A DNA stretch of 64,000 nucleotides from Subsaximicrobium wynnwilliamsii. GTDB lineage: Bacteria > Bacteroidota > Bacteroidia > Flavobacteriales > Flavobacteriaceae. How positions within the stretch are numbered: position 1 is the first letter of the stretch; every line of letters starts with the position of its first letter. The notes beneath the pieces are model-generated. The model did not search any database, was not told the origin of the DNA, and was given only the letters and a program-made list of their open reading frames with translations. The position numbers and the translations under genes were made by a program. Of this stretch, positions 1 to 64,000 are shown in pieces. Location of the stretch: positions 62,001 through 126,000 of the forward strand of contig NZ_VORM01000006.1 in the NCBI RefSeq assembly GCF_007997225.1, given 5' to 3'.

Positions 1-1
1 C

Positions 2-754
2 TGGAAGATTATCAATCGCGAGTATCGGTATTTTGTAAAAACGGAATCCAATGAACTCATTGAGTTGAAAAACACCGAGTCCAACGACGGGGACTTTCAA
101 TATGAATACAGGACAACGCTCAACCAACTTACCCAAGATGAAACGCTCGATACAGGCGCTGTGAATTTCACACTTTCTAGTTTAAAAGCATTTGTGGATG
201 CCTACAATGCAGCATCAGACAACAGCTATCAATCTGTACCCACCGAAAAGCGCATCACCACAAGGCTGGGTGTTTTTGGCGGCATCACCAATAGCCCTTT
301 CATCTCAAATCCAGACAACCTAAAGTCGGGACTGTTTGGTGCAGAACTTGAGGTTTTAGACGCTAGGGGACTTATGCGCTCGGCACTGTTCATGCAAGTT
401 AGACATGTACTAGAACATGATGACCTCGCTTATTCAACCACCGAAATCGCTTTAGGCTATCGCTTTCGAGTCGTCAATAAAAGAGCCTTCAACCTTTATG
501 TGCAAACTAAATTTGCCACTTTGAATTTTTCTGATGCCACAATTGTTAGTACTGATGAAAACGACATCCTCACTCAAAATAATATAAAGGAGACTTCTTT
601 TGATATACCGCTTATCTTTGGCATAGGTGTAGATATAAGAGTCAGCGAAAACAGTTTCATCACTTTAGGCTATGATCAATTATTTGCTATATTGATTGAT
701 AATCAAGGTAATTTCTCAACCGATTTCACACTTGGGTACAAGTTCAATCTTTGA
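2..754 (+). CDS. Outer-membrane beta-barrel protein, 5' end outside window
   Basis: The reading frame is open from base 2, so the start lies upstream of the window and only the C-terminal part of about 250 residues is seen. The second half alternates hydrophobic and polar residues in beta-strand style (GLFGAELEVL, TEIALGYRFRV, FITLGYDQLF) and ends in FTLGYKFNL, with a terminal aromatic-x-hydrophobic pattern typical of outer-membrane barrels. The part before it looks like a periplasmic N-terminal domain. No specific family is recognised; a small OmpW or opacity-like barrel is the best guess. The first in-frame internal TTG or ATG codons are not convincing starts because homology-like sequence continues upstream of them. 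Confidence 0.6.
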   Translation, partial: WKIINREYRYFVKTESNELIELKNTESNDGDFQYEYRTTLNQLTQDETLDTGAVNFTLSSLKAFVDAYNAASDNSYQSVPTEKRITTRLGVFGGITNSPFISNPDNLKSGLFGAELEVLDARGLMRSALFMQVRHVLEHDDLAYSTTEIALGYRFRVVNKRAFNLYVQTKFATLNFSDATIVSTDENDILTQNNIKETSFDIPLIFGIGVDIRVSENSFITLGYDQLFAILIDNQGNFSTDFTLGYKFNL

Positions 755-843
755 TCAAGTTTTCTTGACACGCCGTTTTGGAAAACAGTTTGCATCCTAA
801 TGCTTACTACCAATTTAGCTTCCTAATTTTAAATTATTTTTTG

Positions 844-2154
844 ATGAAATCAATCCTTTCCATTCTTCTTTTACTTCCCTTTCTCAATTTTGCCCAACAC
901 AGTGTAAGCGGAACATTTTTACCTGCCGAAAATTACACCTATGCGCTCCTATACCAGTCGAAACCTTCTGGCACAGAATATCTGGATCGCTCGAAAATAG
1001 GAGAAGCAGGGGATTTCAAAATCGAAATGGATTCTAGCTACACGCCTGGCATGTATAAAATAGTGTATGCCTTACCTGCTGAAGAATATAATTTCAGCTT
1101 CATTTATGACGGAAAGGAAAATATTGCCATCACATTAAGTGAAGATCAAGGCTTGGCATTTACAGAGAGTAGCGAAAACAAGTTGTGGTCTTCCTATACC
1201 AACAGCATCAATTTGGTAAACCGAAGCATCAATAATTTCTACACACAACAAAGTAGTGATCAAAAGGCACTCACGGCCATTTTTAAGACCTTAGGCAATA
1301 CCCAAGACTCTTTTGAACAGGCCGCCAATGGCATGTTGGTTTCTGTGTTTATAAAAGCCAATAGGCCCTATGCCCCCAAGGAATACCAAAATTTAAGCAG
1401 CTATTCCCAAAACGTGAAACGCAGCTATTTGGATGCAGTGGATTTTGGTGATCCGCTTTTGCAAAGTTCAGATTTTTTGATGGATCGGGTGATTACCTAT
1501 ATTTTTGGATCTTCGGAAGCAAACAGTACGGCGCAATTTAAAACCGATGTCGCTACCCTTGTGGCCAAAATAGGAACGAATAACCCAATCATAAAAACCA
1601 TCTTGTTGGAAACCATCTGGCGAAAATTTAAGCTTATGGATTCGGTTGAAATGGCCAATTATGTAAGTGACACCTATTTGATGGCGCTGGCCAAAAACGC
1701 CAATTACACGGCATTGATAGAAGAATTGAAGGTAGATAAAAGCACAGCTCTAGGTTCTATGGCGCCCAATTTTGACATCGAGTATCTTAAGGATGGCAAA
1801 GCAGTGAAAACGAATCTCTACGATTTGGCTGGTGCCGAAAATTACTTACTCATTTTTTGGAGCAGCACATGCGGGCATTGTCAAGAGGAATTACCGAAAA
1901 TCAAGGAACTCCTATCTAATAAACCAAACGTGAACGTTATTGCCATTGGATTGGAAGATGACGACGTAATTTGGAAAAATGCCATTAAACAATTCCCGGA
2001 GTTTATTCAAGTGTTGGGCTTAGGCCGTTGGGACAACCCCATTTCTAACGATTATGGGATAGCATCCACGCCGACTTATTTTCTGCTGAACCATAAGAAA
2101 GAAATTATTGCTAAGCCTTATGATGTTGAAGCTTTAAAAGCTGAACTGGAATGA
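844..2154 (+). CDS. TlpA-like thioredoxin-fold protein, periplasmic
   Basis: The start at the ATG at 844 gives a clean signal peptide (MKSILSILLLLPFLNFAQ); a longer reading from a TTG at 778 would bury it. The first ~110 mature residues resemble the DUF4369-type N-terminal domain found on Bacteroidota thiol-disulfide proteins. A helical linker follows, and the C-terminal ~130 residues are a thioredoxin/AhpC fold with the active-site motif CGHC (in WSSTCGHCQEE, near residue 345) and the cis-proline segment STPTYFLL. It should reduce or isomerise disulfides in envelope proteins or cytochromes. CGHC is closer to DsbA/PDI-type than to CxxC reductases such as ResA, so oxidation or isomerisation is equally possible. 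It stands alone and converges on rng. Confidence 0.8.
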   Translation: MKSILSILLLLPFLNFAQHSVSGTFLPAENYTYALLYQSKPSGTEYLDRSKIGEAGDFKIEMDSSYTPGMYKIVYALPAEEYNFSFIYDGKENIAITLSEDQGLAFTESSENKLWSSYTNSINLVNRSINNFYTQQSSDQKALTAIFKTLGNTQDSFEQAANGMLVSVFIKANRPYAPKEYQNLSSYSQNVKRSYLDAVDFGDPLLQSSDFLMDRVITYIFGSSEANSTAQFKTDVATLVAKIGTNNPIIKTILLETIWRKFKLMDSVEMANYVSDTYLMALAKNANYTALIEELKVDKSTALGSMAPNFDIEYLKDGKAVKTNLYDLAGAENYLLIFWSSTCGHCQEELPKIKELLSNKPNVNVIAIGLEDDDVIWKNAIKQFPEFIQVLGLGRWDNPISNDYGIASTPTYFLLNHKKEIIAKPYDVEALKAELE

Positions 2155-2285
2155 GACTCTTCGCGAAGTATACCGTAGTCTTGAACCAATACCCTTTCCT
2201 AAATTTCATCAACAGGTTAACAATCGCATAATCCAATGCCAGCGGCATTGTAGGTTTGTAGAAAAGCCAAGCCAGCTGCAATCCC

Positions 2286-2300
2286 GACTCCAACGGAGTC
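2286..2300. repeat. Short perfect hairpin GACTCC-AAC-GGAGTC
   Basis: Six-base arms with a three-base loop. Hairpins of the same design (GACTCC-GCT-GGAGTC at 41554, GATGCC-GCT-GGCATC at 41605, GTCCAC-TTT-GTGGAC at 60601) occur in other intergenic spaces of this window, suggesting a dispersed REP-like family. It lies in the 250-base spacer between the thioredoxin-like gene and rng. Confidence 0.5.
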
Positions 2301-2358
2301 GCACAACCGCACTGATGCGCAGGTCAATGACGCAAAATTTATTGATTTCTGAAACAAA

Positions 2359-2403
2359 AAAAACCCTTTTCGATCCCGATAGTTATCGGGAGAAAAGGGT
2401 TTG
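2359..2403. terminator. Bidirectional terminator between convergent genes
   Basis: The outer stem AAACCCTTTT pairs with AAAAGGGTTT, with A and T runs outside. The loop contains a second perfect hairpin, CCCGAT-AGTT-ATCGGG. It sits 5 bases beyond the rng stop on the minus strand and also serves the plus-strand gene. The inner hairpin recurs as CCCGAT-ATGT-ATCGGG at 4021, so the loop has captured a dispersed short repeat. Confidence 0.8.
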
Positions 2404-2407
2404 GATA

Positions 2408-3952
2408 TTATTTGATTTCCTTACCATCTTTATCAAAAAAGTGGTATTCAAGATATGTGTAAGCATCTCTGGGTAAAACCTTTACCCATTTTTTGTGCTC
2501 CAAAAACCATTTGGAACGTACTGATGGAAAACCTCTAGTAATAAAGGCTGCTATAAAAGGATGTGTGTTTAAGGTTATCTTTTTAAAGTCTTTTTTTAAG
2601 AGTCTCTCGAGGTCTTGGGTAATGCGTTGAATCACTTTTATTGGTGCTTCAATCTCACTGCCTGCAACTCCGTTAGGATCTTCTTCTTTTGTTTTAATGT
2701 TGCGTTCTGGACGCACTCTTTGTCTGGTAATTTGTATCAAACCAAACTTACTAGGTGGCAAAATCTTGTGTTTTGCCTTATCATCGTTCATTTCGTCACG
2801 AAGATGATGGTACAATTTTTTTCGATTCTCTGCTTTATTCATGTCAATGAAATCGACAACGATAATGCCGCCCATATCACGCAAGCGTAATTGTCTGGCT
2901 ATTTCTGTTGCTGAAATCATATTGACTTCTAGAGCAGTATCCTCTTGATTTTTTTCCTTATTGGATCGGTTTCCACTATTCACGTCAATAACGTGCATAG
3001 CTTCGGTATGTTCAATAACTAAATAGGCACCTTTTGCCATAGAGACTGTTCGACCAAATGAGGTCTTTATTTGACGCTCAATACCAAACTTTTCATAAAG
3101 TGGTACGCCATTTTTATACAGTTTGACTATAGATTCTTTGTTCGGTGCTATCTCGTGAACATAATCCTTAATTTGTCCGTAAAGCGTTTCATCATCAATA
3201 GTAATCGATGAGAATGAGTCGTCAAAGATATCTCTTAAGATAGAGGAAGCTTTGTTCATTTCACTCAACACCTTACTCGGGTGATGCGCTTTGTTCAATT
3301 TTTTACACATTGCTGTCCATCGTTCCAGCAAATTCTGTAAATCTTTGTCGATTTCGGCAACTTTCTTGCCTTCTGCGACGGTACGGATGATCACGCCAAA
3401 ACCTTTAGGGGTTATGCTTTTTACCAAACGTTTCAAACGTTCTTTTTCATCCTTCGATTCAATTTTTTGTGAAATTGAAATACGGTCTGAAAATGGTACT
3501 AAGACAATATAACGCCCCGCAATGGATAGCTCACTGCTTATGCGAGGTCCTTTGGTTGAGATTGGCTCTTTTACAATCTGTACTAATAGAGATTGATTTG
3601 ACTTTATAGCGTTAGCGATGCTTCCGTTTTTGTCAATATCTTTCTCAAACTGAAAATTTTTCAGTAAAAAATCGGTATGTCTACCTGTGCTTACACGCTT
3701 GACGAATTTTAAAAGGGAAGGTAATTTTGGGCCTAAATCATGATAGTGCAAAAATGCATCTTTCTCATAACCCACATTTACAAATGCAGCATTTAAACCG
3801 GGAACAGCTTTTCTAACTTTGGCGATAAACACATCACCAACTTGAAAGTTGTTATCCTCTTCCTCCTTGTGCAATTCAACAAGTCTTCCATCTTTTAGTA
3901 AGGCAAAATCAACAATATCAGAACTAGATCTAATAATCAATTCTTTTTCCAT
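2408..3952 (-). CDS. rng: Ribonuclease G / RNase E-like endoribonuclease
   Basis: This 514-residue protein matches the RNase E/G catalytic core and is close to the usual RNase G length, without the long C-terminal scaffold of E. coli RNase E. An S1 RNA-binding domain is at about residues 35-130 (VGDVFIAKVRKAVPGLNAAFV, with a roughly 40-residue insertion after LGPKLPSLL). The catalytic magnesium-binding aspartates are in HVIDVNSGNRS and in IIVVDFIDM. It should process 5S/16S rRNA precursors and degrade mRNA. It is downstream of hup and a tiny basic-protein gene on the same strand, a plausible RNA/nucleoid operon. The start ATG at 3952 is supported by the conserved MxKELIIRSS beginning. Confidence 0.93.
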   Translation of the reverse strand: MEKELIIRSSSDIVDFALLKDGRLVELHKEEEDNNFQVGDVFIAKVRKAVPGLNAAFVNVGYEKDAFLHYHDLGPKLPSLLKFVKRVSTGRHTDFLLKNFQFEKDIDKNGSIANAIKSNQSLLVQIVKEPISTKGPRISSELSIAGRYIVLVPFSDRISISQKIESKDEKERLKRLVKSITPKGFGVIIRTVAEGKKVAEIDKDLQNLLERWTAMCKKLNKAHHPSKVLSEMNKASSILRDIFDDSFSSITIDDETLYGQIKDYVHEIAPNKESIVKLYKNGVPLYEKFGIERQIKTSFGRTVSMAKGAYLVIEHTEAMHVIDVNSGNRSNKEKNQEDTALEVNMISATEIARQLRLRDMGGIIVVDFIDMNKAENRKKLYHHLRDEMNDDKAKHKILPPSKFGLIQITRQRVRPERNIKTKEEDPNGVAGSEIEAPIKVIQRITQDLERLLKKDFKKITLNTHPFIAAFITRGFPSVRSKWFLEHKKWVKVLPRDAYTYLEYHFFDKDGKEIK

Positions 3953-4020
3953 GTTGTTAATTTTAGTCCGTTTTGATTCATTTCAAAACAGATGGATTTA
4001 CTATAATTTGACACAGGAAT

Positions 4021-4036
4021 CCCGATATGTATCGGG
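4021..4036. repeat. Hairpin CCCGAT-ATGT-ATCGGG
   Basis: Perfect six-base arms around a four-base loop, between rng and the small basic-protein gene. It has the same arms as the hairpin inside the terminator at 2375-2390, so this is a second copy of a dispersed short palindrome. It could attenuate transcription into rng, but no U-tract follows on the minus strand. Confidence 0.55.
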
Positions 4037-4151
4037 AAAATCCAGCAAATTCATGAAATGCGAAGGTAAATACGCAAATTTAACCATGAATTTTATATCA
4101 AAGAACGTTTGTTAAAAACTGAAAAAGTAGTTAAAAAACTACTTTTTCAAT

Positions 4152-4241
4152 TTATTTCTTTTTGTGACGATTAGCGCGTCTACGTTTCTTACGCTTATGC
4201 GTCGCTACCTTGTGTCTTTTTCTTTTTTTACCACTTGGCAT
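4152..4241 (-). CDS. 29-residue highly basic protein, candidate ribosome-associated
   Basis: The short frame from the ATG at 4241 encodes MPSGKKRKRHKVATHKRKKR followed by RRANRHKKK. Seventeen of 29 residues are Lys or Arg and three are His, with no acidic residue. Such composition is typical of tiny ribosomal proteins (bL36, bTHX, and bL38 described from the Flavobacterium johnsoniae ribosome) rather than chance coding. Its position between hup and rng on the same strand fits an RNA/DNA-binding role. I believe near-identical peptides are common in Flavobacteriia, but I cannot confirm which ribosomal family, if any, it belongs to. It is 36 bases downstream of the hup stop. Confidence 0.75.
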   Translation of the reverse strand: MPSGKKRKRHKVATHKRKKRRRANRHKKK

Positions 4242-4277
4242 AAATTATGTTTTTAAATTAATTTTTATTTTAAATTC

Positions 4278-4568
4278 TTAGTTGACTTCAACGTTGGTCT
4301 TAACACCTTCTACAAATACTTTTGCAGGTTTAAATGCAGGAATGTTGTGAGCAGGAATCTTAATTGTAGTGTTTTTAGAAATGTTACGTCCTGTTTTTTC
4401 TGCTCTAGTTTTAACGATAAAACTTCCAAAACCTCTCAGGTAAACGTTATCTCCACCTTCTAATGAAGATTTTACTTCTTCCATAAAAGTTTCAACCGTT
4501 GCTTGAACATCACCTTTTTCCATTCCTAGTCTGTCAGAAATCTTAGCTACTATATCAGCTTTTGTCAT
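4278..4568 (-). CDS. hup: HU-family DNA-binding protein
   Basis: The 96-residue protein has the HU/IHF fold: an N-terminal helical dimerisation part (MTKADIVAKISDRLGMEKGD) and the beta-arm signature GFGSFIVKTRAEKTGRNIS, then IPAHNIPAFKPAKVF. It bends and compacts DNA as a dimer and acts in nucleoid structure and replication. The typical arm proline is replaced in the local sequence TTIKIPAHNIP, but the overall pattern is canonical. A TAnnTTTG promoter element lies 44 bases upstream. It diverges from mutY. Confidence 0.95.
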   Translation of the reverse strand: MTKADIVAKISDRLGMEKGDVQATVETFMEEVKSSLEGGDNVYLRGFGSFIVKTRAEKTGRNISKNTTIKIPAHNIPAFKPAKVFVEGVKTNVEVN

Positions 4569-4611
4569 TGTTATTAATTTTTAGGGTTAATCTATTAATT
4601 ATAAGGGACTG

Positions 4612-4619
4612 CAAATATA
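4612..4619 (-). promoter_or_regulatory. Bacteroidota -7 promoter element for hup
   Basis: On the minus strand the sequence reads TATATTTG, an exact TAnnTTTG match, about 44 bases upstream of the hup ATG. The leader would be about 37 bases. Confidence 0.6.
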
Positions 4620-4677
4620 GTATTTTTAATTTCAATATTTCTAGTGTAATTAATTAAAATTTAACCTTATAAAGATT

Positions 4678-4685
4678 TATTTTTG
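4678..4685 (+). promoter_or_regulatory. Bacteroidota -7 promoter element for mutY
   Basis: TATTTTTG matches TAnnTTTG and ends 19 bases before the mutY ATG, which predicts a leader of about 12-14 bases. It is divergent from and about 60 bases away from the hup element. Confidence 0.55.
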
Positions 4686-4704
4686 TGGCAGTTACAACAA
4701 TTTT

Positions 4705-5751
4705 ATGCATTTTAAGACAAGATTAACTAATTGGTACTCAATTCATAAACGCAGTTTACCCTGGCGACAAACTAAAAACCCCTATTACATATGGCTTTCT
4801 GAAATTATCATGCAACAAACCCAAGTGAAGCAAGGTTCACCCTATTATGAAGCTTTTGTTTCAAGGTTCCCTACGGTTTTTGACCTTGCCGATGCACATG
4901 AAGAAGAGGTGTTGAAACTGTGGCAAGGTTTGGGCTATTACTCTAGGGCTCGTAATTTACATGCTTCGGCAAAACACATTGCCTCCAATTTAAATGGGAT
5001 CTTTCCAAAAACCTATTCTGAGATCATTAAATTGAAAGGTGTTGGCGATTACACCGCAAGTGCCATTGCCTCTATATGTTTTGATGAACCCACTGCAGTT
5101 GTAGACGGCAATGTCTACCGTGTATTGTCTCGCTATTTTGGCATTGACACCCCTATTAATTCTACGGAAGGCGTCAAGGAATTCAAAAAACTAGCCACTA
5201 CATTGATTGACCATGAACACCCAGGTGATTACAACCAGGCGCTCATGGAGTTTGGCGCCACGCAATGTAAGCCCAAAAACCCTTATTGTTTGCATTGCCC
5301 TTTCAATGCGAGCTGCGAAGCCTTGCAAAAAGGAAGGATTGACCAATTACCAGTAAAACTTGGCAAAACAAAAGTGAGCAAAAAGCATTTCAACTTTTTA
5401 GTGCTCATTTCTCCAGATAGAACGACACTTTTTGAAAAACGAACCAAAAAAGGGATTTGGCGGAACCTCTATCAGTTTCCGCTCATAGAGACTAAAACAG
5501 AATTGGCCGCAGAAGATTTCAAACAGCACCCAAAAATTAAGGCCTATTTTGAAGACCTTCCGTTTGAGCACAGTCTATATAACACTAAAGAATTAATCCA
5601 TAAACTCTCCCATCAACATCTTCATACCCGGTTTTGGATCATTGAACTTGAAGCGTTGCCTGAGCAAGGCATGCCAATTTCCGAAGTAAAGAATTTACCC
5701 GCCCCAATTTTAATTGGCAATTTCATTGAGGCATTTGATTTCACATCTTAA
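4705..5751 (+). CDS. mutY: A/G-specific adenine glycosylase MutY
   Basis: MutY removes adenine mispaired with 8-oxoguanine in base excision repair. The 348-residue protein starts with the classic WRQTKNPYYIWLSEIIMQQT segment, which contains the catalytic Glu. The helix-hairpin-helix LKGVGDYTASAIASICF and the catalytic Asp in AVVDGNVYRV follow. The four-cysteine iron-sulfur loop is present (CKPKNPYCLHCPFNASC). The C-terminal third is the NUDIX-like 8-oxoG recognition domain. It begins the conserved flavobacterial run mutY-ssb-gldE-gldD. Confidence 0.96.
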   Translation: MHFKTRLTNWYSIHKRSLPWRQTKNPYYIWLSEIIMQQTQVKQGSPYYEAFVSRFPTVFDLADAHEEEVLKLWQGLGYYSRARNLHASAKHIASNLNGIFPKTYSEIIKLKGVGDYTASAIASICFDEPTAVVDGNVYRVLSRYFGIDTPINSTEGVKEFKKLATTLIDHEHPGDYNQALMEFGATQCKPKNPYCLHCPFNASCEALQKGRIDQLPVKLGKTKVSKKHFNFLVLISPDRTTLFEKRTKKGIWRNLYQFPLIETKTELAAEDFKQHPKIKAYFEDLPFEHSLYNTKELIHKLSHQHLHTRFWIIELEALPEQGMPISEVKNLPAPILIGNFIEAFDFTS

Positions 5752-5846
5752 AAACAACATTTTAATAACCCAATTTAGAGGCCTACTACAAACAATAGCA
5801 TTCCAAACAAATTCCTAAAATGGGTTCTCGGTGCTCTCAAAATGTT

Positions 5847-5854
5847 TAATTTTG
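5847..5854 (+). promoter_or_regulatory. -7 promoter element for ssb-gldE(-gldD)
   Basis: TAATTTTG matches TAnnTTTG and lies 20 bases before the ssb ATG. It is in the 123-base mutY-ssb spacer, so ssb probably has its own promoter. Confidence 0.5.
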
Positions 5855-5874
5855 TAACTTAAAATGAAGAGATT

Positions 5875-6339
5875 ATGTCTGGAACCTTAAATAAAGTGAT
5901 GCTCATTGGGCATTTGGGAGATGAAGTGAAAATGCACTACTTTGAAGGCGGCAATTGCATAGGCAGATTTCCGTTGGCCACCAATGAGACCTACACCAGT
6001 AAGCAAACCAATGAACGTGTCACGAATACGGAGTGGCACAATATTGTAGTGCGCAATAAGGCTGCTGAAATATGCGAAAAATACTTATCCAAAGGCGATA
6101 AGGTCTATATTGAAGGACGCATCAAAACCAAAAAATGGCAAGATGATAAAGGCATGGACCGTTACTCTACCGAAATACAGTGCACTGAATTCACGTTTTT
6201 GAGCACCAAAAATGAGGGACAAACTGGCACGACTCCGCCACAAGCCAACCAGCAAAGTAACGAGCAAACCCAACATCAAACCTCAAACCAAACAACTGAA
6301 AAGCCCAAGGAAGAGGATCATGATGACCTACCCTTTTAA
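5875..6339 (+). CDS. ssb: Single-stranded DNA-binding protein
   Basis: The N-terminal ~110 residues form the SSB OB-fold (LNKVMLIGHLGDEVKMHYF, TEWHNIVVRNKAAEICEKYL, GDKVYIEGRIKTKKWQDDKG). A Gln/Thr-rich disordered linker follows. The acidic tip EEDHDDLPF ends in the aromatic residue that recruits repair and replication partners. It binds and protects ssDNA. The same nine-residue tip is found on the DUF3127 protein at 25725-26096. gldE follows 16 bases downstream. Confidence 0.96.
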   Translation: MSGTLNKVMLIGHLGDEVKMHYFEGGNCIGRFPLATNETYTSKQTNERVTNTEWHNIVVRNKAAEICEKYLSKGDKVYIEGRIKTKKWQDDKGMDRYSTEIQCTEFTFLSTKNEGQTGTTPPQANQQSNEQTQHQTSNQTTEKPKEEDHDDLPF

Positions 6340-6355
6340 TTAACTAAATTAGTCT

Positions 6356-7672
6356 TTGATCTTGGACCCTGAACCCATAAGTTCGTTTTTATTACCACTT
6401 CTAAATATAGATTTGGCTCTAATTTTTGGACTCGTTTTACTTGTTGTGCTTTTGCTATGCTCTGCCCTGATTTCTGGCGCTGAAGTGGCTTTGTTTTCCT
6501 TGACCAAATCTGATTTGGACACAGGGCTATCAGAACAAAGCAAAGCCTTTGATATTATTGTTAGATTGTTGGAACGTCCCAAGAAACTTTTGGCCACGAT
6601 ATTGGTTGCCAATAATTTTATCAATATTGGCATCGTCATCCTCTTTGCCTATTTGAGCGAAACAATATTCCAATCTGTAACTATTGGTTGGGTGCGGTTT
6701 TTATTGGAAGTGGTTGTGATTACCTTCTTGATTTTATTGATTGGTGAGATTGTACCAAAAATTTATGCGAGCAGAAACCGCAATAAGTTTTCGATGTTTA
6801 TGGCCATACCTTTAAGGGTGTTAGATGTTGTATTCTCACCAGTGAGTTTGCCCATGCGCCAAATTACCATTGCCATTCACAATAAACTGGGCAAACAGAA
6901 ATCCAATTTGAGCATTGATCAATTGTCACAGGCCTTAGAACTAACCAATAATAGTGACACCTCAGTGGAGGAGCATAAAATCCTTCAGGGCATTGTATCT
7001 TTTGGCAATACAGACACCAAACAAGTGATGCGTCCCAGGGTAGACATATTCGCCATTAATGAAGATCAAAAATATGCCGACATACTTCCCGAGATCGTAA
7101 AGAACGGGTATTCCAGGATTCCTGCGTATAAAGATAATATTGACAATGTCACGGGCATCCTATATGTGAAAGACCTGTTGCCTTATGTAGATAGAAAACA
7201 ATTTGATTGGACCACACTTTTGCGCGAACCTTTTTTCGTGCCAGAGAACAAGAAACTTGACGATTTGATGGCCGAATTCCAAGACAAAAAAGTGCATCTT
7301 GCAGTTGTTGTAGATGAATATGGCGGCACCTCAGGGCTGATCTCTTTAGAAGATGTGATTGAGGAAATCGTTGGCGATATTAGTGATGAGTTTGACGATG
7401 AAGACATAAACTTTGTCAAAATTGATGCCAAGAACTATTCTTTTGATGGGAAAACAACCTTAAAACAATTCTATAAAATCATTGATCAAAACGTAGAGGA
7501 GGTTTTTGAAAATCACAAAGGTGAAGCGGAAACGATTGCAGGCTTTATTTTGGAAATTTCAGGAATTTTCCCAAAACGCCTGAGTAAGATCAATTTCAAG
7601 AATTTTGTGTTTACCATAGAAGCACTGGATAAAAAACGCATCAAACAGGTTAAGTTTACGATTTTGGATTGA
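6356..7672 (+). CDS. gldE: Gliding motility protein GldE (DUF21/CBS/CorC_HlyC)
   Basis: The 438-residue membrane protein has an N-terminal DUF21 (CNNM) region with hydrophobic segments at about residues 20-40, 85-105 and 120-140, then a CBS pair (RVDIFAINEDQKYADILPE; VHLAVVVDEYGGTSGLISLE) and a C-terminal CorC_HlyC domain. GldE of F. johnsoniae is needed with GldD for gliding and type IX secretion. An in-frame TAG just upstream (6350-6352) forces a TTG start, at 6356 or 6362; 6356 is 16 bases after the ssb stop, so translational coupling to ssb is likely. Paralogous HlyC/CorC transporters are the alternative, but the ssb-gldD context favours GldE. Confidence 0.92.
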   Translation: MILDPEPISSFLLPLLNIDLALIFGLVLLVVLLLCSALISGAEVALFSLTKSDLDTGLSEQSKAFDIIVRLLERPKKLLATILVANNFINIGIVILFAYLSETIFQSVTIGWVRFLLEVVVITFLILLIGEIVPKIYASRNRNKFSMFMAIPLRVLDVVFSPVSLPMRQITIAIHNKLGKQKSNLSIDQLSQALELTNNSDTSVEEHKILQGIVSFGNTDTKQVMRPRVDIFAINEDQKYADILPEIVKNGYSRIPAYKDNIDNVTGILYVKDLLPYVDRKQFDWTTLLREPFFVPENKKLDDLMAEFQDKKVHLAVVVDEYGGTSGLISLEDVIEEIVGDISDEFDDEDINFVKIDAKNYSFDGKTTLKQFYKIIDQNVEEVFENHKGEAETIAGFILEISGIFPKRLSKINFKNFVFTIEALDKKRIKQVKFTILD

Positions 7673-7832
7673 TGCCACTGACTTCAATATTCAAAAGTCG
7701 CCAACTTTCAATACAGGAACGATTTTTCAATTGACATGCGTTTTAAAAGCTTCAGTAGGAGACAATTCTCAAGAGTCGTATTATATTTTGTAGTTTGCGC
7801 ACTAATTTCAGCCTAAAAAAATCCTAAGAGCA

Positions 7833-8414
7833 ATGACCATTAAAAAGTTCATCATTCCCATATTGGCTTCTGTATGTATTTCCTGCGGAAGCGATCCCCT
7901 GCCTAAACCTAAAGCCATGTTGCGATTGGAATATCCACAACCCAAATACGTCAAGGTGGACGTGCCATTGCCATTTACTTTTGAAAAAAATGTTTTGGCA
8001 GATGATATTTCTAGCATCAAATTGGACGGGGTAAATAACCTCGTTGGTGTGGATGTTACCTACCCTAGTTTGAAGGGCACCGTTTATTTAACCTATAAAA
8101 AGGTAGAGGATGGCAATCTCACTAAACTCTTGACCGATGCACAAGAGCTTACCCAAAAGCATAGCATCAAAGCCGATGAAATTGAGGGCGTCTTATACGA
8201 GAATCCAAACAATAAGGTATTTGGGATGTTCTATGAAGTTGGCGGTAACGCTGCGTCACAGTCGCAATTTTATGTGACCGATAGTACCAATCATTTTTTA
8301 ACCGGTTCGCTCTATTTTTATGCGAAGCCCAATTATGATTCCATCCTGCCTGCTGCGGAATATTTAAAGAAAGACATCAAACACATTATGGAAACGATTG
8401 AATGGAAAGAGTAA
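7833..8414 (+). CDS. gldD: Gliding motility lipoprotein GldD
   Basis: The 193-residue protein starts with a lipoprotein signal (lipobox ISCG, Cys at residue 18) and continues with the GldD pattern PKPKAMLRLEYPQPKYVKVD, YPSLKGTVYLTYK and a C-terminal LKKDIKHIMETIEWKE. GldD is an essential gliding/T9SS component whose biochemical role is unknown. It follows gldE after 160 bases. Its last ~180 bases and its terminator have a decayed second copy at 12272-12513. Confidence 0.94.
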   Translation: MTIKKFIIPILASVCISCGSDPLPKPKAMLRLEYPQPKYVKVDVPLPFTFEKNVLADDISSIKLDGVNNLVGVDVTYPSLKGTVYLTYKKVEDGNLTKLLTDAQELTQKHSIKADEIEGVLYENPNNKVFGMFYEVGGNAASQSQFYVTDSTNHFLTGSLYFYAKPNYDSILPAAEYLKKDIKHIMETIEWKE

Positions 8415-8444
8415 AGGCTTGATATTTCCAAATTCCATATAAAA

Positions 8445-8476
8445 AAAAATGCCCTTCAGTTTTGAAGGGCATTTTT
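8445..8476. terminator. Terminator between gldD and the Oar-like TBDR
   Basis: The perfect 14-base stem AAAAATGCCCTTCA / TGAAGGGCATTTTT has a four-base loop and A/T runs on both sides, so it can end transcripts from both convergent genes. A mutated copy is at 12478-12513. Confidence 0.85.
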
Positions 8477-8494
8477 GGTAATTGAAGTTATGGT

Positions 8495-11400
8495 TTAGAA
8501 GCTATATCTCAAACCAACTTGCATTTGCCATCTTGAAGAAGACAAACCAGAATCATCAACGATGTTAACGGTATCGGCTGCTCTTGGATCATAAGAGAAT
8601 AATGGCGTTGTACCATCGGCTGCAAAACGTTCAAAATCCAACAACTGTACTTGATTGAAACCTGCGAATGTTCTCACACCCCACTCTTTATTCAATAAGT
8701 TTGTAAAGTTGAAGATATCTGCTGTTAACTCAAGTGAATGAATTTTTTCTCCAAATTTAACTCCAAATTCTTGAGCGAACTTTAAGTCAACAATATGTAT
8801 CCAATCAGAGCGATCGGCATTACGTTCAGCAAACTGACCTCTTCTACTGCTCAAATAGTCATCGCCTTCAATAAAAGCATTCAACAGAGCATATTGTTGA
8901 GAAGCCGTTAGATCATCGGTATCTACCAATTGCGCTTCACTTTCGTCTCTTGGCACATAAATCAAAGCGGAGTCAGAACCAGTGTCCGACAATAAATTAT
9001 TTCCATTGTAGACATAACTAAAAGGAGAACCTTCAGCCCCATCATAAAATAAACCAATGCGAGTCTTGATTGTTTCTGACCATTTGAATTCAAAACTCGA
9101 GTTGGCCAACACGCGGTGTCCTGGTGAAAAATCTGAGGTGGAAAGCACAGGTCTGTTTGAGCCATTGACGGTTTCCAAGTTTCTCCACTGTGAACTGTTT
9201 TGTGAGCTTGTAGCATCCAAAAGTACATCAGCATCACCATAAGTATAGGTAACAGCACTTCTTATATCCAATCGATCTGTAATATAATTATTTGACAAGG
9301 TCATATTTGCATTGTAAGAGCTGCCTGCCCCGGTATTGGATCCTAAGTAAATATCGCTATAGGTGTCATCAATCAATCTAAAACCATAGTTTGGTCGAGA
9401 CCCTGCTCCTGTAGTGTTGAACTGAGGGCCTTGTAAATTGATGTTTTCATAAACAACCGCATTGATATTATCATTCCAAATGAATTCTGCAGACAAGACG
9501 AATCCAGCGCCCAATTTTTGGTCAACTGCAATATTGGTCTTGAATACCTGAGGTAGCTTAAAATCTTTTGCAAATAAATCCACTTGCCCACCAATAGCAC
9601 CACTTCCTGGCTCAGGATCTGCAAATTGGGTGTTGGGATTTGGGTTGAAATCGGGGGTGTTGCCACCTGTCAATTGAATGAACCCTGCAGTTAAACCGTT
9701 ATTATTGTAAGCGCCACCTGGCCAAACCAAAGGCAATCTAGAGGTGAAGATACCAACACCACCGCGAACTTGGGTCATATTCCTGTTGTTCACATCCCAG
9801 TTAAATCCAACTCTAGGAGAGATATGTACGTTTGCGTTAATCCCCTGACCTACTCTGGCCTCTTGCAAATCTTTTCCGTTAGCTTCCAATAGTGGAATTG
9901 TTCTATTATTAAAATCGTCATTCACAAGACCATCTTCCCAATAAGGGATATCTACTCTCACACCTGCAGTTAACTTAAAGCTATCTGAAAAGCTAACTTC
10001 ATCTTGAACATAAAGACCTAATTGGAACAAATCAAATTCGGCAGCGCCTTGTGAATTATCACCAGTCCCACCCAATAAGGAATAACCGTAACGGTATCTA
10101 TTAGGTTTTGCACCGCCCAAGAAATCTTGAAGATTATTGAATCTATAATCTCCAAAATTTTGTCTAAAGAAGACGTTCTTTGCAGAGGAAAATTCATTAT
10201 TTGTACCAATGGTAATGGTATGCTTTCCTGAATAGATCTCAAAGTTATTGGTAAATGTCAACACACGTTGCTCCAATAAGTTTGCAGTTGAAAACGGCTC
10301 AGAACCAAAAAATATGGAGGTTCCAGCTGCATCTCTAATTTCTACCGAAGGGAAAGGACTACCATTTGGATCCCTGTTGTCATCTACTGAGGTATACCCG
10401 ATAACCAAGTTGTTTGCGAATTTGTTTCCAAAAGTAGAACTCAGCTCCAAAGCTGTGGAATTTGTAGTGGATTCAAAGTTAACGGCTCTATTTAAAAAAT
10501 TGATCCTTCCAGAGTTTGAACTTGGCGCATCCAACTGGATTGCTTTTACATAACTGTGCTTAAGCGATAATTTATGATTTTGGTTTATGTTCCAATCTAT
10601 TTTAGCAATAAGTTTATCACTTTCTAAAGAGGAGGTATTGTTGGCATAACCTCCAGCATTGTAACCATAATTACTCTGTAAAAAATCTGATAGATTATTT
10701 AAATCGGCCGCTGTGACATCACCACGGTAGTTTTCGATATCAAAAGGCTGTGGTGTTTCATTATCCTGTCTTTCATAATTGATAAAGAAAAACAATTTGT
10801 CCTCGATAATTGGACCGCCCAATCTTACACCATAAGTCAAGGCCGTAAAATCATCTAATTTTTCACGTTCACCATCCTCACCCGCTAAGTCAAACGGCGT
10901 CTTGCCAGCTAAGGATTGATCCCTGTAAAAAGAATACGCAGACCCCTCAAAGGTGTTGGTTCCTGATTTTGTGATGGCATTGATACTACCACCTGCAAAT
11001 CCAGATTGTCTCACATCAAAAGGTGCTACATTGATTTGAAATGATTCAATCGCATCCAATGAGATTGGGCTTACCCCTGTTTGGCCACCATTAGTACCAT
11101 TAGGAGCTAAACCAAAAACATCATTATTTACTGCACCGTCAATATAAATAGCATTGTATCTATTATTTTGACCTGCAATAGAAATGACATCATCACCTGT
11201 AACTTTTGCTTGTGGTGTCAATCTCACAAAATCTGCAATGCCACGGGAAAGCGTTGGTAAGCTTGTAACTTGTTGATTAGAGATAGTAGTCTCTGCACCC
11301 GTTTTACCGGAGTCAAAGAGACTGTTGGTTTGGGCGGTAATTACAACTTCGTCCAAAGCGCTGGCATCTTCGGTCAACTTTACCGAGATTTGCTGGGAGT

Positions 11401-11704
11401 CTCCCAGTTGCAGATAAATATCTTGTTTCAAGAATTCTTGGTAACCTACATAGGTAATGGTCAATTTGTAGGGGCCACCAACTCTCATGTTCGACATCCT
11501 GTAATAGCCGTCAAAATCTGCTGCTACACCATAAGTAGAACCAGATGGTGTGTGAACAGCCACCACGTTTGCACCTGGCAATGGCTCATTGTTAGCGTCG
11601 GTTATTTGACCGTTGATGGACGCGGTTGTCACACCTTGACCAAATGAAGCGGCTGAAATTAACAGCACAACAGCCAGACATAAAATTTGATTCATTTTTT
11701 TCAT
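8495..11704 (-). CDS. Oar-like TonB-dependent outer-membrane receptor
   Basis: This 1069-residue protein has a signal peptide (MNQILCLAVVLLISAASFG), a carboxypeptidase-regulatory-like beta-sandwich at about residues 28-112 (ASINGQITDANNEPLPGANV), a TonB plug with the TonB-box-like DEVVITA near residue 120, and a long 22-strand barrel ending in GLRYSF. The plug segment PFDVRQSGFAGGSINAITKS is characteristic of Oar-type receptors. The substrate is unknown; Oar family members are linked to peptide or protein uptake or secretion. No SusD partner is adjacent. It sits in one arm of a duplicated gldD-pgi interval, and its upstream region is homologous to that of the second TBDR at 14226-16772. Confidence 0.9.
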   Translation of the reverse strand: MKKMNQILCLAVVLLISAASFGQGVTTASINGQITDANNEPLPGANVVAVHTPSGSTYGVAADFDGYYRMSNMRVGGPYKLTITYVGYQEFLKQDIYLQLGDSQQISVKLTEDASALDEVVITAQTNSLFDSGKTGAETTISNQQVTSLPTLSRGIADFVRLTPQAKVTGDDVISIAGQNNRYNAIYIDGAVNNDVFGLAPNGTNGGQTGVSPISLDAIESFQINVAPFDVRQSGFAGGSINAITKSGTNTFEGSAYSFYRDQSLAGKTPFDLAGEDGEREKLDDFTALTYGVRLGGPIIEDKLFFFINYERQDNETPQPFDIENYRGDVTAADLNNLSDFLQSNYGYNAGGYANNTSSLESDKLIAKIDWNINQNHKLSLKHSYVKAIQLDAPSSNSGRINFLNRAVNFESTTNSTALELSSTFGNKFANNLVIGYTSVDDNRDPNGSPFPSVEIRDAAGTSIFFGSEPFSTANLLEQRVLTFTNNFEIYSGKHTITIGTNNEFSSAKNVFFRQNFGDYRFNNLQDFLGGAKPNRYRYGYSLLGGTGDNSQGAAEFDLFQLGLYVQDEVSFSDSFKLTAGVRVDIPYWEDGLVNDDFNNRTIPLLEANGKDLQEARVGQGINANVHISPRVGFNWDVNNRNMTQVRGGVGIFTSRLPLVWPGGAYNNNGLTAGFIQLTGGNTPDFNPNPNTQFADPEPGSGAIGGQVDLFAKDFKLPQVFKTNIAVDQKLGAGFVLSAEFIWNDNINAVVYENINLQGPQFNTTGAGSRPNYGFRLIDDTYSDIYLGSNTGAGSSYNANMTLSNNYITDRLDIRSAVTYTYGDADVLLDATSSQNSSQWRNLETVNGSNRPVLSTSDFSPGHRVLANSSFEFKWSETIKTRIGLFYDGAEGSPFSYVYNGNNLLSDTGSDSALIYVPRDESEAQLVDTDDLTASQQYALLNAFIEGDDYLSSRRGQFAERNADRSDWIHIVDLKFAQEFGVKFGEKIHSLELTADIFNFTNLLNKEWGVRTFAGFNQVQLLDFERFAADGTTPLFSYDPRAADTVNIVDDSGLSSSRWQMQVGLRYSF

Positions 11705-11727
11705 CAGTAAAAGAGTTTAATTTTTGG

Positions 11728-11735
11728 CAAAAATA
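11728..11735 (-). promoter_or_regulatory. -7 promoter element of the Oar-like TBDR
   Basis: The minus strand reads TATTTTTG, matching TAnnTTTG, 23 bases upstream of the ATG. The equivalent position upstream of the second TBDR holds TATGTTTG (16806-16813). Confidence 0.6.
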
Positions 11736-11755
11736 CGCAGGTTATCATTATAATA

Positions 11756-11795
11756 CATTAACAAAATGTTAAGAATCATTAACGTTTCAAATTAC
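11756..11795 (-). promoter_or_regulatory. Conserved TTAA-rich box upstream of TBDR promoter, copy 1
   Basis: About 40 bases with three TTAA cores (CATTAAC, TGTTAAGAAT, CATTAACGTTT). It is nearly identical to 16834-16873, at the same distance from the second TBDR. Conservation could reflect a regulator or UP-like element, or only the shared duplication history of the two upstream regions. Confidence 0.4.
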
Positions 11796-11869
11796 GTAAA
11801 ATATTGTCATAACCCAGTTCTAAATCACTGACTGCTAATGCGTTTATTAACAGGTATTAGCGTTGCACT

Positions 11870-12272
11870 CTGTAGCGCCCAATGCTGTTTTGTGAAAATG
11901 TATCTCAATTGTTGATAACATTTGCATTCACAAACTCTTTAATTATTCAATTTAATAACCATTTAACCAATTCAGCACCAAATTGGTCATCACTAAAAAT
12001 GTTTCAAATAATACTTTGGCCGAAATCTTTTGCTCATACCTAACAATCAGTGGCTCTAAGCTATATTTCGATTAAGAAGCTGCTGGTTGGCTTTTTGCCT
12101 TAAGAAAGCCTAGAAGGCCTAATGCTTTGATTTTTCTTCGGAAGATACTTTGTGAAACCGGCAAAATGCTCAGGAATTAATTTACCGCCTTGATGAAGGA
12201 ACTGAAAAAAGGATGTTGCGCATTGGCGCCCGATTCGCCCCAAATGTTCGTTCCGGTGTGATAGTTTATTTA
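11870..12272 (-). pseudogene. Decayed 3' fragment of pgi
   Basis: The segment aligns base by base to the 3' half of the intact pgi at about 16940-17483. Shared runs include TTGTTGATAACATTT, CTAAAAATGTT, GCTCATAC, CAGGAATTAATTT, TGTTGCGCATTGG and TCGCCCCAAATG. One internal deletion of about 115 bases (equivalent to about 17237-17352) and many small indels destroy the frame. It is on the same strand as pgi, lies in the same position relative to a TBDR upstream region, and ends abruptly in gldD-derived sequence at about 12272. It is non-functional and is evidence of a past segmental duplication. Confidence 0.85.
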
Positions 12273-12440
12273 TGAAGTAGATGACTACGCTGAGTCACAA
12301 TCGCAATTTTATTTGAGGTATAGCAGCGGTCTTTTATTTTACTGCTTCGCTATAGTTCTAAGTGAAGCCCAATTACGATTCCTGCCTGCTTCGGAATACT
12401 TGAAAAAGCCATCAAACTCATTATAGAAACGATTGAATGA
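12272..12440 (+). pseudogene. Decayed 3' fragment of gldD
   Basis: The segment matches the end of gldD at about 8232-8414: shared runs TATGAAGT, TCACAATCGCAATTTTAT (TCACAGTCGCAATTTTAT in gldD), GAAGCCCAATTA, CCTGCCTGCT and GAAACGATTGAATG. An insertion of about 40 bases that itself forms a hairpin lies near 12320-12355. It joins the pgi fragment without a spacer and is followed by a copy of the gldD terminator. The reading frame is broken, so no protein is expected. Confidence 0.85.
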
Positions 12441-12477
12441 AAGGAATGAATTTTTGGTCATTTTAAGATTTCAGAAT

Positions 12478-12513
12478 AAAAAAAATGCCCTTCAAATTGA
12501 AGAGCATTTTTTT
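12478..12513. terminator. Duplicated copy of the gldD terminator
   Basis: The stem ATGCCCTTCA / TGAAGAGCAT has one mismatch, with A and T runs outside. It is homologous to the terminator at 8445-8476 and now ends the minus-strand lipoprotein gene at 12533. It is the one part of the scar that is still likely to work. Confidence 0.7.
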
Positions 12514-12532
12514 ATAGATTGAATTCTAGTAA

Positions 12533-14215
12533 CTAGTCCACATTAGGAACCCATACACCACCGGTTTTGATGTATTTTAATTCCTCTGTTCCGCTACTGC
12601 CATCATAGATATCAAAAGTCAACACATATTTTTGACCTTCTTCAGCATTCGGCGCTAAGAAGTTAGTTAGCAAATCTGTAAATACAGTGTTCAACATTTC
12701 TACACTCCAAAAGGCCGCATTACTTGACCTTCTATCAAAATTACCAAAGTTGGCCATACTAGATACTGCTGCGCTAAAGCCATCAGCACTTGCATAGTTG
12801 GTAGCGATATAATCAATATCAGCTTGAGCAATTATGTATCTAATTGTATTATCTGGAACCCATTGCCCCTCGTCAAATCCAAATTTGAGTGAGGTCTCAA
12901 TTGTAGATTCATGAGCCATCCATTGACCGCTAGTAAAAGTGTATTCATTACCTCTTATCCCTGCACCACTATTACTCGAGAAGTACTTATAAATAACAAT
13001 GATTTTATTCTCTTCTTGGGCAAAAGGATATTTCAAATCTAAAAATGTTGGAAGGTAACTATCTGCCGGCGTGGAACTGCTAAAGTTGTTGAATGCGCCA
13101 GGTTGTCCAGAACTTTCTCCCATAGAATCGTAATCGGCGTTACTCAAATAGTACACATTCTCAGCATCATTCCAAGAGCCACCTTCGTACACAAAATATT
13201 CTCCTTTAGAATCGGTGTTGCCAGTTACACCTAAAGTTTTGATGTTGAAGTAATCGATTCTCCATAAAGGCGCAACTGTTGAAGTAGAGTTGTATCTAAA
13301 GGCCACATGGATCACGGTATCGTCATAAGCCGAAAAATCATAATCCTCAGAAAGTATAAATTCGGAAGTATTTCCAGACGGCACAGTAGTCAAAGTAATT
13401 ACATCCCATGTTGCAGCGATTGGGTCGCCACCTGTAGTATAATTGGTTGACACCAAAATATTCACAAAATCGGCAGCTTCGTTCCCATTCAAAAAACTGA
13501 TTCTTTGATTGATTTGAAACTTAAGATCAGTCTCTCCACTAAGATCAATTTCAGGAGAAACCAACCAATCTTCACCAGCGATTTCACTGCCATTGACAAA
13601 GGCCGATGCATTGGCGTGTGCAGCGCCTTCAGACCAACCGATACCGTCCATATCGACATCGACATTTTCGAATGTAGGGTAGATATCAGGAAAATTACCA
13701 CCACCAACAATAGCCAAACCTACATCTGGAGTTTCAGTATATTGCTTGTAAGTCACCAAAGCGATTTGACCTTCAACCGGTGCAGCAATTTGCGCATCCA
13801 ATACATCAGGAATCAATGCTGTGGGATCTACGTTTGGATAAAATCCAAAGGCATCACTACCAGTTAATGCGTAATCATCATTTGATAGGGGATAAGTTTC
13901 AGCACTTGTGTAAGCACTAACGCCTTCCGCAGCACCTACAAAAAGCTTGTAGTTTACCAAAACCGAAGATCCTTGTCCATATAAAGGATAGAGATCCGAA
14001 AGCAATTGAGGAATGGAATCTTTGGCTTGATCTTGAGAATTAAAACTTCCGAAGCCCAAATCGAATGCACTGTAATCTGCATCGGTTAACGTATATTCAA
14101 ACTCACCAATATTTGGCTGCTCTGGGAGGGCATCAACTTGGTCGTTAAGATCATCTAAAGGGTTACATCCTACAAAGGCTGCAGCCATGACTAATAAATA
14201 AATTACTTTTTTCAT
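12533..14215 (-). CDS. Surface lipoprotein with choice-of-anchor J-type domain
   Basis: The ATG at 14215 gives a 560-residue lipoprotein (MKKVIYLLVMAAAFVGC, Cys17) and sits 10 bases after the stop of the upstream TBDR; a longer TTG/CTG-type reading would overlap that gene and is rejected. After an N-terminal region repeated in style at the C-terminus (YTLTDADYSAF; YIIAQADIDYIA), a jelly-roll domain of the choice-of-anchor J type is seen at about residues 165-325 (EDWLVSPEIDLSG, HVAFRYNSTS, WRIDYFNIKTLG). It probably sits on the outer-membrane surface as the substrate-binding partner of the TBDR, replacing SusD. The substrate is unknown. Confidence 0.8.
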   Translation of the reverse strand: MKKVIYLLVMAAAFVGCNPLDDLNDQVDALPEQPNIGEFEYTLTDADYSAFDLGFGSFNSQDQAKDSIPQLLSDLYPLYGQGSSVLVNYKLFVGAAEGVSAYTSAETYPLSNDDYALTGSDAFGFYPNVDPTALIPDVLDAQIAAPVEGQIALVTYKQYTETPDVGLAIVGGGNFPDIYPTFENVDVDMDGIGWSEGAAHANASAFVNGSEIAGEDWLVSPEIDLSGETDLKFQINQRISFLNGNEAADFVNILVSTNYTTGGDPIAATWDVITLTTVPSGNTSEFILSEDYDFSAYDDTVIHVAFRYNSTSTVAPLWRIDYFNIKTLGVTGNTDSKGEYFVYEGGSWNDAENVYYLSNADYDSMGESSGQPGAFNNFSSSTPADSYLPTFLDLKYPFAQEENKIIVIYKYFSSNSGAGIRGNEYTFTSGQWMAHESTIETSLKFGFDEGQWVPDNTIRYIIAQADIDYIATNYASADGFSAAVSSMANFGNFDRRSSNAAFWSVEMLNTVFTDLLTNFLAPNAEEGQKYVLTFDIYDGSSGTEELKYIKTGGVWVPNVD

Positions 14216-14225
14216 TTTCTTTTTT

Positions 14226-16772
14226 TTAAAAATTAAGTTTTGCACCTAAACTAAACGTTCTTCCAAAACCGTAGAACACTCGAGTTGTGAATACATCAGA
14301 CTCGGCACCATCACGTGCATCGGCAATAAACTCAGTATCGAAAATATTATTGATACGGCCTGTAAGTTCGGCATCAAGAGAACCGAATTTGAAACCATGT
14401 CTAATCGCTGAATCAAAGAGTCCGAAATCTGGAAGTTTAAAAGCATCTGGTCTTTTTGTAGTTCGATTGCTGGGATCATAATCGGCATAGATATCACCAT
14501 TATAAAGGTAATCAATTGTAAACGTAGTTTTTGGAGTCAATTTATAAATGGTACCTAAGCCAAAAGTTGTTTGTGCAGCATTACCAACGTGCAGGTCTTC
14601 GATAAAAAGGTTAATTGGGTCACCGACTGCATTATTTTCTTCATCAAAAATTATAACATCCTCTACATTATTTTGCCATCTCCAATCGCCTATAGAAGCC
14701 ATTCCCGTTACAGAAAAAGTTGAAGATACACGATAATTAAAATCGAGTTCCACACCCATATGCAACGCATTAACACCTAAAATATTGGCGAAATTTCTTG
14801 TCCCATCTTGGGCTTGAAAACTGGCAAACTCTGTTCTGTCTTTCCAAGTGGTATGGTACAGGTTAATGTTTGCAGATAATTTCTCAGCTCTATGACCGTA
14901 TCCAACTTCAAAACTGGTAATCCTTTGGTTTGGAGCATCTCCATTAACATCAGTGTTGTTACGGTTAGCGAAAATAGAGTTAAAAAATGGGGCTCTTTCA
15001 AAGTATCCCAAATTAAAAAACACATTGTTTCTATCGTCAAGACGGTAGTTCGCACCACCTTTTGCGCCGTAAGCAAAGAAGTTGTACACATCTGACTCTT
15101 GTAGTGGATCACTATCCAAATATAAGAAACGATCTACTCTTTGATAAGATGTGTTGGAAGCAGAAACCGAGACAAAAGCATTGAAATTCTCTTGAATGTC
15201 ATATTCCGCTTGGACAAAACCGCCCAACCAGCCTACTTTACCATCATTGTCATAAAGGATTTTGTCACCTACTTGAGCTTGATTGTTTGGATTGTTAACA
15301 TCGGAAGCATCTGAAAAATATTGGCCACCCAATAAATCGGTCACCTCGGTAAAGTGAAAGCCTTCATAGCCTCTAAGATCTAAACCTGTTAATAGTACAA
15401 GATCATCTGTAAGGTCTGTTTTAAAGGTAGAAAGCACCCCGTACCATATGTGATCATTTCTAGAAGCTCTCAAAATACTTTCAGAACCTTCAACGCCTGC
15501 AGTTTCATTTTCTGAAACAATCTTGTCAAAATCAACTGTGCCTAGGTTACCGATTCTATATTCGTCATCATCAAAACGGAATTTGTTGACACCGCTAAAA
15601 CCGCCGCCACCTCCAGAACCAACAGACACATAAGCAGCTGTAGACAAACTTGAAGCCTGGCTGATGTTCCAATAGTGGTTTAAGGAAATTTGTGGTTTGT
15701 GGTAGAAGTTATCCTCCACACTGGTAAATTGACCGTCTTTATAACCCCAATCTGAATTGTACTTTCTACCGCTTTCGCTTTCTCTAAACGTTTCAACTAA
15801 ATATGGGTTTTGTCTTTGACCGTGCGTTTGTTTTGCACCAAAGGCTGTTAAGGCAATTTTATGTTTATCGTTGATTTCCTTCGAAACATTCAAAAAATAA
15901 GAAATGGCATTAAATGGTGTGCCATCTACATAGCCATCACCATCGGTTTTAGAACCAGAAACAGTTACTGCAAGGCCATTATCCATTAAACCCGTAGAGT
16001 AAGTGACGCCAAATTTCTTGAAGCCATCGTTGCCTAAGGTTGTGTAGAAGTTACCACCTTCTTCAACATCTGTAGTTTTGGAGATGATATTGATGGTACC
16101 ACCAATAGAAGGTACTGCTACCTTAGAGGCACCAAGGCCACGTTGTACTTGCATAGAACTAGTCACATCGCCTAGACCCGCCCAGTTGCTCCAATAGACA
16201 CGGCCATTTTCCATGTCGTTCACTGGCACACCGTTGATCATAACCGCAACGTTTTCAGAGTTAAACCCACGAAGTCTAATCTCTCCATCTCCAAAACCAC
16301 CACCTGTTTTGGTAACATAAACACCTGGAGTTGATTTAAGGATTTCTGGAAATTCTTGACTCCCTAATTTCAATTCAATTTCTGAAGCTCTAATGGTAGA
16401 TACCGCCACTGGGGTTTTTCTATCGACTGCTACAGAAGCAATGATTTGCACCTCTTGGAGACCTACCTCACTAGGATCCATCATGATTTTACCAAGATCC
16501 ATATCTCCAGAGAAAGCGATAGTCTTTGAAGTATAACCAACAAAAGAAAGCACTAACTCACCTGTTGCAGACTTTGTATTAATAATAAACTGACCGTCAA
16601 AATTGGTTGCCGAGCCATTAGAGGTTCCTTTTTCGATAACGTTAACGCCTGGAAGAGGCTGGTTCATGTCTGAACCTATTATCGTTCCCGACACCGTACT
16701 TTGCGCAAATGCAAAGGAACAGAACATTGTAAGAACCAATATGGTTAAGCACTGTGATACTTTTTTCATCAT
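14226..16772 (-). CDS. TonB-dependent receptor with carboxypeptidase-like N-domain
   Basis: The 848-residue receptor has a signal peptide (MMKKVSQ...FAFAQ), a carboxypeptidase-regulatory-like domain at about 25-105 (STVSGTIIGSDMNQPLPGVN), a plug at about 115-235 (STPGVYVTKTGGGFGDGEIR; VPVNDMENGRVYWSNWAG) and a barrel ending in LGAKLNF. The first two codons are both ATG; either could start. The plug resembles ferric-citrate/siderophore-type FecA-like receptors more than the Oar-like neighbour, so the two TBDRs are not recent copies of each other although their upstream regions are homologous. It forms a two-gene unit with the downstream lipoprotein. Confidence 0.9.
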   Translation of the reverse strand: MMKKVSQCLTILVLTMFCSFAFAQSTVSGTIIGSDMNQPLPGVNVIEKGTSNGSATNFDGQFIINTKSATGELVLSFVGYTSKTIAFSGDMDLGKIMMDPSEVGLQEVQIIASVAVDRKTPVAVSTIRASEIELKLGSQEFPEILKSTPGVYVTKTGGGFGDGEIRLRGFNSENVAVMINGVPVNDMENGRVYWSNWAGLGDVTSSMQVQRGLGASKVAVPSIGGTINIISKTTDVEEGGNFYTTLGNDGFKKFGVTYSTGLMDNGLAVTVSGSKTDGDGYVDGTPFNAISYFLNVSKEINDKHKIALTAFGAKQTHGQRQNPYLVETFRESESGRKYNSDWGYKDGQFTSVEDNFYHKPQISLNHYWNISQASSLSTAAYVSVGSGGGGGFSGVNKFRFDDDEYRIGNLGTVDFDKIVSENETAGVEGSESILRASRNDHIWYGVLSTFKTDLTDDLVLLTGLDLRGYEGFHFTEVTDLLGGQYFSDASDVNNPNNQAQVGDKILYDNDGKVGWLGGFVQAEYDIQENFNAFVSVSASNTSYQRVDRFLYLDSDPLQESDVYNFFAYGAKGGANYRLDDRNNVFFNLGYFERAPFFNSIFANRNNTDVNGDAPNQRITSFEVGYGHRAEKLSANINLYHTTWKDRTEFASFQAQDGTRNFANILGVNALHMGVELDFNYRVSSTFSVTGMASIGDWRWQNNVEDVIIFDEENNAVGDPINLFIEDLHVGNAAQTTFGLGTIYKLTPKTTFTIDYLYNGDIYADYDPSNRTTKRPDAFKLPDFGLFDSAIRHGFKFGSLDAELTGRINNIFDTEFIADARDGAESDVFTTRVFYGFGRTFSLGAKLNF

Positions 16773-16805
16773 TTTAAGAATTGTTTAAGTAGTTTTAATT
16801 TTTGA

Positions 16806-16813
16806 CAAACATA
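16806..16813 (-). promoter_or_regulatory. -7 promoter element of second TBDR
   Basis: The minus strand reads TATGTTTG, matching TAnnTTTG, 33 bases upstream of the first ATG. Confidence 0.55.
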
Positions 16814-16833
16814 CGGTCATCATTGTAATTACA

Positions 16834-16873
16834 CATTAACTAACTGTTAAGAATTATTAACGTTTCTAATTAC
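16834..16873 (-). promoter_or_regulatory. Conserved TTAA-rich box upstream of TBDR promoter, copy 2
   Basis: It is nearly identical to 11756-11795 (CATTAACTAACTGTTAAG versus CATTAACAAAATGTTAAG, then AATTATTAACGTTTC versus AATCATTAACGTTTC). It ends about 60 bases before the 3' end of pgi. Confidence 0.4.
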
Positions 16874-16934
16874 AAAAAAATTTGTTAAAACTTATTTACA
16901 AACAACTTAAGATGAGATAATTTCGAAGTGAACT

Positions 16935-18581
16935 CTAGCGATGGGTTTTATAACGATTGATCAGGTTTTGGGTAGAAATATCGTGATTGTTGATAACATT
17001 TTTATCTTCAATCTCTTTCAAAATGGTATTGGCCAACTCCTTGCCCAGTTCAACACCAAATTGATCGTAACTAAAAATGTTCCAGATAATGCCTTGAACA
17101 AAGATCTTATGCTCATACATGGCAATCAATTTCCCTAGGCTTTCTGGAGTCAATTTATCGATTAAGAAAGTGGTGGTTGGCTTATTGCCTTCAAAGACCT
17201 TATAAGGACTAAGTTCTTTGATTTTTTCTTCGGAAAGCCCTTGTGCTTTCAATTCCTCTATTACGGTATCCTTGGACTTGCCGTTCCATAAAGCTTCGGT
17301 TTGGGCGAAGAAGTTGGACATCAATTTATCATGATGATCTTGATTGCCGTAGAGCGACTTTGTGAAGCCAATAAATTCCGCAGGAATTAATTTGCTGCCT
17401 TGATGCATCAACTGAAAAAAGGCATGTTGCGCATTGGTGCCCGGTTCGCCCCAAATGATGGTGCCGGTTTGGTAGTTTATTTTATCGCCGTTTCTATCCA
17501 CACTTTTTCCGTTGCTCTCCATGATACCCTGTTGCAAATAGGTTGCAAATTGATTGAGATATTGGGAATAAGGAATGACCGCCTCACTTTCAGCCTTGAA
17601 AAAATTATTGTACCAAACGCTTAAAAGCGCCGTAATTACCGGAATATTTTTATCAAAGTCTTCCGTACGGAAATGTTGGTCCATTTTATGAGCTCCAGTC
17701 AATAGCTTATCAAAATTATCAAAGCCCGTTGCCAAACTAATGGTTAAACCCACAGCGCTCCAAAGCGAAAACCGACCGCCAACCCAATTCCACATCGGGA
17801 AAATATTTTTTTCATCAATCCCAAACGCCTTGACCTTTTCTATGTTGGTTGACACTGCCACAAAATGCTTTGATACCGCATGTTGAGGCGCCGATTTTAA
17901 AAACCATGCTCTAATGGTATTTGCATTTGATAGCGTTTCTTGGGTAGTAAAGGTTTTGGAGACAATAACGAATAAAGTAGTTTCAGGATTTAGGGTTTTG
18001 ATGACCTCATTCACGTGGTCTCCATCCACATTGCTCACAAAATGGGTTTTTAAATGATTTTTATAATAGCCCAAAGATTCAACAACCATGGCGGGCCCTA
18101 AATCTGACCCACCAATGCCAATATTCACTACATCGGTAAACGTTTTACTAGTATAGCCCTTTAGTTTCCCTCCTACAACGGCTTCAGTAAAGCCTTTGAT
18201 TTTGTTCTTGACCTCATAAATTTCTGGCATCACATTTTCGCCATCAACCATGACTTCTGCCGATTTGGGGTTTCGCAAAGCGGTATGTAAAACCTCGCGA
18301 CCTTCAGTCTGGTTGATGACCTCGCCACCAAAATACTGGGACATGGCGTCTTTAAGTTTCACTTCTTCCGCCAATTCCAATAGCAAGGCCATGGTTTCAG
18401 AAGTAAGGCGGTGTTTAGAATAATCAACATAGAAGTCTTCCCAAACAATACGCATATCATCTGCCCTATGAGGTGCTTCAGCAAAAAATTGCTTGGCGGG
18501 CTGGTTCTTTATGGTATCAAAGTGCGCTTGAAGTTTTTTCCAAGCTTTGGTGGTTGTTGGGTTTATTGCTGCTAATGCCAT
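16935..18581 (-). CDS. pgi: Glucose-6-phosphate isomerase
   Basis: This 548-residue enzyme interconverts glucose-6-phosphate and fructose-6-phosphate. Both family signatures are present: VGGRFSLWSAVGL near residue 267 and GSKLIPAEFIGFTKSLYG near residue 400, with the catalytic Glu in IMESNGKS and the His in TNAQHAFFQLMHQG. It starts 3 bases after the stop of the M23 peptidase gene, so it is the last gene of the minus-strand operon. A decayed copy of its 3' half lies at 11870-12272. Confidence 0.97.
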   Translation of the reverse strand: MALAAINPTTTKAWKKLQAHFDTIKNQPAKQFFAEAPHRADDMRIVWEDFYVDYSKHRLTSETMALLLELAEEVKLKDAMSQYFGGEVINQTEGREVLHTALRNPKSAEVMVDGENVMPEIYEVKNKIKGFTEAVVGGKLKGYTSKTFTDVVNIGIGGSDLGPAMVVESLGYYKNHLKTHFVSNVDGDHVNEVIKTLNPETTLFVIVSKTFTTQETLSNANTIRAWFLKSAPQHAVSKHFVAVSTNIEKVKAFGIDEKNIFPMWNWVGGRFSLWSAVGLTISLATGFDNFDKLLTGAHKMDQHFRTEDFDKNIPVITALLSVWYNNFFKAESEAVIPYSQYLNQFATYLQQGIMESNGKSVDRNGDKINYQTGTIIWGEPGTNAQHAFFQLMHQGSKLIPAEFIGFTKSLYGNQDHHDKLMSNFFAQTEALWNGKSKDTVIEELKAQGLSEEKIKELSPYKVFEGNKPTTTFLIDKLTPESLGKLIAMYEHKIFVQGIIWNIFSYDQFGVELGKELANTILKEIEDKNVINNHDISTQNLINRYKTHR

Positions 18582-18584
18582 GTA

Positions 18585-19895
18585 TTATTGGGTCTGTAAA
18601 TTTATATCGTTGCTTGACTGTGCTATTTGATCTTTCAATTCTTCATCCATGGGTATCACATCCAATCGTGTTTTAATTGGTGCTATATAATCAAGGTATT
18701 TCAGCTTTAAACTAGCAGAAATAGGCTCTGCTTCTGGTAATTTTTCCCTTAAAGGATCCACTTGTTTGTCGTTTTTCCAAAAACGGTAGCACACGTGCGG
18801 GCCTCCGCTATTTCCTGTCATACCAATCCAGCCAATCACATCACCTTGTTTTACGTATTGGCCTTTTTTGACGTTTTGTGCCTTCATGTGCAAATACTGG
18901 GTGCTGTAGGTCGCATTGTGCCTAATCTTTACATACTTGCCATTGCCCCCTCTTCTTGTAGATTCAGTCACGGTGCCGTTTGCAGTGGCCATAATGGGCG
19001 TGCCTAATGGTGCTGCGAAGTCGGTACCTTTGTGTGGCCTTAATTTATAACCGTAGTAAGCAATACGCCTATTGAGATTGTATCGGGATGAAATCCTGCT
19101 AAATTGCACGGGGGCCTTCAAAAATGCACGTCTTAGGTTTTTGGCGTCCTCATTAAAATAGTCTCTGATGCCCTTTATGGAATCGGTTTCAAACTCAAAG
19201 GCATAAAAGGGTTCACCGTTGTGTTCAAAATAAGCGGCCTTAATATTGTGCAAACCAACATAGGTTGTATCGTTGATATATTTATCGGTATAGATAACCT
19301 TGAAACGGTCTCCTTTTTGAAGCCTTCTAAAATCAATGGTCCAAGCATAGATTTCATCGGCCAATTTAAAGGCCAACCTTGGGCTCAGGCCTTTTTCCTG
19401 AAGTGTTTCGGAGATACTGCTTTCAATGACGCCAGTGGCGGTTTTTTCAATATAAGTAATGGGTTTTCTGCTGGTATAGGCATGAATCGAATCTTGAAAA
19501 TTCACAACTACATACTCCGAAAGGCTGGGTTGATAAATAAAGCAACGTGGCGTTTGCAAGGAATCCTTAGCACATAAAAGGGTGTAGGGTTTACCGGTTT
19601 GCAGTTTCCTGATGTCAAAACTGTCCTTAGCTTTTTCAGCAATTTGGTAAATTTTTGGATAGCTAATGTTATTGCGCTGCAAGATCTTTCCGAAGCTATC
19701 ACCCGCCTTAATGGTGTCCCGCTTTACGATATACTCGTCGAGCACGAAGCCAAACTCTGTGATTGGTTCTGGCTCAATAACCTCAGCTATAGGCTCTAAA
19801 TCCAATTTTTTAGTATCTTCTTTGCAGGACAAAAAACCCAAACAAATCAAAAGTGCGATAAGTGCCTTATTAAATTTCATAGTATTGTACTTCAT
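18585..19895 (-). CDS. M23-family peptidoglycan metallopeptidase, lipoprotein
   Basis: The protein has a lipobox (LGFLSC) and a LysM-like/OapA-like region (GDSFGKILQRNNISYPKIYQ), then a LytM/M23 domain in the last ~160 residues. Zinc-site residues are H288 and D292 (HKGTD), with H336 (YLHMK) and H367 (GGPHVC). The residue two after H367, normally the third zinc ligand His of the HxH motif, is Cys369. Many Bacteroidota M23 proteins may share this; a Cys ligand would still bind zinc. It should cut peptidoglycan cross-links. The ATG at 19895 overlaps the dioxygenase stop as ATGA; an internal ATG at 19880 is an alternative start giving a tidier signal peptide. Confidence 0.9.
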   Translation of the reverse strand: MKYNTMKFNKALIALLICLGFLSCKEDTKKLDLEPIAEVIEPEPITEFGFVLDEYIVKRDTIKAGDSFGKILQRNNISYPKIYQIAEKAKDSFDIRKLQTGKPYTLLCAKDSLQTPRCFIYQPSLSEYVVVNFQDSIHAYTSRKPITYIEKTATGVIESSISETLQEKGLSPRLAFKLADEIYAWTIDFRRLQKGDRFKVIYTDKYINDTTYVGLHNIKAAYFEHNGEPFYAFEFETDSIKGIRDYFNEDAKNLRRAFLKAPVQFSRISSRYNLNRRIAYYGYKLRPHKGTDFAAPLGTPIMATANGTVTESTRRGGNGKYVKIRHNATYSTQYLHMKAQNVKKGQYVKQGDVIGWIGMTGNSGGPHVCYRFWKNDKQVDPLREKLPEAEPISASLKLKYLDYIAPIKTRLDVIPMDEELKDQIAQSSNDINLQTQ

Positions 19896-20827
19896 TTTAA
19901 ATCGTCTCCCCAGTTATCAATTTCATTTTCACTCCAAAGTTCAGGAAAAAAAATGCGTTTTTGGTATTTTGGATGCATGTATTTTTTCCAGTCGCTACCT
20001 CCTGTCGCCTCGCCATCACCTGTACCACTTTCTATATAGTGTTTGGCTGCATTGTAATGTGCGATGACCCAGGTAATGTTTACCGTATAATCATAATGGC
20101 GCATGGCCTTTATCAAGTCGGTATTTTCTTGATCTTTTTTGGGCAATTCCTTAAAGCGCGACCAAAGGTTTTTTGTGTTATAGGTTTGCATAAAACGTAT
20201 AAAATCGCCTTTGTAACGTTTTTCAAAATTAACCAAAAGTGTTGATTTTTTGCCGGTATTATAATCCTTTCCTGCGGCTTGCCAATATAAATGCTCAAAT
20301 GCATGCTCAAAAGGAGTGTTACGGTCAATGGTTTTTCTAAAGCGGTAATCTATTAGATTGATCAATTCTGTAGAAGCGAACTCGATCATGCGATATTGTG
20401 CGCTTTGAAATCCGCTTGCAGGCGTCAAGGTGTACCTAAATTTCATGTATTGCTCCACATCCATCCCTTCGCGCATGATATTGAAAGAGGTCGTCAACAT
20501 ATCAAAATACCTGCTAATACGCATGAGTTTGTTCTCAAAAAAACTGACCTCCAAATTCTCTTTTTGCGCCAATTGGTCAATTTCCCAAAGGATCATCTTA
20601 AAAATAAGCTCATTGATTTGGTGGTAGGCAATAAACACCATTTCATCTGGCAAAGTGGTACGCTGGATTTGAAGATTGAGTAAAGCATCGGTTTGGATGT
20701 AATCCCAATAAGTAATGGGCTTGCTATAAAGTAAGCCATGTAAATGATCATCGGTATCTTGATCTATATCTGTAAATTTTTTCTGAAGTTGTTTAACAAT
20801 GCCGTCAAACTTATGTAAATCATCCAT
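19892..20827 (-). CDS. Tryptophan 2,3-dioxygenase family protein
   Basis: The 311-residue, all-helical protein matches the heme tryptophan dioxygenase family: LTYWDYI-like start (ITYWDYIQTDALLNLQ), the YHQINELIFKMILWEI substrate-side helix with its conserved His, FQSAQYRMIEF, and the GTGDGEATGGSDWKKYM loop before FFPELW. The enzyme opens the indole ring of L-tryptophan to N-formylkynurenine. It is preceded by DUF3108 (21 bases) and overlaps the M23 gene by 4 bases. The heme-ligand region is more divergent than in KynA of proteobacteria, so substrate range is uncertain. Confidence 0.88.
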   Translation of the reverse strand: MDDLHKFDGIVKQLQKKFTDIDQDTDDHLHGLLYSKPITYWDYIQTDALLNLQIQRTTLPDEMVFIAYHQINELIFKMILWEIDQLAQKENLEVSFFENKLMRISRYFDMLTTSFNIMREGMDVEQYMKFRYTLTPASGFQSAQYRMIEFASTELINLIDYRFRKTIDRNTPFEHAFEHLYWQAAGKDYNTGKKSTLLVNFEKRYKGDFIRFMQTYNTKNLWSRFKELPKKDQENTDLIKAMRHYDYTVNITWVIAHYNAAKHYIESGTGDGEATGGSDWKKYMHPKYQKRIFFPELWSENEIDNWGDDLK

Positions 20828-20848
20828 TCTAATTGATTGGTCTAATTG

Positions 20849-21631
20849 TTAATCAAATTGCACCTTAAAGGAGTGCTTTAATCCTTTAAAGGCTTCGAGG
20901 TTTGCCTGCAAGGAGCCAACCGCCAAATCAGCTTTAATCTTAAGCGGAATCTTATTGTCATCTGCGCTTACCCAAAGTGTCAAGCTTTCCTGCTCCTTGA
21001 AAACGCGACCCGCCATGACGTAAGGCCTAAACTTAAGCGTTTTTACCCGACCAAATGCGGTGTCTATGGTTTCCCTTCCCAGGTATTTTAATTTGAAAAT
21101 GTAGTTTTCCTCATCAAAAAACATGTTGAGTTCAACCACTTCGCCGTCCTTAATGCTCTCTGTTTCGTAATTATTACGAAGATAATAAAAAGCAGATACC
21201 ATGTCCTGAACATCCTGTTCTATAGATACTCTTTTTGTGGTCTTGTGTTTTTTGTTCTCAATGAAAGCTTCCTTTTTGATGTGATCAAAATCAATTTCGA
21301 GATCCTTGGTATGGCCGCCTTCATCAATTTTACGGATGAATTTGTATGGCATTCCCGTATCTTTATCGATGTAGCTCTCATAACGATCCTTGACCTTAAA
21401 AAACCATTTAATGGCGCCGGTGGTCCATCCCTTACCCACAATGTGATAAACGGGTTTTCCGTTCAAGGTTGTTTCATCCACTTCCAAAGTGGCCGTTCCT
21501 GCAGTGAGGAAGTTGCTATAACTCATGTCAAACTTGAACCACTCACCATCTTGGTAGGCAGATTTCTTTTGAGCAGCAACGCTATGCAGCCCAAATATTA
21601 AGGTTAGTATAAGTAGGGTCTTTTTCATCAT
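20849..21631 (-). CDS. DUF3108 domain periplasmic protein
   Basis: A 260-residue secreted protein with a signal peptide (KKTLLILTLIFGLHSVAAQ) and a single DUF3108 domain (GEWFKFDMSYSNFLTAGTAT; VYHIVGKGWTTGAIKWFFKV; LTLWVSADDNKIPLKIKADL). DUF3108 is predicted to be a beta-rich barrel or jelly-roll exposed to the envelope; its function is unknown. The gene is first in the operon with tryptophan dioxygenase, M23 peptidase and pgi, with a TAnnTTTG element 72 bases upstream. The first two codons are both ATG. Confidence 0.85.
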   Translation of the reverse strand: MMKKTLLILTLIFGLHSVAAQKKSAYQDGEWFKFDMSYSNFLTAGTATLEVDETTLNGKPVYHIVGKGWTTGAIKWFFKVKDRYESYIDKDTGMPYKFIRKIDEGGHTKDLEIDFDHIKKEAFIENKKHKTTKRVSIEQDVQDMVSAFYYLRNNYETESIKDGEVVELNMFFDEENYIFKLKYLGRETIDTAFGRVKTLKFRPYVMAGRVFKEQESLTLWVSADDNKIPLKIKADLAVGSLQANLEAFKGLKHSFKVQFD

Positions 21632-21702
21632 TGTAATTGGTGTAAATGTAACTTAAAACGCCACATTATATTGTTCAATATGTAGAATTACAATTATTGT
21701 TC

Positions 21703-21710
21703 CAAAAGTA
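21703..21710 (-). promoter_or_regulatory. -7 promoter element for the DUF3108-TDO-M23-pgi operon
   Basis: The minus strand reads TACTTTTG, matching TAnnTTTG, giving a leader of about 65 bases. No clear -33 TTG is seen at the expected distance. Confidence 0.4.
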
Positions 21711-21997
21711 TTGATTTTATTGAAACGGTTTAGGTTTAGGCTGTTATAGTTATGTTAGAATTTTAGGGCAAAATACCTCAGTTCACGAAAGCGGATTTCG
21801 TTTTCAAGTGAACTTGGTTTCTTTTAAATAGTTGAAGTCTATGGCTTCGGAAGGATGACGAATTGGTTGATGTTTTTTTCTGAATTGTTTCAACGGAAGG
21901 ATTTATTCATGAAAAGAGCATACCGTTTTAAATCCCACCACGTAGGGATTGACTAATCTATTGATTGAGTCAAAACGGAAGCTTCTCAAAAATAAAT

Positions 21998-22026
21998 ACC
22001 TCACAGGTTTTGAAAACCTGTGAGGT
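21998..22026. repeat. 14-base perfect palindromic hairpin
   Basis: ACCTCACAGGTTTT and AAAACCTGTGAGGT flank a single central base. It belongs to the AACCTG(C/T)-type intergenic palindrome family that recurs at 22147, 22200 and 25640. The 650-base spacer 21632-22278 contains these hairpins and no credible gene. Confidence 0.7.
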
Positions 22027-22146
22027 CTGCACTCTTACTTGGTATCTTCTTTTTATTAGGCAACTCGTAATTTTTATCACGTAGGATGTTATGTAAATGA
22101 TGTGAGCTCGAGAAACCAACCAATCAGCACATTCATAAAGACTTAA

Positions 22147-22163
22147 AAGGTCTCTGAGACCTT
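22147..22163. repeat. Short palindrome AAGGTCTC-T-GAGACCTT
   Basis: Perfect eight-base arms with a one-base centre, followed directly by GCAGGTT, which is the outer arm of the same palindrome family (compare 25640-25670). Confidence 0.55.
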
Positions 22164-22199
22164 GCAGGTTGATCAAATGAGTAATTTCATGTTTAGAAA

Positions 22200-22235
22200 A
22201 CCTGTCAATCCCGAAGACTTTTGGGACTGACAGGT
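22200..22235. repeat. Hairpin downstream of hppD, possible terminator
   Basis: The outer arms ACCTGTCA/TGACAGGT and inner TCCC/GGGA form a stem-loop 43 bases beyond the hppD stop on the minus strand. It lacks a strong U-tract, so it is more likely an intergenic palindrome than an efficient terminator. Confidence 0.5.
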
Positions 22236-22278
22236 CTAATTTGTTGGTTAAAGGCAGCCTATTCTTGTTTCTTTATTT

Positions 22279-23439
22279 TCACAAGGTGCCACGCTTTTCT
22301 TGTTCTCTTTCAATAGATTCAAAGAGCGCCTTGAAATTGCCTGCTCCAAATCCTTTCGCGCCCATGCGCTGTATGATTTCAAAAAAGAGGGTTGGTCTAT
22401 CTTCAACAGGTTTTGTGAAAATCTGTAGCAAATAGCCTTCCTCATCGGCGTCGACCATGATGGACAGTTCCTGTAATCTACCGATATCCTCTGTCATCAT
22501 CTCGCGATGTTCGCCCAATCGCTCGGGAATCATGTCGTAATAAGATTGTGGCGGTGGTGGTAAAAACTCAATCCCTCTTGCTTTCAATTGGGCAACGGTT
22601 TTGATAATATCGTCTGTGGCAACTGCAATATGCTGTACGCCAGAATCTTCATAAAAATCCAAATATTCCTCAATCTGTGATTTTTTAGCGGCTTTGGCTG
22701 GTTCATTAATTGGGAATTTAATGCGACCGTTACCATTGCTCATAACCTTACTCATAAGTGCAGAGTATTCGGTATGGATTTGCTTGTCGTCAAAAGACAG
22801 AAAGTTGACAAAACCCATAACATCCTCATACCATTTTACCCAAACATTCATTTGGCCCCAACCTACATTGCCCACCATGTGATCAATGAATTTAAGCCCA
22901 ACAGGCTCTGGGTTATAATCAGATTCCCAAGCTCTAAATCCCGGTAAGAATTTGCCTTTGTAATTTTTGCGCTCCACAAACATGTGAACGGTTTCACCAT
23001 AAGTATAAATCCCAGCACGCACCACTTCGCCATGTTCGTCTTTTTCAACTACAGGTTCCAGATATGATTTGGCACCGCGCTTGGTGGTTTCCTCATAAGA
23101 TTTTCGCGCATCATCCACCCAAAGGGCAATAACCTTGACACCATCACCATGTTTAACGATATGATCGTTGATAGGGGATTTACTGCTTAAAGGTGTGGTC
23201 AACACCAAGCGAATCTTATCTTGCTTAAGCACATAACTAACGGAGTCTTTTGATCCAGTTTCCAAACCCCTATAGGCATAGGACTGAAAACCAAATGCAG
23301 TTTTATAGAAATGTGCTGCCTGTTTCGCATTACCCACATAAAACTCAACATAGTCCGTTCCTAAAAGCGGGAGAAAATCCTGAGCCTTGTCGAAAATTTT
23401 TTCCAATCCGTATTCTACATTCTTTACTTCTTTTGCCAT
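22279..23439 (-). CDS. hppD: 4-hydroxyphenylpyruvate dioxygenase
   Basis: It converts 4-hydroxyphenylpyruvate to homogentisate in tyrosine degradation. The ATG at 23439 gives 386 residues starting MAKEVKNVEYGLEKIFDKAQ, the usual flavobacterial N-terminus; a longer reading from 23505 adds 22 unrelated residues. Two vicinal-oxygen-chelate domains are present, and the Fe(II) ligands can be placed: His in DHMVGNVGWGQM, His in GVQHIAVATDD and Glu in LFFEIIQRMG. It is in a cluster with hmgA, which acts on its product. Confidence 0.96.
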   Translation of the reverse strand: MAKEVKNVEYGLEKIFDKAQDFLPLLGTDYVEFYVGNAKQAAHFYKTAFGFQSYAYRGLETGSKDSVSYVLKQDKIRLVLTTPLSSKSPINDHIVKHGDGVKVIALWVDDARKSYEETTKRGAKSYLEPVVEKDEHGEVVRAGIYTYGETVHMFVERKNYKGKFLPGFRAWESDYNPEPVGLKFIDHMVGNVGWGQMNVWVKWYEDVMGFVNFLSFDDKQIHTEYSALMSKVMSNGNGRIKFPINEPAKAAKKSQIEEYLDFYEDSGVQHIAVATDDIIKTVAQLKARGIEFLPPPPQSYYDMIPERLGEHREMMTEDIGRLQELSIMVDADEEGYLLQIFTKPVEDRPTLFFEIIQRMGAKGFGAGNFKALFESIEREQEKRGTL

Positions 23440-23554
23440 CGTATTTAAATTTTTAGCTTCCGTTTTGGGAAGCGAATCCAGATCAAATATCGTCTGGATT
23501 TTCATTCTTAAATTAAGTATTGTTTGTAGGCCACTTGCTTCCGAAGCCCACTTT

Positions 23555-24046
23555 TCAATTCAACGTATCTATAGCTTCGTTGTCATCCAGCATCTCAGTT
23601 TCGTCGATTATTATTGAATCCATATAAATGCTATCACGCTCCAAATCCCTGTTATAATCTTCATTTAGACTGTCATTTTCCCATTCAAATTGAAAGTCGC
23701 CGTTTTCGTTTCTATGTTCATAGGCTTCCTTGATGATTTCAGAAAACACGACACCATAAATTGCAAAATAGGCCACATAGACCAAAGTCATCCCTGCACT
23801 GATAATCAAGGCAATGATGTTGAGTATCTTGGCTGTATACACATTGCTCCTACTTTGAGGATTGTATAATTCACTGTTATAGCGATAGGTTTGCAAACTT
23901 TTATGGGCCATTACCAAACCGATAATACTTAAAATCAACGGGATGAATGCAAAAAGTCCACAGCAACAGCCAACCAAGGACAAAATGAGCGCAATAACCC
24001 CCAGAATCATGGCAGTTGGATCTGCCGGTAAATTTGAATTTCTCAT
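23555..24046 (-). CDS. CCC-motif small membrane protein
   Basis: The ATG at 24046 gives 163 residues. Two hydrophobic stretches (AMILGVIALILSLVGCCCGL and the following FIPLILSIIGLVMAH) flank a CCC triplet; a third membrane segment is ILNIIALIISAGMTLVYVAY. The C-terminus is strongly acidic and soluble. This matches the flavobacterial CCC-motif/DUF4190-like membrane proteins of unknown function. It starts 9 bases after the hmgA stop and lies before hppD, so it is embedded in the tyrosine-degradation operon. Whether it takes part in that pathway is not known. Confidence 0.82.
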   Translation of the reverse strand: MRNSNLPADPTAMILGVIALILSLVGCCCGLFAFIPLILSIIGLVMAHKSLQTYRYNSELYNPQSRSNVYTAKILNIIALIISAGMTLVYVAYFAIYGVVFSEIIKEAYEHRNENGDFQFEWENDSLNEDYNRDLERDSIYMDSIIIDETEMLDDNEAIDTLN

Positions 24047-24055
24047 AGAATCCAA

Positions 24056-25222
24056 TTAAGCCTCATGTGGTAACCACGATTTGAAGTAATCTTCATCGGC
24101 TATTTTCATGGCTTCCTCAGTAAGCTGAAGCGGTTTAAACGTATCTACCATAACTGCCAATTCTTCGGTCTTGGTTTTGCCAATACTACGCTCGGCAGCT
24201 CCAGGGTGCGGCCCATGCGGTATGCCTGCTGGGTGCAGTGAGATATGCCCAACTTCAATATCATTTCTGCTCATAAAATCGCCATCCACATAATACAAAA
24301 CCTCATCACTGTCTATGTTGCTGTGGTTGTATGGCGCAGGAATACTATCGGGATGGTAGTCGTACAAACGTGGCACAAAACTACACACCACAAAGGCATC
24401 GGTCTCAAAGGTTTGGTGCACCGGTGGCGGTTGATGGATACGACCGGTAATGGGCTCAAAATCATGAATTGAAAACGCATAGGGATAATTATAACCATCG
24501 TAACCCACCACATCAAAGGGATGAGAGGCGTAGATCATTTCAAAAATGTCGCCTTGCTTTTTGACTTTCATCAAGAAATCCCCAGATTCATTGTTGGTCT
24601 CCAACTCGTAAGGGCGTCTTAAATCGCGTTCACAATAGGGCGAATGTTCCAAAAGTTGTCCAAACCAATTGCGGTAGCGTTTTGGTGTGTAAATGGGCCT
24701 TCGGGACTCGACAATGAAGAGCCGATTATCTTCGGTATCAAAATCGATTTTATAAATAACCCCTCTAGGAATCACTAAATAATCCCCGTACTTGAAATCG
24801 AGATTGCCTAAGTGGGTTCGCAATTTTCCCGTCCCTTTATGGATGAACAAAAGCTCGTCGGCATCGGAATTTTTATAAAAATAATCTTTGGTGGATTGTT
24901 GTGGCGCCGCCAAAATAATGCTGCAGTCACTGTTGGTAAGGATGGTTTTTCGGCTTTGCAGATAATCGGCCTCAGGCTTGACCTGGAAGCCTCTTAAGCG
25001 ATAGGATTGAATGTGATTGGCCTTAGCTATTTTTGGTGCTACGCTGTATTGTTTTCTAATTGCCTTGACCTGGGTTGGACGTTGCTCGTGGTAACTGTTG
25101 GTGGACATGCCATCAAAACCGATGGTGCCGAAAAGTTGCTCGGAGTACAAGCTCCCATCTTCCTTGCGGAATTGCGTATGCCGCTTGGGCGGAATCTTTC
25201 CTAATTTATGATAAAATGGCAT
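24056..25222 (-). CDS. hmgA: Homogentisate 1,2-dioxygenase
   Basis: The 388-residue enzyme opens the ring of homogentisate to maleylacetoacetate. It is shorter than the ~430-residue proteobacterial form, as is usual for Bacteroidota. Fe(II) ligands are visible in PYNHSNIDSDEVLYY (His and Glu) and IPHGPHPG (His), inside a cupin barrel, and IHQPPPVHQTFET precedes them. It lies upstream of the CCC membrane protein and hppD on the same strand. Fumarylacetoacetase is not in the window. Confidence 0.95.
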   Translation of the reverse strand: MPFYHKLGKIPPKRHTQFRKEDGSLYSEQLFGTIGFDGMSTNSYHEQRPTQVKAIRKQYSVAPKIAKANHIQSYRLRGFQVKPEADYLQSRKTILTNSDCSIILAAPQQSTKDYFYKNSDADELLFIHKGTGKLRTHLGNLDFKYGDYLVIPRGVIYKIDFDTEDNRLFIVESRRPIYTPKRYRNWFGQLLEHSPYCERDLRRPYELETNNESGDFLMKVKKQGDIFEMIYASHPFDVVGYDGYNYPYAFSIHDFEPITGRIHQPPPVHQTFETDAFVVCSFVPRLYDYHPDSIPAPYNHSNIDSDEVLYYVDGDFMSRNDIEVGHISLHPAGIPHGPHPGAAERSIGKTKTEELAVMVDTFKPLQLTEEAMKIADEDYFKSWLPHEA

Positions 25223-25639
25223 CTTCTTTAGGTTTAAGGTTATCCCCTAAATCCCCAAAGGGGACTTCTGTTCACGATATTATTCGTATTGGGAATTATT
25301 TTTTAATTTGTAAATCTTTCCGAATTCAAGGTATAAGTTTCCTAAATCCTTGAAAAGGATATATTTTCAATTCAGCATAAAGATACAAATATGTAGAAGT
25401 TATTGAAAGGAAAGTTTGGAGGGATTGATGTTAGCTGATTTTATAAGTCCGGGATAATCTAAATTTTTAAAAATGACTCAAAAGCAGGCGCTGTATCTTA
25501 AACAATTGAAGAATCGTAGTTAAAAAACAAGGTTCAAATATGTTTACCTGATAATTTTTTTTTCAAATAATGCAATCCTAATGAGTACTTAGACAATTTC
25601 ATTTAAACGCTTTAAAAAATTAAGTACTCATTTAAGCAA
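25223..25639. other. Non-coding spacer upstream of hmgA
   Basis: About 420 AT-rich bases with no credible gene. A short palindrome-rich tract with CCCCAAAGGGG lies at about 25245-25262; the same core recurs near 37500 (CCCCTTT...CCCCAAAGGGG), so it is probably another small dispersed repeat. The hmgA promoter must be here, but I see no exact TAnnTTTG match at a convincing distance. Confidence 0.4.
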
Positions 25640-25670
25640 ACCTACAAGGTTTTTGAAACCTTGCAGGTTG
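25640..25670. repeat. Palindrome of the AACCTGCAAGGTTT family
   Basis: AACCT and CAAGGTTT pair with AAACCTTG and AGGTT, with one A/C mismatch. It has the same design as the hairpin at 21998 and the partial element at 22147. It lies just before the terminator of the DUF3127 gene. Confidence 0.6.
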
Positions 25671-25677
25671 AAAACAA

Positions 25678-25706
25678 GAAAACCCCAATTTGCATTGAGG
25701 TTTTCT
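25678..25706. terminator. Terminator of the DUF3127 gene
   Basis: AGAAACC-C-CAAT pairs with ATTG-A-GGTTTTCT around TTGC. It lies about 20 bases beyond the stop on the minus strand. Confidence 0.6.
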
Positions 25707-25724
25707 GGTCTTTTTGTCTTCAGC

Positions 25725-26096
25725 TTAAAAAGGCAGATCGTCGTGATCCTCCTCATTTAAGTTGGTTGCCGGCTCAAAGGCCTCATTAGGTGCTTTAGGC
25801 GCTGCATTATTGCCAGCTGCCTGCCCAGCTTCAATTCTCCAACCTTGGATGGAATTGAAATATTTGGTTTCGCCTTGTGGATTTACCCATTCGCGTCCTC
25901 TAAGATTGATGTTGACTTTTACCTCTTGACCTACTTGGTAGTTGTTCAATAAATCGGTTTTATCCTGAACAAACTCAACCATAATGTGCTGTGGGTATTG
26001 CTCCTCGGTGGTCACTACCAATTCTCTCTTTCTAAAACCATTGCTTCCAAAGGTTTGCGTCTCGCCGATCATTTTGATTTTTCCCTGTACTTCCAT
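25725..26096 (-). CDS. DUF3127 protein with SSB-type acidic tail
   Basis: The 123-residue protein has an OB-fold-like DUF3127 domain (MEVQGKIKMIGETQTFGSNG; KVNINLRGREW; KYFNSIQGWRIE), a short Ala/Pro-rich linker and a C-terminal EEDHDDLPF identical to the last nine residues of the ssb product in this window. In SSB this tip recruits RecQ, RecO, PriA and polymerase subunits. The architecture (OB domain, linker, tip) therefore mirrors SSB in a smaller format. Function is not established; an accessory ssDNA-binding or repair-scaffold role is inferred. It follows a flavin reductase gene by 36 bases. Confidence 0.85.
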   Translation of the reverse strand: MEVQGKIKMIGETQTFGSNGFRKRELVVTTEEQYPQHIMVEFVQDKTDLLNNYQVGQEVKVNINLRGREWVNPQGETKYFNSIQGWRIEAGQAAGNNAAPKAPNEAFEPATNLNEEDHDDLPF

Positions 26097-26132
26097 TTTC
26101 GTGTTGTATTAACTATTAAATTTTCAGTTTAT

Positions 26133-27002
26133 TTATGAGAGCAGCAATTTCCATGCGCTCTCCACATCGCCATAGCTCAAATAATTTCGAGCGATCTTGT
26201 GTTTTTCACGATGCGTTTTCTCTTTTATATTTGGGTAGCGCTCACCTACGCTATTTATAAATTCATTGATTTCAGTCTCTGTTGGCAAGGCTTCCACATT
26301 GCCCAACATCCCCAAGTCATTGCCGGTTAAGACCATACTTTCCCTAACTTCCCTTGGCATGGCATCTACGCCAATACCTAATTTTGACAAGGGCTTGGGA
26401 ATTTCAAAAAACCCCTTTTTGGCCCGACTGTAATAATTGCCACCAGCCCTAGCGACAAGGTCCATTTTTTCCTGCACAATAATACCATCGTCATCAAGAA
26501 CCTCATCGGCAATATGGAATTTTACAACCTCACAAATGATTAGGTTTCCTGCGCCACCCTCGGTTCCCAATTCAATAATCTCATTGACCTTACACTCAAA
26601 TTGTACTGGCGACTCGGCCACGCGATACGGCTTGACCATATCAGACTTAAGCATGGTAAGTCCCGACTTTTCGAATTCGTTGACGCCTTCCGCATAATCT
26701 GTGCTGCTCAATGACATTTGATGCACCATATCATAATTGACCACATTAATGACCACTTCCTTGGTAAGCTTGCTGTTTTCCAACGTATGTTTTGTGGTGT
26801 TGTCACGCACACGTCGCGCCGGTGAGAACACCAAAATTGGCGGATTGGAACTAAACACATTGAAATAACTAAAAGGCGACAAATTTGGTCGTCCCTCAGC
26901 ATCCATCGTACTCGCAAAAGCAATTGGCCTAGGCGCCACCGAACTCAGCAAATGGCTGTGTAAGGTTTTGGTGGATATTACTTTAGGATCAAATGATGGC
27001 AT
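26133..27002 (-). CDS. Flavin reductase-like (FMN-binding split barrel) protein
   Basis: The N-terminal ~190 residues form a flavin reductase/DIM6-NTAB split barrel (SSVAPRPIAFASTMDAEGRP, NLSPFSYFNVFSSNPPILVF, ETEGGAGNLIICEVVKFH-like segment). A ~100-residue C-terminal extension (YYSRAKKGFFEIPKPLSKLG onward) is typical of the Bacteroidota subgroup of about 290 residues. It binds FMN and may use NAD(P)H to supply reduced flavin; the electron acceptor is unknown. Its proximity to the aromatic amino-acid dioxygenase genes is suggestive only, because those enzymes use Fe(II) or heme. Confidence 0.85.
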   Translation of the reverse strand: MPSFDPKVISTKTLHSHLLSSVAPRPIAFASTMDAEGRPNLSPFSYFNVFSSNPPILVFSPARRVRDNTTKHTLENSKLTKEVVINVVNYDMVHQMSLSSTDYAEGVNEFEKSGLTMLKSDMVKPYRVAESPVQFECKVNEIIELGTEGGAGNLIICEVVKFHIADEVLDDDGIIVQEKMDLVARAGGNYYSRAKKGFFEIPKPLSKLGIGVDAMPREVRESMVLTGNDLGMLGNVEALPTETEINEFINSVGERYPNIKEKTHREKHKIARNYLSYGDVESAWKLLLS

Positions 27003-27391
27003 GTAACAAGTTGTTTATTAGCACTATGATTTTATCTCAAGGCGTCGCGTTGCAAATGTAACATTATTGAATACACTATGAAAATGATTTGCAATAGTCT
27101 CAACACAATATTATTAACATATTTGCTTTATATTTAAACTTCGGTTGCGGTTAAGACATAAATCTGCTACGCTCTTAAGTGTGAGAGCCGGCAGGCCAGC
27201 AGGCAGCCAGGCAGGTAATTGATTGTTACTAACTAATAAGCTGTAGCGCTTTGATTTGCATCTTCATACTTTTTTCTTTTTCTGAAGGTTTTAATCTTAT
27301 CAACTGAAAATGGAATAAAATCACAAGACTCAACTAACTGGTATCTATCGTTCTTCTGAACGCTATAATCTTCAAATAAAAATACATTTTA
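27003..27391. other. Divergent intergenic region with GC-rich repeat
   Basis: About 390 bases separate the flavin reductase from the histidine kinase. No gene is seen. A GC-rich run of overlapping GGCAG/CCAG units (GCCGGCAGGCC, GCAGGCAGCCAGGCAGG) at about 27188-27216 stands out against the AT-rich background and looks like the remnant of a dispersed palindromic repeat. Confidence 0.4.
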
Positions 27392-28546
27392 ATGAGCATA
27401 CGCATCAATAGGAACATCACACGCTGGTTAATTATCATTAGCTCCTTTTTCATCATCACGCTCATTCTTTGGAATACGTATATGTTTTTTCAAAATTTCA
27501 AGGAAGAGGAGCGCACCAAAATGCAAAACTGGTCTTTTGCGAACGAAACATTGATTGCCACCACCAATGACGATGAAATCAAAATGACATCCAGAATTTT
27601 AGAGAGCAATACCACAACACCTATGATTCTGGTAAATGCCGACGACGAAATCACTAGTTTTAGAAATATTGACACCTTAAGAATGAGAGTTCCAAAATTA
27701 GCTTTGGAAAAACTTAAAAGTACTTTTGAAAACGAGAACAAACCAATCCCTGTGTATATTGAAGATGAACTTTATAGCACCATCTACTACGGAAACTCAC
27801 CGCTGCTCAACAAGCTCAAGTATTATCCATTAGCACTATTACTCATCATTTTCCTCTTTGCTGCAGTCGCCTATTTTTTCTATAAAAGTTCCAAAACTGC
27901 CGATCAGAACAAACTATGGACCGGCATGGCCAAGGAAACCGCACATCAAATTGGCACACCTTTATCGTCATTAGTGGGCTGGACCGAAATATTGAGAAGT
28001 GAGAACGTGGATCCCGATTATTTGATTGAAATTGAAAAAGACATCAGCAGGTTACAAACCATTACCGACCGCTTCAGTAAAATAGGCTCAGTACCCACTT
28101 TAAAACAAGCCGATATTGTTCACGAAACCATCGAAACTTTTGACTATTTGAAGGCGCGGTTTTCTAAATTGATAGAATTTAACCTGGTTGCACCTCAAGA
28201 GGAAATTCTTGTGGCACTCAACAAACAACTCTACAGTTGGACCATTGAGAACCTCGTGAAAAATGCCATCGACGCCATGAAAGGCAAGGGCACATTGCAT
28301 TTAACCATGACCCAAGACGACAGCTATGTTAAGATCAAAGTAAGCGATACTGGAAAGGGCATCCCGAAATCTCATTTCAAAACCGTTTTTAGACCAGGCT
28401 ACACCAGTAAGAAACGCGGCTGGGGCTTGGGATTGTCACTTGCCAAACGCATTATTGAAGATTACCACAAAGGAAAAATAAAAGTATTATCATCGGAACT
28501 GGGAAAAGGAACAACCATGCAGATTTCATTAAAAAAAGTATCTTAG
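27392..28546 (+). CDS. Membrane sensor histidine kinase, orphan
   Basis: The 384-residue kinase has transmembrane helices at about residues 12-32 and 146-165 that bracket a ~110-residue periplasmic sensor domain. No HAMP domain is obvious. The H box is AKETAHQIGTPLSSLVGW, the N box NLVKNAIDAMKG, and the G boxes are DTGKGIP and GWGLGLSLAKRII. It should autophosphorylate and pass phosphate to a response regulator, but none is encoded nearby. The H box AHQIGTPLS is the type common in Bacteroidota kinases. A zinc-ribbon membrane protein follows after 40 bases. Confidence 0.93.
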   Translation: MSIRINRNITRWLIIISSFFIITLILWNTYMFFQNFKEEERTKMQNWSFANETLIATTNDDEIKMTSRILESNTTTPMILVNADDEITSFRNIDTLRMRVPKLALEKLKSTFENENKPIPVYIEDELYSTIYYGNSPLLNKLKYYPLALLLIIFLFAAVAYFFYKSSKTADQNKLWTGMAKETAHQIGTPLSSLVGWTEILRSENVDPDYLIEIEKDISRLQTITDRFSKIGSVPTLKQADIVHETIETFDYLKARFSKLIEFNLVAPQEEILVALNKQLYSWTIENLVKNAIDAMKGKGTLHLTMTQDDSYVKIKVSDTGKGIPKSHFKTVFRPGYTSKKRGWGLGLSLAKRIIEDYHKGKIKVLSSELGKGTTMQISLKKVS

Positions 28547-28586
28547 TGAAAGCAAACGCCCAGATTTGAAACAGAACCAATATTCC

Positions 28587-28937
28587 ATGAAGACACAATT
28601 TTTAACATTAAAGGAAGTCAAGCTACATAACAATTGTCCGGAATGTTTCTCCAACGAGGGATTGCACTTGCGCTTTAAACAGAAATTTGTTCAAAATGCG
28701 CTTTATAAATCGGTTACCAGTGATATCCAAAACGAGATGCAGTGCCATACTTGCAACTCCGGCATATCCCCAGGATCATGGACTCGTGAGATAGACCAAG
28801 TTGTTGCCTATCAAGAACGCGCAATCAAACCCAAGCCAAAATCCATAAAGCTTACAAAACTCGCTTGGATCATTGTAATTCTGGAAGCGGTATTGATTTT
28901 TGGCGTGCTGCTGTTTGCCTTTGGAGTGTTTAGTTGA
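28587..28937 (+). CDS. Zinc-ribbon protein with C-terminal membrane helix
   Basis: From the ATG at 28587 the product is 116 residues. Two CxxC pairs, CPEC near residue 13 and CHTC near residue 53, predict a zinc ribbon; a single hydrophobic helix (LAWIIVILEAVLIFGVLLFA) ends the protein. No family was recognised. It is close behind the histidine kinase and may be co-transcribed, so a role in the same signalling unit is possible but only inferred from position. Confidence 0.7.
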   Translation: MKTQFLTLKEVKLHNNCPECFSNEGLHLRFKQKFVQNALYKSVTSDIQNEMQCHTCNSGISPGSWTREIDQVVAYQERAIKPKPKSIKLTKLAWIIVILEAVLIFGVLLFAFGVFS

Positions 28938-29036
28938 TATCGTTTAACGATTTTAGCTGAACACATTGCGCGCTCTCCGAGATTAGCAAAAGTATTCAGC
29001 AGTTAATTTCTAAACAAGCCTAAATCAGAAGGCATC

Positions 29037-29426
29037 TTACAGAAACGAGGCAATCCGTTTGGCAGTGGCCTCAAATTCCTCTTTATCTAAAGTGACCTTT
29101 GTAGTGAATTGTGCATCATCCATACTGTTTAATGGAATCAAGTGCACGTGTACATGAGGCACTTCCAACCCAATTACCGACATGCCGACCCGTTTGCAAG
29201 GCACAGCAACTTCTAAAGCCACCGCGATTTGACGGGAAAACTCCATTAAACCATGATAAGTCTTCTCATCCAAGTCAAAAATTTTGTCCACTTCCTTTTT
29301 CGGGATGCAGAGTGTATGCCCTTTCGCATTGGGATTTATATCTAAGAAAGCCAAATAATCCTCGGTTTCAGCGATTTTATAAGACGGGACTTCCCCATTG
29401 ATGATTTTCGTGAAAAGTGATGCCAT
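29037..29426 (-). CDS. HIT-family nucleotide-binding protein
   Basis: A 129-residue histidine-triad protein with the catalytic HVHVHLIPLN near residue 95 and the typical N-terminal FTKIINGEVPSYKIAE and FLDINPNAKGHTLCIPKKEV. HIT proteins of this type (HinT-like) hydrolyse nucleoside phosphoramidates or acyl-AMP. Seven perfect 7-base repeats begin 4 bases upstream of its ATG. greA lies upstream on the same strand, but a strong terminator separates the two. Confidence 0.95.
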   Translation of the reverse strand: MASLFTKIINGEVPSYKIAETEDYLAFLDINPNAKGHTLCIPKKEVDKIFDLDEKTYHGLMEFSRQIAVALEVAVPCKRVGMSVIGLEVPHVHVHLIPLNSMDDAQFTTKVTLDKEEFEATAKRIASFL

Positions 29427-29430
29427 GATG

Positions 29431-29479
29431 TTGTGTGTTGTGTGTTGTGTGTTGTGTGTTGTGTGTTGTGTGTTGTGTG
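29431..29479. repeat. Seven-copy heptanucleotide tandem repeat at HIT gene start
   Basis: TTGTGTG is repeated seven times without error, from 29431 to 29479. On the coding (minus) strand this is (CACACAA)n ending 4 bases before the HIT ATG, so it occupies the whole leader or promoter spacing. Slipped-strand mispairing would change the distance between promoter and start codon by 7 bases per unit. Confidence 0.9.
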
Positions 29480-29524
29480 TTTAAAAATAGTTTGAAATTG
29501 GAAGCATGGGGTTCGAAGCGAATA

Positions 29525-29632
29525 GATCCAAAATCAATAAGCTCAGGGCAAGCCCATAAGGCACGAATTGAAAGATGATCTTTGTATTTCGAGCCGAGCC
29601 TCGGGGAATAAAACCCTCTGTAGGGATGCAAC
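29525..29632. repeat. Dispersed ~105-base repeat, copy 1
   Basis: It aligns with 52445-52567. Shared runs include AATCAATAAGCTC, AATTGAAAGATG, TTTCGAG, AGCCTCGGG, AATAAAACCCT and AGGGAT. Both copies are in the same plus-strand orientation. The reverse strand is open in places (RLGSKYKDHLSIRALWACPE), but the open frame is a by-product of the repeat and is not counted as a gene. It lies between greA and the HIT gene. Confidence 0.75.
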
Positions 29633-29665
29633 CCTGATTTCAGCAAAATGCTTTCTTGTAAATAT

Positions 29666-29699
29666 AGAAAGATTCCCTTATTTCTTGGGGAATCTTTCT
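29666..29699 (-). terminator. Terminator of greA
   Basis: AGAAAGATTCCC pairs perfectly with GGGAATCTTTCT around a 10-base loop, about 55 bases beyond the greA stop. Confidence 0.75.
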
Positions 29700-29753
29700 G
29701 CATTTTATGGTTTATTTATTTTAATGAAGCGGCTCCATTTGAGCGCATTCCAA

Positions 29754-30227
29754 TTATCTACTAATTTCCAAAATATCAAATTTAATGACGCCATTGGGCA
29801 CTTGCACCTCTGCAATATCGCCAACCGATTTGCCCAAAAGTCCTTTCCCGATAGGAGAATTTACCGATATTTTACCTGCAGCCAAATCTGCCTCGCCGTC
29901 GGCCACCAACGTGTAGGTCATCTCCATCCCGTTGTTTTGATTCTTCAATCTCACTTTAGATAGAACCAAAGCTTTTGTGACGTCCATTTGGGATTCATCA
30001 ATCAAGCGTGCGCCAGAAAGCTGTGCATCGAGTTTTGAAATCTTCATTTCCAACATGCCCTGGGCTTCTTTGGCAGCATCGTATTCCGCATTTTCACTCA
30101 AGTCGCCTTTGTCCCTTGCTTCCGCAATGGCTTGGGATGCTTTGGCGCGTTCCACATCTTTCAAATGACTCAACTCGTCCCTCAGTTTTTTTAAACCTTC
30201 CGCAGTATAATAGGATACTTTACTCAT
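29754..30227 (-). CDS. greA: Transcription elongation factor GreA
   Basis: The 157-residue protein has the N-terminal coiled-coil (YYTAEGLKKLRDELSHLKDV; ARDKGDLSENAEYDAAKEAQ, with the catalytic acidic tip D-L-S-E-N-A-E-Y) and the C-terminal FKBP-like domain (ISVNSPIGKGLLGKSVGDIA). GreA rescues backtracked RNA polymerase by stimulating transcript cleavage. A TAnnTTTG element 130 bases upstream predicts a leader of about 120 bases that contains a strong hairpin (30277-30319). Confidence 0.97.
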   Translation of the reverse strand: MSKVSYYTAEGLKKLRDELSHLKDVERAKASQAIAEARDKGDLSENAEYDAAKEAQGMLEMKISKLDAQLSGARLIDESQMDVTKALVLSKVRLKNQNNGMEMTYTLVADGEADLAAGKISVNSPIGKGLLGKSVGDIAEVQVPNGVIKFDILEISR

Positions 30228-30276
30228 AATATTTTCGTTTATCTACTGTAAAACTTGATCGCTATATTTAAAAATA

Positions 30277-30319
30277 TCCCGAAACGTACTTCGACGGTGC
30301 GCAGTACATGGTTTCGGGA
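30277..30319. repeat. Hairpin in the greA leader
   Basis: The outer arms TCCCGAAAC / GTTTCGGGA and inner GTACT / AGTAC form a stable stem-loop within the predicted greA leader. The TACTTCGA...GCGCAGTA core looks like an intergenic palindrome. A role as attenuator is possible, as the E. coli greA leader also terminates early, but there is no direct evidence here. Confidence 0.55.
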
Positions 30320-30357
30320 CTAACGAAAAAAATCCCGCTCACACGAGATCTTCATTT

Positions 30358-30365
30358 CAAAGATA
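30358..30365 (-). promoter_or_regulatory. -7 promoter element of greA
   Basis: The minus strand reads TATCTTTG, matching TAnnTTTG, upstream of the hairpin-containing leader. Confidence 0.45.
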
Positions 30366-30424
30366 CAAAATTTTTATGTCATGGCTCAAATAATTGTAAA
30401 TTGCCGAAAATATTGAAATGCCCC

Positions 30425-30850
30425 ATGAAAAAGCTCATGCTCCTTTTGTCTTTCTTAATTCTAAATAGCTGTAGCGATGACAATCGCATCAACAACTGCA
30501 ACTATTTGCAAAACTTGGGCATCAATAGAACCCTGAACCTCAACCTGCCCTCAAACGGCCAATTGCTGTTTCCCTTAAGTCCCGTATATATCCCCAACGA
30601 AGGCAATGCAGGTATTTACGTGATTAGAACTGTAAGTGGCCAATATCGCGCTTGGGATGCGGCGGACCCGAACCACCCCCAAGAGAATTGTTCTTTTATG
30701 GAGCGAGACGGGATTGTGGTTACCTGTGGTTGTGTGGATGAAAATAAATATGATTTAGTCACAGGGCAATCCCGAAATGAACCGCTGCCATGTGGCCTCA
30801 AGGAATACAGGGTTACGGTTTCGGGGAATAATCTATTGGTTAGTAATTGA
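30425..30850 (+). CDS. Rieske-like lipoprotein lacking the His ligands
   Basis: From the ATG at 30425 it encodes 141 residues with lipobox LILNSC (Cys16); a longer reading from 30308 adds an implausible leader. The C-terminal half follows the Rieske pattern: C89 at box I, then TCGCVDENKYDLVTG at box II, then PLPCGLKEYRVTVSGNNLLV. In a true Rieske protein box I is CxH and box II CxxH; here the two cysteines (C89, C101) remain but both histidines are Phe and Val. It therefore cannot hold a normal 2Fe-2S Rieske cluster. Function is unknown. Confidence 0.7.
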   Translation: MKKLMLLLSFLILNSCSDDNRINNCNYLQNLGINRTLNLNLPSNGQLLFPLSPVYIPNEGNAGIYVIRTVSGQYRAWDAADPNHPQENCSFMERDGIVVTCGCVDENKYDLVTGQSRNEPLPCGLKEYRVTVSGNNLLVSN

Positions 30851-30870
30851 TTAATTAAAAAAATCCCATA

Positions 30871-30906
30871 AAAAAACCCCTAGATCTCAAAATTTAGGGG
30901 TTTTTT
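30871..30906. terminator. Bidirectional terminator
   Basis: AAAACCCCTA pairs with TAGGGGTTTT, flanked by A and T runs, between the convergent Rieske-like gene and the thiamine TBDR. Confidence 0.8.
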
Positions 30907-30955
30907 TTTGGGATTCATGCTTCTACCGTTCGGTAGAAAAATTCGCAGGAAGGCT

Positions 30956-33397
30956 TTAGAACTTCAAAGTAACTCCGGCCAAAAAGTTTGTGGTCGCTTG
31001 CGGATAAAATCCAGTAAAATATCCCGTAGAAATACCCGTTGAACTTGTGTCGTCCTCAAAATCAAACGATCCAAAATAGCCGTTAGAGACATACTTTTCA
31101 TTGAAAATATTGTTGACCAAGGCTGAGAAAACCACCGATTTAAAAATCGATTTTGGTATCCATTCATAAGTCACATTCAAATCATTTACAAAATAGCTGT
31201 CCAGTTTTGAATCTGGATTCTCAGTGTTGCCCATAAATTGCTCACCCACATATTTACTTAGTAGGGAGATTTGAAATCCGTCTTTAGGTTGATATACAAA
31301 CGCATTGGCGGCAATCAGCTCTGGAGAAAAGGAAATATCGGTCTTGCCGAGGTCCAATACTTGACCGTTTACCGACTCGAATGTGGAAATGTTTTTGTTA
31401 CTACTCAAGGTAAAGTTAGGTTGTATTGAAAATGTGTTGCTTATTGCCAATGCAGCATCTACCTCCAGGCCCATACGGTAACTGTCGCCACTATTGGTGC
31501 GTATGGGATTGCCCACATTATCAATTTGCCCCGTCAATATCAATTGCTCATTATACCCCATGTAATAGCCATTCACATACAATCGAAACTGTTCGGTATT
31601 ATGTCTCCAACCCAATTCAAAATCGTTGAGCTGCTCTGGTTTTACGGTCTGGTTGTTTTCAAAATCATCACGATTTGGCTCTCTATTCGCTCTGGCATAA
31701 GAGAAGTAAAGATCATTGGCTCTGTTGATTTTATAGGTGATTCCTGCTTTCGGATTGAAAAAATTATAGCGCTCATCCACATTAAACGGAATTCGGTCTG
31801 AAGTCAAACCCGTCGTTTCATAGTCCACCACCCGCAATTGCAAATCGCCGTAGAGACTTATTTTATCATTTAAGCGATAGGTCGCTTTGGCGAACGTATT
31901 GAAATCGGTCTTGGTGCCATTCCCATCGTAATAATGGTCTTTGGTTTCGCTATTACTGGCAAATCGCGCCCAAATGATTTCTCCAAAATGATCCCCATCG
32001 TAATAACTGTATGAACTTCCTAAGGACATATTCCAATTATCATCCTTATAATTGGCATTGGCATTGAGCACATAAAAATCATTGTCCAACCAACGGCGGC
32101 GTATCAAATCGGTGGTATTAATGGTTTCGCCACCAATTTCTATAGGTGTCAAATCATAATCTGCAAAATCTTCGTCCTCCTTGTATTGCTCAAAAAAACC
32201 GCTTCCTTGGGTATAATTCAAACTTACTGTAGAGGTCCATTGCTTGCTGTAACGCTCATTCCAGTGCAATTGGTAGTGGTCTTGGCGGTAATCATCGACC
32301 TCATTGTCGTAGAATTGCGTGTTTCCTTCTTCGTCGGTGTACTGGCCTGAAGGATTAAACCGTCGGTCTTCCGCCAATTGCGTGGCATCTATCCCGTTGT
32401 AGGCTTGGTAAGTCAATTCATTTCCGCCGAAAACAACCGCTTTGATAAGCGTATTATCGCCTTTGTAGGCAGCCTGAAGAAAATAAGATTTCAAGTCGGA
32501 GGTGGCTCTATCAATATAGCCATCAGATTTGATGTTAGATAATCGGCCGGAAATCTCAAAATGCTCATTAAGCAGTCCTGTCCCGAATTTAACCGTATGT
32601 TTTCTGGTATTGAAACTTCCGAAGGAATTGGAGATTTCAGCAAAAGCGACTTCGGAAATATTATCGGTCAACACATTAATACTCGCTCCAAAAGCACCCG
32701 CACCATTGGTAGATGTACCCACGCCTCGCTGCAATTGCAAACTTTCAACCGAAGAGGCAAAATCACCAAGATTTACCCAAAATGTGCCCAAGGATTCCGA
32801 ATCGTTGTAAGGGATCCCGTTGATGGTCACGTTAGTAGATTGGGCGTTGATCCCTCGTACGCGAATACCCGTGTAACCCACACCAGCACCAGCATCGGAT
32901 GTGGTAACTACCGATGGCAAATAGTTAAGAAGCACCGGTAAGTCCTGACCCAAATTGCGTTTTGCCAAGTCTTCTTTGTCCACATCGCTGTGCGTTATAG
33001 GCGAAGTGGCGTCTACACGAATCGCAGTGAGCAGAATCTCCTCGAGTGATTCAGGAGCTTCTTCCAGAGTGATATTCAAAACGAGGTCTTGATCCAAATA
33101 AAAGGATTTTTCTACCGAAGATGCGCCAACAAAACTAAATATCAAAATGTTATCACCTTGAGCAAGTTCTAATTTGTACTGGCCATCGACTCCTGTTTGA
33201 GCGCCAGATCTTGTGCCTTTGATGAGCACATTCACGCCTGGCAGTGGTTGGTTGTCCATAGTAACCGTTCCGGAAACCACATGACTTTGTTGGGCAAGAC
33301 TTAAAAAGCTTGCGAAGCAAAAACAAGTAAAAATAAATGCTGTTTTTAATGGTCGCCAATTAAGACAAAGCGACGGTTTTTTGAATAAAATTTTCAT
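30956..33397 (-). CDS. TonB-dependent receptor under a TPP riboswitch, probable thiamine receptor
   Basis: The 813-residue receptor has a signal peptide ending LAQQ, a carboxypeptidase-regulatory-like domain (HVVSGTVTMDNQPLPGVNVL), a plug (LPSVVTTSDAGAGVGYTGIR; RGINAQSTNVTINGIPYNDS) and a barrel ending LAGVTLKF. Alone it would be a generic FecA-like receptor. The TPP riboswitch in its leader identifies it as the vitamin receptor class named OMR1 in comparative genomics of thiamine regulation: uptake of thiamine or its phosphates, repressed when TPP is high. A five-gene operon containing a thiamine-binding-like protein and a PnuC-type transporter lies upstream on the same strand. Confidence 0.9.
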   Translation of the reverse strand: MKILFKKPSLCLNWRPLKTAFIFTCFCFASFLSLAQQSHVVSGTVTMDNQPLPGVNVLIKGTRSGAQTGVDGQYKLELAQGDNILIFSFVGASSVEKSFYLDQDLVLNITLEEAPESLEEILLTAIRVDATSPITHSDVDKEDLAKRNLGQDLPVLLNYLPSVVTTSDAGAGVGYTGIRVRGINAQSTNVTINGIPYNDSESLGTFWVNLGDFASSVESLQLQRGVGTSTNGAGAFGASINVLTDNISEVAFAEISNSFGSFNTRKHTVKFGTGLLNEHFEISGRLSNIKSDGYIDRATSDLKSYFLQAAYKGDNTLIKAVVFGGNELTYQAYNGIDATQLAEDRRFNPSGQYTDEEGNTQFYDNEVDDYRQDHYQLHWNERYSKQWTSTVSLNYTQGSGFFEQYKEDEDFADYDLTPIEIGGETINTTDLIRRRWLDNDFYVLNANANYKDDNWNMSLGSSYSYYDGDHFGEIIWARFASNSETKDHYYDGNGTKTDFNTFAKATYRLNDKISLYGDLQLRVVDYETTGLTSDRIPFNVDERYNFFNPKAGITYKINRANDLYFSYARANREPNRDDFENNQTVKPEQLNDFELGWRHNTEQFRLYVNGYYMGYNEQLILTGQIDNVGNPIRTNSGDSYRMGLEVDAALAISNTFSIQPNFTLSSNKNISTFESVNGQVLDLGKTDISFSPELIAANAFVYQPKDGFQISLLSKYVGEQFMGNTENPDSKLDSYFVNDLNVTYEWIPKSIFKSVVFSALVNNIFNEKYVSNGYFGSFDFEDDTSSTGISTGYFTGFYPQATTNFLAGVTLKF

Positions 33398-33554
33398 TAC
33401 GACTATAAATTTATAATCGAATAAAAAGAGGTAATTATTCTTGGTTAAATTGATTTTGATAAGGTCTGCATTACTACACTTCGATTATACCAGGATAAAA
33501 CCTTAGCAATTTATCAAGCATGAAGATGCATAATTATCTAATGGCGATTATCGC

Positions 33555-33718
33555 CTTTCCTAAACAGCATTACCTGTTCTAGGTTCAATGGGTATGATCT
33601 CAGCCCTTGGGATTTTCGATTGTTAGTTTTAGATTTTAGATTTCTGAACGGCTCCGTTCAAAAAATCGTCAATCGTCTATCACAAATCGTCAATCTTTTA
33701 AGCACCCCTTTTTTGAGA
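33555..33718 (-). promoter_or_regulatory. TPP (thiamine pyrophosphate) riboswitch with long P3 arm
   Basis: Read on the minus strand, the leader contains the THI-box blocks in order: AAAGGGGTGCTT (33703-33708 core), a variable arm, AAGGGCTGAGATCATACCC (CTGAGA at 33598-33603), then TTGAACCTAGAACAGGTAAT and GCTGTTTAGGAAAGG. GGGGT and ATACCC form P2; the ACCT...AGGT and CAGG-like blocks form P4/P5. The P3 arm is about 98 bases instead of the 15-20 of E. coli examples, with internal pairing GATT-CGATT / AATCG-ATC and a GAACGG/CCGTTC hairpin. A GGCGAT/ATCGCC hairpin (33543-33555) follows and may be the expression platform. Confidence 0.88.
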
Positions 33719-33723
33719 ACGCT

Positions 33724-33731
33724 GCAAATAT
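33724..33731 (-). promoter_or_regulatory. -7 promoter element of the TPP-regulated receptor
   Basis: The minus strand reads TATATTTG, matching TAnnTTTG, immediately before the riboswitch. Transcription would begin within a few bases of the aptamer's first conserved block, so the leader is about 320 bases and nearly all of it aptamer and platform. Confidence 0.6.
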
Positions 33732-34096
33732 AGTGTGGAATTTTGATTATCTGAAAGCTAATTTTTGCTTTTTTTCAATGTATTTGAAATGATGGGATTA
33801 CAGGTGTTTTTAGTCATTTCAACCTCTGTTTGAGCCTGATTTACGGCTTATAATTACTGGAAGAAACTGTTTTGAAGCTTTCGAAGCGTTAGCAGTCTAC
33901 TGAAAAACAGCTCCAATAATTTTGAAACTTTGCAGTAAGCCCGATAAAAAATCAGTGTGAATGCGAAAGAAAGATTGCTTTGTGCAATGACGCTCTTTGA
34001 GAGGTTTCAAATAATTTGTAAAAATTGGAATTATGAATACTGAATCTGAAGCCCAACCAAGAACCTTGAATCTTGAATCTTGAACTCGAAACCCAT
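33732..34096. other. Non-coding spacer between arfB and the riboswitch
   Basis: About 365 bases with no gene. Near its arfB end the heptamer CTTGAAT is repeated (ACCTTGAATCTTGAATCTTG, about 34068-34088). No terminator with a clear U-tract is visible, so read-through from the upstream operon toward the riboswitch is possible. Confidence 0.4.
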
Positions 34097-34501
34097 TTAA
34101 AATTCCGGTGGCTTCCGGTTGGCTTTCTTTTCAGATTTGATACGCTTGTTTTTTAAGCGTCGTCGTTTGGCTCTTTTGGGGGTTTTTGTGGGGATGCGCT
34201 CTTTCTCTTCAACTAGATTATCTTTCAGCAAATCTAAAAAACGCTTAATAATGATCGATTTATTTTGATGCTGGCTTCTACTTTCGCCACATTGCATCAT
34301 CAAGACAATATTGTTTGTGAGACGGGATTGTAAGTTTTTTTTAAGCAGCATTTTTTGATGCTCGCTTAAAAATTGGGAGTTTTCCAAATCAAAAGTCAAC
34401 TCCACCTTAGAAGCGGTTTTATTAACGTGCTGCCCACCAGCGCCAGAACTTCTAACCGCCTTGAACTGTAACTCGCTTAATATGGCCTGCTCATCAAACA
34501 T
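34097..34501 (-). CDS. arfB: ArfB-like ribosome rescue peptidyl-tRNA hydrolase
   Basis: The 134-residue protein has the release-factor catalytic GGQ motif (RSSGAGGQHVNKTASKVEL, near residue 25) without the codon-recognition domains, plus a long basic C-terminal tail (KRRRLKNKRIKSEKKANRKP) that enters the empty mRNA channel of stalled ribosomes. This is the ArfB/YaeJ architecture. It frees ribosomes stalled on truncated mRNA. Its ATG is 1 base after the DUF4301 stop, so it is the last gene of the operon. Confidence 0.93.
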   Translation of the reverse strand: MFDEQAILSELQFKAVRSSGAGGQHVNKTASKVELTFDLENSQFLSEHQKMLLKKNLQSRLTNNIVLMMQCGESRSQHQNKSIIIKRFLDLLKDNLVEEKERIPTKTPKRAKRRRLKNKRIKSEKKANRKPPEF

Positions 34502-34502
34502 A

Positions 34503-36080
34503 TTATTTGATTTGGTGGGTCGTTTTCAATAAATCGTTGACCGTTTTTACCGGATTAAACGTGATCAAAGGCACTTCCACAAAAATGGTATTCCAATTGG
34601 CCATGCTTCCATTCCACAACCCAGGAAGCTCTAAAGCTTTCAAATCTTTACCAGCCGTGGTTTTTTTTGTGATAAAGGCCGTTTTGTGATCCACATATTT
34701 TTTGAGCTTGAATTTTTCTCCCTTGTAATCCATAATCCCACAAACCAAATCTACGGGGTTAAAATGGGTTGCAGCTTTGAGGATTTTTTTCTGGATTTTG
34801 TTCTTGGCATTGATTTGAGCCGATTCTACGATTTGCAAAGAAACGCTTCCGTTTTCGTCCTTGACCCAAAAGGGGCCGCCACCAGGTTCTCCTTCGTTTT
34901 TTACCATCCCGCAAACACGAATGGGACGGTTTAATTTTTCAGCTAAATATTCAACCTGAAACCTTGTTTTGTATTTCTCAAACTCTGAACTGACTTTCAC
35001 GCTCATCTTAGTTTCCAAAAAGACTCTGATCTCTTGAATTTTTTCTTCGGCCGCTTCGGCAGATAGCTTGGAAAGGGCTTTTGCGTCCAACACTCGCAAG
35101 TACTCAAAAGCGCTTTCTTGAACTTCCAGAAGTACTCCAGCCAAGATTTTTTTGTACTTGACCACCTCGTTCTTGTATTTATAGACTACGACATTGTCAA
35201 TGTTTTTGACGAAGATGATGTCTGCTCTTAAATCGTTGAGATTCTCAATTAGAGCACCGTGACCAGAAGGCCGAAACAGCAAGCTGCCATCATCATTTCT
35301 AAAGGGTTTATTCTTGGGCGTCACCGCGATGGTATCGGTTGATTTTTTTTGATAGGAAAAGGAGATGTCAAATTTGGAGCCTGTTTTATGTTCTACCTTA
35401 TCTTCGATACGCTTAAATTCCTCATCAAATTTGAGTTCGTGCTCTTCTGAAATCGTAAAATGCAATTGTGTGGGTTTTCCTTCTGAAGAATACAAAGCCG
35501 ATTCAAATAAATGCTCCTCAAAAGCTGTGGAAATGACTTGGTTTTTATATTCGTGAAACGGCAACAAGCCTTTTGGGTAATTGCCATAATCCAATTGATT
35601 TTTATCCAACATGGCCCTAACAAACGTTAGAAGCTGCGTATTGATTGGCAATTGGTTAAAATTTGGGTTTTCTTCCTTCAATTGATCTAATACAATGTGA
35701 TAAAACGGAAACTTCTCCAAGCCAATAAAAAACAAGGACAAATCTGAATCCTTTTTAGAATTGATGTAAGAGTTGATGCTCTCCTCTTTAGGCTCATAAT
35801 CGTCTAAAAACGTAAAAAGAAACTTAAACATTCGGGTTGCTGCGCCAGAAGCGGGCACAAATTTTAAGATAGAAATCGCATTCTTTTTTTGCTCAAACAA
35901 ATCAATATAATTGGCCTCTTGTTTTTCACTGAGTTTTGTGATGCCATTTTTTAAAATCGCTGCAGAAACCAAGTTTGAAAATGGCAGTCCGTTCTCAAAA
36001 AGTTCCATTTGTTTTTTTACTTTCTTAGCGCTAAGCCCTTTCTGCTCTATTTGCTTTAAATCTTTATCTGAAAAATTCAT
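34503..36080 (-). CDS. DUF4301 protein, nucleotidyltransferase-like motifs
   Basis: This 525-residue cytoplasmic protein belongs to DUF4301, of unknown function. Two motifs suggest a divergent UDP-sugar pyrophosphorylase-type fold: VPASGAATRMFK at residues 75-86, resembling the G-x-G-T-R-M nucleotide loop, and RPSGHGALIENLNDL at 270-284 with FVKNIDNV at 290-297, resembling the GHGD...NxDN elements of UDPGP enzymes. A C-terminal half with FxVxEDENG-like and LW-rich segments is unassigned. It overlaps the NadR-like gene by 4 bases (ATGA) and precedes arfB by 1 base. The nucleotidyltransferase idea is inference. Confidence 0.85.
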   Translation of the reverse strand: MNFSDKDLKQIEQKGLSAKKVKKQMELFENGLPFSNLVSAAILKNGITKLSEKQEANYIDLFEQKKNAISILKFVPASGAATRMFKFLFTFLDDYEPKEESINSYINSKKDSDLSLFFIGLEKFPFYHIVLDQLKEENPNFNQLPINTQLLTFVRAMLDKNQLDYGNYPKGLLPFHEYKNQVISTAFEEHLFESALYSSEGKPTQLHFTISEEHELKFDEEFKRIEDKVEHKTGSKFDISFSYQKKSTDTIAVTPKNKPFRNDDGSLLFRPSGHGALIENLNDLRADIIFVKNIDNVVVYKYKNEVVKYKKILAGVLLEVQESAFEYLRVLDAKALSKLSAEAAEEKIQEIRVFLETKMSVKVSSEFEKYKTRFQVEYLAEKLNRPIRVCGMVKNEGEPGGGPFWVKDENGSVSLQIVESAQINAKNKIQKKILKAATHFNPVDLVCGIMDYKGEKFKLKKYVDHKTAFITKKTTAGKDLKALELPGLWNGSMANWNTIFVEVPLITFNPVKTVNDLLKTTHQIK

Positions 36081-36646
36081 TTTAACTGCTTTAATAAATC
36101 ATCAATATACTGAACACAGGTTTGAAATTTACTTTCAAAATCCCCTTTTAGTGTCACATAAGTCTTTTTGTTACTCTGTAATTCACCTTCAAATATATTG
36201 AAAAGTTCTTGTCTATTGTTAGGTTGATCCCTAATTCCGTCGGCTTGCCAATTAGTGTCGATATAAGTTAAAAAATACAGGTCATAAACGTTGAGCAAGG
36301 CATGCTTTTTAACTGAAGGCGGGCAAAACCCATCGTAATAATATTCCGAATATACTTTGGTTTCAAGCAAATCGGTGTCGCAAATGAGTAAATTCTTCGC
36401 GTTTTTGAGCTGTTTGTTTTCAAGTGCCATCTGCCCGATGGCAATGGGTAAAACATCCTCTCGGCTAAGTTGCTGCTGCTTTTGTGCTTTAGCTTCCGCA
36501 TAAATACGTGAAAATTCTGAAACGAAAACGGTGTTGTAATGTGCAGCCAAGCGCTCACAAAGCACAGATTTGCCTGTGGATTCTGGGCCAAAAAACACCA
36601 CTTTTATGCAATCTGGCTTGTGGTCTTGTCTAAGCTGTTTCTCCAT
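36077..36646 (-). CDS. NadR-like P-loop kinase
   Basis: The 189-residue protein starts with a P-loop (FFGPESTGKSVL, residues 19-30), followed by VSEFSRIYAE, a lid-like QQQLSREDVLPIAIGQMA region and a Walker-B-like NLLICDTDLLETKVYSEYYY. This is the ribosylnicotinamide-kinase half of NadR (AAA_28 type) without the adenylyltransferase half. It normally phosphorylates nicotinamide riboside carried in by PnuC. It overlaps the end of pnuC by 43 bases, so the two are translationally coupled. In this thiamine-linked context the substrate might instead be thiamine or a precursor; that is inference. Confidence 0.9.
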   Translation of the reverse strand: MEKQLRQDHKPDCIKVVFFGPESTGKSVLCERLAAHYNTVFVSEFSRIYAEAKAQKQQQLSREDVLPIAIGQMALENKQLKNAKNLLICDTDLLETKVYSEYYYDGFCPPSVKKHALLNVYDLYFLTYIDTNWQADGIRDQPNNRQELFNIFEGELQSNKKTYVTLKGDFESKFQTCVQYIDDLLKQLK

Positions 36647-37239
36647 GCGATATAACCTTGAATGGCCAAAATAGTGAATATTAAATACTGTAAAGACAGA
36701 ATCCCGAGCCCGCGATAGGCGTACAATGGGATTGTAATAAGGTCGCCAATAATCCAGAGTGTCCAGTTTTCAAGCTTCTTTGTGGCCATATACCACATGG
36801 CGGTAAAGAATAAACCAGACGTGAAAATATCAATATAATTGGGGATTTGCAACTCGTAATCGTAAACACGATACACGAGGTAAGTGACCATCATGGTCAA
36901 CACAAATAAAACGATGCCTATCCATTTTTGTCTTGTGGTGGTTCGTGAAATGGGCAGCACAAATCCACCTTTCTTTTTTCGGGACCAGTTCCACCAGCCA
37001 TATATACTCATTACCGAATAGTAGAAATTCATCATCATGTCGCCCAAATAACCGGCTTTATAAAGCAAATACACCGTGATTACGGTCGCGACCAATCCCG
37101 TGGGATAAACAAGAATATTCTCTTGCTTGGCATAAACCACACTGGCAATACCGAATACAAAGGCCAAGATTTCCAGAACGATGTCTAGGGTTGAGGCACT
37201 TCGGTAAGGTTCTAGGAAAAACTCAAAAATGGGGCTCAT
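36604..37239 (-). CDS. pnuC: PnuC-family vitamin transporter (PnuC or PnuT)
   Basis: The 211-residue inner-membrane protein has about seven hydrophobic helices and the family motif YSVMSIYGWWNWSRKK, with NWTLWIIGDLITIPLYAYRG near the C-terminus. PnuC proteins carry nicotinamide riboside by facilitated diffusion with trapping by phosphorylation; PnuT homologs carry thiamine and are often under TPP riboswitches in Bacteroidota. The coupled NadR-like kinase favours nicotinamide riboside, while the thiamine-binding-like gene upstream (17-base overlap) and the TPP-regulated receptor downstream favour thiamine. Sequence alone does not decide. Confidence 0.9.
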   Translation of the reverse strand: MSPIFEFFLEPYRSASTLDIVLEILAFVFGIASVVYAKQENILVYPTGLVATVITVYLLYKAGYLGDMMMNFYYSVMSIYGWWNWSRKKKGGFVLPISRTTTRQKWIGIVLFVLTMMVTYLVYRVYDYELQIPNYIDIFTSGLFFTAMWYMATKKLENWTLWIIGDLITIPLYAYRGLGILSLQYLIFTILAIQGYIAWRNSLDKTTSQIA

Positions 37240-37483
37240 AATCGTAGCGGTCTGATTTGACGATTTTCATCTGCAATACGCCGCGCTCTATCAACTCAAA
37301 AGCCTCTTTGATTTCAACAGTAAGCACTTGCATGACGGCATCATAATCGCCATAGACCTGAGTGCTCAATGGGTTTTCAAGCACTTTGAGTTTAGAAGCT
37401 CTTAGTTTTTTTATAAAATGTATGATTGCCGGTTCGTAGTCGTCGTGCAATGGTGTTAAGGTTAATTCTACTGATATGTTCAT
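37223..37483 (-). CDS. Thiamine-binding-like (YkoF/MTH1187 type) small protein
   Basis: The 86-residue ferredoxin-like alpha/beta protein reads MNISVELTLTPLHDDYEPAI, KVLENPLSTQVYGDYDAVMQ and ends DRYDYEPHF. The ELTLTP opening and the ENPLSTQVYGDYDAVM segment match the thiamine-binding YkoF/MTH1187 superfamily; YkoF binds thiamine in Bacillus. It starts the operon with pnuC, the NadR-like kinase, DUF4301 and arfB. I infer a role in binding or buffering the imported vitamin in the cytoplasm. Confidence 0.75.
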   Translation of the reverse strand: MNISVELTLTPLHDDYEPAIIHFIKKLRASKLKVLENPLSTQVYGDYDAVMQVLTVEIKEAFELIERGVLQMKIVKSDRYDYEPHF

Positions 37484-37578
37484 AGGCCCCTTTTTGTCTC
37501 CCCAAAGGGGAGGAACTGTTATGTGTTAAACTAAAAAATTTTTATTAATATAGACGCCTTTATCTAGGTTCTATCTGT

Positions 37579-38307
37579 CTAGACTCCAGGTTCTTTTTTC
37601 AATTTCAAAAAGAAACTCTCATCCTCCTCAAAAGCGGTTCCAATCACCACCAAATCTGCTCCTGCTTCAAAAGCTTCATCCAATTGCTTTTTGGTTTTGA
37701 TACCACCGCCAACAATAAGCGGAATATTTAAATCCTGCTTTACAAAACTAATGATTTCAGGCGGAACGGGATGCGTTGCGCCACTGCCGGTTTCCAAATA
37801 GATCAGGTGCATGCCTAAAAGCTCGCCAGCTTTTGCGGTATCGGCAATGGTTTGGATTTCTTTTCGAGGTAGCGGTTTGGTGCGTGTTACCTTTTCTACG
37901 GAAGTAGGTTTCCCATTCTCAACCAAGATGTAGCCTGTTGGAATGATTTCCAGTTTTGAATTGCGGAGTTTAGGAACCGCCTTGACCTGTTGCCCAATCA
38001 AATATTCCGGATTATTACCAGAAATCAAGGACAAAAACAGCAAGGCATCTGCCGCGTTCGAAATCTGCCCCACATCACCTGGAAATAAAACGATTGGCAG
38101 CTTACTAAAGGCTTTCAAAGCCAAAATTAAAGGCGCTGTGGCATCGGGCGCGACAGTACTGCCACCAACAAAAATATGGGTTGCTATCGTAGATTCGACT
38201 TTTTCAACAAAGGCTTCAACCGCACCAACTGCCATTTTATCTGGATCAATCAAAACCGCCAATCCTTTTTTACCTTTGGCCACACGTTCAATTAGATGTT
38301 TATACAT
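37579..38307 (-). CDS. Geranylgeranylglyceryl (or heptaprenylglyceryl) phosphate synthase
   Basis: The TIM-barrel enzyme of about 242 residues (ATG at 38307; a GTG at 38325 is less likely) joins a polyprenyl diphosphate to sn-glycerol-1-phosphate. Motifs: GLAVLIDPDK, FVGGSTV, LFPGD, IIPTGYILVENGKPTSVEKV, YLETGSGA and IVGGGIKTKKQLDEAFEAGAD with VIGTAFEE. Flavobacteriia carry this archaeal-type GGGP synthase group; it suggests an ether-linked lipid whose role in these bacteria is unclear. It lies between the vitamin operon and the phosphopantetheinyl transferase gene. Confidence 0.92.
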   Translation of the reverse strand: MYKHLIERVAKGKKGLAVLIDPDKMAVGAVEAFVEKVESTIATHIFVGGSTVAPDATAPLILALKAFSKLPIVLFPGDVGQISNAADALLFLSLISGNNPEYLIGQQVKAVPKLRNSKLEIIPTGYILVENGKPTSVEKVTRTKPLPRKEIQTIADTAKAGELLGMHLIYLETGSGATHPVPPEIISFVKQDLNIPLIVGGGIKTKKQLDEAFEAGADLVVIGTAFEEDESFFLKLKKEPGV

Positions 38308-38394
38308 ATTGATTTTTGAGCTCACTAGCTTTAAAAGTCTATGTTCTATACTCTATTTTTTTCTCTCCAACCACCACCACCTCATCACTACCCT

Positions 38395-38418
38395 CTACCT
38401 ACTACCTACTACCTACTA
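38395..38418. repeat. CTACCTA heptamer repeat at the PPTase stop codon
   Basis: Three perfect 7-base units and part of a fourth (38395-38415 plus CTACC). The last partial unit contains the TAG stop codon of the minus-strand gene at 38416. It is the second perfect heptamer array in the window. Confidence 0.7.
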
Positions 38419-39042
38419 CCCTAAAGCATAAGCACAAGTAAAGCCTTCAAACTCCAAGAAATAGGTGTCATACTTGTATTTTCTGTCTTGGTAATCAATC
38501 CAAGCCACAGTTTCGCCATCTTTCAGCATAAAAGGAATGACCAAAAAATGTTGTCGAAACAACATCCCAGGGGTCGCAAATAATTTATAAAGCGATTCCT
38601 TGATGCCCCAAACAACGGTTAATTTTTGAATGTAATCCTTATCCGTTTCCGAAAGATAATTGAACTCATAATCCACAAACTTCTTGGCGATGATTGCGAT
38701 TTTTTCACGCTGCATCTCGATATCAATACCAACTTCCGAAGCGCTTATTATCACGCCCGAAAACGTAAACGAATGCGTAATCGAGATGTGTTTCCCATCC
38801 TTGAGATGTGGTTTTCCATGCGCATCGTAATACAAGTCCTGGTCGGTGTAACCAAATTCTCTAAGGAGATGACGAACGCTTAAGAAGCCGCGTTGGTGAA
38901 GTTCACTTTTCATGCCTAATACGCGTTCTAAGCTATCCGGCTTTAAATCTAAAGGCTGCATTAAATCGGTGTAAGATTCTTCAATCTTCCAGATTTTAAC
39001 AGTAGTTTGTGAATTTGGCTGAATGGTTTTATAAAGTGGCAT
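38416..39042 (-). CDS. 4'-phosphopantetheinyl transferase superfamily protein
   Basis: The 208-residue protein carries the Sfp/AcpT motifs: VGIDIEMQREKI near residue 108 (magnesium-binding Asp and Glu) and VVWGIKESLYKLFATPG near residue 148. It transfers phosphopantetheine from CoA to a carrier-protein serine. It is of the two-domain Sfp size rather than the short AcpS. No carrier protein or synthase is adjacent, so its client (fatty acid, flexirubin/aryl polyene or other) is unknown. It diverges from ahcY. Confidence 0.9.
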   Translation of the reverse strand: MPLYKTIQPNSQTTVKIWKIEESYTDLMQPLDLKPDSLERVLGMKSELHQRGFLSVRHLLREFGYTDQDLYYDAHGKPHLKDGKHISITHSFTFSGVIISASEVGIDIEMQREKIAIIAKKFVDYEFNYLSETDKDYIQKLTVVWGIKESLYKLFATPGMLFRQHFLVIPFMLKDGETVAWIDYQDRKYKYDTYFLEFEGFTCAYALG

Positions 39043-39065
39043 TTAATAATCTGAAACTTAATGGT

Positions 39066-39073
39066 TATCTTTG
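39066..39073 (+). promoter_or_regulatory. -7 promoter element of ahcY
   Basis: TATCTTTG matches TAnnTTTG. Transcription would start at about 39077-39080, leaving a leader of nearly 100 bases. Confidence 0.6.
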
Positions 39074-39076
39074 CAG

Positions 39077-39146
39077 CGCCTAAGGCTGAATTGGCATTTT
39101 TAAGCAGGCGAATTTAACCATTTTAAGTGCTAAAGCCAAAGGGCTT
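39077..39146 (+). promoter_or_regulatory. Structured leader of ahcY, candidate riboswitch
   Basis: CGCCT (39077-39081) pairs with AGGCG (39106-39110), enclosing a loop that contains GGCT (39084-39087). GGCT can pair with AGCC (39134-39137), which makes an H-type pseudoknot. The same AGCC can instead form a local hairpin AAGCC-AAAG-GGCTT (39133-39146). The GCTAAAGCC block resembles the 3' part of SAM-II aptamers (GCUAAA), but the loop sequence does not clearly match. The gene consumes S-adenosylhomocysteine, so SAM/SAH sensing is a sensible hypothesis, not an identification. Confidence 0.35.
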
Positions 39147-39174
39147 GACTAATTAAAAAACAAAGCATAGTTAT

Positions 39175-40491
39175 ATGAATACGAAAACCACCACTTACGT
39201 TCCTTACAAAGTAAAAGACATGTCTTTGGCCGCTTGGGGAAGAAAAGAAATTGAATTGGCAGAAGCCGAAATGCCAGGCCTAATGAGCCTTCGTGAAGAG
39301 TACGGCGCATCACAACCTTTAAAAGGCGCTCGTATTGCAGGCTGTTTGCATATGACCATACAAACTGCGGTTTTGATTGAAACCTTGATTGCACTTGGTG
39401 CCGAGGTAACTTGGAGTTCTTGTAATATTTTCTCTACCCAAGATCAAGCGGCGGCGGCAATTGCAGAAGCTGGCATCCCCGTTTACGCATGGAAAGGCAT
39501 GAACGAGGAGGAATTTGATTGGTGTATTGAACAAACGCTTTTCTTTGGTGAAGACCGCAAGCCTTTAAACATGATTTTGGATGATGGTGGCGATTTGACC
39601 AACATGGTTTTTGACCGCTATCCAGAATTGCAGGAAGGCATCAACGGACTCTCAGAAGAGACGACCACTGGTGTTCACCGCTTGTACGAGCGTATGAAAA
39701 AGGGAACTTTATCTATGCCGGCCATTAACGTGAACGATTCTGTGACCAAATCCAAGTTTGACAATAAATACGGATGTCGCGAAAGTGCTGTTGATGCGAT
39801 TCGTCGTGCCACAGATCTCATGCTTGCAGGAAAACGCGTAGTCGTTTGTGGTTATGGCGATGTTGGTAAAGGCACCGCTGCCTCATTTAAAGGTGCGGGA
39901 AGCATTGTTACCGTAACCGAAATCGACCCAATTTGCGCGCTTCAAGCCGCAATGGATGGATTTGAAGTCAAAAAATTGGAAAATGTAGTTGGCAAAGCAG
40001 ATATTGTAATTACCACTACCGGAAATAAAGACATCGTTCAAGGTCATCACTTTGAAGCAATGAAAGACAAGACCGTCGTTTGTAACATCGGGCATTTTGA
40101 TAATGAAATCGATATGGCTTGGTTGAAGAAAAACCATGGCAAATCTCACGTTGAAATTAAACCTCAAGTTGATAAATACACGCTTGGCGGTAAAGATGTG
40201 ATTATTTTGGCACAAGGCCGTTTGGTCAACTTAGGTTGCGCCACTGGCCACCCTAGTTTTGTAATGAGTAACTCGTTTACCAACCAAACCTTAGCCCAAA
40301 TTGAATTGTGGACCAATAGAGATGCTTACGAAAATGAAGTGTACATGTTGCCAAAACACTTAGATGAAAAAGTGGCAAAATTGCACTTAGAGAAAATTGG
40401 TGTAGAACTTACCGAACTTCGCAACGACCAAGCAGAATATATTGGCGTAGAAGTGGAAGGCCCATACAAACCAGAATATTACCGTTACTAA
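39175..40491 (+). CDS. ahcY: Adenosylhomocysteinase
   Basis: This 438-residue enzyme splits S-adenosylhomocysteine to adenosine and homocysteine, relieving product inhibition of methyltransferases. Motifs: [36 protein letters not shown], the NAD-binding [32 protein letters not shown] and the C-terminal PYKPEYYRY with the conserved end that contacts the neighbouring subunit's NAD. It has its own promoter, a structured leader and a strong terminator, so it is a single-gene unit. Confidence 0.97.
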
Positions 40492-40547
40492 AAATAGACC
40501 GCTAGCGCTCTTAAAGTTTAGACCGCTTCGCTTATAAATTATAGACT

Positions 40548-40580
40548 AAACCCCGTACAGTTGCTGTTCGGGGTTTTTTA
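40548..40580 (+). terminator. Terminator of ahcY
   Basis: AAACCCCG pairs with CGGGGTTT and is followed by a T run, 57 bases after the stop. Confidence 0.85.
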
Positions 40581-40780
40581 TGTTTACCTCGCTGCAAAGC
40601 GCTTTTCGCCAAGCGTTTGTCGTTGCTAGGAATCTTTCGCGATGCAGCAATCTCTTGAATTGAAGTTAAATTGCCAAATCCCAATAGTTGTTAGGACACC
40701 TCACTTTAGGAAAATGAAGCAGTTTCTTAAGAGAATCCATCCAATTTATCATTACATTCACGCTTAAAAATTTTAGTACC

Positions 40781-41245
40781 ATGAGCTTAAAAAAGCTGAA
40801 TTTCGCACTTAACAAATTAGAAAATCATTTAGAGAACCAAAGCGCTTCTAATCCAAAAATATCTAAGAGCAACGTGGCATGGCACATAGACCATAGCCTA
40901 AAAGTGATTAATAATGTGTCTATTTCATTGCAAACATCCGATAGTAGTACCTATAAAAACAATTTTAGTTTTTTAGGAAAAGTATTCTTTACAATCGGTT
41001 TCTTTCCCAGAGGAAGAGCGAGAGCCCCAAAACATGTTGTACCACCTGAAACTATTTTAGAAGAAGACCTTCTAACACAAATTAAAAAAGCTAAATCCAA
41101 TATTGAGAGTATAGAAGGCTTAGACAAGAATGCTTACTTCAAACACCCATTTTTTGGCAATATCAATACGCCTAGAATTTATAGATTTTTATTTATGCAT
41201 ACCAATCATCATGTGAAGATCATTAATGATATTATGGCGAAATAA
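40781..41245 (+). CDS. DUF1569 / DinB-like helical protein
   Basis: The 154-residue protein resembles the DUF1569 group of the DinB/YfiT four-helix-bundle superfamily: WHIDHSLKVINNV near residue 34, RAPKHVVPPE, HPFFGNINTPRIYRFLFMHTNHHVKII at the end. Three histidines (H35 or H38, and H144/H148-type residues) could bind a metal as in other DinB proteins. Function is unknown; stress-related thiol or transferase activity is seen in relatives. It stands alone. Confidence 0.75.
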   Translation: MSLKKLNFALNKLENHLENQSASNPKISKSNVAWHIDHSLKVINNVSISLQTSDSSTYKNNFSFLGKVFFTIGFFPRGRARAPKHVVPPETILEEDLLTQIKKAKSNIESIEGLDKNAYFKHPFFGNINTPRIYRFLFMHTNHHVKIINDIMAK

Positions 41246-41298
41246 AATATTTTGAGTTTCCATAGCCATCTTGTTTTGGCAAAAAAGCCAAATTCGGC

Positions 41299-41470
41299 GA
41301 TTGTTGGTGTTTTCCACCAACAATCCCATGCGAGTGAGCTTGCTAAATTGATTTTTGTGCTATAAAATCAATAAAAAGGCAAAGCTGAAGTTAAGGAAAT
41401 TTCCTCCTAGAATGCGAGAAGCTGTTAGTCGAAAACAACATCATCGGCTTTACGAACCTGATTAAAAAAA
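41299..41470 (+). repeat. Hairpin-ended ~170-base element, copy 1
   Basis: It begins with the hairpin ATTGTTGGTG/CACCAACAAT (41300-41324), continues CCCATGCGAGTGAG, and ends with a decayed hairpin plus ATCGGCTTTACGAACCTG and ATTAAAAAA. It aligns along its length with 41658-41823. The first and last hairpins are reverse complements of each other in the better-kept copy 2, so the element has terminal inverted repeats made of hairpins. Confidence 0.7.
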
Positions 41471-41553
41471 GCCTGACCGGATTATAATCACTTTATCTTC
41501 CCTTTCATTCTGGACAAAATATCGGATTTCAAAATCAACCTGAAAATACCTGC

Positions 41554-41568
41554 GACTCCGCTGGAGTC
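41554..41568. repeat. Hairpin GACTCC-GCT-GGAGTC
   Basis: Six-base arms and a three-base loop, the same arms as the hairpin at 2286-2300. It lies between the two ~170-base elements. Confidence 0.5.
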
Positions 41569-41604
41569 GAGATTACGGGATCGCTTTCTTTTCGATAAAC
41601 CTGT

Positions 41605-41619
41605 GATGCCGCTGGCATC
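41605..41619. repeat. Hairpin GATGCC-GCT-GGCATC
   Basis: Six-base arms around GCT, 36 bases from the previous hairpin and in the same AACCTG(C/T)GA context, so the pair looks like two units of one repeat. Confidence 0.5.
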
Positions 41620-41657
41620 GGTATTTCTTGATAGGAAGTGGAATGCATTAGGTCGGC

Positions 41658-41823
41658 CATTGTTGGTGTTTTCCACCAACAATCCCATGCGAGTGAGACG
41701 GCCGTTTTGTTGATAGTCTATAAATCATAAAAAGTAAAATTAAATTTAAAGAACATGTTCCCAGAATAAGAGAAGATGTTGGTGGAAAACACCAACATCG
41801 GCTTTACGAACCTGATTAAAAAA
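41658..41823 (+). repeat. Hairpin-ended ~170-base element, copy 2
   Basis: The left hairpin ATTGTTGGTG/CACCAACAAT (41659-41683) and right hairpin GATGTTGGTG/CACCAACATC (41775-41799) have loops TTTTC and GAAAA that are complementary, so the ends are inverted repeats. The interior is AT-rich without coding capacity. It lies in direct orientation to copy 1, about 190 bases away. The region 41246-41960 contains no gene. Confidence 0.7.
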
Positions 41824-41908
41824 CCATTGTGTCTAGCATTGTAATCTCAGTTTTCCAAGCCTTGCAGCACTTCAAAAAATTATCTTTTAAAAAATTGTTG
41901 TAGTCAAA

Positions 41909-41940
41909 AAGAAACCTTTCCATTTTTGGAAAGGTTTCTT
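41909..41940 (-). terminator. Terminator of the S46 peptidase gene
   Basis: A perfect 13-base stem AAGAAACCTTTCC / GGAAAGGTTTCTT with a six-base loop, 20 bases beyond the stop. Confidence 0.85.
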
Positions 41941-41960
41941 CGATACAAAGTAATAGGTCC

Positions 41961-44048
41961 TTATTTTTTGGGATGTACTAAGGTCATCTCATCAATAAGA
42001 TGTTTTGCACCAGCATATTTATCGACTATAAACAGCACATAACGCAAATCGACCATAATGTTTCGGCAAATTTCTGGGTCGTAATAAATATCACTCATGG
42101 TGCCTTCCCAAACGCGGTCAAAGTTTAAACCTACCAAATTGCCTTCCGCATCTATAGCTGGGCTTCCAGAATTGCCACCTGTGGTATGATTAGTACCCAA
42201 AAAACAAATGGGAAGTTTTCCGTTTTCATCGGCATATTGACCGTAATCTTTGGCTTTGTATAAGTCGAGTAGCTTTTCTGGAACATCAAATTCATAATCT
42301 CCTGGAATGTATTTTTCAATAACGCCTTCCAAATAAGTCACAGGCTCATATTGCACTGCATCCCGAGGCGCGTAGCCATTCACTTTTCCGTAGGTCACAC
42401 GAAGTGTCCCGTTGGCATCTGGGAAATAACGCTCTTCGGGCATGACCTCCATTAGGGCTTTCATATATTGGGTTTCCAAAGTATTGATTTGCGTGTTGAT
42501 GCGTTGAAATTCTGGTTCCAGTGAATTGTAAAATTCGGCAATCATTGGCTTTGCATACTTGTAAGCCACATCATCATTCAGGTTTTTCAGCACAGTGGCC
42601 TTGTCGCCTTTTAATAATTTTAAGGCAGAATCCAAATCTGTAAACGCTGATTTTTTATAAATTCCAGAAGGTATATTTTTTGAATATAATGGCATGACTG
42701 CCTCGAAAACACCTTGATCTACCTTAGCGCTATAATTTTTGTGAATGCCTTTTAAAGTGTTTTCCATTTGAGATTTTGCGGTCTCGAACTTGTCTGGATC
42801 GGCCTGAAGGGCTTGCTCCATTTGATAGGCTCTAAAGGTCATTTGCATTAACTCATTGGTGCGCAAGAACACTTCGATAAAATTATTGCGTCGTACATTT
42901 ACCGATTCAAATTCACTATACAAACGCTCAAACTCTGGTAATAAATTCCCGTATTGTGCTTCCTTATTTTGTGCTTTTAATGCTTTTGTAAATTCACTTT
43001 CAAACTCACGTTTAATGGCCACGGCGCCACTTTTTTCGATCCCAAGATTTTCTCCAATCCATTTTTTCCATGCGTTGGCAATTCGGGCTTGCTTGGAGGC
43101 ATACTGAATTCTAATTTGATCATCGACTTTCATATTGGCATCAATCACTTTGAGTGCCGCTTCTCTAATAGCGATATTTGACGGATTTACTTTTTGCGTG
43201 ATCTGCTCAATAGCTACAGCGGGTAAATACTCACTGGTGCGACCCGGAAAGCCGAAAACCATAGTAAAATCGCCTTCTTCAATACCATCCAACGAGATGG
43301 GTAAAAAGTGTTTTGGCGTGTAAGGCACATTGTCTTTGCTATAGGTGGCAGGACGATTGTCTTTGTTGGCATAGATTCTAAACATCGAAAAATCGCCGGT
43401 ATGTCTTGGCCAAACCCAATTATCGGTATCGCTACCAAACTTTCCAATACTGCTTGGTGGCGCTCCAACTAATCGCACATCTTCAAAACGCTCGGTCACG
43501 AATAGATAATATTGATTCCCTTGGTAAAAAGGTCTGATTTTAAAGTCTTGCCAGTCTTCTTTGTTTAGCGCCTTGACAACGGCGTTTCTATTGATATCTA
43601 TTTTAGACTGTCTTTCCCGTGGTTCCAAATCATCGGTCACACCAGCCAACATGGCTTCGGTCACGTCTTCAATGCGCACGATGAATTCAACAAAAAGTCC
43701 TTCATTTGGGATTTCCTCTTCCATGGACATGGCCCAAAATCCGTCTTTCAAATAATCATTCTCTAAAGTGGAATGGGATTGGATTTGACTAAAACCGCAA
43801 TGATGATTGGTCAACAATAAGCCTTTGGGCGAAATCACTTCGCTAGTGCAGCCTCCATTGAAATGCCCAATCGCATCTTTAAGACTGGAATTATTGACGT
43901 CATAAATATCTTGCGCGGTCAACTTACTGCCCAAACTTTGCATTTCGTCTTCGTTCATCCCTTGCAGCAAGGATGGAATCCACATGCCACCTTGCTGTGC
44001 AGAAACCTGAACAACAATAAAAAAGAAAATTACCTTTAAAAACCTCAT
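41961..44048 (-). CDS. S46-family dipeptidyl-peptidase, DPP11 type
   Basis: This 695-residue secreted serine peptidase (signal peptide MRFLKVIFFFIVVQVSAQ) releases dipeptides from oligopeptide N-termini in the periplasm. The chymotrypsin-like domain has LLLTNHHCGF (catalytic His, residues 78-86) and TGGNSGSPAIDAEG with Ser627. Arg645 lies 18 residues after the catalytic serine (in GLNFDRVWEG), the position of Arg673 in P. gingivalis DPP11 (Ser655), which sets Asp/Glu preference; DPP7 has Gly there. A helical lid domain fills the middle. It stands alone with its own terminator. Confidence 0.92.
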   Translation of the reverse strand: MRFLKVIFFFIVVQVSAQQGGMWIPSLLQGMNEDEMQSLGSKLTAQDIYDVNNSSLKDAIGHFNGGCTSEVISPKGLLLTNHHCGFSQIQSHSTLENDYLKDGFWAMSMEEEIPNEGLFVEFIVRIEDVTEAMLAGVTDDLEPRERQSKIDINRNAVVKALNKEDWQDFKIRPFYQGNQYYLFVTERFEDVRLVGAPPSSIGKFGSDTDNWVWPRHTGDFSMFRIYANKDNRPATYSKDNVPYTPKHFLPISLDGIEEGDFTMVFGFPGRTSEYLPAVAIEQITQKVNPSNIAIREAALKVIDANMKVDDQIRIQYASKQARIANAWKKWIGENLGIEKSGAVAIKREFESEFTKALKAQNKEAQYGNLLPEFERLYSEFESVNVRRNNFIEVFLRTNELMQMTFRAYQMEQALQADPDKFETAKSQMENTLKGIHKNYSAKVDQGVFEAVMPLYSKNIPSGIYKKSAFTDLDSALKLLKGDKATVLKNLNDDVAYKYAKPMIAEFYNSLEPEFQRINTQINTLETQYMKALMEVMPEERYFPDANGTLRVTYGKVNGYAPRDAVQYEPVTYLEGVIEKYIPGDYEFDVPEKLLDLYKAKDYGQYADENGKLPICFLGTNHTTGGNSGSPAIDAEGNLVGLNFDRVWEGTMSDIYYDPEICRNIMVDLRYVLFIVDKYAGAKHLIDEMTLVHPKK

Positions 44049-44317
44049 CTCAGCGCGTTTTAAATTTTGATGACTGTAAATATAGAAATAACCGTAAACT
44101 TTTTTGGCTAATCTTGAATCTTAAAATGCTAAAAAAGACAGATTCAGAAAGTTCAAAGAACGCAATTTTGAAATTTGAATATATCCAACGTATTGCTTGA
44201 GATTTAAAATATCAGCCCAAATCTATAAGGAACTAAAGAATGCAAGGCCTATAAAAAATTTGTTAATCTTTAAATGGATTTTTCAGAAAAAGTCAAATAA
44301 AGCTTATCTTGGGAGTA

Positions 44318-44791
44318 ATGGCTATTTACGATGAACCCAAAATAATTGTTCCCAAATTCAATGAGGAGTCTGGCTTTTACACCACTAAGAAACGCTCCAA
44401 AATCATGGGCAAGATTCGTGGAAAAAACACCAAACCCGAATTGCTGTTTCGCAAAGCACTTTGGAAGAAAGGCATACGCTACCGCATCAATTCCAAGACC
44501 ATTATTGGAAGACCCGATGTGTCTATCAAAAAGTACAAGCTTGCCATTTTCATCGATGGCGAGTTTTGGCATGGCCACGATTGGGAAACCCGTAAAAACA
44601 GAATAAAAAGCAACCGTGGCTTTTGGATCCCAAAGATTGAACGCAACATGCAACGCGATCGTGAAGTCAATATGCGCTTAGAAGATTTGGACTATACCGT
44701 GTTTCGGTTTTGGGAGACTGAAATTAGAACCAATCTAAACACCTGCGTGAACGACGTGATGGTCTTTTTAGATACGGGTGGCTTCAACTGA
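44318..44791 (+). CDS. vsr: Very short patch repair-type endonuclease Vsr
   Basis: The 157-residue protein (ATG at 44318; a TTG at 44309 is possible) shows the Vsr pattern: KRSKIMGKIRGKNTKPELLF, YRINSKTIIGRPDVSIKKYK with the catalytic Asp, IFIDGEFWHGHDW and the C-terminal YTVFRFWETEIRTN. Vsr nicks DNA 5' of T:G mismatches that arise from deaminated 5-methylcytosine and normally accompanies a Dcm-type C5 methyltransferase. None is present within about 20 kb here, so the gene is an orphan or its partner is elsewhere. It may have arrived by transfer. Confidence 0.9.
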   Translation: MAIYDEPKIIVPKFNEESGFYTTKKRSKIMGKIRGKNTKPELLFRKALWKKGIRYRINSKTIIGRPDVSIKKYKLAIFIDGEFWHGHDWETRKNRIKSNRGFWIPKIERNMQRDREVNMRLEDLDYTVFRFWETEIRTNLNTCVNDVMVFLDTGGFN

Positions 44792-44894
44792 AAATGGAAG
44801 CTTCCTAGAAACCTATCTTAAACCGTTCATCGCTATTATGAATTTAAGCCCTTATTCTTCCGCAGAACCGTCCTTTTTCAATATCTTATGTTTT

Positions 44895-46037
44895 ATGAAT
44901 ATTTCAGCGAAATTAAATACCACAGAAGCATCTATCTTTTCGGTCATGAGCAACCTAGCGAATCAGCACGATGCTATAAATCTCTCACAGGGCTTTCCCG
45001 ATTTTAAGTGTGACCAAAACTTGATTGATGCAGTTTCCTTTGCAATGAACGCAGGTCACAACCAATATGCGCCTATGCCTGGCTTGATGGACCTGCGCGT
45101 GGCCATTGCCAAAAAATTTGATTTGCTTTATGGCACAAGTTACCATCCGGAATCGGAAATTACCATAACCTCAGGTGCAACCCAGGCCATTTACACCATC
45201 ATTTCCACCTTTGTAAAGCAAGACGACGAGGTGTTGATTTTCAAACCTGCCTACGATTGTTACGAGCCAAGTATCAAAATCAATGGCGGCAAACCCATTA
45301 GTATGGCGCTTAAAGCACCAGATTATAAGGTGTACTGGGATGAAGTGAAAAAAAGCATCAATCTCAAAACCAAAATGATCATTATCAATACACCGCACAA
45401 CCCTAGCGGTACATTGATGAGCAAAAGCGATATGTTGAAACTTCAGGAATTGACCAATGGTACCGACATTATTATTTTGAGCGATGAGGTTTATGAGCAT
45501 ATTGTGTTTGATGATGAGCAGCACCAGAGCGTTTGCAGGTTTCCGGAACTTAAAAAACGGAGCTTTATCACGGCCTCCTTCGGCAAGACTTTTCATGTCA
45601 CAGGTTGGAAAACCGGCTATTGCTGCGCGCCAAAAGCATTGATGCAGGCCTTTAGAAATGTGCACCAATTCAATGTGTTTTCGGTCAACCACCCCATGCA
45701 AAAAGGGATCGCAGATTACATGAAAGACCCAAATCGCTATTTGGAACTTCCTGAATTTTACCAGCAAAAACGGGATTTGTTTCTGGAACTCATCAAGGAT
45801 TCCAGATTTAAGTTCAGCCCTTCAAAAGGCACTTATTACCAACTCTTGGATTTTACAGACATCACTACGGAAAACGATTTGGAATTTGCCAAGCGTCTCA
45901 CTACGGAAAAAGGCATTGCTTCGATTCCGCTTTCGCCTTTCAACGATAATGCTAGAGATGACAAGGTGTTGCGTTTTTGTTTTGCAAAGACGGAAGATAC
46001 GCTTAAGAAAGCAGCCGACATCCTAAACCGAATCTAA
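44895..46037 (+). CDS. Methionine aminotransferase-like PLP enzyme (KAT/YbdL type)
   Basis: The ATG at 44895 gives 380 residues starting MNISAKLNTTEASIFSVMSN, matching YbdL/kynurenine aminotransferase-type class I enzymes; upstream in-frame ATGs add unrelated sequence. PLP-site motifs: NLSQGFPDF, GATQAIYTIIS, TPHNPSGTL, ILSDEVYEH and the Schiff-base lysine in TASFGKTFHVTGWKTGY. It transaminates methionine (also glutamine, aromatic amino acids) with 2-oxo acids. An omega-amidase gene three genes downstream would remove the ketoglutaramate formed when glutamine is the donor. Confidence 0.9.
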   Translation: MNISAKLNTTEASIFSVMSNLANQHDAINLSQGFPDFKCDQNLIDAVSFAMNAGHNQYAPMPGLMDLRVAIAKKFDLLYGTSYHPESEITITSGATQAIYTIISTFVKQDDEVLIFKPAYDCYEPSIKINGGKPISMALKAPDYKVYWDEVKKSINLKTKMIIINTPHNPSGTLMSKSDMLKLQELTNGTDIIILSDEVYEHIVFDDEQHQSVCRFPELKKRSFITASFGKTFHVTGWKTGYCCAPKALMQAFRNVHQFNVFSVNHPMQKGIADYMKDPNRYLELPEFYQQKRDLFLELIKDSRFKFSPSKGTYYQLLDFTDITTENDLEFAKRLTTEKGIASIPLSPFNDNARDDKVLRFCFAKTEDTLKKAADILNRI

Positions 46038-46135
46038 GGGAATTTATAATTTAGTGATTTCGAATGCATCAAGATTTTTAGGGAATTAATCAGGAAGTTC
46101 AGCACTATTGCGCTATATTCAAAACAAAAACCATT

Positions 46136-46666
46136 ATGAAAATACAACACATTTTAATGCCATTTCTAGTAGCACTTTTAGTAGCTTGTGGTAGCTCACA
46201 ACGCGTTATCACAGCCGATGGAAGTGTCTATCAAGTAAAAGGCAACAAAATCATGAATGCCGGTACTGATGTTTCTGAAACCCTTAGTGAGGACCAGAAA
46301 GCCAGTATTAAGACATTGGTGGCCGAGCAAAAAGAAGCAAAAGCTACCGCCGAGAAATTACAGGAAGAGTTAGAGGAAAAACAGGACCGTTTGAACGATG
46401 CTATAAAGGAGACCCAGAAAAAGCAGGAAGCCCTTATAGAAAAACAAGAAGCGCTAGATGAAAAATTGGAGGCTAAAGAGGAAGCCACCGCCGATTTTCT
46501 AAAAGCTAAAAAACGTCTTGCCGATAAAACCAAAAAGTATCAGCGTTTAAAAGATAAAGGTAAACTCTCGCCAAGAGATGATGAAAAGTGGCAAGAAAAA
46601 TTGAAGGATTATCAACAAGATATTGACGATGCGCAAGCTAAAATGGATGCCCTGAATAAAGATTAA
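46136..46666 (+). CDS. Coiled-coil lipoprotein, first of a related pair
   Basis: The 176-residue protein has a lipobox (LLVACG, Cys19), a small N-terminal module (GSVYQVKGNKIMNAGTDVSE) and a Lys/Glu-rich coiled coil from about residue 55 to the end. Its N-module and C-terminal KKYQRLKDKGKLSPRDDEKW match the next gene's SYTVKKSKIFLDGKEVS and SKYQKLKRKGKLAPNDDAKW, so the two are paralogs. It is probably anchored in a membrane facing the periplasm. No family was recognised. Confidence 0.75.
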   Translation: MKIQHILMPFLVALLVACGSSQRVITADGSVYQVKGNKIMNAGTDVSETLSEDQKASIKTLVAEQKEAKATAEKLQEELEEKQDRLNDAIKETQKKQEALIEKQEALDEKLEAKEEATADFLKAKKRLADKTKKYQRLKDKGKLSPRDDEKWQEKLKDYQQDIDDAQAKMDALNKD

Positions 46667-46671
46667 ACCTG

Positions 46672-47172
46672 ATGAAAAAACTTATAGCAATTTTAATGTT
46701 GTGTTTTATGGCACTCTCCATAAATGCCCAAACCGTCATTAGCAATGGCAAATCTTACACCGTTAAAAAGAGTAAAATCTTTCTTGACGGAAAAGAGGTT
46801 AGCACAACACTTTCCGAAGCAGATAAAATCGATATTTTAGGTCGGGCGAGCACTATTTCAGAAAAAATAGATGCAGATGTCAAAGCCAAACGCGAAGCGA
46901 AAGCCTTGGAAAAAGCGAATAAAAAAGCTGAGAAAGCTTTGAAAAAGGCTGAGAAAGCCCAAAAACAAGCTGAAAAGACTTTAAAACAAAATCAAAAAGC
47001 ACAGGATAAATTGATCAAAGCCTCAAGGAAGCTAAAAAATGCCGAATCAAAATATCAAAAACTGAAAAGAAAAGGTAAGCTTGCTCCTAACGATGACGCC
47101 AAATGGTTAAAGAAAATCGAGGGCATCAAAAAAGACATTACCAAAGCGCAACAACAATTAGAACGATCCTGA
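46672..47172 (+). CDS. Secreted coiled-coil protein, second of the pair
   Basis: The 166-residue protein has a type I signal peptide (MKKLIAILMLCFMALSINAQ) and lacks a lipid-anchor cysteine. A short module (VISNGKSYTVKKSKIFLDGK; STTLSEADKIDILG) is followed by an Ala/Lys heptad coiled coil (KANKKAEKALKKAEKAQKQA) and the shared KYQKLKRKGKLAPNDDAKW motif. It starts 5 bases after its lipoprotein paralog, so the two may form a heteromeric envelope filament or spacer; this is inference. The next gene starts 1 base after its stop. Confidence 0.75.
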   Translation: MKKLIAILMLCFMALSINAQTVISNGKSYTVKKSKIFLDGKEVSTTLSEADKIDILGRASTISEKIDADVKAKREAKALEKANKKAEKALKKAEKAQKQAEKTLKQNQKAQDKLIKASRKLKNAESKYQKLKRKGKLAPNDDAKWLKKIEGIKKDITKAQQQLERS

Positions 47173-47173
47173 T

Positions 47174-47950
47174 TTGAAAGATAAACTCAAAGTAGCAATC
47201 CTGCAAAGTGACCTGGTCTGGGAAAATGCCGATCAAAATCGCATTAATTTCAGCAATCAAATGACCTCCATTCTCGAGCCGGTTGACCTCATCATACTTC
47301 CTGAAATGTTTACAACGGGTTTCAGCATGAACCCCGAATCTATTTATGAAACCATGAATGGCAATACCGTGTCTTGGCTCCAAGAGCTGGCAATCCAGAA
47401 GGAAGCAGCCATCACGGGAAGCATCGTAATCAAAGAAAATGAGAACTATTACAACCGATTGTTGTTTGTGACACCAAACGGGCATATTGAACACTACGAC
47501 AAAAAACACACCTTTACTTTAGCTGGTGAAAACAAGGTCTACTCCGCAGGAAGCAAACTGCTTAGCATAGACTATTTAGGCTGGAAAATTAGACCTTTGG
47601 TATGTTACGACCTGCGTTTTCCTGTGTGGTCTCGAAATACCAATGAGTACGACATATTGATTTACGTTGCCAATTGGCCCAAAGTGAGAATTGCTGCATG
47701 GGATGCACTGCTAAAAGCACGTGCCATTGAAAATATGAGCTATTGTATTGGAGTGAATCGTGTTGGTTTGGATGGTAACAATCATGAATATTCGGGTCAT
47801 TCAGCAGTTTATGATGTTATGGGCGAGCGTATTGATTCTATTTCTGAAGAAAAAGAAATTGCTATTGTAACACTTGACAAAGACCATATCGCAACACAAC
47901 GTGCCAAATTGGGCTTTTTGAAGGATAGAGATTCTTTTACTTTAAGCTAA
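47174..47950 (+). CDS. Nitrilase-superfamily omega-amidase
   Basis: The 258-residue carbon-nitrogen hydrolase has the catalytic triad in LPEMFTTGFSMN (Glu), KKHTFTLAGENKVYSAG (Lys) and VCYDLRFPVWSR (Cys). It matches YafV/Nit2-like omega-amidases that convert 2-oxoglutaramate to 2-oxoglutarate. The start is a TTG at 47174, one base after the previous stop; the N-terminus then reads MKDKLKVAILQSDLVWENAD, as expected for the family, and no ATG fits. Its end overlaps the convergent lipoprotein gene by 14 bases. It is functionally linked to the aminotransferase upstream. Confidence 0.92.
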   Translation: MKDKLKVAILQSDLVWENADQNRINFSNQMTSILEPVDLIILPEMFTTGFSMNPESIYETMNGNTVSWLQELAIQKEAAITGSIVIKENENYYNRLLFVTPNGHIEHYDKKHTFTLAGENKVYSAGSKLLSIDYLGWKIRPLVCYDLRFPVWSRNTNEYDILIYVANWPKVRIAAWDALLKARAIENMSYCIGVNRVGLDGNNHEYSGHSAVYDVMGERIDSISEEKEIAIVTLDKDHIATQRAKLGFLKDRDSFTLS

Positions 47951-49544
47951 GCTCAACCACTTCATCAAAATTCGCCCTGGCTTCGTAAGTATAATCAAAA
48001 TAGATGATTTTTTCTGGTTGAAGATTTTTGAGAAAATTTCCCGTATCGAACTTTCCGTTTTCATTTGCATCCAAAACCACCCGAATAAAATATTTACCAG
48101 GATTGATGTTTCTGAAATCTACTTTAGAACCTTCCGTCAAATAGGAGCTTGCATAAACCTCAGCCTTGGCATTGACTATCTGCACAATCATGGGGTAGCT
48201 CACATTCCCTTGAATATTTAGCCTGAGGTTTCCATAGTCGGAAAATTTCTTGGTACTTGCCCTGAAATTTAAAGTGTCGTTGACGTTTCCGAAGAAATCC
48301 TCAAAGGCATTTGGCAAAATAGTGATGCTGTATTTATCTGCTTCCTGTTTATCAAATGACAGGTTGTAGGTGTTATCAATTTCAGAAAAAGACGTTGTAA
48401 AAGGCACGTTGAGGGAGTCCTTATCTAAAATACTGATTTGTTGCTCGTCAAATTTTACAAAGGGGATGGAGCCTCTAATCCCGTAAGCCTCAGTGAAATT
48501 CAAAACGCTGGATACACTTGGTGTAATTACCAAGGAATCTTTTTCAAGATCCCTAAACTTATGCGTTAAAGTATCGCGATAGACTTTGTTCCTAATCACA
48601 AACAAGGCCGAATCCATCTCAATTTTAGGCTTGTACCAATAAAACAAAGAATCGGCTTTAGGATCTTTGGTAATGCGCTGCTCCAGATCTTTTAAGGAAT
48701 CCCCCAGAATCTCGATTTCCATAGACTCGTAATCCCCTTCAAAACCAAAGGCAATTTTTTGACCAGCCACCTGTCTTGGGCGGTTGGCATTAAAATCTAA
48801 AGTTTCCTTGAACAATTTTATGGTGTAAAACGAATCGGTTGGCACTGTGATAAATCCTTCAGTAAAACCAATCTTATCTGTTTTTTGCTGGTACGTATTA
48901 TTTGGGGTTTCCTCTTTTAAAGCAATCAATTTGTATTGACCTGCCTTGATGTTATCGATACTAAAAATTGTTAAGCTATCTAAAGTGTTGGTAATATACT
49001 TAGGCTTTTGTTTGAAGACCAGAGAATCGGTATAGGTGGAATCGGCCTCATAGAGCATCACAGAGACAAAGGAATCTGGCATTCTATTTTCAGCGTCCAA
49101 AATAGTGCCTGAAACATAAAGCGAATCAATATAGTTGCCAGTTGAAAACACGTACCTGTAATAATCATAAGGGTTTTCCTCATTGTTATCTACGATACTC
49201 CGGCCAAAATTGAAAGCATAAGTGGTATTATCGTCTAAAGTATCGTTGATGGTAATTTGAATGTATTCACTGGCCGAACCCAATGGGGTTACCGTAGGTT
49301 CTGGATCCATTGGAGGTGATACGATCAATTGTTTTTGAAGGTCCTTAACTTTAACGTACTCATCAAAATAGATACGTATTTCTTTCTCTTTAAAATTGGT
49401 GGAGTAGTTCTCTGGAGAAGAATTAACGATTTTTGGAGCATCGATATCCTTTGGCCCACCATCTGGTGTCCCTCTACTTGCGCAGTTTATGGAAATAATG
49501 GCCATAAGGAGTAGTACAAAAAGTTGTATGACAATCTTGCGCAT
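47937..49544 (-). CDS. Ig-like (Big_5-type) domain lipoprotein
   Basis: The 535-residue lipoprotein (lipobox ISINCA, Cys21) has an N-terminal Big_5-like Ig domain at about 35-135 (APKIVNSSPENYSTNFKEKE; IRIYFDEYVKVKD; SPPMDPEPTV), then a chain of beta-sandwich modules including VSGTILDAENRMPDSFVSVM and a closing EF-hand-like DANENGKFDTGNF. This architecture is common and conserved in Flavobacteriia, but its role is unknown. It probably sits in the outer membrane facing the periplasm or surface. Its 3' end overlaps the omega-amidase tail. Confidence 0.82.
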   Translation of the reverse strand: MRKIVIQLFVLLLMAIISINCASRGTPDGGPKDIDAPKIVNSSPENYSTNFKEKEIRIYFDEYVKVKDLQKQLIVSPPMDPEPTVTPLGSASEYIQITINDTLDDNTTYAFNFGRSIVDNNEENPYDYYRYVFSTGNYIDSLYVSGTILDAENRMPDSFVSVMLYEADSTYTDSLVFKQKPKYITNTLDSLTIFSIDNIKAGQYKLIALKEETPNNTYQQKTDKIGFTEGFITVPTDSFYTIKLFKETLDFNANRPRQVAGQKIAFGFEGDYESMEIEILGDSLKDLEQRITKDPKADSLFYWYKPKIEMDSALFVIRNKVYRDTLTHKFRDLEKDSLVITPSVSSVLNFTEAYGIRGSIPFVKFDEQQISILDKDSLNVPFTTSFSEIDNTYNLSFDKQEADKYSITILPNAFEDFFGNVNDTLNFRASTKKFSDYGNLRLNIQGNVSYPMIVQIVNAKAEVYASSYLTEGSKVDFRNINPGKYFIRVVLDANENGKFDTGNFLKNLQPEKIIYFDYTYEARANFDEVVELSLK

Positions 49545-49631
49545 GGGTGCTCTTAAATTTTAACAAATAAACGACTAATTTGCAGGAATCTCAAAAGAAT
49601 TAACTTGCTTTTGACAGCTTAAATACAGGTC

Positions 49632-50312
49632 TCAATCGGTAATGGCCATTACCGCCAAGCTTAAGCGAACGCCTTTGATCTTTAGCAACTCATTGGCACA
49701 GGCTTCAATTGTAGCGCCCGTTGTGATAATATCATCAACCAATAAAATATGTTTTTGCGCCAAGTACTCCTGATTTTGAATCGCAAAATTGGCATCAATC
49801 GCGCTGCCTCTTTTGAGTCGATCTTTAAAGACCTGGGTCTTGGTATTTGTGATTTTGATCAAACTTTGATCCTCATAGCCGGCATTCAAAGCCAATGCCA
49901 ATGCCTTCCCGAATTTTTCGACTTGATTGTACCCGCGCTTTTTTAATTTTGATTTGTGTAAGGGTACAGGGACAACGATTTCAACAGCGCTGTACTCTTT
50001 AAGATGTTTTAACTCCTCCCCCAACCATAAACCTAAAATATGGCCAATTTGCTCGTGGCCTCTATATTTTAGATTGTGCATTAATTGTTGTACGATGCCT
50101 TTTTTTGAAAAATGAAGTAAGGCCGTGGCGTTTATTAATTTCACACGGCCATAGAGTACTTTATGCACTGCATTTTCATGATCCCCATGAAAATTGGTCA
50201 AAGGCAAATCATGCCTACATTGCGTACACATATGCAGCTCATTGTCTGACAAGATGTTACTACAAGCATAGCAAACCTTCGGAAAAAACAAGTTCAACAA
50301 ATTATTTAACAT
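49632..50312 (-). CDS. comF: ComF-family phosphoribosyltransferase-like protein
   Basis: The 226-residue protein has an N-terminal zinc ribbon (VCYACSNIL and HMCTQCRHD) and a C-terminal type I phosphoribosyltransferase domain with the PRPP loop HILLVDDIITTGATIEACA and the KKRGYNQVEKFGKALA region. ComF is needed for DNA uptake in competent bacteria and may act with PriA at incoming DNA. No other competence gene is nearby. Confidence 0.93.
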   Translation of the reverse strand: MLNNLLNLFFPKVCYACSNILSDNELHMCTQCRHDLPLTNFHGDHENAVHKVLYGRVKLINATALLHFSKKGIVQQLMHNLKYRGHEQIGHILGLWLGEELKHLKEYSAVEIVVPVPLHKSKLKKRGYNQVEKFGKALALALNAGYEDQSLIKITNTKTQVFKDRLKRGSAIDANFAIQNQEYLAQKHILLVDDIITTGATIEACANELLKIKGVRLSLAVMAITD

Positions 50313-50381
50313 CTCAACGATTAAAATGAACAGTCCGCAACTTATTATCTAGTTTCGCAACCTATTTCACACCAATTAATA

Positions 50382-51266
50382 ATGATAGTTAACCCTCAAT
50401 TTTTTAACTACAGATTAATTATTGGTTCTTTAATTATTGCAGTTGCGGTATTGACCGTATTTAGTTTTACGAGTTACCAATCCATTTCAGCGCAACAGCA
50501 ATTTATAGAACAAGAAAAAAACCTAATTGCAGGCGAATTATCTCAAATGATAGATCGCTACGATGATGTTTCCCTTTCAAATAATCTAATCGCTTCCAAT
50601 TTGGCACTTGCAAAAGCAAAAGCCAAGACCACATTGGATTCTCTCAAAATGTTGCGCAGCGATTTAAGTACGCTCGCCAACTTTAGACAGCAACTCTCCC
50701 ATTTAAGATTTAAAAATAAGTCTTTATTTGCCAGTTTAGATTCCGTAGAGCAAAAAAATGAAGAATTAGAAAAAGAAAAGCGACTCGCATACAGCAGCTT
50801 AGATCAAAAGAACCATACAATTTCATATTTAAAAAATAAGAATGAAAATTTGAGCAAGGTTTTGGAAAAAGGCGCTTTAATGACCGCAAATTCCTTTAAA
50901 GCCAATGGGTTCCAAAACATCTTCGGAAACAGGAAGGTCTCAACCAAAGCGAAACAAGTGAATAGTTTTAACGTTTGTTTTACGCTTGCTGAAAATGCTC
51001 TAACCACCAAAGGCTTAAAAAACATCTACATCCAAATCCTGAACCCAAAAAATAATGTCATCGCCGATAAAGGCGTGGTCAAATTCGGCCAGCACTCGCT
51101 CATTTACAGCCAAAAAGAAGCCGTTTACTACAACAATAAGGTGTTGGAGCTATGTATTGACGTAGCGGCCGAAAACAATGAGCAACCCCTTTTGGAAGGC
51201 ACTTACAACATCTCGGTTTTTCAGGACCATCGCAAATTGGGGAACGCACAAGTTGATTTGAAGTAG
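50382..51266 (+). CDS. Membrane-anchored coiled-coil protein, unknown function
   Basis: The 294-residue protein has one N-terminal transmembrane helix (LIIGSLIIAVAVLTVFSFTS) and a periplasmic coiled coil at about 35-165 (EQKNEELEKEKRLAYSSLDQ). A C-terminal beta-rich domain follows (VNSFNVCFTLAENAL; KNIYIQILNPKNNVIADKGV; EGTYNISVFQDHRKLGNAQV). I infer a scaffold in the envelope. Its last ~60 bases plus ~40 bases of flank are repeated in decayed form at 52072-52172, beyond the toxin-antitoxin genes. Confidence 0.8.
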   Translation: MIVNPQFFNYRLIIGSLIIAVAVLTVFSFTSYQSISAQQQFIEQEKNLIAGELSQMIDRYDDVSLSNNLIASNLALAKAKAKTTLDSLKMLRSDLSTLANFRQQLSHLRFKNKSLFASLDSVEQKNEELEKEKRLAYSSLDQKNHTISYLKNKNENLSKVLEKGALMTANSFKANGFQNIFGNRKVSTKAKQVNSFNVCFTLAENALTTKGLKNIYIQILNPKNNVIADKGVVKFGQHSLIYSQKEAVYYNNKVLELCIDVAAENNEQPLLEGTYNISVFQDHRKLGNAQVDLK

Positions 51267-51447
51267 CGCCATTTGATGCAAAAGCGCGCTTTAGATCCTT
51301 AGGGCTCAGAAAGTTTAGCATACATACTTAATCATAAGCGTTTTATCTTTAGTAATCGATAAAAACTTCACGTTTTTGCTTATTCTACCTCATGCGGAAT
51401 TTGCAATAATTACCAATTTTAGATCCATTTGAGAAAACACAGTAAAA

Positions 51448-51699
51448 ATGAGTAAAAACACATCCATATCGCTTGGGGATTATTTTGACCAATTTGTTCA
51501 AAATAGAATAACACAAGGACGGTTTAAAAACGTTAGCGAAGTGATCCGTGCCGGATTACGCCTTTTAGAAGAAGAAGAAAGTAAAGTAATCGCATTGAAA
51601 ATGGCGATTCAGGAAGGAATTGATAGTGGGGTAGCTCATGATTTCGACCCAAAAAAACATCTCGCATCTCTAAAAGCAAAAAAGCACTCGAATGGCTGA
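51448..51699 (+). CDS. parD: ParD-type antitoxin
   Basis: An 83-residue CopG/ParD protein: ribbon-helix-helix MSKNTSISLGDYFDQFVQNR, then the ParD signature FKNVSEVIRAGLRLLEEEE and a toxin-binding tail. It should bind its own promoter and neutralise ParE. The following parE overlaps its end by 8 bases. Its partner carries a nonsense mutation (see next entry), so the antitoxin is now probably without a functional cognate toxin. Confidence 0.92.
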   Translation: MSKNTSISLGDYFDQFVQNRITQGRFKNVSEVIRAGLRLLEEEESKVIALKMAIQEGIDSGVAHDFDPKKHLASLKAKKHSNG

Positions 51700-51991
51700 A
51701 TACAAGTTAACGAATAAAGCTATTGAGGATTTATCAAGAATTTGAGATTATACATTCGAAGTTTGGTCGGAAAAACAAGCTGACCACTATTACAAGGCAC
51801 TTATCTTATCATGTCAAGACATTGCAGAGCATCCCGATTTAGGAAACAACTATGAGGGAATAACGAAACAATTGCTTGGAATAAAATCAAATCGACCTAT
51901 CATTTTTTATAGAACAGTGAACGAAAGTTTTGTTGAAGTCACTAGAATCTTACATGAAAGCATGGATTTAAGACTAAGAATATTGGAATAA
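51692..51991 (+). pseudogene. parE: ParE toxin gene with in-frame TGA at codon 18
   Basis: Translation from the ATG at 51692 reads MAEYKLTNKAIEDLSRI, then TGA (51743-51745), then DYTFEVWSEKQADHYYKALI and onward to IFYRTVNESFVEVTRILHES and a normal stop at 51989-51991. The family consensus at the stop is Trp (IWDYT), so a single TGG-to-TGA change explains it. Without the stop the product would be a normal 99-residue ParE. The frame is otherwise intact, which suggests a recent loss, or a sequencing error. Confidence 0.88.
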
Positions 51992-52071
51992 AACCAGGCA
52001 TTAACTTTGAAAACACCCATTGCTGTGAGTCCCCTTAAAATTGAAGCTTTTCCAAAAATTACGTTTCACCT

Positions 52072-52172
52072 ATTCGGGTTTTTTTAGGATCATCGCAAAT
52101 TGAGGAATGCACAAGTTGATTTGAAGTAGGTCCATTTGATGCGGAAGTCCGTTTACATCTTTTGACTCAAAA
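52072..52172 (+). pseudogene. Decayed copy of the end of the coiled-coil protein gene
   Basis: It aligns with 51209-51309: ATCATCGCAAATTGAGGAA versus CCATCGCAAATTGGGGAA, GCACAAGTTGATTTGAAGTA in both, and CCATTTGATGC in both. It includes the stop codon and about 40 bases downstream. Together with the intact gene end it flanks the parDE cassette as an imperfect direct repeat. Confidence 0.8.
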
Positions 52173-52326
52173 GATACCGAATTGAGCTAATGCCCATTGA
52201 AATCCAGAGTATTTAAAAGCCAAACTTGAGCATGTTGAATAGCTCAATTGGACATCAACATAATTTTATAGTATCCAGATTGATACCCGATTACTGAAAG
52301 TGTGTCACGAATAAAATACAAAGGCC

Positions 52327-52506
52327 ATGGAAACTAAAAGTTGGAAAGAAATAAAAGACAGCGTTTACGGAAAAAAAGGAACTGACCGCAGAGATGCGCT
52401 TGATAGCGATTTTGAATCACTCAAAATTCGTTCACTTTCAAGAATGATTCCAAAGAAAAAAACCGAAATCAATAAGCTCGGGGCAAACCCACAAGGTATA
52501 AATTGA
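52327..52506 (+). pseudogene. Truncated HigA-like XRE antitoxin
   Basis: The first ~36 codons, METKSWKEIKDSVYGKKGTD and RRDALDSDFESLKI, match the N-terminal arm of HigA-type antitoxins. The helix-turn-helix domain that should follow is missing: from about codon 41 the frame runs into the dispersed repeat (52445-52567) and ends at a TGA at 52504. No HigB-like toxin frame is recognisable upstream. It is a remnant rather than a working gene. Confidence 0.65.
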
Positions 52507-52567
52507 AAGATGTGCTTTGTGTTTCGAGGCAAGCCTCGGGAAATAAAACCCTTTGGAGGGATTCAAG
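52445..52567. repeat. Dispersed ~105-base repeat, copy 2
   Basis: It aligns with 29525-29632 (AATCAATAAGCTC, AATTGAAAGATG, TTTCGAG, AGCCTCGGG, AATAAAACCCT). It interrupts a HigA-like gene, so it has entered or spread within genes. The region 52568-52768 after it holds no credible gene. Confidence 0.75.
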
Positions 52568-52769
52568 AAGGCCTTAGGGATGTTTGACAAAAACCAAACT
52601 ATATTTTTGAAGCAAAACATTGGAAGTGGTTTGGCATCGTAGATCGCATTTGATGCCAAGGTTTGCATCTAAACCTAAATTTCAATCAAATCCCTTACAA
52701 AAATCGCTTTCAAACGTATTTCTTTTCATTTCACAAACAATAACCAATCGCAACTCCATAATTTCCCCA

Positions 52770-52806
52770 AAACCGCCGCGTTTATCGAAGCGGTTTTTTA
52801 TTTTTG
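52770..52806 (+). promoter_or_regulatory. Hairpin with T tract merging into the glyS promoter
   Basis: The stem AAACCGC/GCGGTTT (52770-52796) is followed by TTTATTTTTG. The last eight bases TATTTTTG (52799-52806) match the TAnnTTTG promoter element and end only four bases before the glyS ATG. A terminator for upstream transcription and the -7 element of glyS thus share bases. A start of transcription at about 52811-52814 would make the mRNA leaderless. Confidence 0.45.
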
Positions 52807-52810
52807 CATC

Positions 52811-54352
52811 ATGGCAAACGACGATCAATTCAAAAAAGTAATCTCTCACGCAAAGGAGTATGGTTACGTCTTTCAAAGTAGTGAAATCTACGATGGTTTA
52901 AGCGCAGTTTATGATTACGCGCAAAATGGAGCAGAGCTCAAGAAAAACATACGTGACTATTGGTGGAAGGCCATGGTGCAAATGCATGACAATATTGTGG
53001 GCATCGATGCCTCTATTTTTATGCACCCCACCACTTGGAAGGCTTCCGGACACGTGGACGCTTTTAACGACCCCTTGATTGACAATAAGGACTCCAAAAA
53101 ACGCTACCGTGCCGATGTTTTGGTCGAAGACTATTGCGCCAAGATTGAGGCCAAGATTGACAAAGAAGTCGCTAAGGCCGAAAAACGCTTTGGAGATGCC
53201 TTCAATAAAGAAGAATTTGTAAGTACCAACCCCAGAGTGCTTCGTTATACTGAAGACATTGAAACTACACTGAAACGTTTGGGCAAATCTTTATCTAATG
53301 AAGACCTGACCGATGTAAAAGCGCTCATTGAGGAATTGGAAATTGCCGATCCCATGACCGGCTCTCGCAACTGGACCGATGTGAAACAATTTAACCTCAT
53401 GTTTGGCACTAAATTGGGAGCTTCCGCAGAACATGCGATGGATCTTTATTTGAGACCGGAAACTGCGCAGGGTATTTTCGTCAATTTTTCCAACGTTCAA
53501 AAATCAGGACGTATGAAAATTCCTTTTGGGATTGCCCAAACCGGAAAAGCCTTTAGAAACGAGATTGTCGCAAGACAATTCATTTTTAGAATGCGTGAGT
53601 TTGAACAAATGGAAATGCAGTTTTTCATCAAACCAGGCACTCAAATGGAGTGGTTTGAGTATTGGAAGGAACACCGCATGAAGTGGCATTTGTCACTTGG
53701 TCTGGGCAAAGAGAATTACCGTTTTCACGCTCACGAAAAATTGGCACATTATGCAGATGCGGCCACCGATATCGAATTCAAATTTCCGTTTGGCTTTAAG
53801 GAATTGGAAGGCATTCACTCCCGTACCGATTTCGATTTGAAACAGCATGAAAAACACTCTGGCAAAAAACTACAGTATTTTGACCATGAGGAAAATGCAA
53901 GCTACACGCCTTATGTATTGGAAACCTCGATTGGGTTGGATCGTATGTTCTTAGCAATTTTTTCAAACGCTTTGGAAGACGAAACTTTGGAAGATGGCAG
54001 CACAAGAACTGTATTGAAATTACCTGCCGTGTTAGCGCCTGTGAAAGCAGCTATTTTACCACTGGTTAAAAAAGATGGTTTGCCAGAAATTGCCAAACAA
54101 ATCTTTGAAGATCTCAAATGGGATTTCAATGTGGATTATGACGAAAAAGATGCTGTGGGCAGACGCTACCGACGCCAAGACGCCAACGGAACGCCATTTT
54201 GCATTACGGTTGACCACGATACTTTAGAAGACAATACAGTGACCATTCGTCATCGGGATTCGATGGAGCAACAACGCGTCAAGATCGAAGATTTGACTGG
54301 CATCATTAAAAAAGAAGTGGATGTGAAGCATTGGTTAAAAAAGATGGCATAA
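52811..54352 (+). CDS. glyS: Glycine--tRNA ligase
   Basis: The 513-residue class II synthetase of the single-chain (alpha2, eukaryote/archaea-like) type has AKEYGYVFQSSEIYDGLSAV, LYLRPETAQGIFVNFSNVQK (motif 2 region), FEQMEMQFFI, and the motif 3 TSIGLDRMFLAIF, then an anticodon-binding domain (VLAPVKAAILPLV). It charges tRNA-Gly. The start is supported by the family N-terminus. A perfect terminator follows. The leader is extremely short or absent. Confidence 0.96.
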   Translation: MANDDQFKKVISHAKEYGYVFQSSEIYDGLSAVYDYAQNGAELKKNIRDYWWKAMVQMHDNIVGIDASIFMHPTTWKASGHVDAFNDPLIDNKDSKKRYRADVLVEDYCAKIEAKIDKEVAKAEKRFGDAFNKEEFVSTNPRVLRYTEDIETTLKRLGKSLSNEDLTDVKALIEELEIADPMTGSRNWTDVKQFNLMFGTKLGASAEHAMDLYLRPETAQGIFVNFSNVQKSGRMKIPFGIAQTGKAFRNEIVARQFIFRMREFEQMEMQFFIKPGTQMEWFEYWKEHRMKWHLSLGLGKENYRFHAHEKLAHYADAATDIEFKFPFGFKELEGIHSRTDFDLKQHEKHSGKKLQYFDHEENASYTPYVLETSIGLDRMFLAIFSNALEDETLEDGSTRTVLKLPAVLAPVKAAILPLVKKDGLPEIAKQIFEDLKWDFNVDYDEKDAVGRRYRRQDANGTPFCITVDHDTLEDNTVTIRHRDSMEQQRVKIEDLTGIIKKEVDVKHWLKKMA

Positions 54353-54391
54353 TCAATTTTTACTGCCGCAGGCATTTTATACAAAAATTAG

Positions 54392-54421
54392 GAATCCCAA
54401 ACTAAATTGTTTGGGATTCTT
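54392..54421 (+). terminator. Terminator of glyS
   Basis: Perfect 11-base stem GAATCCCAAAC / GTTTGGGATTC with TT following, 39 bases after the stop. The rest of the spacer to 54647 holds nothing recognisable. Confidence 0.85.
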
Positions 54422-54647
54422 TATTTGTTAGGTTCTAGCACCTATGTCTTGGGGATAACCGCTTCAATATATTCAATAAAAAATAACTATTGATTTAAGC
54501 TAAATGTTATCTCGGTAAAATTTAAACATCAGATAAGTAAATCAATTTTCAGGTCACAATATTCATTAATCTTATGTCCTTCCGGCGGCATCTGTTTCAG
54601 ATTGCCTCCAAAAACGAATAGCAACAGCCTGTACATTACACTTAATC

Positions 54648-55208
54648 TTAAAAGCGGTAGCCACAATTAAACCCCAACTTTCCGACTAGTTGGTTAACAT
54701 CCGAATCACTATTATTGATTAAATTTCTACCCAAACCTGCATTAAGTTCAAAGACAAATCCATCTTTTGTAACCCATTTTCCACCAAGACCAAAGCCAAG
54801 CGCCACGTTGGTGATATTTTTCTCCTCTATTACAAGCCTTGGGTCAAATTCGCTACCTGTAAAGTAGCGCTGTCTCTCATCATAAGATATTACCATCCCG
54901 AAGCCTTCGAGGAAAAAACCTGCAGCGTGCTTTTTTCCGAAGAACATACGGTAATAAGGCGACAAGTAGTAATTTAGGTCTGAATCGAAATTTTCTTGGT
55001 CATAGGTAATAAGCATTGAAATCCCAACCGATGAGCTTTCGCTTAAATTTCTTTCATAACTTGGCTCTATAGCCCCAAGTAAAAGAAAAAGCGCATTGAT
55101 TTTGATTTCATTGTCCTTTTTATAAGGGTCTTGTAAGGAGTCATTTTGAGCGAATGCTAAAGTCACGAGCGCTAAGCTGAGCATGACAGACAAACAGATT
55201 TTTTTCAT
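54648..55208 (-). CDS. DUF3575-like outer-membrane protein
   Basis: The 186-residue secreted protein (signal peptide MKKICLSVMLSLALVTLAFA) is a small predicted beta-barrel: KINALFLLLGAIEPSYERNL, YYLSPYYRMFFGKKHAAGFF, LGFGLGGKWVTKDGFVFELN, ending FNCGYRF. It resembles DUF3575 proteins. The neighbour at 55388-55966 has the same plan, so the two are paralogs about 180 bases apart. Function is unknown. Confidence 0.75.
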   Translation of the reverse strand: MKKICLSVMLSLALVTLAFAQNDSLQDPYKKDNEIKINALFLLLGAIEPSYERNLSESSSVGISMLITYDQENFDSDLNYYLSPYYRMFFGKKHAAGFFLEGFGMVISYDERQRYFTGSEFDPRLVIEEKNITNVALGFGLGGKWVTKDGFVFELNAGLGRNLINNSDSDVNQLVGKLGFNCGYRF

Positions 55209-55387
55209 GAATAGGTTAATTGAGTTTGAGTTTTTTTTGGGACAATGACTTTGTCATCATTATAATTGATAAGTACAAAAAGACCAAAAACCAGAGATTA
55301 AAAATATCAAAGTGAAGAGAAAAACACTTAGTTATTCTAAAATCTTGGTTCTTGATTGTACAATATTGATGCTCTAAACTAAAATCC

Positions 55388-55966
55388 TTAAAATCTATAG
55401 CCCAAAATCACTCCAAAACGCGCTTCTAAATTATCGATGTATTCGTCATTCACATTGCCAAGATTCCTGGCAATCTCTCCGTTGAGGGTCAAGGTGAATT
55501 TATTGTTGAACATCCATTTGTGCCCAAGCCCAAAACCTGCTGAAACACCACTCACATCGTACGTATAGTCTTGTTCATTAAAAGAATCCGTATTATAGTC
55601 AAAATAACCATAATCGTCAACAGTTACCTCACCTGTTCTCAATCGCACTTGTGGGTAAAAGAAAAAGCCCGCGTGTTGTTTTTCTTTTGAAAAATAGATG
55701 AGATAGGCAGCTTTTAGACTTACCGCTGTGGTTTTTTCTAAATAACCTGCATCGTAATAACCAAAGGTATCAAAGAAGGTAACGCCAACAAAAAGGGATT
55801 GGTTTTTTTCGAACAAGCGTTCGTAATTCACATTTAGCGATCCTGCGATTACCAAATCCAAAAGATTGGTTGAGATCTCGCTTTTTTTAATCAATTCGGT
55901 GTCGGTTTCCTGAGAGAACGAAACCATTGACGCACAGAGTAACAGCGTTAAACAGAGGTTTTTCAT
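55388..55966 (-). CDS. DUF3575-like outer-membrane protein, paralog
   Basis: The 192-residue protein has a signal peptide (MKNLCLTLLLCASMVSFSQ) and the pattern shared with the gene at 54648: EISTNLLDLVIAGSLNVNYE, KQHAGFFFYPQVRLR, GFGLGHKWMFNNKFTLTLNG and a final GVILGYRF. It is predicted to be a small outer-membrane barrel. The low identity between the two indicates an old duplication. Confidence 0.75.
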   Translation of the reverse strand: MKNLCLTLLLCASMVSFSQETDTELIKKSEISTNLLDLVIAGSLNVNYERLFEKNQSLFVGVTFFDTFGYYDAGYLEKTTAVSLKAAYLIYFSKEKQHAGFFFYPQVRLRTGEVTVDDYGYFDYNTDSFNEQDYTYDVSGVSAGFGLGHKWMFNNKFTLTLNGEIARNLGNVNDEYIDNLEARFGVILGYRF

Positions 55967-56073
55967 AATATAGCTTAGTTAAGGTTATGTTTAATTTTGG
56001 TAAGTCTTTACCTACCTTTTTGAAGATGCAATAATAGCGAAAAGGTTGCTTCAAAAAAATTTTATTTTGAAAA

Positions 56074-59000
56074 TTAGAAATAAGCCTTCAGCTGCACGGT
56101 TCCTGTATGGATGGTTTTTGAGGTTTCTGTTTTTCTTCCGAAGTAATTGAGATTCAAATCGAGAAACTGGGTCAGTTTTTTCTGTGCCAACAAGCTCCAA
56201 GTAAAATTATTTCCCGGTTGCAAACCCTCAAGAATTTGATAGGATACTGGTGTGTTGGCATTGCCCGTGAATTCGTTTTTAAAGAAATTCACTTCGCCCG
56301 TTAGCGCCACTTGGTTGGTGCTGTTGTAGGTAAAAGACATGCCGTAGTTATTTTGCAACAATTGCTCCATCTCGCCAATGCCATTGTCTTTTGAAGTGTA
56401 TTGGTAAAATATATCAAAGCGCGCATTTTCATTGAAAATATAGGATAATTTGGGCTGTAATCGCAGCTCTTCCAACTCGTAATTTCGGCTGGAGAAATTT
56501 TCACTTTCTGAAGTGTTCTTTTCAACGCTCGATTTTAGATTCATCAACCAACTCGTCGCAAACTTATGGTTGAACTGCAATTGGTGGCTTCGCAAATTGT
56601 TCTGCTGAAAACCTATAGACAGCACGTTTCTGGTTTTATTGTTCAAAAAGGTATAGGACGTGGTGTAACGTTGCTTCCCACGGTTGTAAAAGAGCACATT
56701 ACGAATGCTCTTGTTGAGTGCCAATTGGTTGTCATCATTTGAGGAAAAGGGATTCAAATCAAAAGTATTGCCATCGCGCTTATTCTTGCGATCCACCAAA
56801 AATGAGGTTTGGTTATAAAAATGGGATAGGGATTTTCGCCATGCATTTTCAGATTCGCTCCATTGCTGTGGATTGAGGGTCAAGGTTTGGCTAAATCTAT
56901 TTTGGTGAGTTTTCACAAATACCTGATTGGGCAACAAGACCCTTATAAAACTGCCTTGGTCTGCAAATTGGGCGAGTTCAAACTCATTGAGCTCCTGGAT
57001 GCCATTGTCATTGTAATCAATCCAAGTGTAAGCGCCTTGCCCTGGCTCAACCTCAACATAAGTAAAATCCTGCTGTGCCAAACTTCCAGAATTAGTCTCA
57101 AAAATGCTGTTGAAGCTAATGCCATTATTGAAGAGTTGCTGGTTGTAATTAAGCCTGGAGTTGAGGGACCGCTCATCTTCAAAGGCAGGGTCATCACTTT
57201 TTAAAGTCCGGTAATTCACGTAAATGCCCAGATTGGTATTTTGATTCTGAATCAATTTGGAGTCCAGATAATAGGTATTTGATTTGTTGACACGCTCCAC
57301 ACGATTTGCCCGCAAACTATCGTTGACACGGTATTTATAGCCCACTTCCACAAAAACGCCAGTGCTATCACCATAACCTGTGAAAGCTTCGTAAGAGTGG
57401 AACCGCTGGCTCAAATTGGTCAATAAATCGGTTTCCTTTTCTCGTTGCTCATTGTCCTCCAAAGCGATTTTTGTGCCTACCCATTGTTTGTTGAAGCTAT
57501 AAGTTACCCGATTGTAGGATCTTAGAAACCTAGTGTTTGAAAGGCTGGTACTGTTGTTCAAAATACTGGAATGGGTATAGATGCTCCAGCGTTTCAAGAA
57601 CAAATTCGCCAAGAGGTTGTGGCGATTCCCGTTGAAATTTTCAGAATAATTGAGATGTTCAAATTTATAATTCGCGATGCCTTTTTGAGGATGAACCAGT
57701 TCCGCTCCAGAGGTAAGCAGCATTTGGTTACCCAAGGGATCCTCAAGGCTCCAATCCCGATCGAATTCTGCGCGATACAAACGCTGGACGGTCTTGAAAT
57801 TCTCATGGATCACATCTGCATCGGCATAGACGTTGAGATTCCATAAGCTATCGGTTTGAATGATGTTCTGCTTGACGCCAATTTTCCCGGCAAAACCATC
57901 GTTATCGGCATCGTCTAGGCTTGAAAACAGATTGATGTCGTTCTTGCTACCCACCAGTTCAAAATAGAGTTCGGTTTTTTCTGAAGGCGCATAGCGTCCG
58001 TTCACAACAGCGACCTGTAATTTTTCAGGCGCAATCAATTTAACGATAGGCGCGTAATTTCCCTGCGGAATGCCATCAATTGCTGCCACATACTCATAAA
58101 TATTTTCCACCGCATTATTGCTTATCAAGATATAATCGCCTTGATTGTCACCCACCAAACTGAATTTCACGCTGAACAATTGGTCTTCCGGATTATTTGA
58201 GAACACCAAAGCTTCCGCGCCATTGATGAGTTCCTTTGTATAGAGAATGCGGTTTTCACTAAAAGCCTGTTCCACTGCGGAAGGTGCGACCATCAAAGCT
58301 TGGTCATCACCGGCCTCGCTCAAAAGGCCCACTTGTTCCGAAGACAGGTTTTGCTGTAGCGGTTGATTTTTGGCATCGGTTTCCGAATAGACTGAAACAC
58401 CCAATTTAAATTTTTCAGTCGTATGGCTTCCTCCACCAAAAACAATAAATCGGCTGTAATTGCGCTCACTGTATTGGTAATCTACGGTGATGCGCATTTC
58501 TGAAGTGATGGGATACGTGGCGTTGAAAATAATCTCACCCGCATTATAATCAATGATGTAGTCATCATTCTCGCCACGTTCTAAGGCAATGCCATTCACA
58601 TACACGGTCTCACTACCTGAAACGATGAGCACAAACAATTCGTTATTGGGACCGCGCAATTTGTAAGGCCCTTGGTTGCCTTCCTGAGCAATAAATTGAC
58701 TGGTGGTAAATTGACCCCGCACCAAGGCACCCGAAGCGAAGATGTTGGTCTTGGCATCTTCGTCGCCCAAGTTCACATTGACCAGCAAACCCTGTACCCG
58801 CTTGGTAAAACTGGCGAAATAACTGTCGTTATTTACCAAATCGATATCTCCGGCCCTAATGTTCCAACGGTCGCTGAACAGCTCAATAAAGACTTGATCA
58901 AACTCATCCAAACGCTGGGAATAGCCGCTTTCCTGCAAGGGGATGTTGGCATCTTGTATGGAAGCCCGCAAGGACACCTTATCGCTTAGTTTTCCTGAGA

Positions 59001-59484
59001 TCTGTAAATCCAATTCACTGTTGAGTACCGAGTTTTGATTGTTGCCAATGGTCACGCCACGAGAGATGCTTCCGGAGGTACTCAAGCCATCAAAGGGTGT
59101 AAAGGCATTTTCAAGATTGGATTGGTTGAGCTTGTACAAACGTTGGAGATCGTTGGTATTATTAACGATGATCTTATCGTCTAGCAAAAAATACTTCCGT
59201 GTTAGAAAATCGGGGTAGCGCAGATAAGCGATTTCAACGGAATCGGTTGCCACCGGTTTTTTAAAGGTCAACAGGGCTTTTGAAAAATCAATTTTGTAAA
59301 AAGCAGTGTCTATTGAAGAACCATCCTTGCGCTTCAACAAAAACCAGGACGGATTTATACTTACCGAATCCACCCGAATGGAATCACGAGCCGCCATTTT
59401 TTGGGTTCTATAATTACTGCTTGGCTCTTGCGCAAATGCAGAGCTAGCCACTATAAAACTCATGAAAAACAACACTAATCTCAT
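56074..59484 (-). CDS. Very large outer-membrane beta-barrel protein, unknown
   Basis: The 1136-residue protein has a signal peptide (MRLVLFFMSFIVASSAFAQ), an N-terminal beta region, and segments like NDDYIIDYNAGEIIFNATYP and ITSEMRITVDYQYSER that recur in SprA-like and other giant Bacteroidota barrels. The rest consists of ~40 amphipathic strands ending VQLKAYF. It has no TonB plug and no TonB box. It is conserved-looking but of unknown function; a translocon or lipid/protein export barrel is possible. It is the sole gene between the DUF3575 pair and xth. Confidence 0.75.
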   Translation of the reverse strand: MRLVLFFMSFIVASSAFAQEPSSNYRTQKMAARDSIRVDSVSINPSWFLLKRKDGSSIDTAFYKIDFSKALLTFKKPVATDSVEIAYLRYPDFLTRKYFLLDDKIIVNNTNDLQRLYKLNQSNLENAFTPFDGLSTSGSISRGVTIGNNQNSVLNSELDLQISGKLSDKVSLRASIQDANIPLQESGYSQRLDEFDQVFIELFSDRWNIRAGDIDLVNNDSYFASFTKRVQGLLVNVNLGDEDAKTNIFASGALVRGQFTTSQFIAQEGNQGPYKLRGPNNELFVLIVSGSETVYVNGIALERGENDDYIIDYNAGEIIFNATYPITSEMRITVDYQYSERNYSRFIVFGGGSHTTEKFKLGVSVYSETDAKNQPLQQNLSSEQVGLLSEAGDDQALMVAPSAVEQAFSENRILYTKELINGAEALVFSNNPEDQLFSVKFSLVGDNQGDYILISNNAVENIYEYVAAIDGIPQGNYAPIVKLIAPEKLQVAVVNGRYAPSEKTELYFELVGSKNDINLFSSLDDADNDGFAGKIGVKQNIIQTDSLWNLNVYADADVIHENFKTVQRLYRAEFDRDWSLEDPLGNQMLLTSGAELVHPQKGIANYKFEHLNYSENFNGNRHNLLANLFLKRWSIYTHSSILNNSTSLSNTRFLRSYNRVTYSFNKQWVGTKIALEDNEQREKETDLLTNLSQRFHSYEAFTGYGDSTGVFVEVGYKYRVNDSLRANRVERVNKSNTYYLDSKLIQNQNTNLGIYVNYRTLKSDDPAFEDERSLNSRLNYNQQLFNNGISFNSIFETNSGSLAQQDFTYVEVEPGQGAYTWIDYNDNGIQELNEFELAQFADQGSFIRVLLPNQVFVKTHQNRFSQTLTLNPQQWSESENAWRKSLSHFYNQTSFLVDRKNKRDGNTFDLNPFSSNDDNQLALNKSIRNVLFYNRGKQRYTTSYTFLNNKTRNVLSIGFQQNNLRSHQLQFNHKFATSWLMNLKSSVEKNTSESENFSSRNYELEELRLQPKLSYIFNENARFDIFYQYTSKDNGIGEMEQLLQNNYGMSFTYNSTNQVALTGEVNFFKNEFTGNANTPVSYQILEGLQPGNNFTWSLLAQKKLTQFLDLNLNYFGRKTETSKTIHTGTVQLKAYF

Positions 59485-59716
59485 TCAATATATAAACTTG
59501 TAAAAGCAAGAATTATTTTATCGTTAAAACTGCTTTAAAAATCACGTGTAAAAGTACAGTATTATTTATTTTTGGCTGGGAAAGTTCGAGGTTCAGGCTT
59601 ATTGCTTAAATCCATAAAGCGGCCTTTTGCTTACGCACTATTTGTGTTGTCAATACCTTTTTCAGAACTAGAGACAATCTTAATACTTTGTCCTATAATA
59701 CTTAATACCAATTCAC

Positions 59717-60481
59717 ATGAAAATCATCTCTTACAATGTCAACGGAATTCGAGCAGCCATGCGCAAAGGCTTGGTTGATTGGTTACAATCTGTCAATGCC
59801 GATGTAGTTTGTCTCCAAGAAATCAAGGCCAACGAAGATCAAGTAGAGATCGACGCGATTGAAGCAGCGGGTTACAAATACAATTATTGGTTTAGCGCCC
59901 AAAAGAAAGGTTATAGTGGCGTGGCGATTTTGAGTAAAATCAAACCGAATCATGTTGCATATGGCACGGGCATCGCGTCCATGGATTTTGAGGGTCGAAA
60001 CATTAGAGCAGATTTTGACGGTGTGTCTGTGATGAGTTTGTATTTGCCTTCTGGCACCAATGATGCCCGCTTGGACCATAAATTGGACTATATGGCCTTA
60101 TTTCAAGACTATATTGATGAGTTGAAAATCGAATTACCCAATTTGCTCATCTGTGGCGATTATAACATTTGCCACGAGGCGATTGACATCCACAACCCTG
60201 TGGGACTCAAAAACACCTCTGGATTTCTACCGGTGGAGCGTGAATGGATTGGCAGCTTTTTAGAGAATGGGTTTATAGATTCCTTTAGGCAATTCAACCA
60301 AGAACCACATAATTATACTTGGTGGAGCTATAGGGCGAATGCTAGAGCAAATAATAAAGGCTGGCGTTTGGATTATGGATTAGTTACAGAGCCTTTACAA
60401 GAAAAACTAAAACGTAGCGTTATCCTATCGGATGCGGTGCATAGTGACCACTGTCCGATTTTGGTGGAACTGGAGATGTAA
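59717..60481 (+). CDS. xth: Exodeoxyribonuclease III
   Basis: The 254-residue AP endonuclease/3' exonuclease has MKIISYNVNGIRAAMRKGLV, VCLQEIKANEDQ (metal-binding Glu), LLICGDYNICH, TWWSYRANARANNKGWRLDY and the catalytic SDHCPILVEL. It acts in base excision repair at abasic sites, complementing mutY in this window. Confidence 0.96.
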   Translation: MKIISYNVNGIRAAMRKGLVDWLQSVNADVVCLQEIKANEDQVEIDAIEAAGYKYNYWFSAQKKGYSGVAILSKIKPNHVAYGTGIASMDFEGRNIRADFDGVSVMSLYLPSGTNDARLDHKLDYMALFQDYIDELKIELPNLLICGDYNICHEAIDIHNPVGLKNTSGFLPVEREWIGSFLENGFIDSFRQFNQEPHNYTWWSYRANARANNKGWRLDYGLVTEPLQEKLKRSVILSDAVHSDHCPILVELEM

Positions 60482-60600
60482 GAAGGCTTCAGCAATCAGT
60501 CGCAGTCGCAGTCACATAATTTTTGAAATAAAAACAAAATTAGCTCTAAATCCTAAACCAGTGAAAATCCGTTTAGATACGTTTAAATACGTTTTGTACA

Positions 60601-60615
60601 GTCCACTTTGTGGAC
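60601..60615. repeat. Hairpin GTCCAC-TTT-GTGGAC
   Basis: Six-base perfect arms with a three-base loop, the same design as the hairpins at 2286, 41554 and 41605. It lies in the 197-base xth-ompA spacer. Confidence 0.45.
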
Positions 60616-60678
60616 TTAGAAGCGCGATTTAATGGCTCTATACACAAATCTTAATAACAAACATTACAACATCCAATT

Positions 60679-61638
60679 ATGATAAAAAAACTTTCATTCA
60701 TCGCACTCACATTACTCTTGACCACATCATGTGTCTCCAAAAAAGTTTATACTGATTTGGAAGATAAATACGCCAATCTCAAAAAGGAAAACAGAGCTTT
60801 AGCCGATAAAAACACAAATCTATCGAAGTCCAAAACCACTTTGGAAACCGATTTGACCAAACTCCAAAAAGAGTACGACGAAACCTTAGCTAAGCGCAAT
60901 CAACTGCAAAGTGATTACGACGCTGCAAAATCCAATCTCGAAAATCTAAAAGCGTCTTATGATGCTTTAGAAGCAAATAGCTCTGCTGCCATTACCAAAA
61001 ATGCAGACCAAAACCGTGAATTGCTAGCAAAACTGGAAGCTAAGGAACAAGCCTTAGCGGCTGAGGGCAATCGTTTGGAGACCTTAAAGAGAGAACTTGA
61101 GGCGCGTTCCCAGCGTGTTGCCGAGTTGGAAAGTGTGATTTCCTCCAAAGATGCCCAAATGACCAAGTTGAAAAATGCACTCTCCAAAGCGCTTACCAAT
61201 TTTGAGGGAAAAGGCTTGACCGTAGAGCAGCGCAACGGAAAAGTCTATGTCTCCATGGAAAACAAACTGCTTTTTGAATCGGGCAGTTGGGCCGTGGGGA
61301 ATAAAGGCAAACAAGCGGTCAAGCAATTGGGGGAAGTCTTGGCCGACAATCCAGAAATTGCGATTTTAATTGAGGGCCATACCGATAATGTGCCTTACAA
61401 CGGCAACACCCAATTGAGTGGAAACTGGGATTTATCTACCAAACGTGCCACAGCCATCGTCACTATATTAAGGGAAAATGGTGGGATTCGTCCAGAAAAC
61501 CTTACCGCAGCAGGACGCGGGGAATATGCTCCCATTTCAACCAATGACTCTGCGGAAGGCAAAGCAAAAAACAGACGTATTGAAGTGATTTTAACACCAA
61601 AATTAGACGAAATTTCTAAGTTATTGAATGAACTCTAA
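60679..61638 (+). CDS. OmpA-family peptidoglycan-binding lipoprotein
   Basis: The 319-residue protein has a lipobox (LTTSCV, Cys18), a long coiled coil at about 25-165 (NLKKENRALADKNTNLSKSK) and a C-terminal OmpA domain at about 200-310 with IAILIEGHTDNVPYNGNTQL and NWDLSTKRATAIV, including the Asp and Arg that bind diaminopimelate. It tethers the outer membrane to the cell wall. The gene stands alone with no promoter motif I can firmly place. Confidence 0.9.
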   Translation: MIKKLSFIALTLLLTTSCVSKKVYTDLEDKYANLKKENRALADKNTNLSKSKTTLETDLTKLQKEYDETLAKRNQLQSDYDAAKSNLENLKASYDALEANSSAAITKNADQNRELLAKLEAKEQALAAEGNRLETLKRELEARSQRVAELESVISSKDAQMTKLKNALSKALTNFEGKGLTVEQRNGKVYVSMENKLLFESGSWAVGNKGKQAVKQLGEVLADNPEIAILIEGHTDNVPYNGNTQLSGNWDLSTKRATAIVTILRENGGIRPENLTAAGRGEYAPISTNDSAEGKAKNRRIEVILTPKLDEISKLLNEL

Positions 61639-61711
61639 AATTCAAGGTTCAGTGTTTAAAGTTCAATTTTTGAATTAGTTTACCTAACATAAGATGCCCA
61701 TTTGCAGGGAA

Positions 61712-62755
61712 ATGAAGATGATATATACCAATTTACCAAACACCAATATTAAAGTGAGTAAGCTCTGTTTAGGCACCATGACTTGGGGCAATCAAAACAC
61801 CCAAGACGATGGTTTTGCCCAAATGGACTTAGCGCTGGATAGAGGTGTTAACTTTTTTGACACTGCGGAATTGTATCCGGTGCCTGCAGGAGCGCGTACT
61901 TATGCAGACACTGAGCGGATTATTGGCAATTGGTTTCAAAAAACAGGACAGCGAGACAAAGTGGTATTAGCCAGTAAAATCGCTGGCACAGGCGATTATA
62001 CTGCGCACATAAGGACTAAGGGGTTTTGCAAGGAAACGCTTGAGGATGCAGTAAACCAGAGCCTGAAACGTCTTAAGACCGATTATATTGACCTCTTTCA
62101 ATTGCATTGGCCAGAGCGCAATGCCAATTATTTCGGGGTTCGGGATTATAAGATTGATGCGGAAGAGCGCTGGCAAGATAATTTCAACGAGATTTTACAA
62201 GTTTTTGATGGCATCATTAAATCTGGGAAAATACGTGAGATAGGAATTTCAAACGAAAAAGCTTGGGGTACGATGCGCTATTTGGAAGAAGCGAAAACAC
62301 ATGGGCTGCCCAAAATGATCACGATTCAAAATCCGTATTCGCTGTTGAACCGCACTTTTGAAGGCGATTTAGCCGAAATTTCCTATCGTGAAAATATAGG
62401 GTTGCTGGCTTACTCGCCATTGGCCTGTGGCGTACTTACCGGAAAATACATTCAAGGAAAAGACACGAAAGATTCGCGTCTCAATTTATTTGAACGATTT
62501 TCAAGATACAGCAGCCAAAACTGTACGGAAGCGACGAAATGTTATCTCAAAATTGCTGAAGACCACAACCTAAGCATGACGCAAATGGCCTTGGCTTTTG
62601 TGAATCAACAAGCCTTTTTGACCAGCAACATTATTGGAGCCACCTCTGCAGCACAATTATCGGAAAACATTGATAGTATCGACATCCATTTGAATGAAGA
62701 AATCCTTGGAGCCATCAACGAAGTCCATGAGGCGCAACCCAATCCTGCGACTTAG
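61712..62755 (+). CDS. tas: Tas-like NADPH-dependent aldo/keto reductase
   Basis: The 347-residue enzyme closely follows E. coli Tas: LCLGTMTWGNQNTQDDGFAQ, VNFFDTAELYPVPAGA with the catalytic Asp and Tyr, VLASKIAGTG with the catalytic Lys, IDLFQLHWPERNANYFG with the His, and IGATSAAQLSENIDSI at the cofactor site. The start at the ATG at 61712 gives MKMIYTNLPNTNIKVSK; an upstream ATG at 61694 adds six residues without support. Substrate unknown, reduces aldehydes or ketones. Confidence 0.92.
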   Translation: MKMIYTNLPNTNIKVSKLCLGTMTWGNQNTQDDGFAQMDLALDRGVNFFDTAELYPVPAGARTYADTERIIGNWFQKTGQRDKVVLASKIAGTGDYTAHIRTKGFCKETLEDAVNQSLKRLKTDYIDLFQLHWPERNANYFGVRDYKIDAEERWQDNFNEILQVFDGIIKSGKIREIGISNEKAWGTMRYLEEAKTHGLPKMITIQNPYSLLNRTFEGDLAEISYRENIGLLAYSPLACGVLTGKYIQGKDTKDSRLNLFERFSRYSSQNCTEATKCYLKIAEDHNLSMTQMALAFVNQQAFLTSNIIGATSAAQLSENIDSIDIHLNEEILGAINEVHEAQPNPAT

Positions 62756-63113
62756 AGAATCTCAGTTCTTTTTTCAATTCTTCGATTTTCAAAATACCCA
62801 CAAAAGGCAAACACAGCTTAATGGGATTATTTGCGGAAAACACATCAATACTTGCCAAATACTTCAGGATGAAAAATCAATTTCAAGATGCAACAGCTTC
62901 GTTCTGCCATTCTAAATTAGAGTTGTAACACATAGACACATAAATCCTTTCCGCAGCAATAAAGCATATAGTTGTGCGATTTTTGAGGAAATTAAAGGCT
63001 GTGCAATTCGCATTCCGAAAATATATTGCAAACTAAAATTCGTGAAACGTTTTGAATTACCAAGCAAAAACCCTTTTTACTTTATAAAACAAAATTTTAC
63101 GCTTAAAAAAAAG
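62756..63113. other. Non-coding spacer after tas
   Basis: About 360 AT-rich bases. No gene, palindrome or promoter is convincing. The stretch 62900-63050 has stop-riddled frames that could be an old remnant, but I cannot name a parent. Confidence 0.35.
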
Positions 63114-63151
63114 AAAACGTCCAACCCACATAAAGTGAGCTGGACGTTTTT
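63114..63151 (-). terminator. Terminator of the last gene
   Basis: AAAACGTCCA pairs perfectly with TGGACGTTTT around an 18-base loop, 25 bases beyond the stop of the minus-strand gene at 63176. Confidence 0.75.
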
Positions 63152-63175
63152 AGAAACTAAATAACCAACCAAAAT

Positions 63176-64000
63176 TTAGTTTCTTGTGCTATGTCTTGGA
63201 TTTGCTTTTTTAGGCGTTTTTTGTTTGCGTTTTTTCAGAAACACTTCTGTATTTTTATTAGTGGCATCTCCTTTTTCAGCGGTCTCTGCAGCCCTTAGGT
63301 ATTGGATATAACCTCGACCAGAGAACTCATAAATGGTGCCAGATGTTTGATGAAACAATTCTATGCGCTGATCATTGATAACGCTTAGTTCAAAATATTC
63401 ATTGTTGAAGTAATCATAATCTAATGTTAATGTTTTTAGAGCGCTGTTGTTGCTAAGATTCCCAACACCGTAAACGCCCATATAATCCCAAAAAATGCTA
63501 TTTGGATTATTCAAATTGACATCTCGAGAGCTACGGAATTCTGAATCATTCCCACCAGACAAAAACTGCAAATAGGTTTCGTTGTCAAAATCGTTCAATG
63601 CTCCAAATTGACTGGTATAAGTTTTTTCCCAAGCTTCATATTCTTGAAGAAAATAATGGATGTTGTCATAAAACACAAAGTCATAGTCAAAGGTATTGCG
63701 TTGGTATCCGTTTAGAAAATACGAGGTATCGTTAAACGGGTTGTAAAGTTCAATGGTATTATAATCAATTTGAAAGATGTCAAAGGTTTGATAGCCATCC
63801 ACATCGTGATTCACATCCAAAATCCCATCAAAGGCATCGTAAGTGCCCACATCAATACCAAATCCGTTGCCCTGGCTACCAAAGCCCACGAGGTTATTAT
63901 TGGCATAAAGCACCCCATTTCTAAAGGATAAGGTAAAGGCAATCTGCAAAAAGGGTGTTTCTCCAGCACCAAGCGTTTGATTGACATCTACATACCAAAG
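63176..64000 (-). CDS. Conserved flavobacterial protein, 5' end outside window
   Basis: The frame is open through the last base of the window, so about 275 C-terminal residues are seen; the upstream part reads LWYVDVNQTLGAGETPFLQI before AFTLSFRNGVLYANNNLVGF. It is rich in Tyr, Phe, Asn and Asp (YDYFNNEYFEL; YLQFLSGGNDSEF), fitting a secreted beta-rich protein, and ends in a basic tail (KKRKQKTPKKANPRHSTRN). Proteins of this type are sometimes labelled nicotinic-acid mononucleotide adenylyltransferase in databases, but I see no nucleotidyltransferase HxGH motif, so I do not use that name. Confidence 0.6.
   Translation of the reverse strand, partial: LWYVDVNQTLGAGETPFLQIAFTLSFRNGVLYANNNLVGFGSQGNGFGIDVGTYDAFDGILDVNHDVDGYQTFDIFQIDYNTIELYNPFNDTSYFLNGYQRNTFDYDFVFYDNIHYFLQEYEAWEKTYTSQFGALNDFDNETYLQFLSGGNDSEFRSSRDVNLNNPNSIFWDYMGVYGVGNLSNNSALKTLTLDYDYFNNEYFELSVINDQRIELFHQTSGTIYEFSGRGYIQYLRAAETAEKGDATNKNTEVFLKKRKQKTPKKANPRHSTRN

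What the first reader, a model, noticed from the sequence alone, without database searches (positions are those of the whole stretch)
8231..17484. Interlocked pgi'/gldD' scar shows a duplicated or merged gldD-pgi interval holding two different TBDR modules
Between the two TBDR units lies a decayed 3' part of pgi (11870-12272) joined without spacer to a decayed 3' part of gldD with its terminator (12272-12513). Intact gldD and its terminator are at the left edge and intact pgi at the right. The order is gldD - terminator - TBDR1 - TBDR upstream box - pgi' | gldD' - terminator' - lipoprotein/TBDR2 - TBDR upstream box - pgi. This is the pattern of a tandem repeat of the whole gldD-to-pgi interval. 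TBDR1 (Oar-like) and the TBDR2/lipoprotein pair are not recent copies, so either both alleles of this locus were merged (for example by single-crossover integration of a circular segment from another strain) or a larger duplication lost different genes on each side.
Basis: partly seen in the sequence, partly recalled or inferred. Interest (0 to 1): 0.72.

Follow-up and report, generated by a model that had tools for sequence, protein, structure and literature searches.

The report
Two receptor alleles merged in tandem
This bacterium carries side by side two outer-membrane receptor modules that its relatives use as alternatives at one chromosomal site, and a decayed scar between them shows the site was duplicated, a natural example of a haploid genome keeping both versions of a variable gene.

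Summary
Between the two TonB-dependent receptor (TBDR) units, 11716-12271 matches the pgi leader and 3' part (16794-17482, 69-84%), joined directly to 12271-12511, which matches the gldD 3' end plus terminator (8232-8476, 77%). This is a tandem-duplication junction. Family-wide the two are near-exclusive: 2 of 299 genomes (this one, G195) hold both, 10-12 expected (kinship ignored). New: both fragments side with this genome's own pgi and gldD against every one of 56 and 27 compared sequences, and both show about 34% third-position divergence. So the interval was duplicated within this lineage, not captured with another genus's flanks. TBDR1 is foreign to the sampled genus (nearest G118, 78%) but abuts an own-type terminator. 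Best reading: a heteroallelic tandem duplication whose two alleles stay intact while the scar decays. Merging in one step and duplication followed by replacement are not told apart. Interesting, but a known kind of event.

The parts
7833..8414 (+). gldD, intact (left copy)
   Evidence: TIGR03512 247.6 bits; 71.5-79% identical to the 20 full-length gldD of congeners
8415..8476 (+). gldD terminator region, own-type stem, which also abuts the 3' end of TBDR1
   Evidence: repeated at 12450-12511; left arm GCCCTTCA present in both own copies (right arm decayed in the scar) and in 0 of 27 relatives within 300 bp after gldD or to the end of the locus held
8495..11704 (-). TBDR1, Oar-like receptor, intact ORF of 1069 aa, not found in the slot of the 22 congeners
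11716..11869 (-). leader/promoter region of TBDR1, repeat of the TBDR2 leader
   Evidence: 80% over 98 bp to 16794-16891, the only other match of the TBDR2 leader in the own genome
11870..12271 (-). pgi', decayed 3' part of pgi
   Evidence: 74% to own pgi, 67.4% or less to 56 others; 7 stops
12271..12271 (.). illegitimate junction pgi'|gldD'
12271..12511 (+). gldD', decayed 3' part of gldD with terminator
   Evidence: 79% to own gldD, 72% or less to 27 others
12533..14245 (-). lipoprotein gene (choice-of-anchor J domain), partner of TBDR2
   Evidence: NF038128, no Pfam match; follows TBDR2 in 13 of 22 congeners and in 20 of 20 fetched TBDR2 loci of other genera
14226..16772 (-). TBDR2, intact ORF of 848 aa
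   Evidence: PF13715, PF07715, PF00593; 80-82% to G008, G009, G019
16773..16934 (-). leader/promoter region of TBDR2 with TTAAC dyad and TAnnTTTG
16935..18581 (-). pgi, intact (right copy)
   Evidence: NF001211 799 bits

Best explanation
The site beside pgi (between pgi and gldD in this genus) is a slot that in this family holds one of several alternative outer-membrane receptor modules. In this genome's lineage the slot was duplicated in tandem by one illegitimate join inside pgi and gldD, and the two copies now hold different alleles: TBDR1 on the left, TBDR2 + lipoprotein on the right (shown). The most likely route is a one-step merge: DNA from a close relative carrying the other allele, running from mid-gldD to mid-pgi, integrated next to the resident allele. 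This could occur by end-joining into a circle and single crossover, or by homology at one end and illegitimate joining at the other (inferred). The redundant gldD/pgi middle decayed while both receptor modules were kept by selection (inferred from open ORFs beside a scar with 21-26% substitutions). The confidence given is for the heteroallelic tandem duplication; for the one-step route alone I would say about 0.5.
For: Repeat anatomy and microhomology-scale fusion. Single-allele loci of both types in relatives: gldD-TBDR1-pgi in G118 and G090; gldD-lipo-TBDR2-pgi in 13 of 22 congeners and in G051, G130, G283. TBDR1 and TBDR2 nearly exclusive: 54 and 64 of 299 genomes, 2 with both, 11.6 expected; without the 7 TBDR1 hits of 36-39%, 47 and 64, 2 with both, 10.1 expected; by genus 3 shared, 11.2 expected. 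The slot's occupant changes at least 9 times on a quick pgi tree (56 rows counted, this genome's state left out, no shuffled control shown). Fragments side with the own genes against all 56 pgi and all 27 gldD rows. Both fragments show the same third-position divergence, 34% and 35%, less than the 47-63% between own and the six relatives checked. The genome sits inside the genus next to G008, a TBDR2-only species. The terminator beyond TBDR1 is own-type. Search of the 22 congener loci with their own pgi and gldD gave no scar, only one 39-bp match in G009 at E 0.003.
Against: The merge step itself is not observed: no close strain with gldD-TBDR1-pgi and own-type flanks is held. Model-based trees of the short fragments are weak (support 90/80 and 86/86), and AU tests did not reject grouping with TBDR1-bearing genera (p 0.27-0.38), I think because pseudogene branches break the rate model. 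The TBDR1 leader does not side with the own TBDR2 leader over any of 17 congener leaders (all p>0.05; in 5 the congener had more matching sites), though it does over G118, G090 and G174 (p 0.048-0.005). First-position divergence of gldD' (8%) is no higher than that of functional relatives (7-10%). The exclusivity figures ignore kinship, use cut-offs I chose, and rest on 2-3 scored candidates per genome.
Confidence: 0.8

Rival explanations
1. Duplication first, replacement second: the single gldD-lipo-TBDR2-pgi interval was tandemly duplicated inside one genome, then the TBDR2 module of the left copy was replaced by TBDR1 through recombination with DNA from another genus.
For: pgi' and gldD' are own-lineage and the TBDR1 terminator is own-type, as expected if only the ORF region was exchanged. 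[quoted passage not shown]
Against: A homogeneous duplication is expected to be unstable and would have to survive until the exchange (inference). The exchange must break within about 11 bp of the TBDR1 start and about 18 bp of its stop, although the G118 leader and terminator are unlike the own ones.
Confidence: 0.33
2. Ancestral two-receptor locus: the interval held TBDR1 and TBDR2 together, was duplicated whole, and lost TBDR2/lipoprotein on the left and TBDR1 on the right.
For: G195 has M23-TBDR1-TBDR2-lipoprotein in a row, so both can coexist without a scar.
Against: 0 of 22 congeners carry TBDR1 in the slot. Two precise deletions ending at leader and terminator are needed. G008, G002, G009 and G019, near it in the rpoB tree, have TBDR2 only.
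Confidence: 0.07
3. Vertical retention: TBDR1 is the old allele of the genus, kept only here while TBDR2 spread through other species (compatible with later merging).
For: The TBDR1-pgi identity gap to G118 (77.5 against 72.2%) equals that of G118 against G090 (73.3 against 67.9%), so no excess similarity demands recent transfer. The other genera G118 and G090, next to this genus plus G051 in the rpoB tree, carry TBDR1.
Against: The genome is nested deep in the genus and 0 of 22 congeners have TBDR1 in the slot, so several separate losses would be needed (not counted).
Confidence: 0.12
4. Assembly chimera or contamination.
For: The genome is a draft of 132 contigs.
Against: The fragments are decayed at 16-31%, which read or contig errors do not give. 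The contig is 209 kb, contamination 0.16%, and G+C of TBDR1 (40.1%) matches the window (39.6%).
Confidence: 0.01

Closest known systems
Transformation-born merodiploids of Streptococcus pneumoniae (PMC3784515; abstract and passages seen)
   Same: Tandem duplication that lets a haploid keep two versions of a locus after DNA uptake
   Different: There about 100 to 900 kb, made by unequal crossing-over between repeats, in laboratory transformations; here units of 4-5 kb, a junction of 1-4 bp, old and decayed
Homology-facilitated illegitimate recombination, or linear DNA circularised by ligation and integrated by single crossover (PMC3240628; abstract seen)
   Same: Both predict one join without homology and one homologous crossover, giving the same order of parts
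   Different: The event here is inferred from sequence; which of the two happened cannot be told
Sequential displacement of T6SS effector modules in Vibrio cholerae (PMC5361080; passages seen)
   Same: Alternative modules exchanged at one conserved site, with leftovers of earlier states beside the new module
   Different: There orphan immunity genes are kept and the old effector is lost; here both receptor modules are intact and parts of the flanking genes are left as a scar

Membership tests
Tandem duplication (merodiploid locus) | Head-to-tail repeat of a segment with one novel junction joining its right end to its left end | tested here: met
Tandem duplication (merodiploid locus) | Both repeat copies descend from the same lineage | tested here: met
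   site counts against 56 pgi and 27 gldD rows; model trees agree but with weak support and inconclusive AU tests; the leader part is unresolved
Heteroallelic (merged-allele) duplication | Each module occurs alone at the same site in relatives | tested here: met
Heteroallelic (merged-allele) duplication | A kin strain with only the second allele and own-type flanks | not testable with these tools
   one genome per species is held; TBDR1 in the slot of 0 of 22 congeners
Homology-facilitated illegitimate recombination | Join with little or no homology at one end | tested here: met
   1 to about 4 bp
Homology-facilitated illegitimate recombination | Homologous crossover at the other end, traceable as a donor/recipient switch | not testable with these tools
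   the donor would be close kin; no diagnostic sites
Natural competence of the host | DprA present | tested here: met
   212 bits, cut-off 191; a widespread gene (10 of 14 control genomes), so weak evidence; no other competence gene was sought

The most novel reading that the evidence does not exclude
The site beside pgi is a family-wide exchange slot for mutually exclusive surface receptors behind a locus-specific leader, acting as a receptor allele locus spread by recombination in the conserved flanks. This genome records how a haploid escapes the one-receptor limit, by illegitimate merging of two alleles.
Probability: 0.45. Interest if true: 0.6.

Novelty: new member of a known kind. Interest (0 to 1): 0.45.

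Why it matters
Heteroallelic duplications are mostly known as unstable laboratory products (recalled). Here one is old enough for the redundant DNA to have decayed while both alleles stayed intact, which shows a concrete route by which allelic variation between strains becomes a permanent two-gene repertoire. It also points to a receptor slot beside pgi whose occupant switches repeatedly across the family; its ligand and the reason for the near-exclusivity can be tested.

Tried and rejected
Direct capture of another genus's gldD-TBDR1-pgi interval: rejected as a source of pgi' and gldD', since the site counts favour the own genes against G118 (70:21 and 32:6) and G090 (59:17 and 20:7).

Model-based placement: careful trees put each fragment beside its own gene, but the pseudogene branches are very long and the AU tests are inconclusive.

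Regulon idea: the TTAAC dyad plus TAnnTTTG looked like a regulator site, possibly a Pho box. A strict pattern finds only the two slot leaders and one further place in the own genome, with 1 control hit; the further place lies before a putative thioredoxin-like protein (my reading of the ORF, no family search). A stricter pattern finds only the TBDR1 leader. So by these patterns it is locus-specific rather than a wide regulon, and the Pho reading is unsupported. A F. johnsoniae phosphate-induced orphan TBDT with pf13620 (Fjoh_3841, table passage of PMC8115612) shares its only listed Pfam domain with TBDR1, but I could not test orthology.

Leader test: the TBDR1 leader does not side with the own leader over any of 17 congener leaders, so the leader is not used as evidence for own-lineage origin.

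Literature: searches for gldD with glucose-6-phosphate isomerase (1 paper), TBDR/Flavobacteriaceae/horizontal transfer/allelic (133 papers, 12 listed) and TBDR with gene conversion and related terms (0 papers) showed no description of this slot; only listings were seen. Competence in Flavobacteriia (4 papers, listing) added nothing. Searches were also read as listings. These searches cover open-licence PMC papers only.

Rows dropped: the fragment trees used 34 of 58 (pgi) and 29 of 29 (gldD) rows. Wide loci were fetched for 20 of 53 other genomes with TBDR1 and 20 of 62 other-genus genomes with TBDR2, mostly the best hits. Of 80 named contigs, 40 were examined. Leader and state counts used the loci in which a TBDR starts under 400 bp after pgi (51 loci plus the 2 own leaders; the 5 loci without a TBDR were added for the state count). 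rpoB was sought in 30 genomes; 28 matched and the 27 full genes were used.

Full report
Observation. Self-comparison of window 7000-19000 shows three long direct repeats: leader + pgi 3' part (11716-12143 and 12147-12271 against 16794-17235 and 17357-17482) and gldD 3' part + terminator (12271-12511 against 8232-8476). In the own genome, 11870-12513 matches only itself, gldD, pgi and an inverted terminator piece, and the TBDR2 leader matches only itself and the TBDR1 leader. The fragments carry indels, and pgi' carries stops. Pfam and NCBIfam confirm gldD, pgi, TBDR1 (PF25183, PF13620) and a different TBDR2 (PF13715, PF07715, PF00593) with a choice-of-anchor-J lipoprotein.

Junction. pgi and gldD are fused inside both genes with 1 to about 4 bp of shared sequence. 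This is the mark of an illegitimate join, and the right end of the unit is joined to the left end as in a tandem duplication.

Relatives in the genus. pgi and gldD were found in 23 of 23 genomes, and the interval was fetched from all 22 congeners; in G012 and G018 the contig ends inside gldD. Contents: TBDR2 + lipoprotein in 13 (in G013 the lipoprotein match is in two pieces), another TBDR (34-36% to TBDR2) in 4, no TBDR in 5, TBDR1 in 0. At E<=1e-100, four congeners have TBDR1-like proteins of 41-44%, on other contigs than pgi. Each congener's own pgi and gldD found no second copy in its locus, apart from one 39-bp match in G009 (E 0.003).

Relatives in the family. TBDR1-like proteins (E<=1e-150) occur in 54 of 299 genomes, 7 of them at only 36-39%, and TBDR2 (E<=1e-200) in 64 of 299. 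Only this genome and G195 have both; 11.6 were expected under independence (hypergeometric 1e-4), or 10.1 without the 7 distant ones (5e-4). By genus the overlap is 3 against 11.2 expected. Kinship is ignored in these figures. Of 20 TBDR1 loci fetched widely, 14 lie directly beside pgi, 5 beside the M23 peptidase gene that neighbours pgi, and 1 ends at a contig edge; gldD is on the other side in 2 (G118, G090). Of 20 TBDR2 loci, 20 lie beside pgi and carry the lipoprotein, with gldD beyond in 3. Of 40 named TBDR1 contigs examined (L130-L169, of 80 returned), 35 hold pgi upstream, two of these with another TBDR in between, and 0 hold gldD. So the two modules are alternative occupants of one slot. 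On a quick pgi tree the occupant changes at least 9 times (56 rows counted; 24 of 54 inner branches are open).

Whose flanks? At sites where the own pgi differs from another pgi, pgi' sides with the own gene against all 56 compared rows (weakest G009, 46:19). gldD' does so against all 27 (weakest G017, 26:10). Identity is 74% and 79% to the own genes, with the next best 67% and 72%. Divergence at third positions is 34% (pgi') and 35% (gldD'), against 47-63% between own and the six relatives checked. At first and second positions pgi' differs at 21-23% while those relatives differ at 4-20%; gldD' differs at 19% at second positions (relatives 2-10%) but only 8% at first (relatives 7-10%). The simplest reading is that both fragments arose together, after the split from the sampled congeners, and have decayed as pseudogenes. 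Model-based trees agree in placement but cannot reject alternatives, which I report against the reading.

Where TBDR1 comes from. rpoB (27 rows) and pgi trees place this genome inside the genus beside G008, a TBDR2-only species (support 95 and 83). TBDR1 is sister to that of G118 (SH-aLRT 92), at 77.5% identity with pgi at 72.2%. TBDR1 is therefore most simply an allele from outside the genus, though the divergence does not exclude old retention. Its downstream terminator is of the own type, whose stem arm is found in 0 of 27 relatives. Its leader is closest in blastn score to the own TBDR2 leader, but the site test does not separate own from any of 17 congener leaders, while it leans to own against G118, G090 and G174.

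How it most likely arose. A DNA piece from mid-gldD to mid-pgi, carrying the other allele from close kin, integrated beside the resident allele. Circularisation by ligation and single crossover, or homology-facilitated illegitimate recombination, would both give these parts in one event (mechanisms from the abstract of PMC3240628; their application here is my inference). The alternative, duplication first and replacement of one TBDR2 copy later, needs precise exchange points. Both receptor ORFs remain open beside a scar with 21-26% substitutions, so both are probably under selection (inference). The host has DprA, which is common and weak support for competence.

Novelty. Heteroallelic tandem duplications and merodiploids (PMC3784515, abstract and passages) and module displacement with leftovers (PMC5361080, passages) are known. 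This is a new, unusually legible natural case. The pgi-adjacent receptor slot was not found described in the searches made (listings only), which is limited evidence.

Noticed in passing
16773-16934 and 11705-11870; leaders of 53 loci: A TTAAC-dyad followed by TAnnTTTG is found by a loose expression in 44 of 53 slot leaders: 32 of 34 before TBDR2, 4 of 4 before the third TBDR type, but only 8 of 15 before TBDR1 (288 of 10600 shuffles). In the own genome a strict form occurs only in the two slot leaders and one other place.
   Followed up: partly
L080 (G195) 2607-11273: The only other genome of 299 with both modules has them directly in tandem (M23-TBDR1-TBDR2-lipoprotein, no pgi between, lipoprotein match in two pieces), possibly an independent merger; pgi and gldD of other genomes found no scar there.
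   Followed up: partly
L006-L027, L092, L096: TBDR2 of the genus is not one clade in a quick tree: copies from G051 and G106 (other genera) fall among congener copies, so TBDR2 itself seems to move between genera.
   Followed up: no
L016, L021, L022, L027: Four congeners hold a third TBDR type (34-36% to TBDR2, no lipoprotein match) in the slot.
   Followed up: no
L153, L163: Two Flavobacterium succinicans contigs have another TBDR (37-38% to TBDR2) between pgi and TBDR1.
   Followed up: no
whole genome G000: The genome (4.9 Mb) is larger than all 22 congeners held (3.1-4.2 Mb).
   Followed up: no
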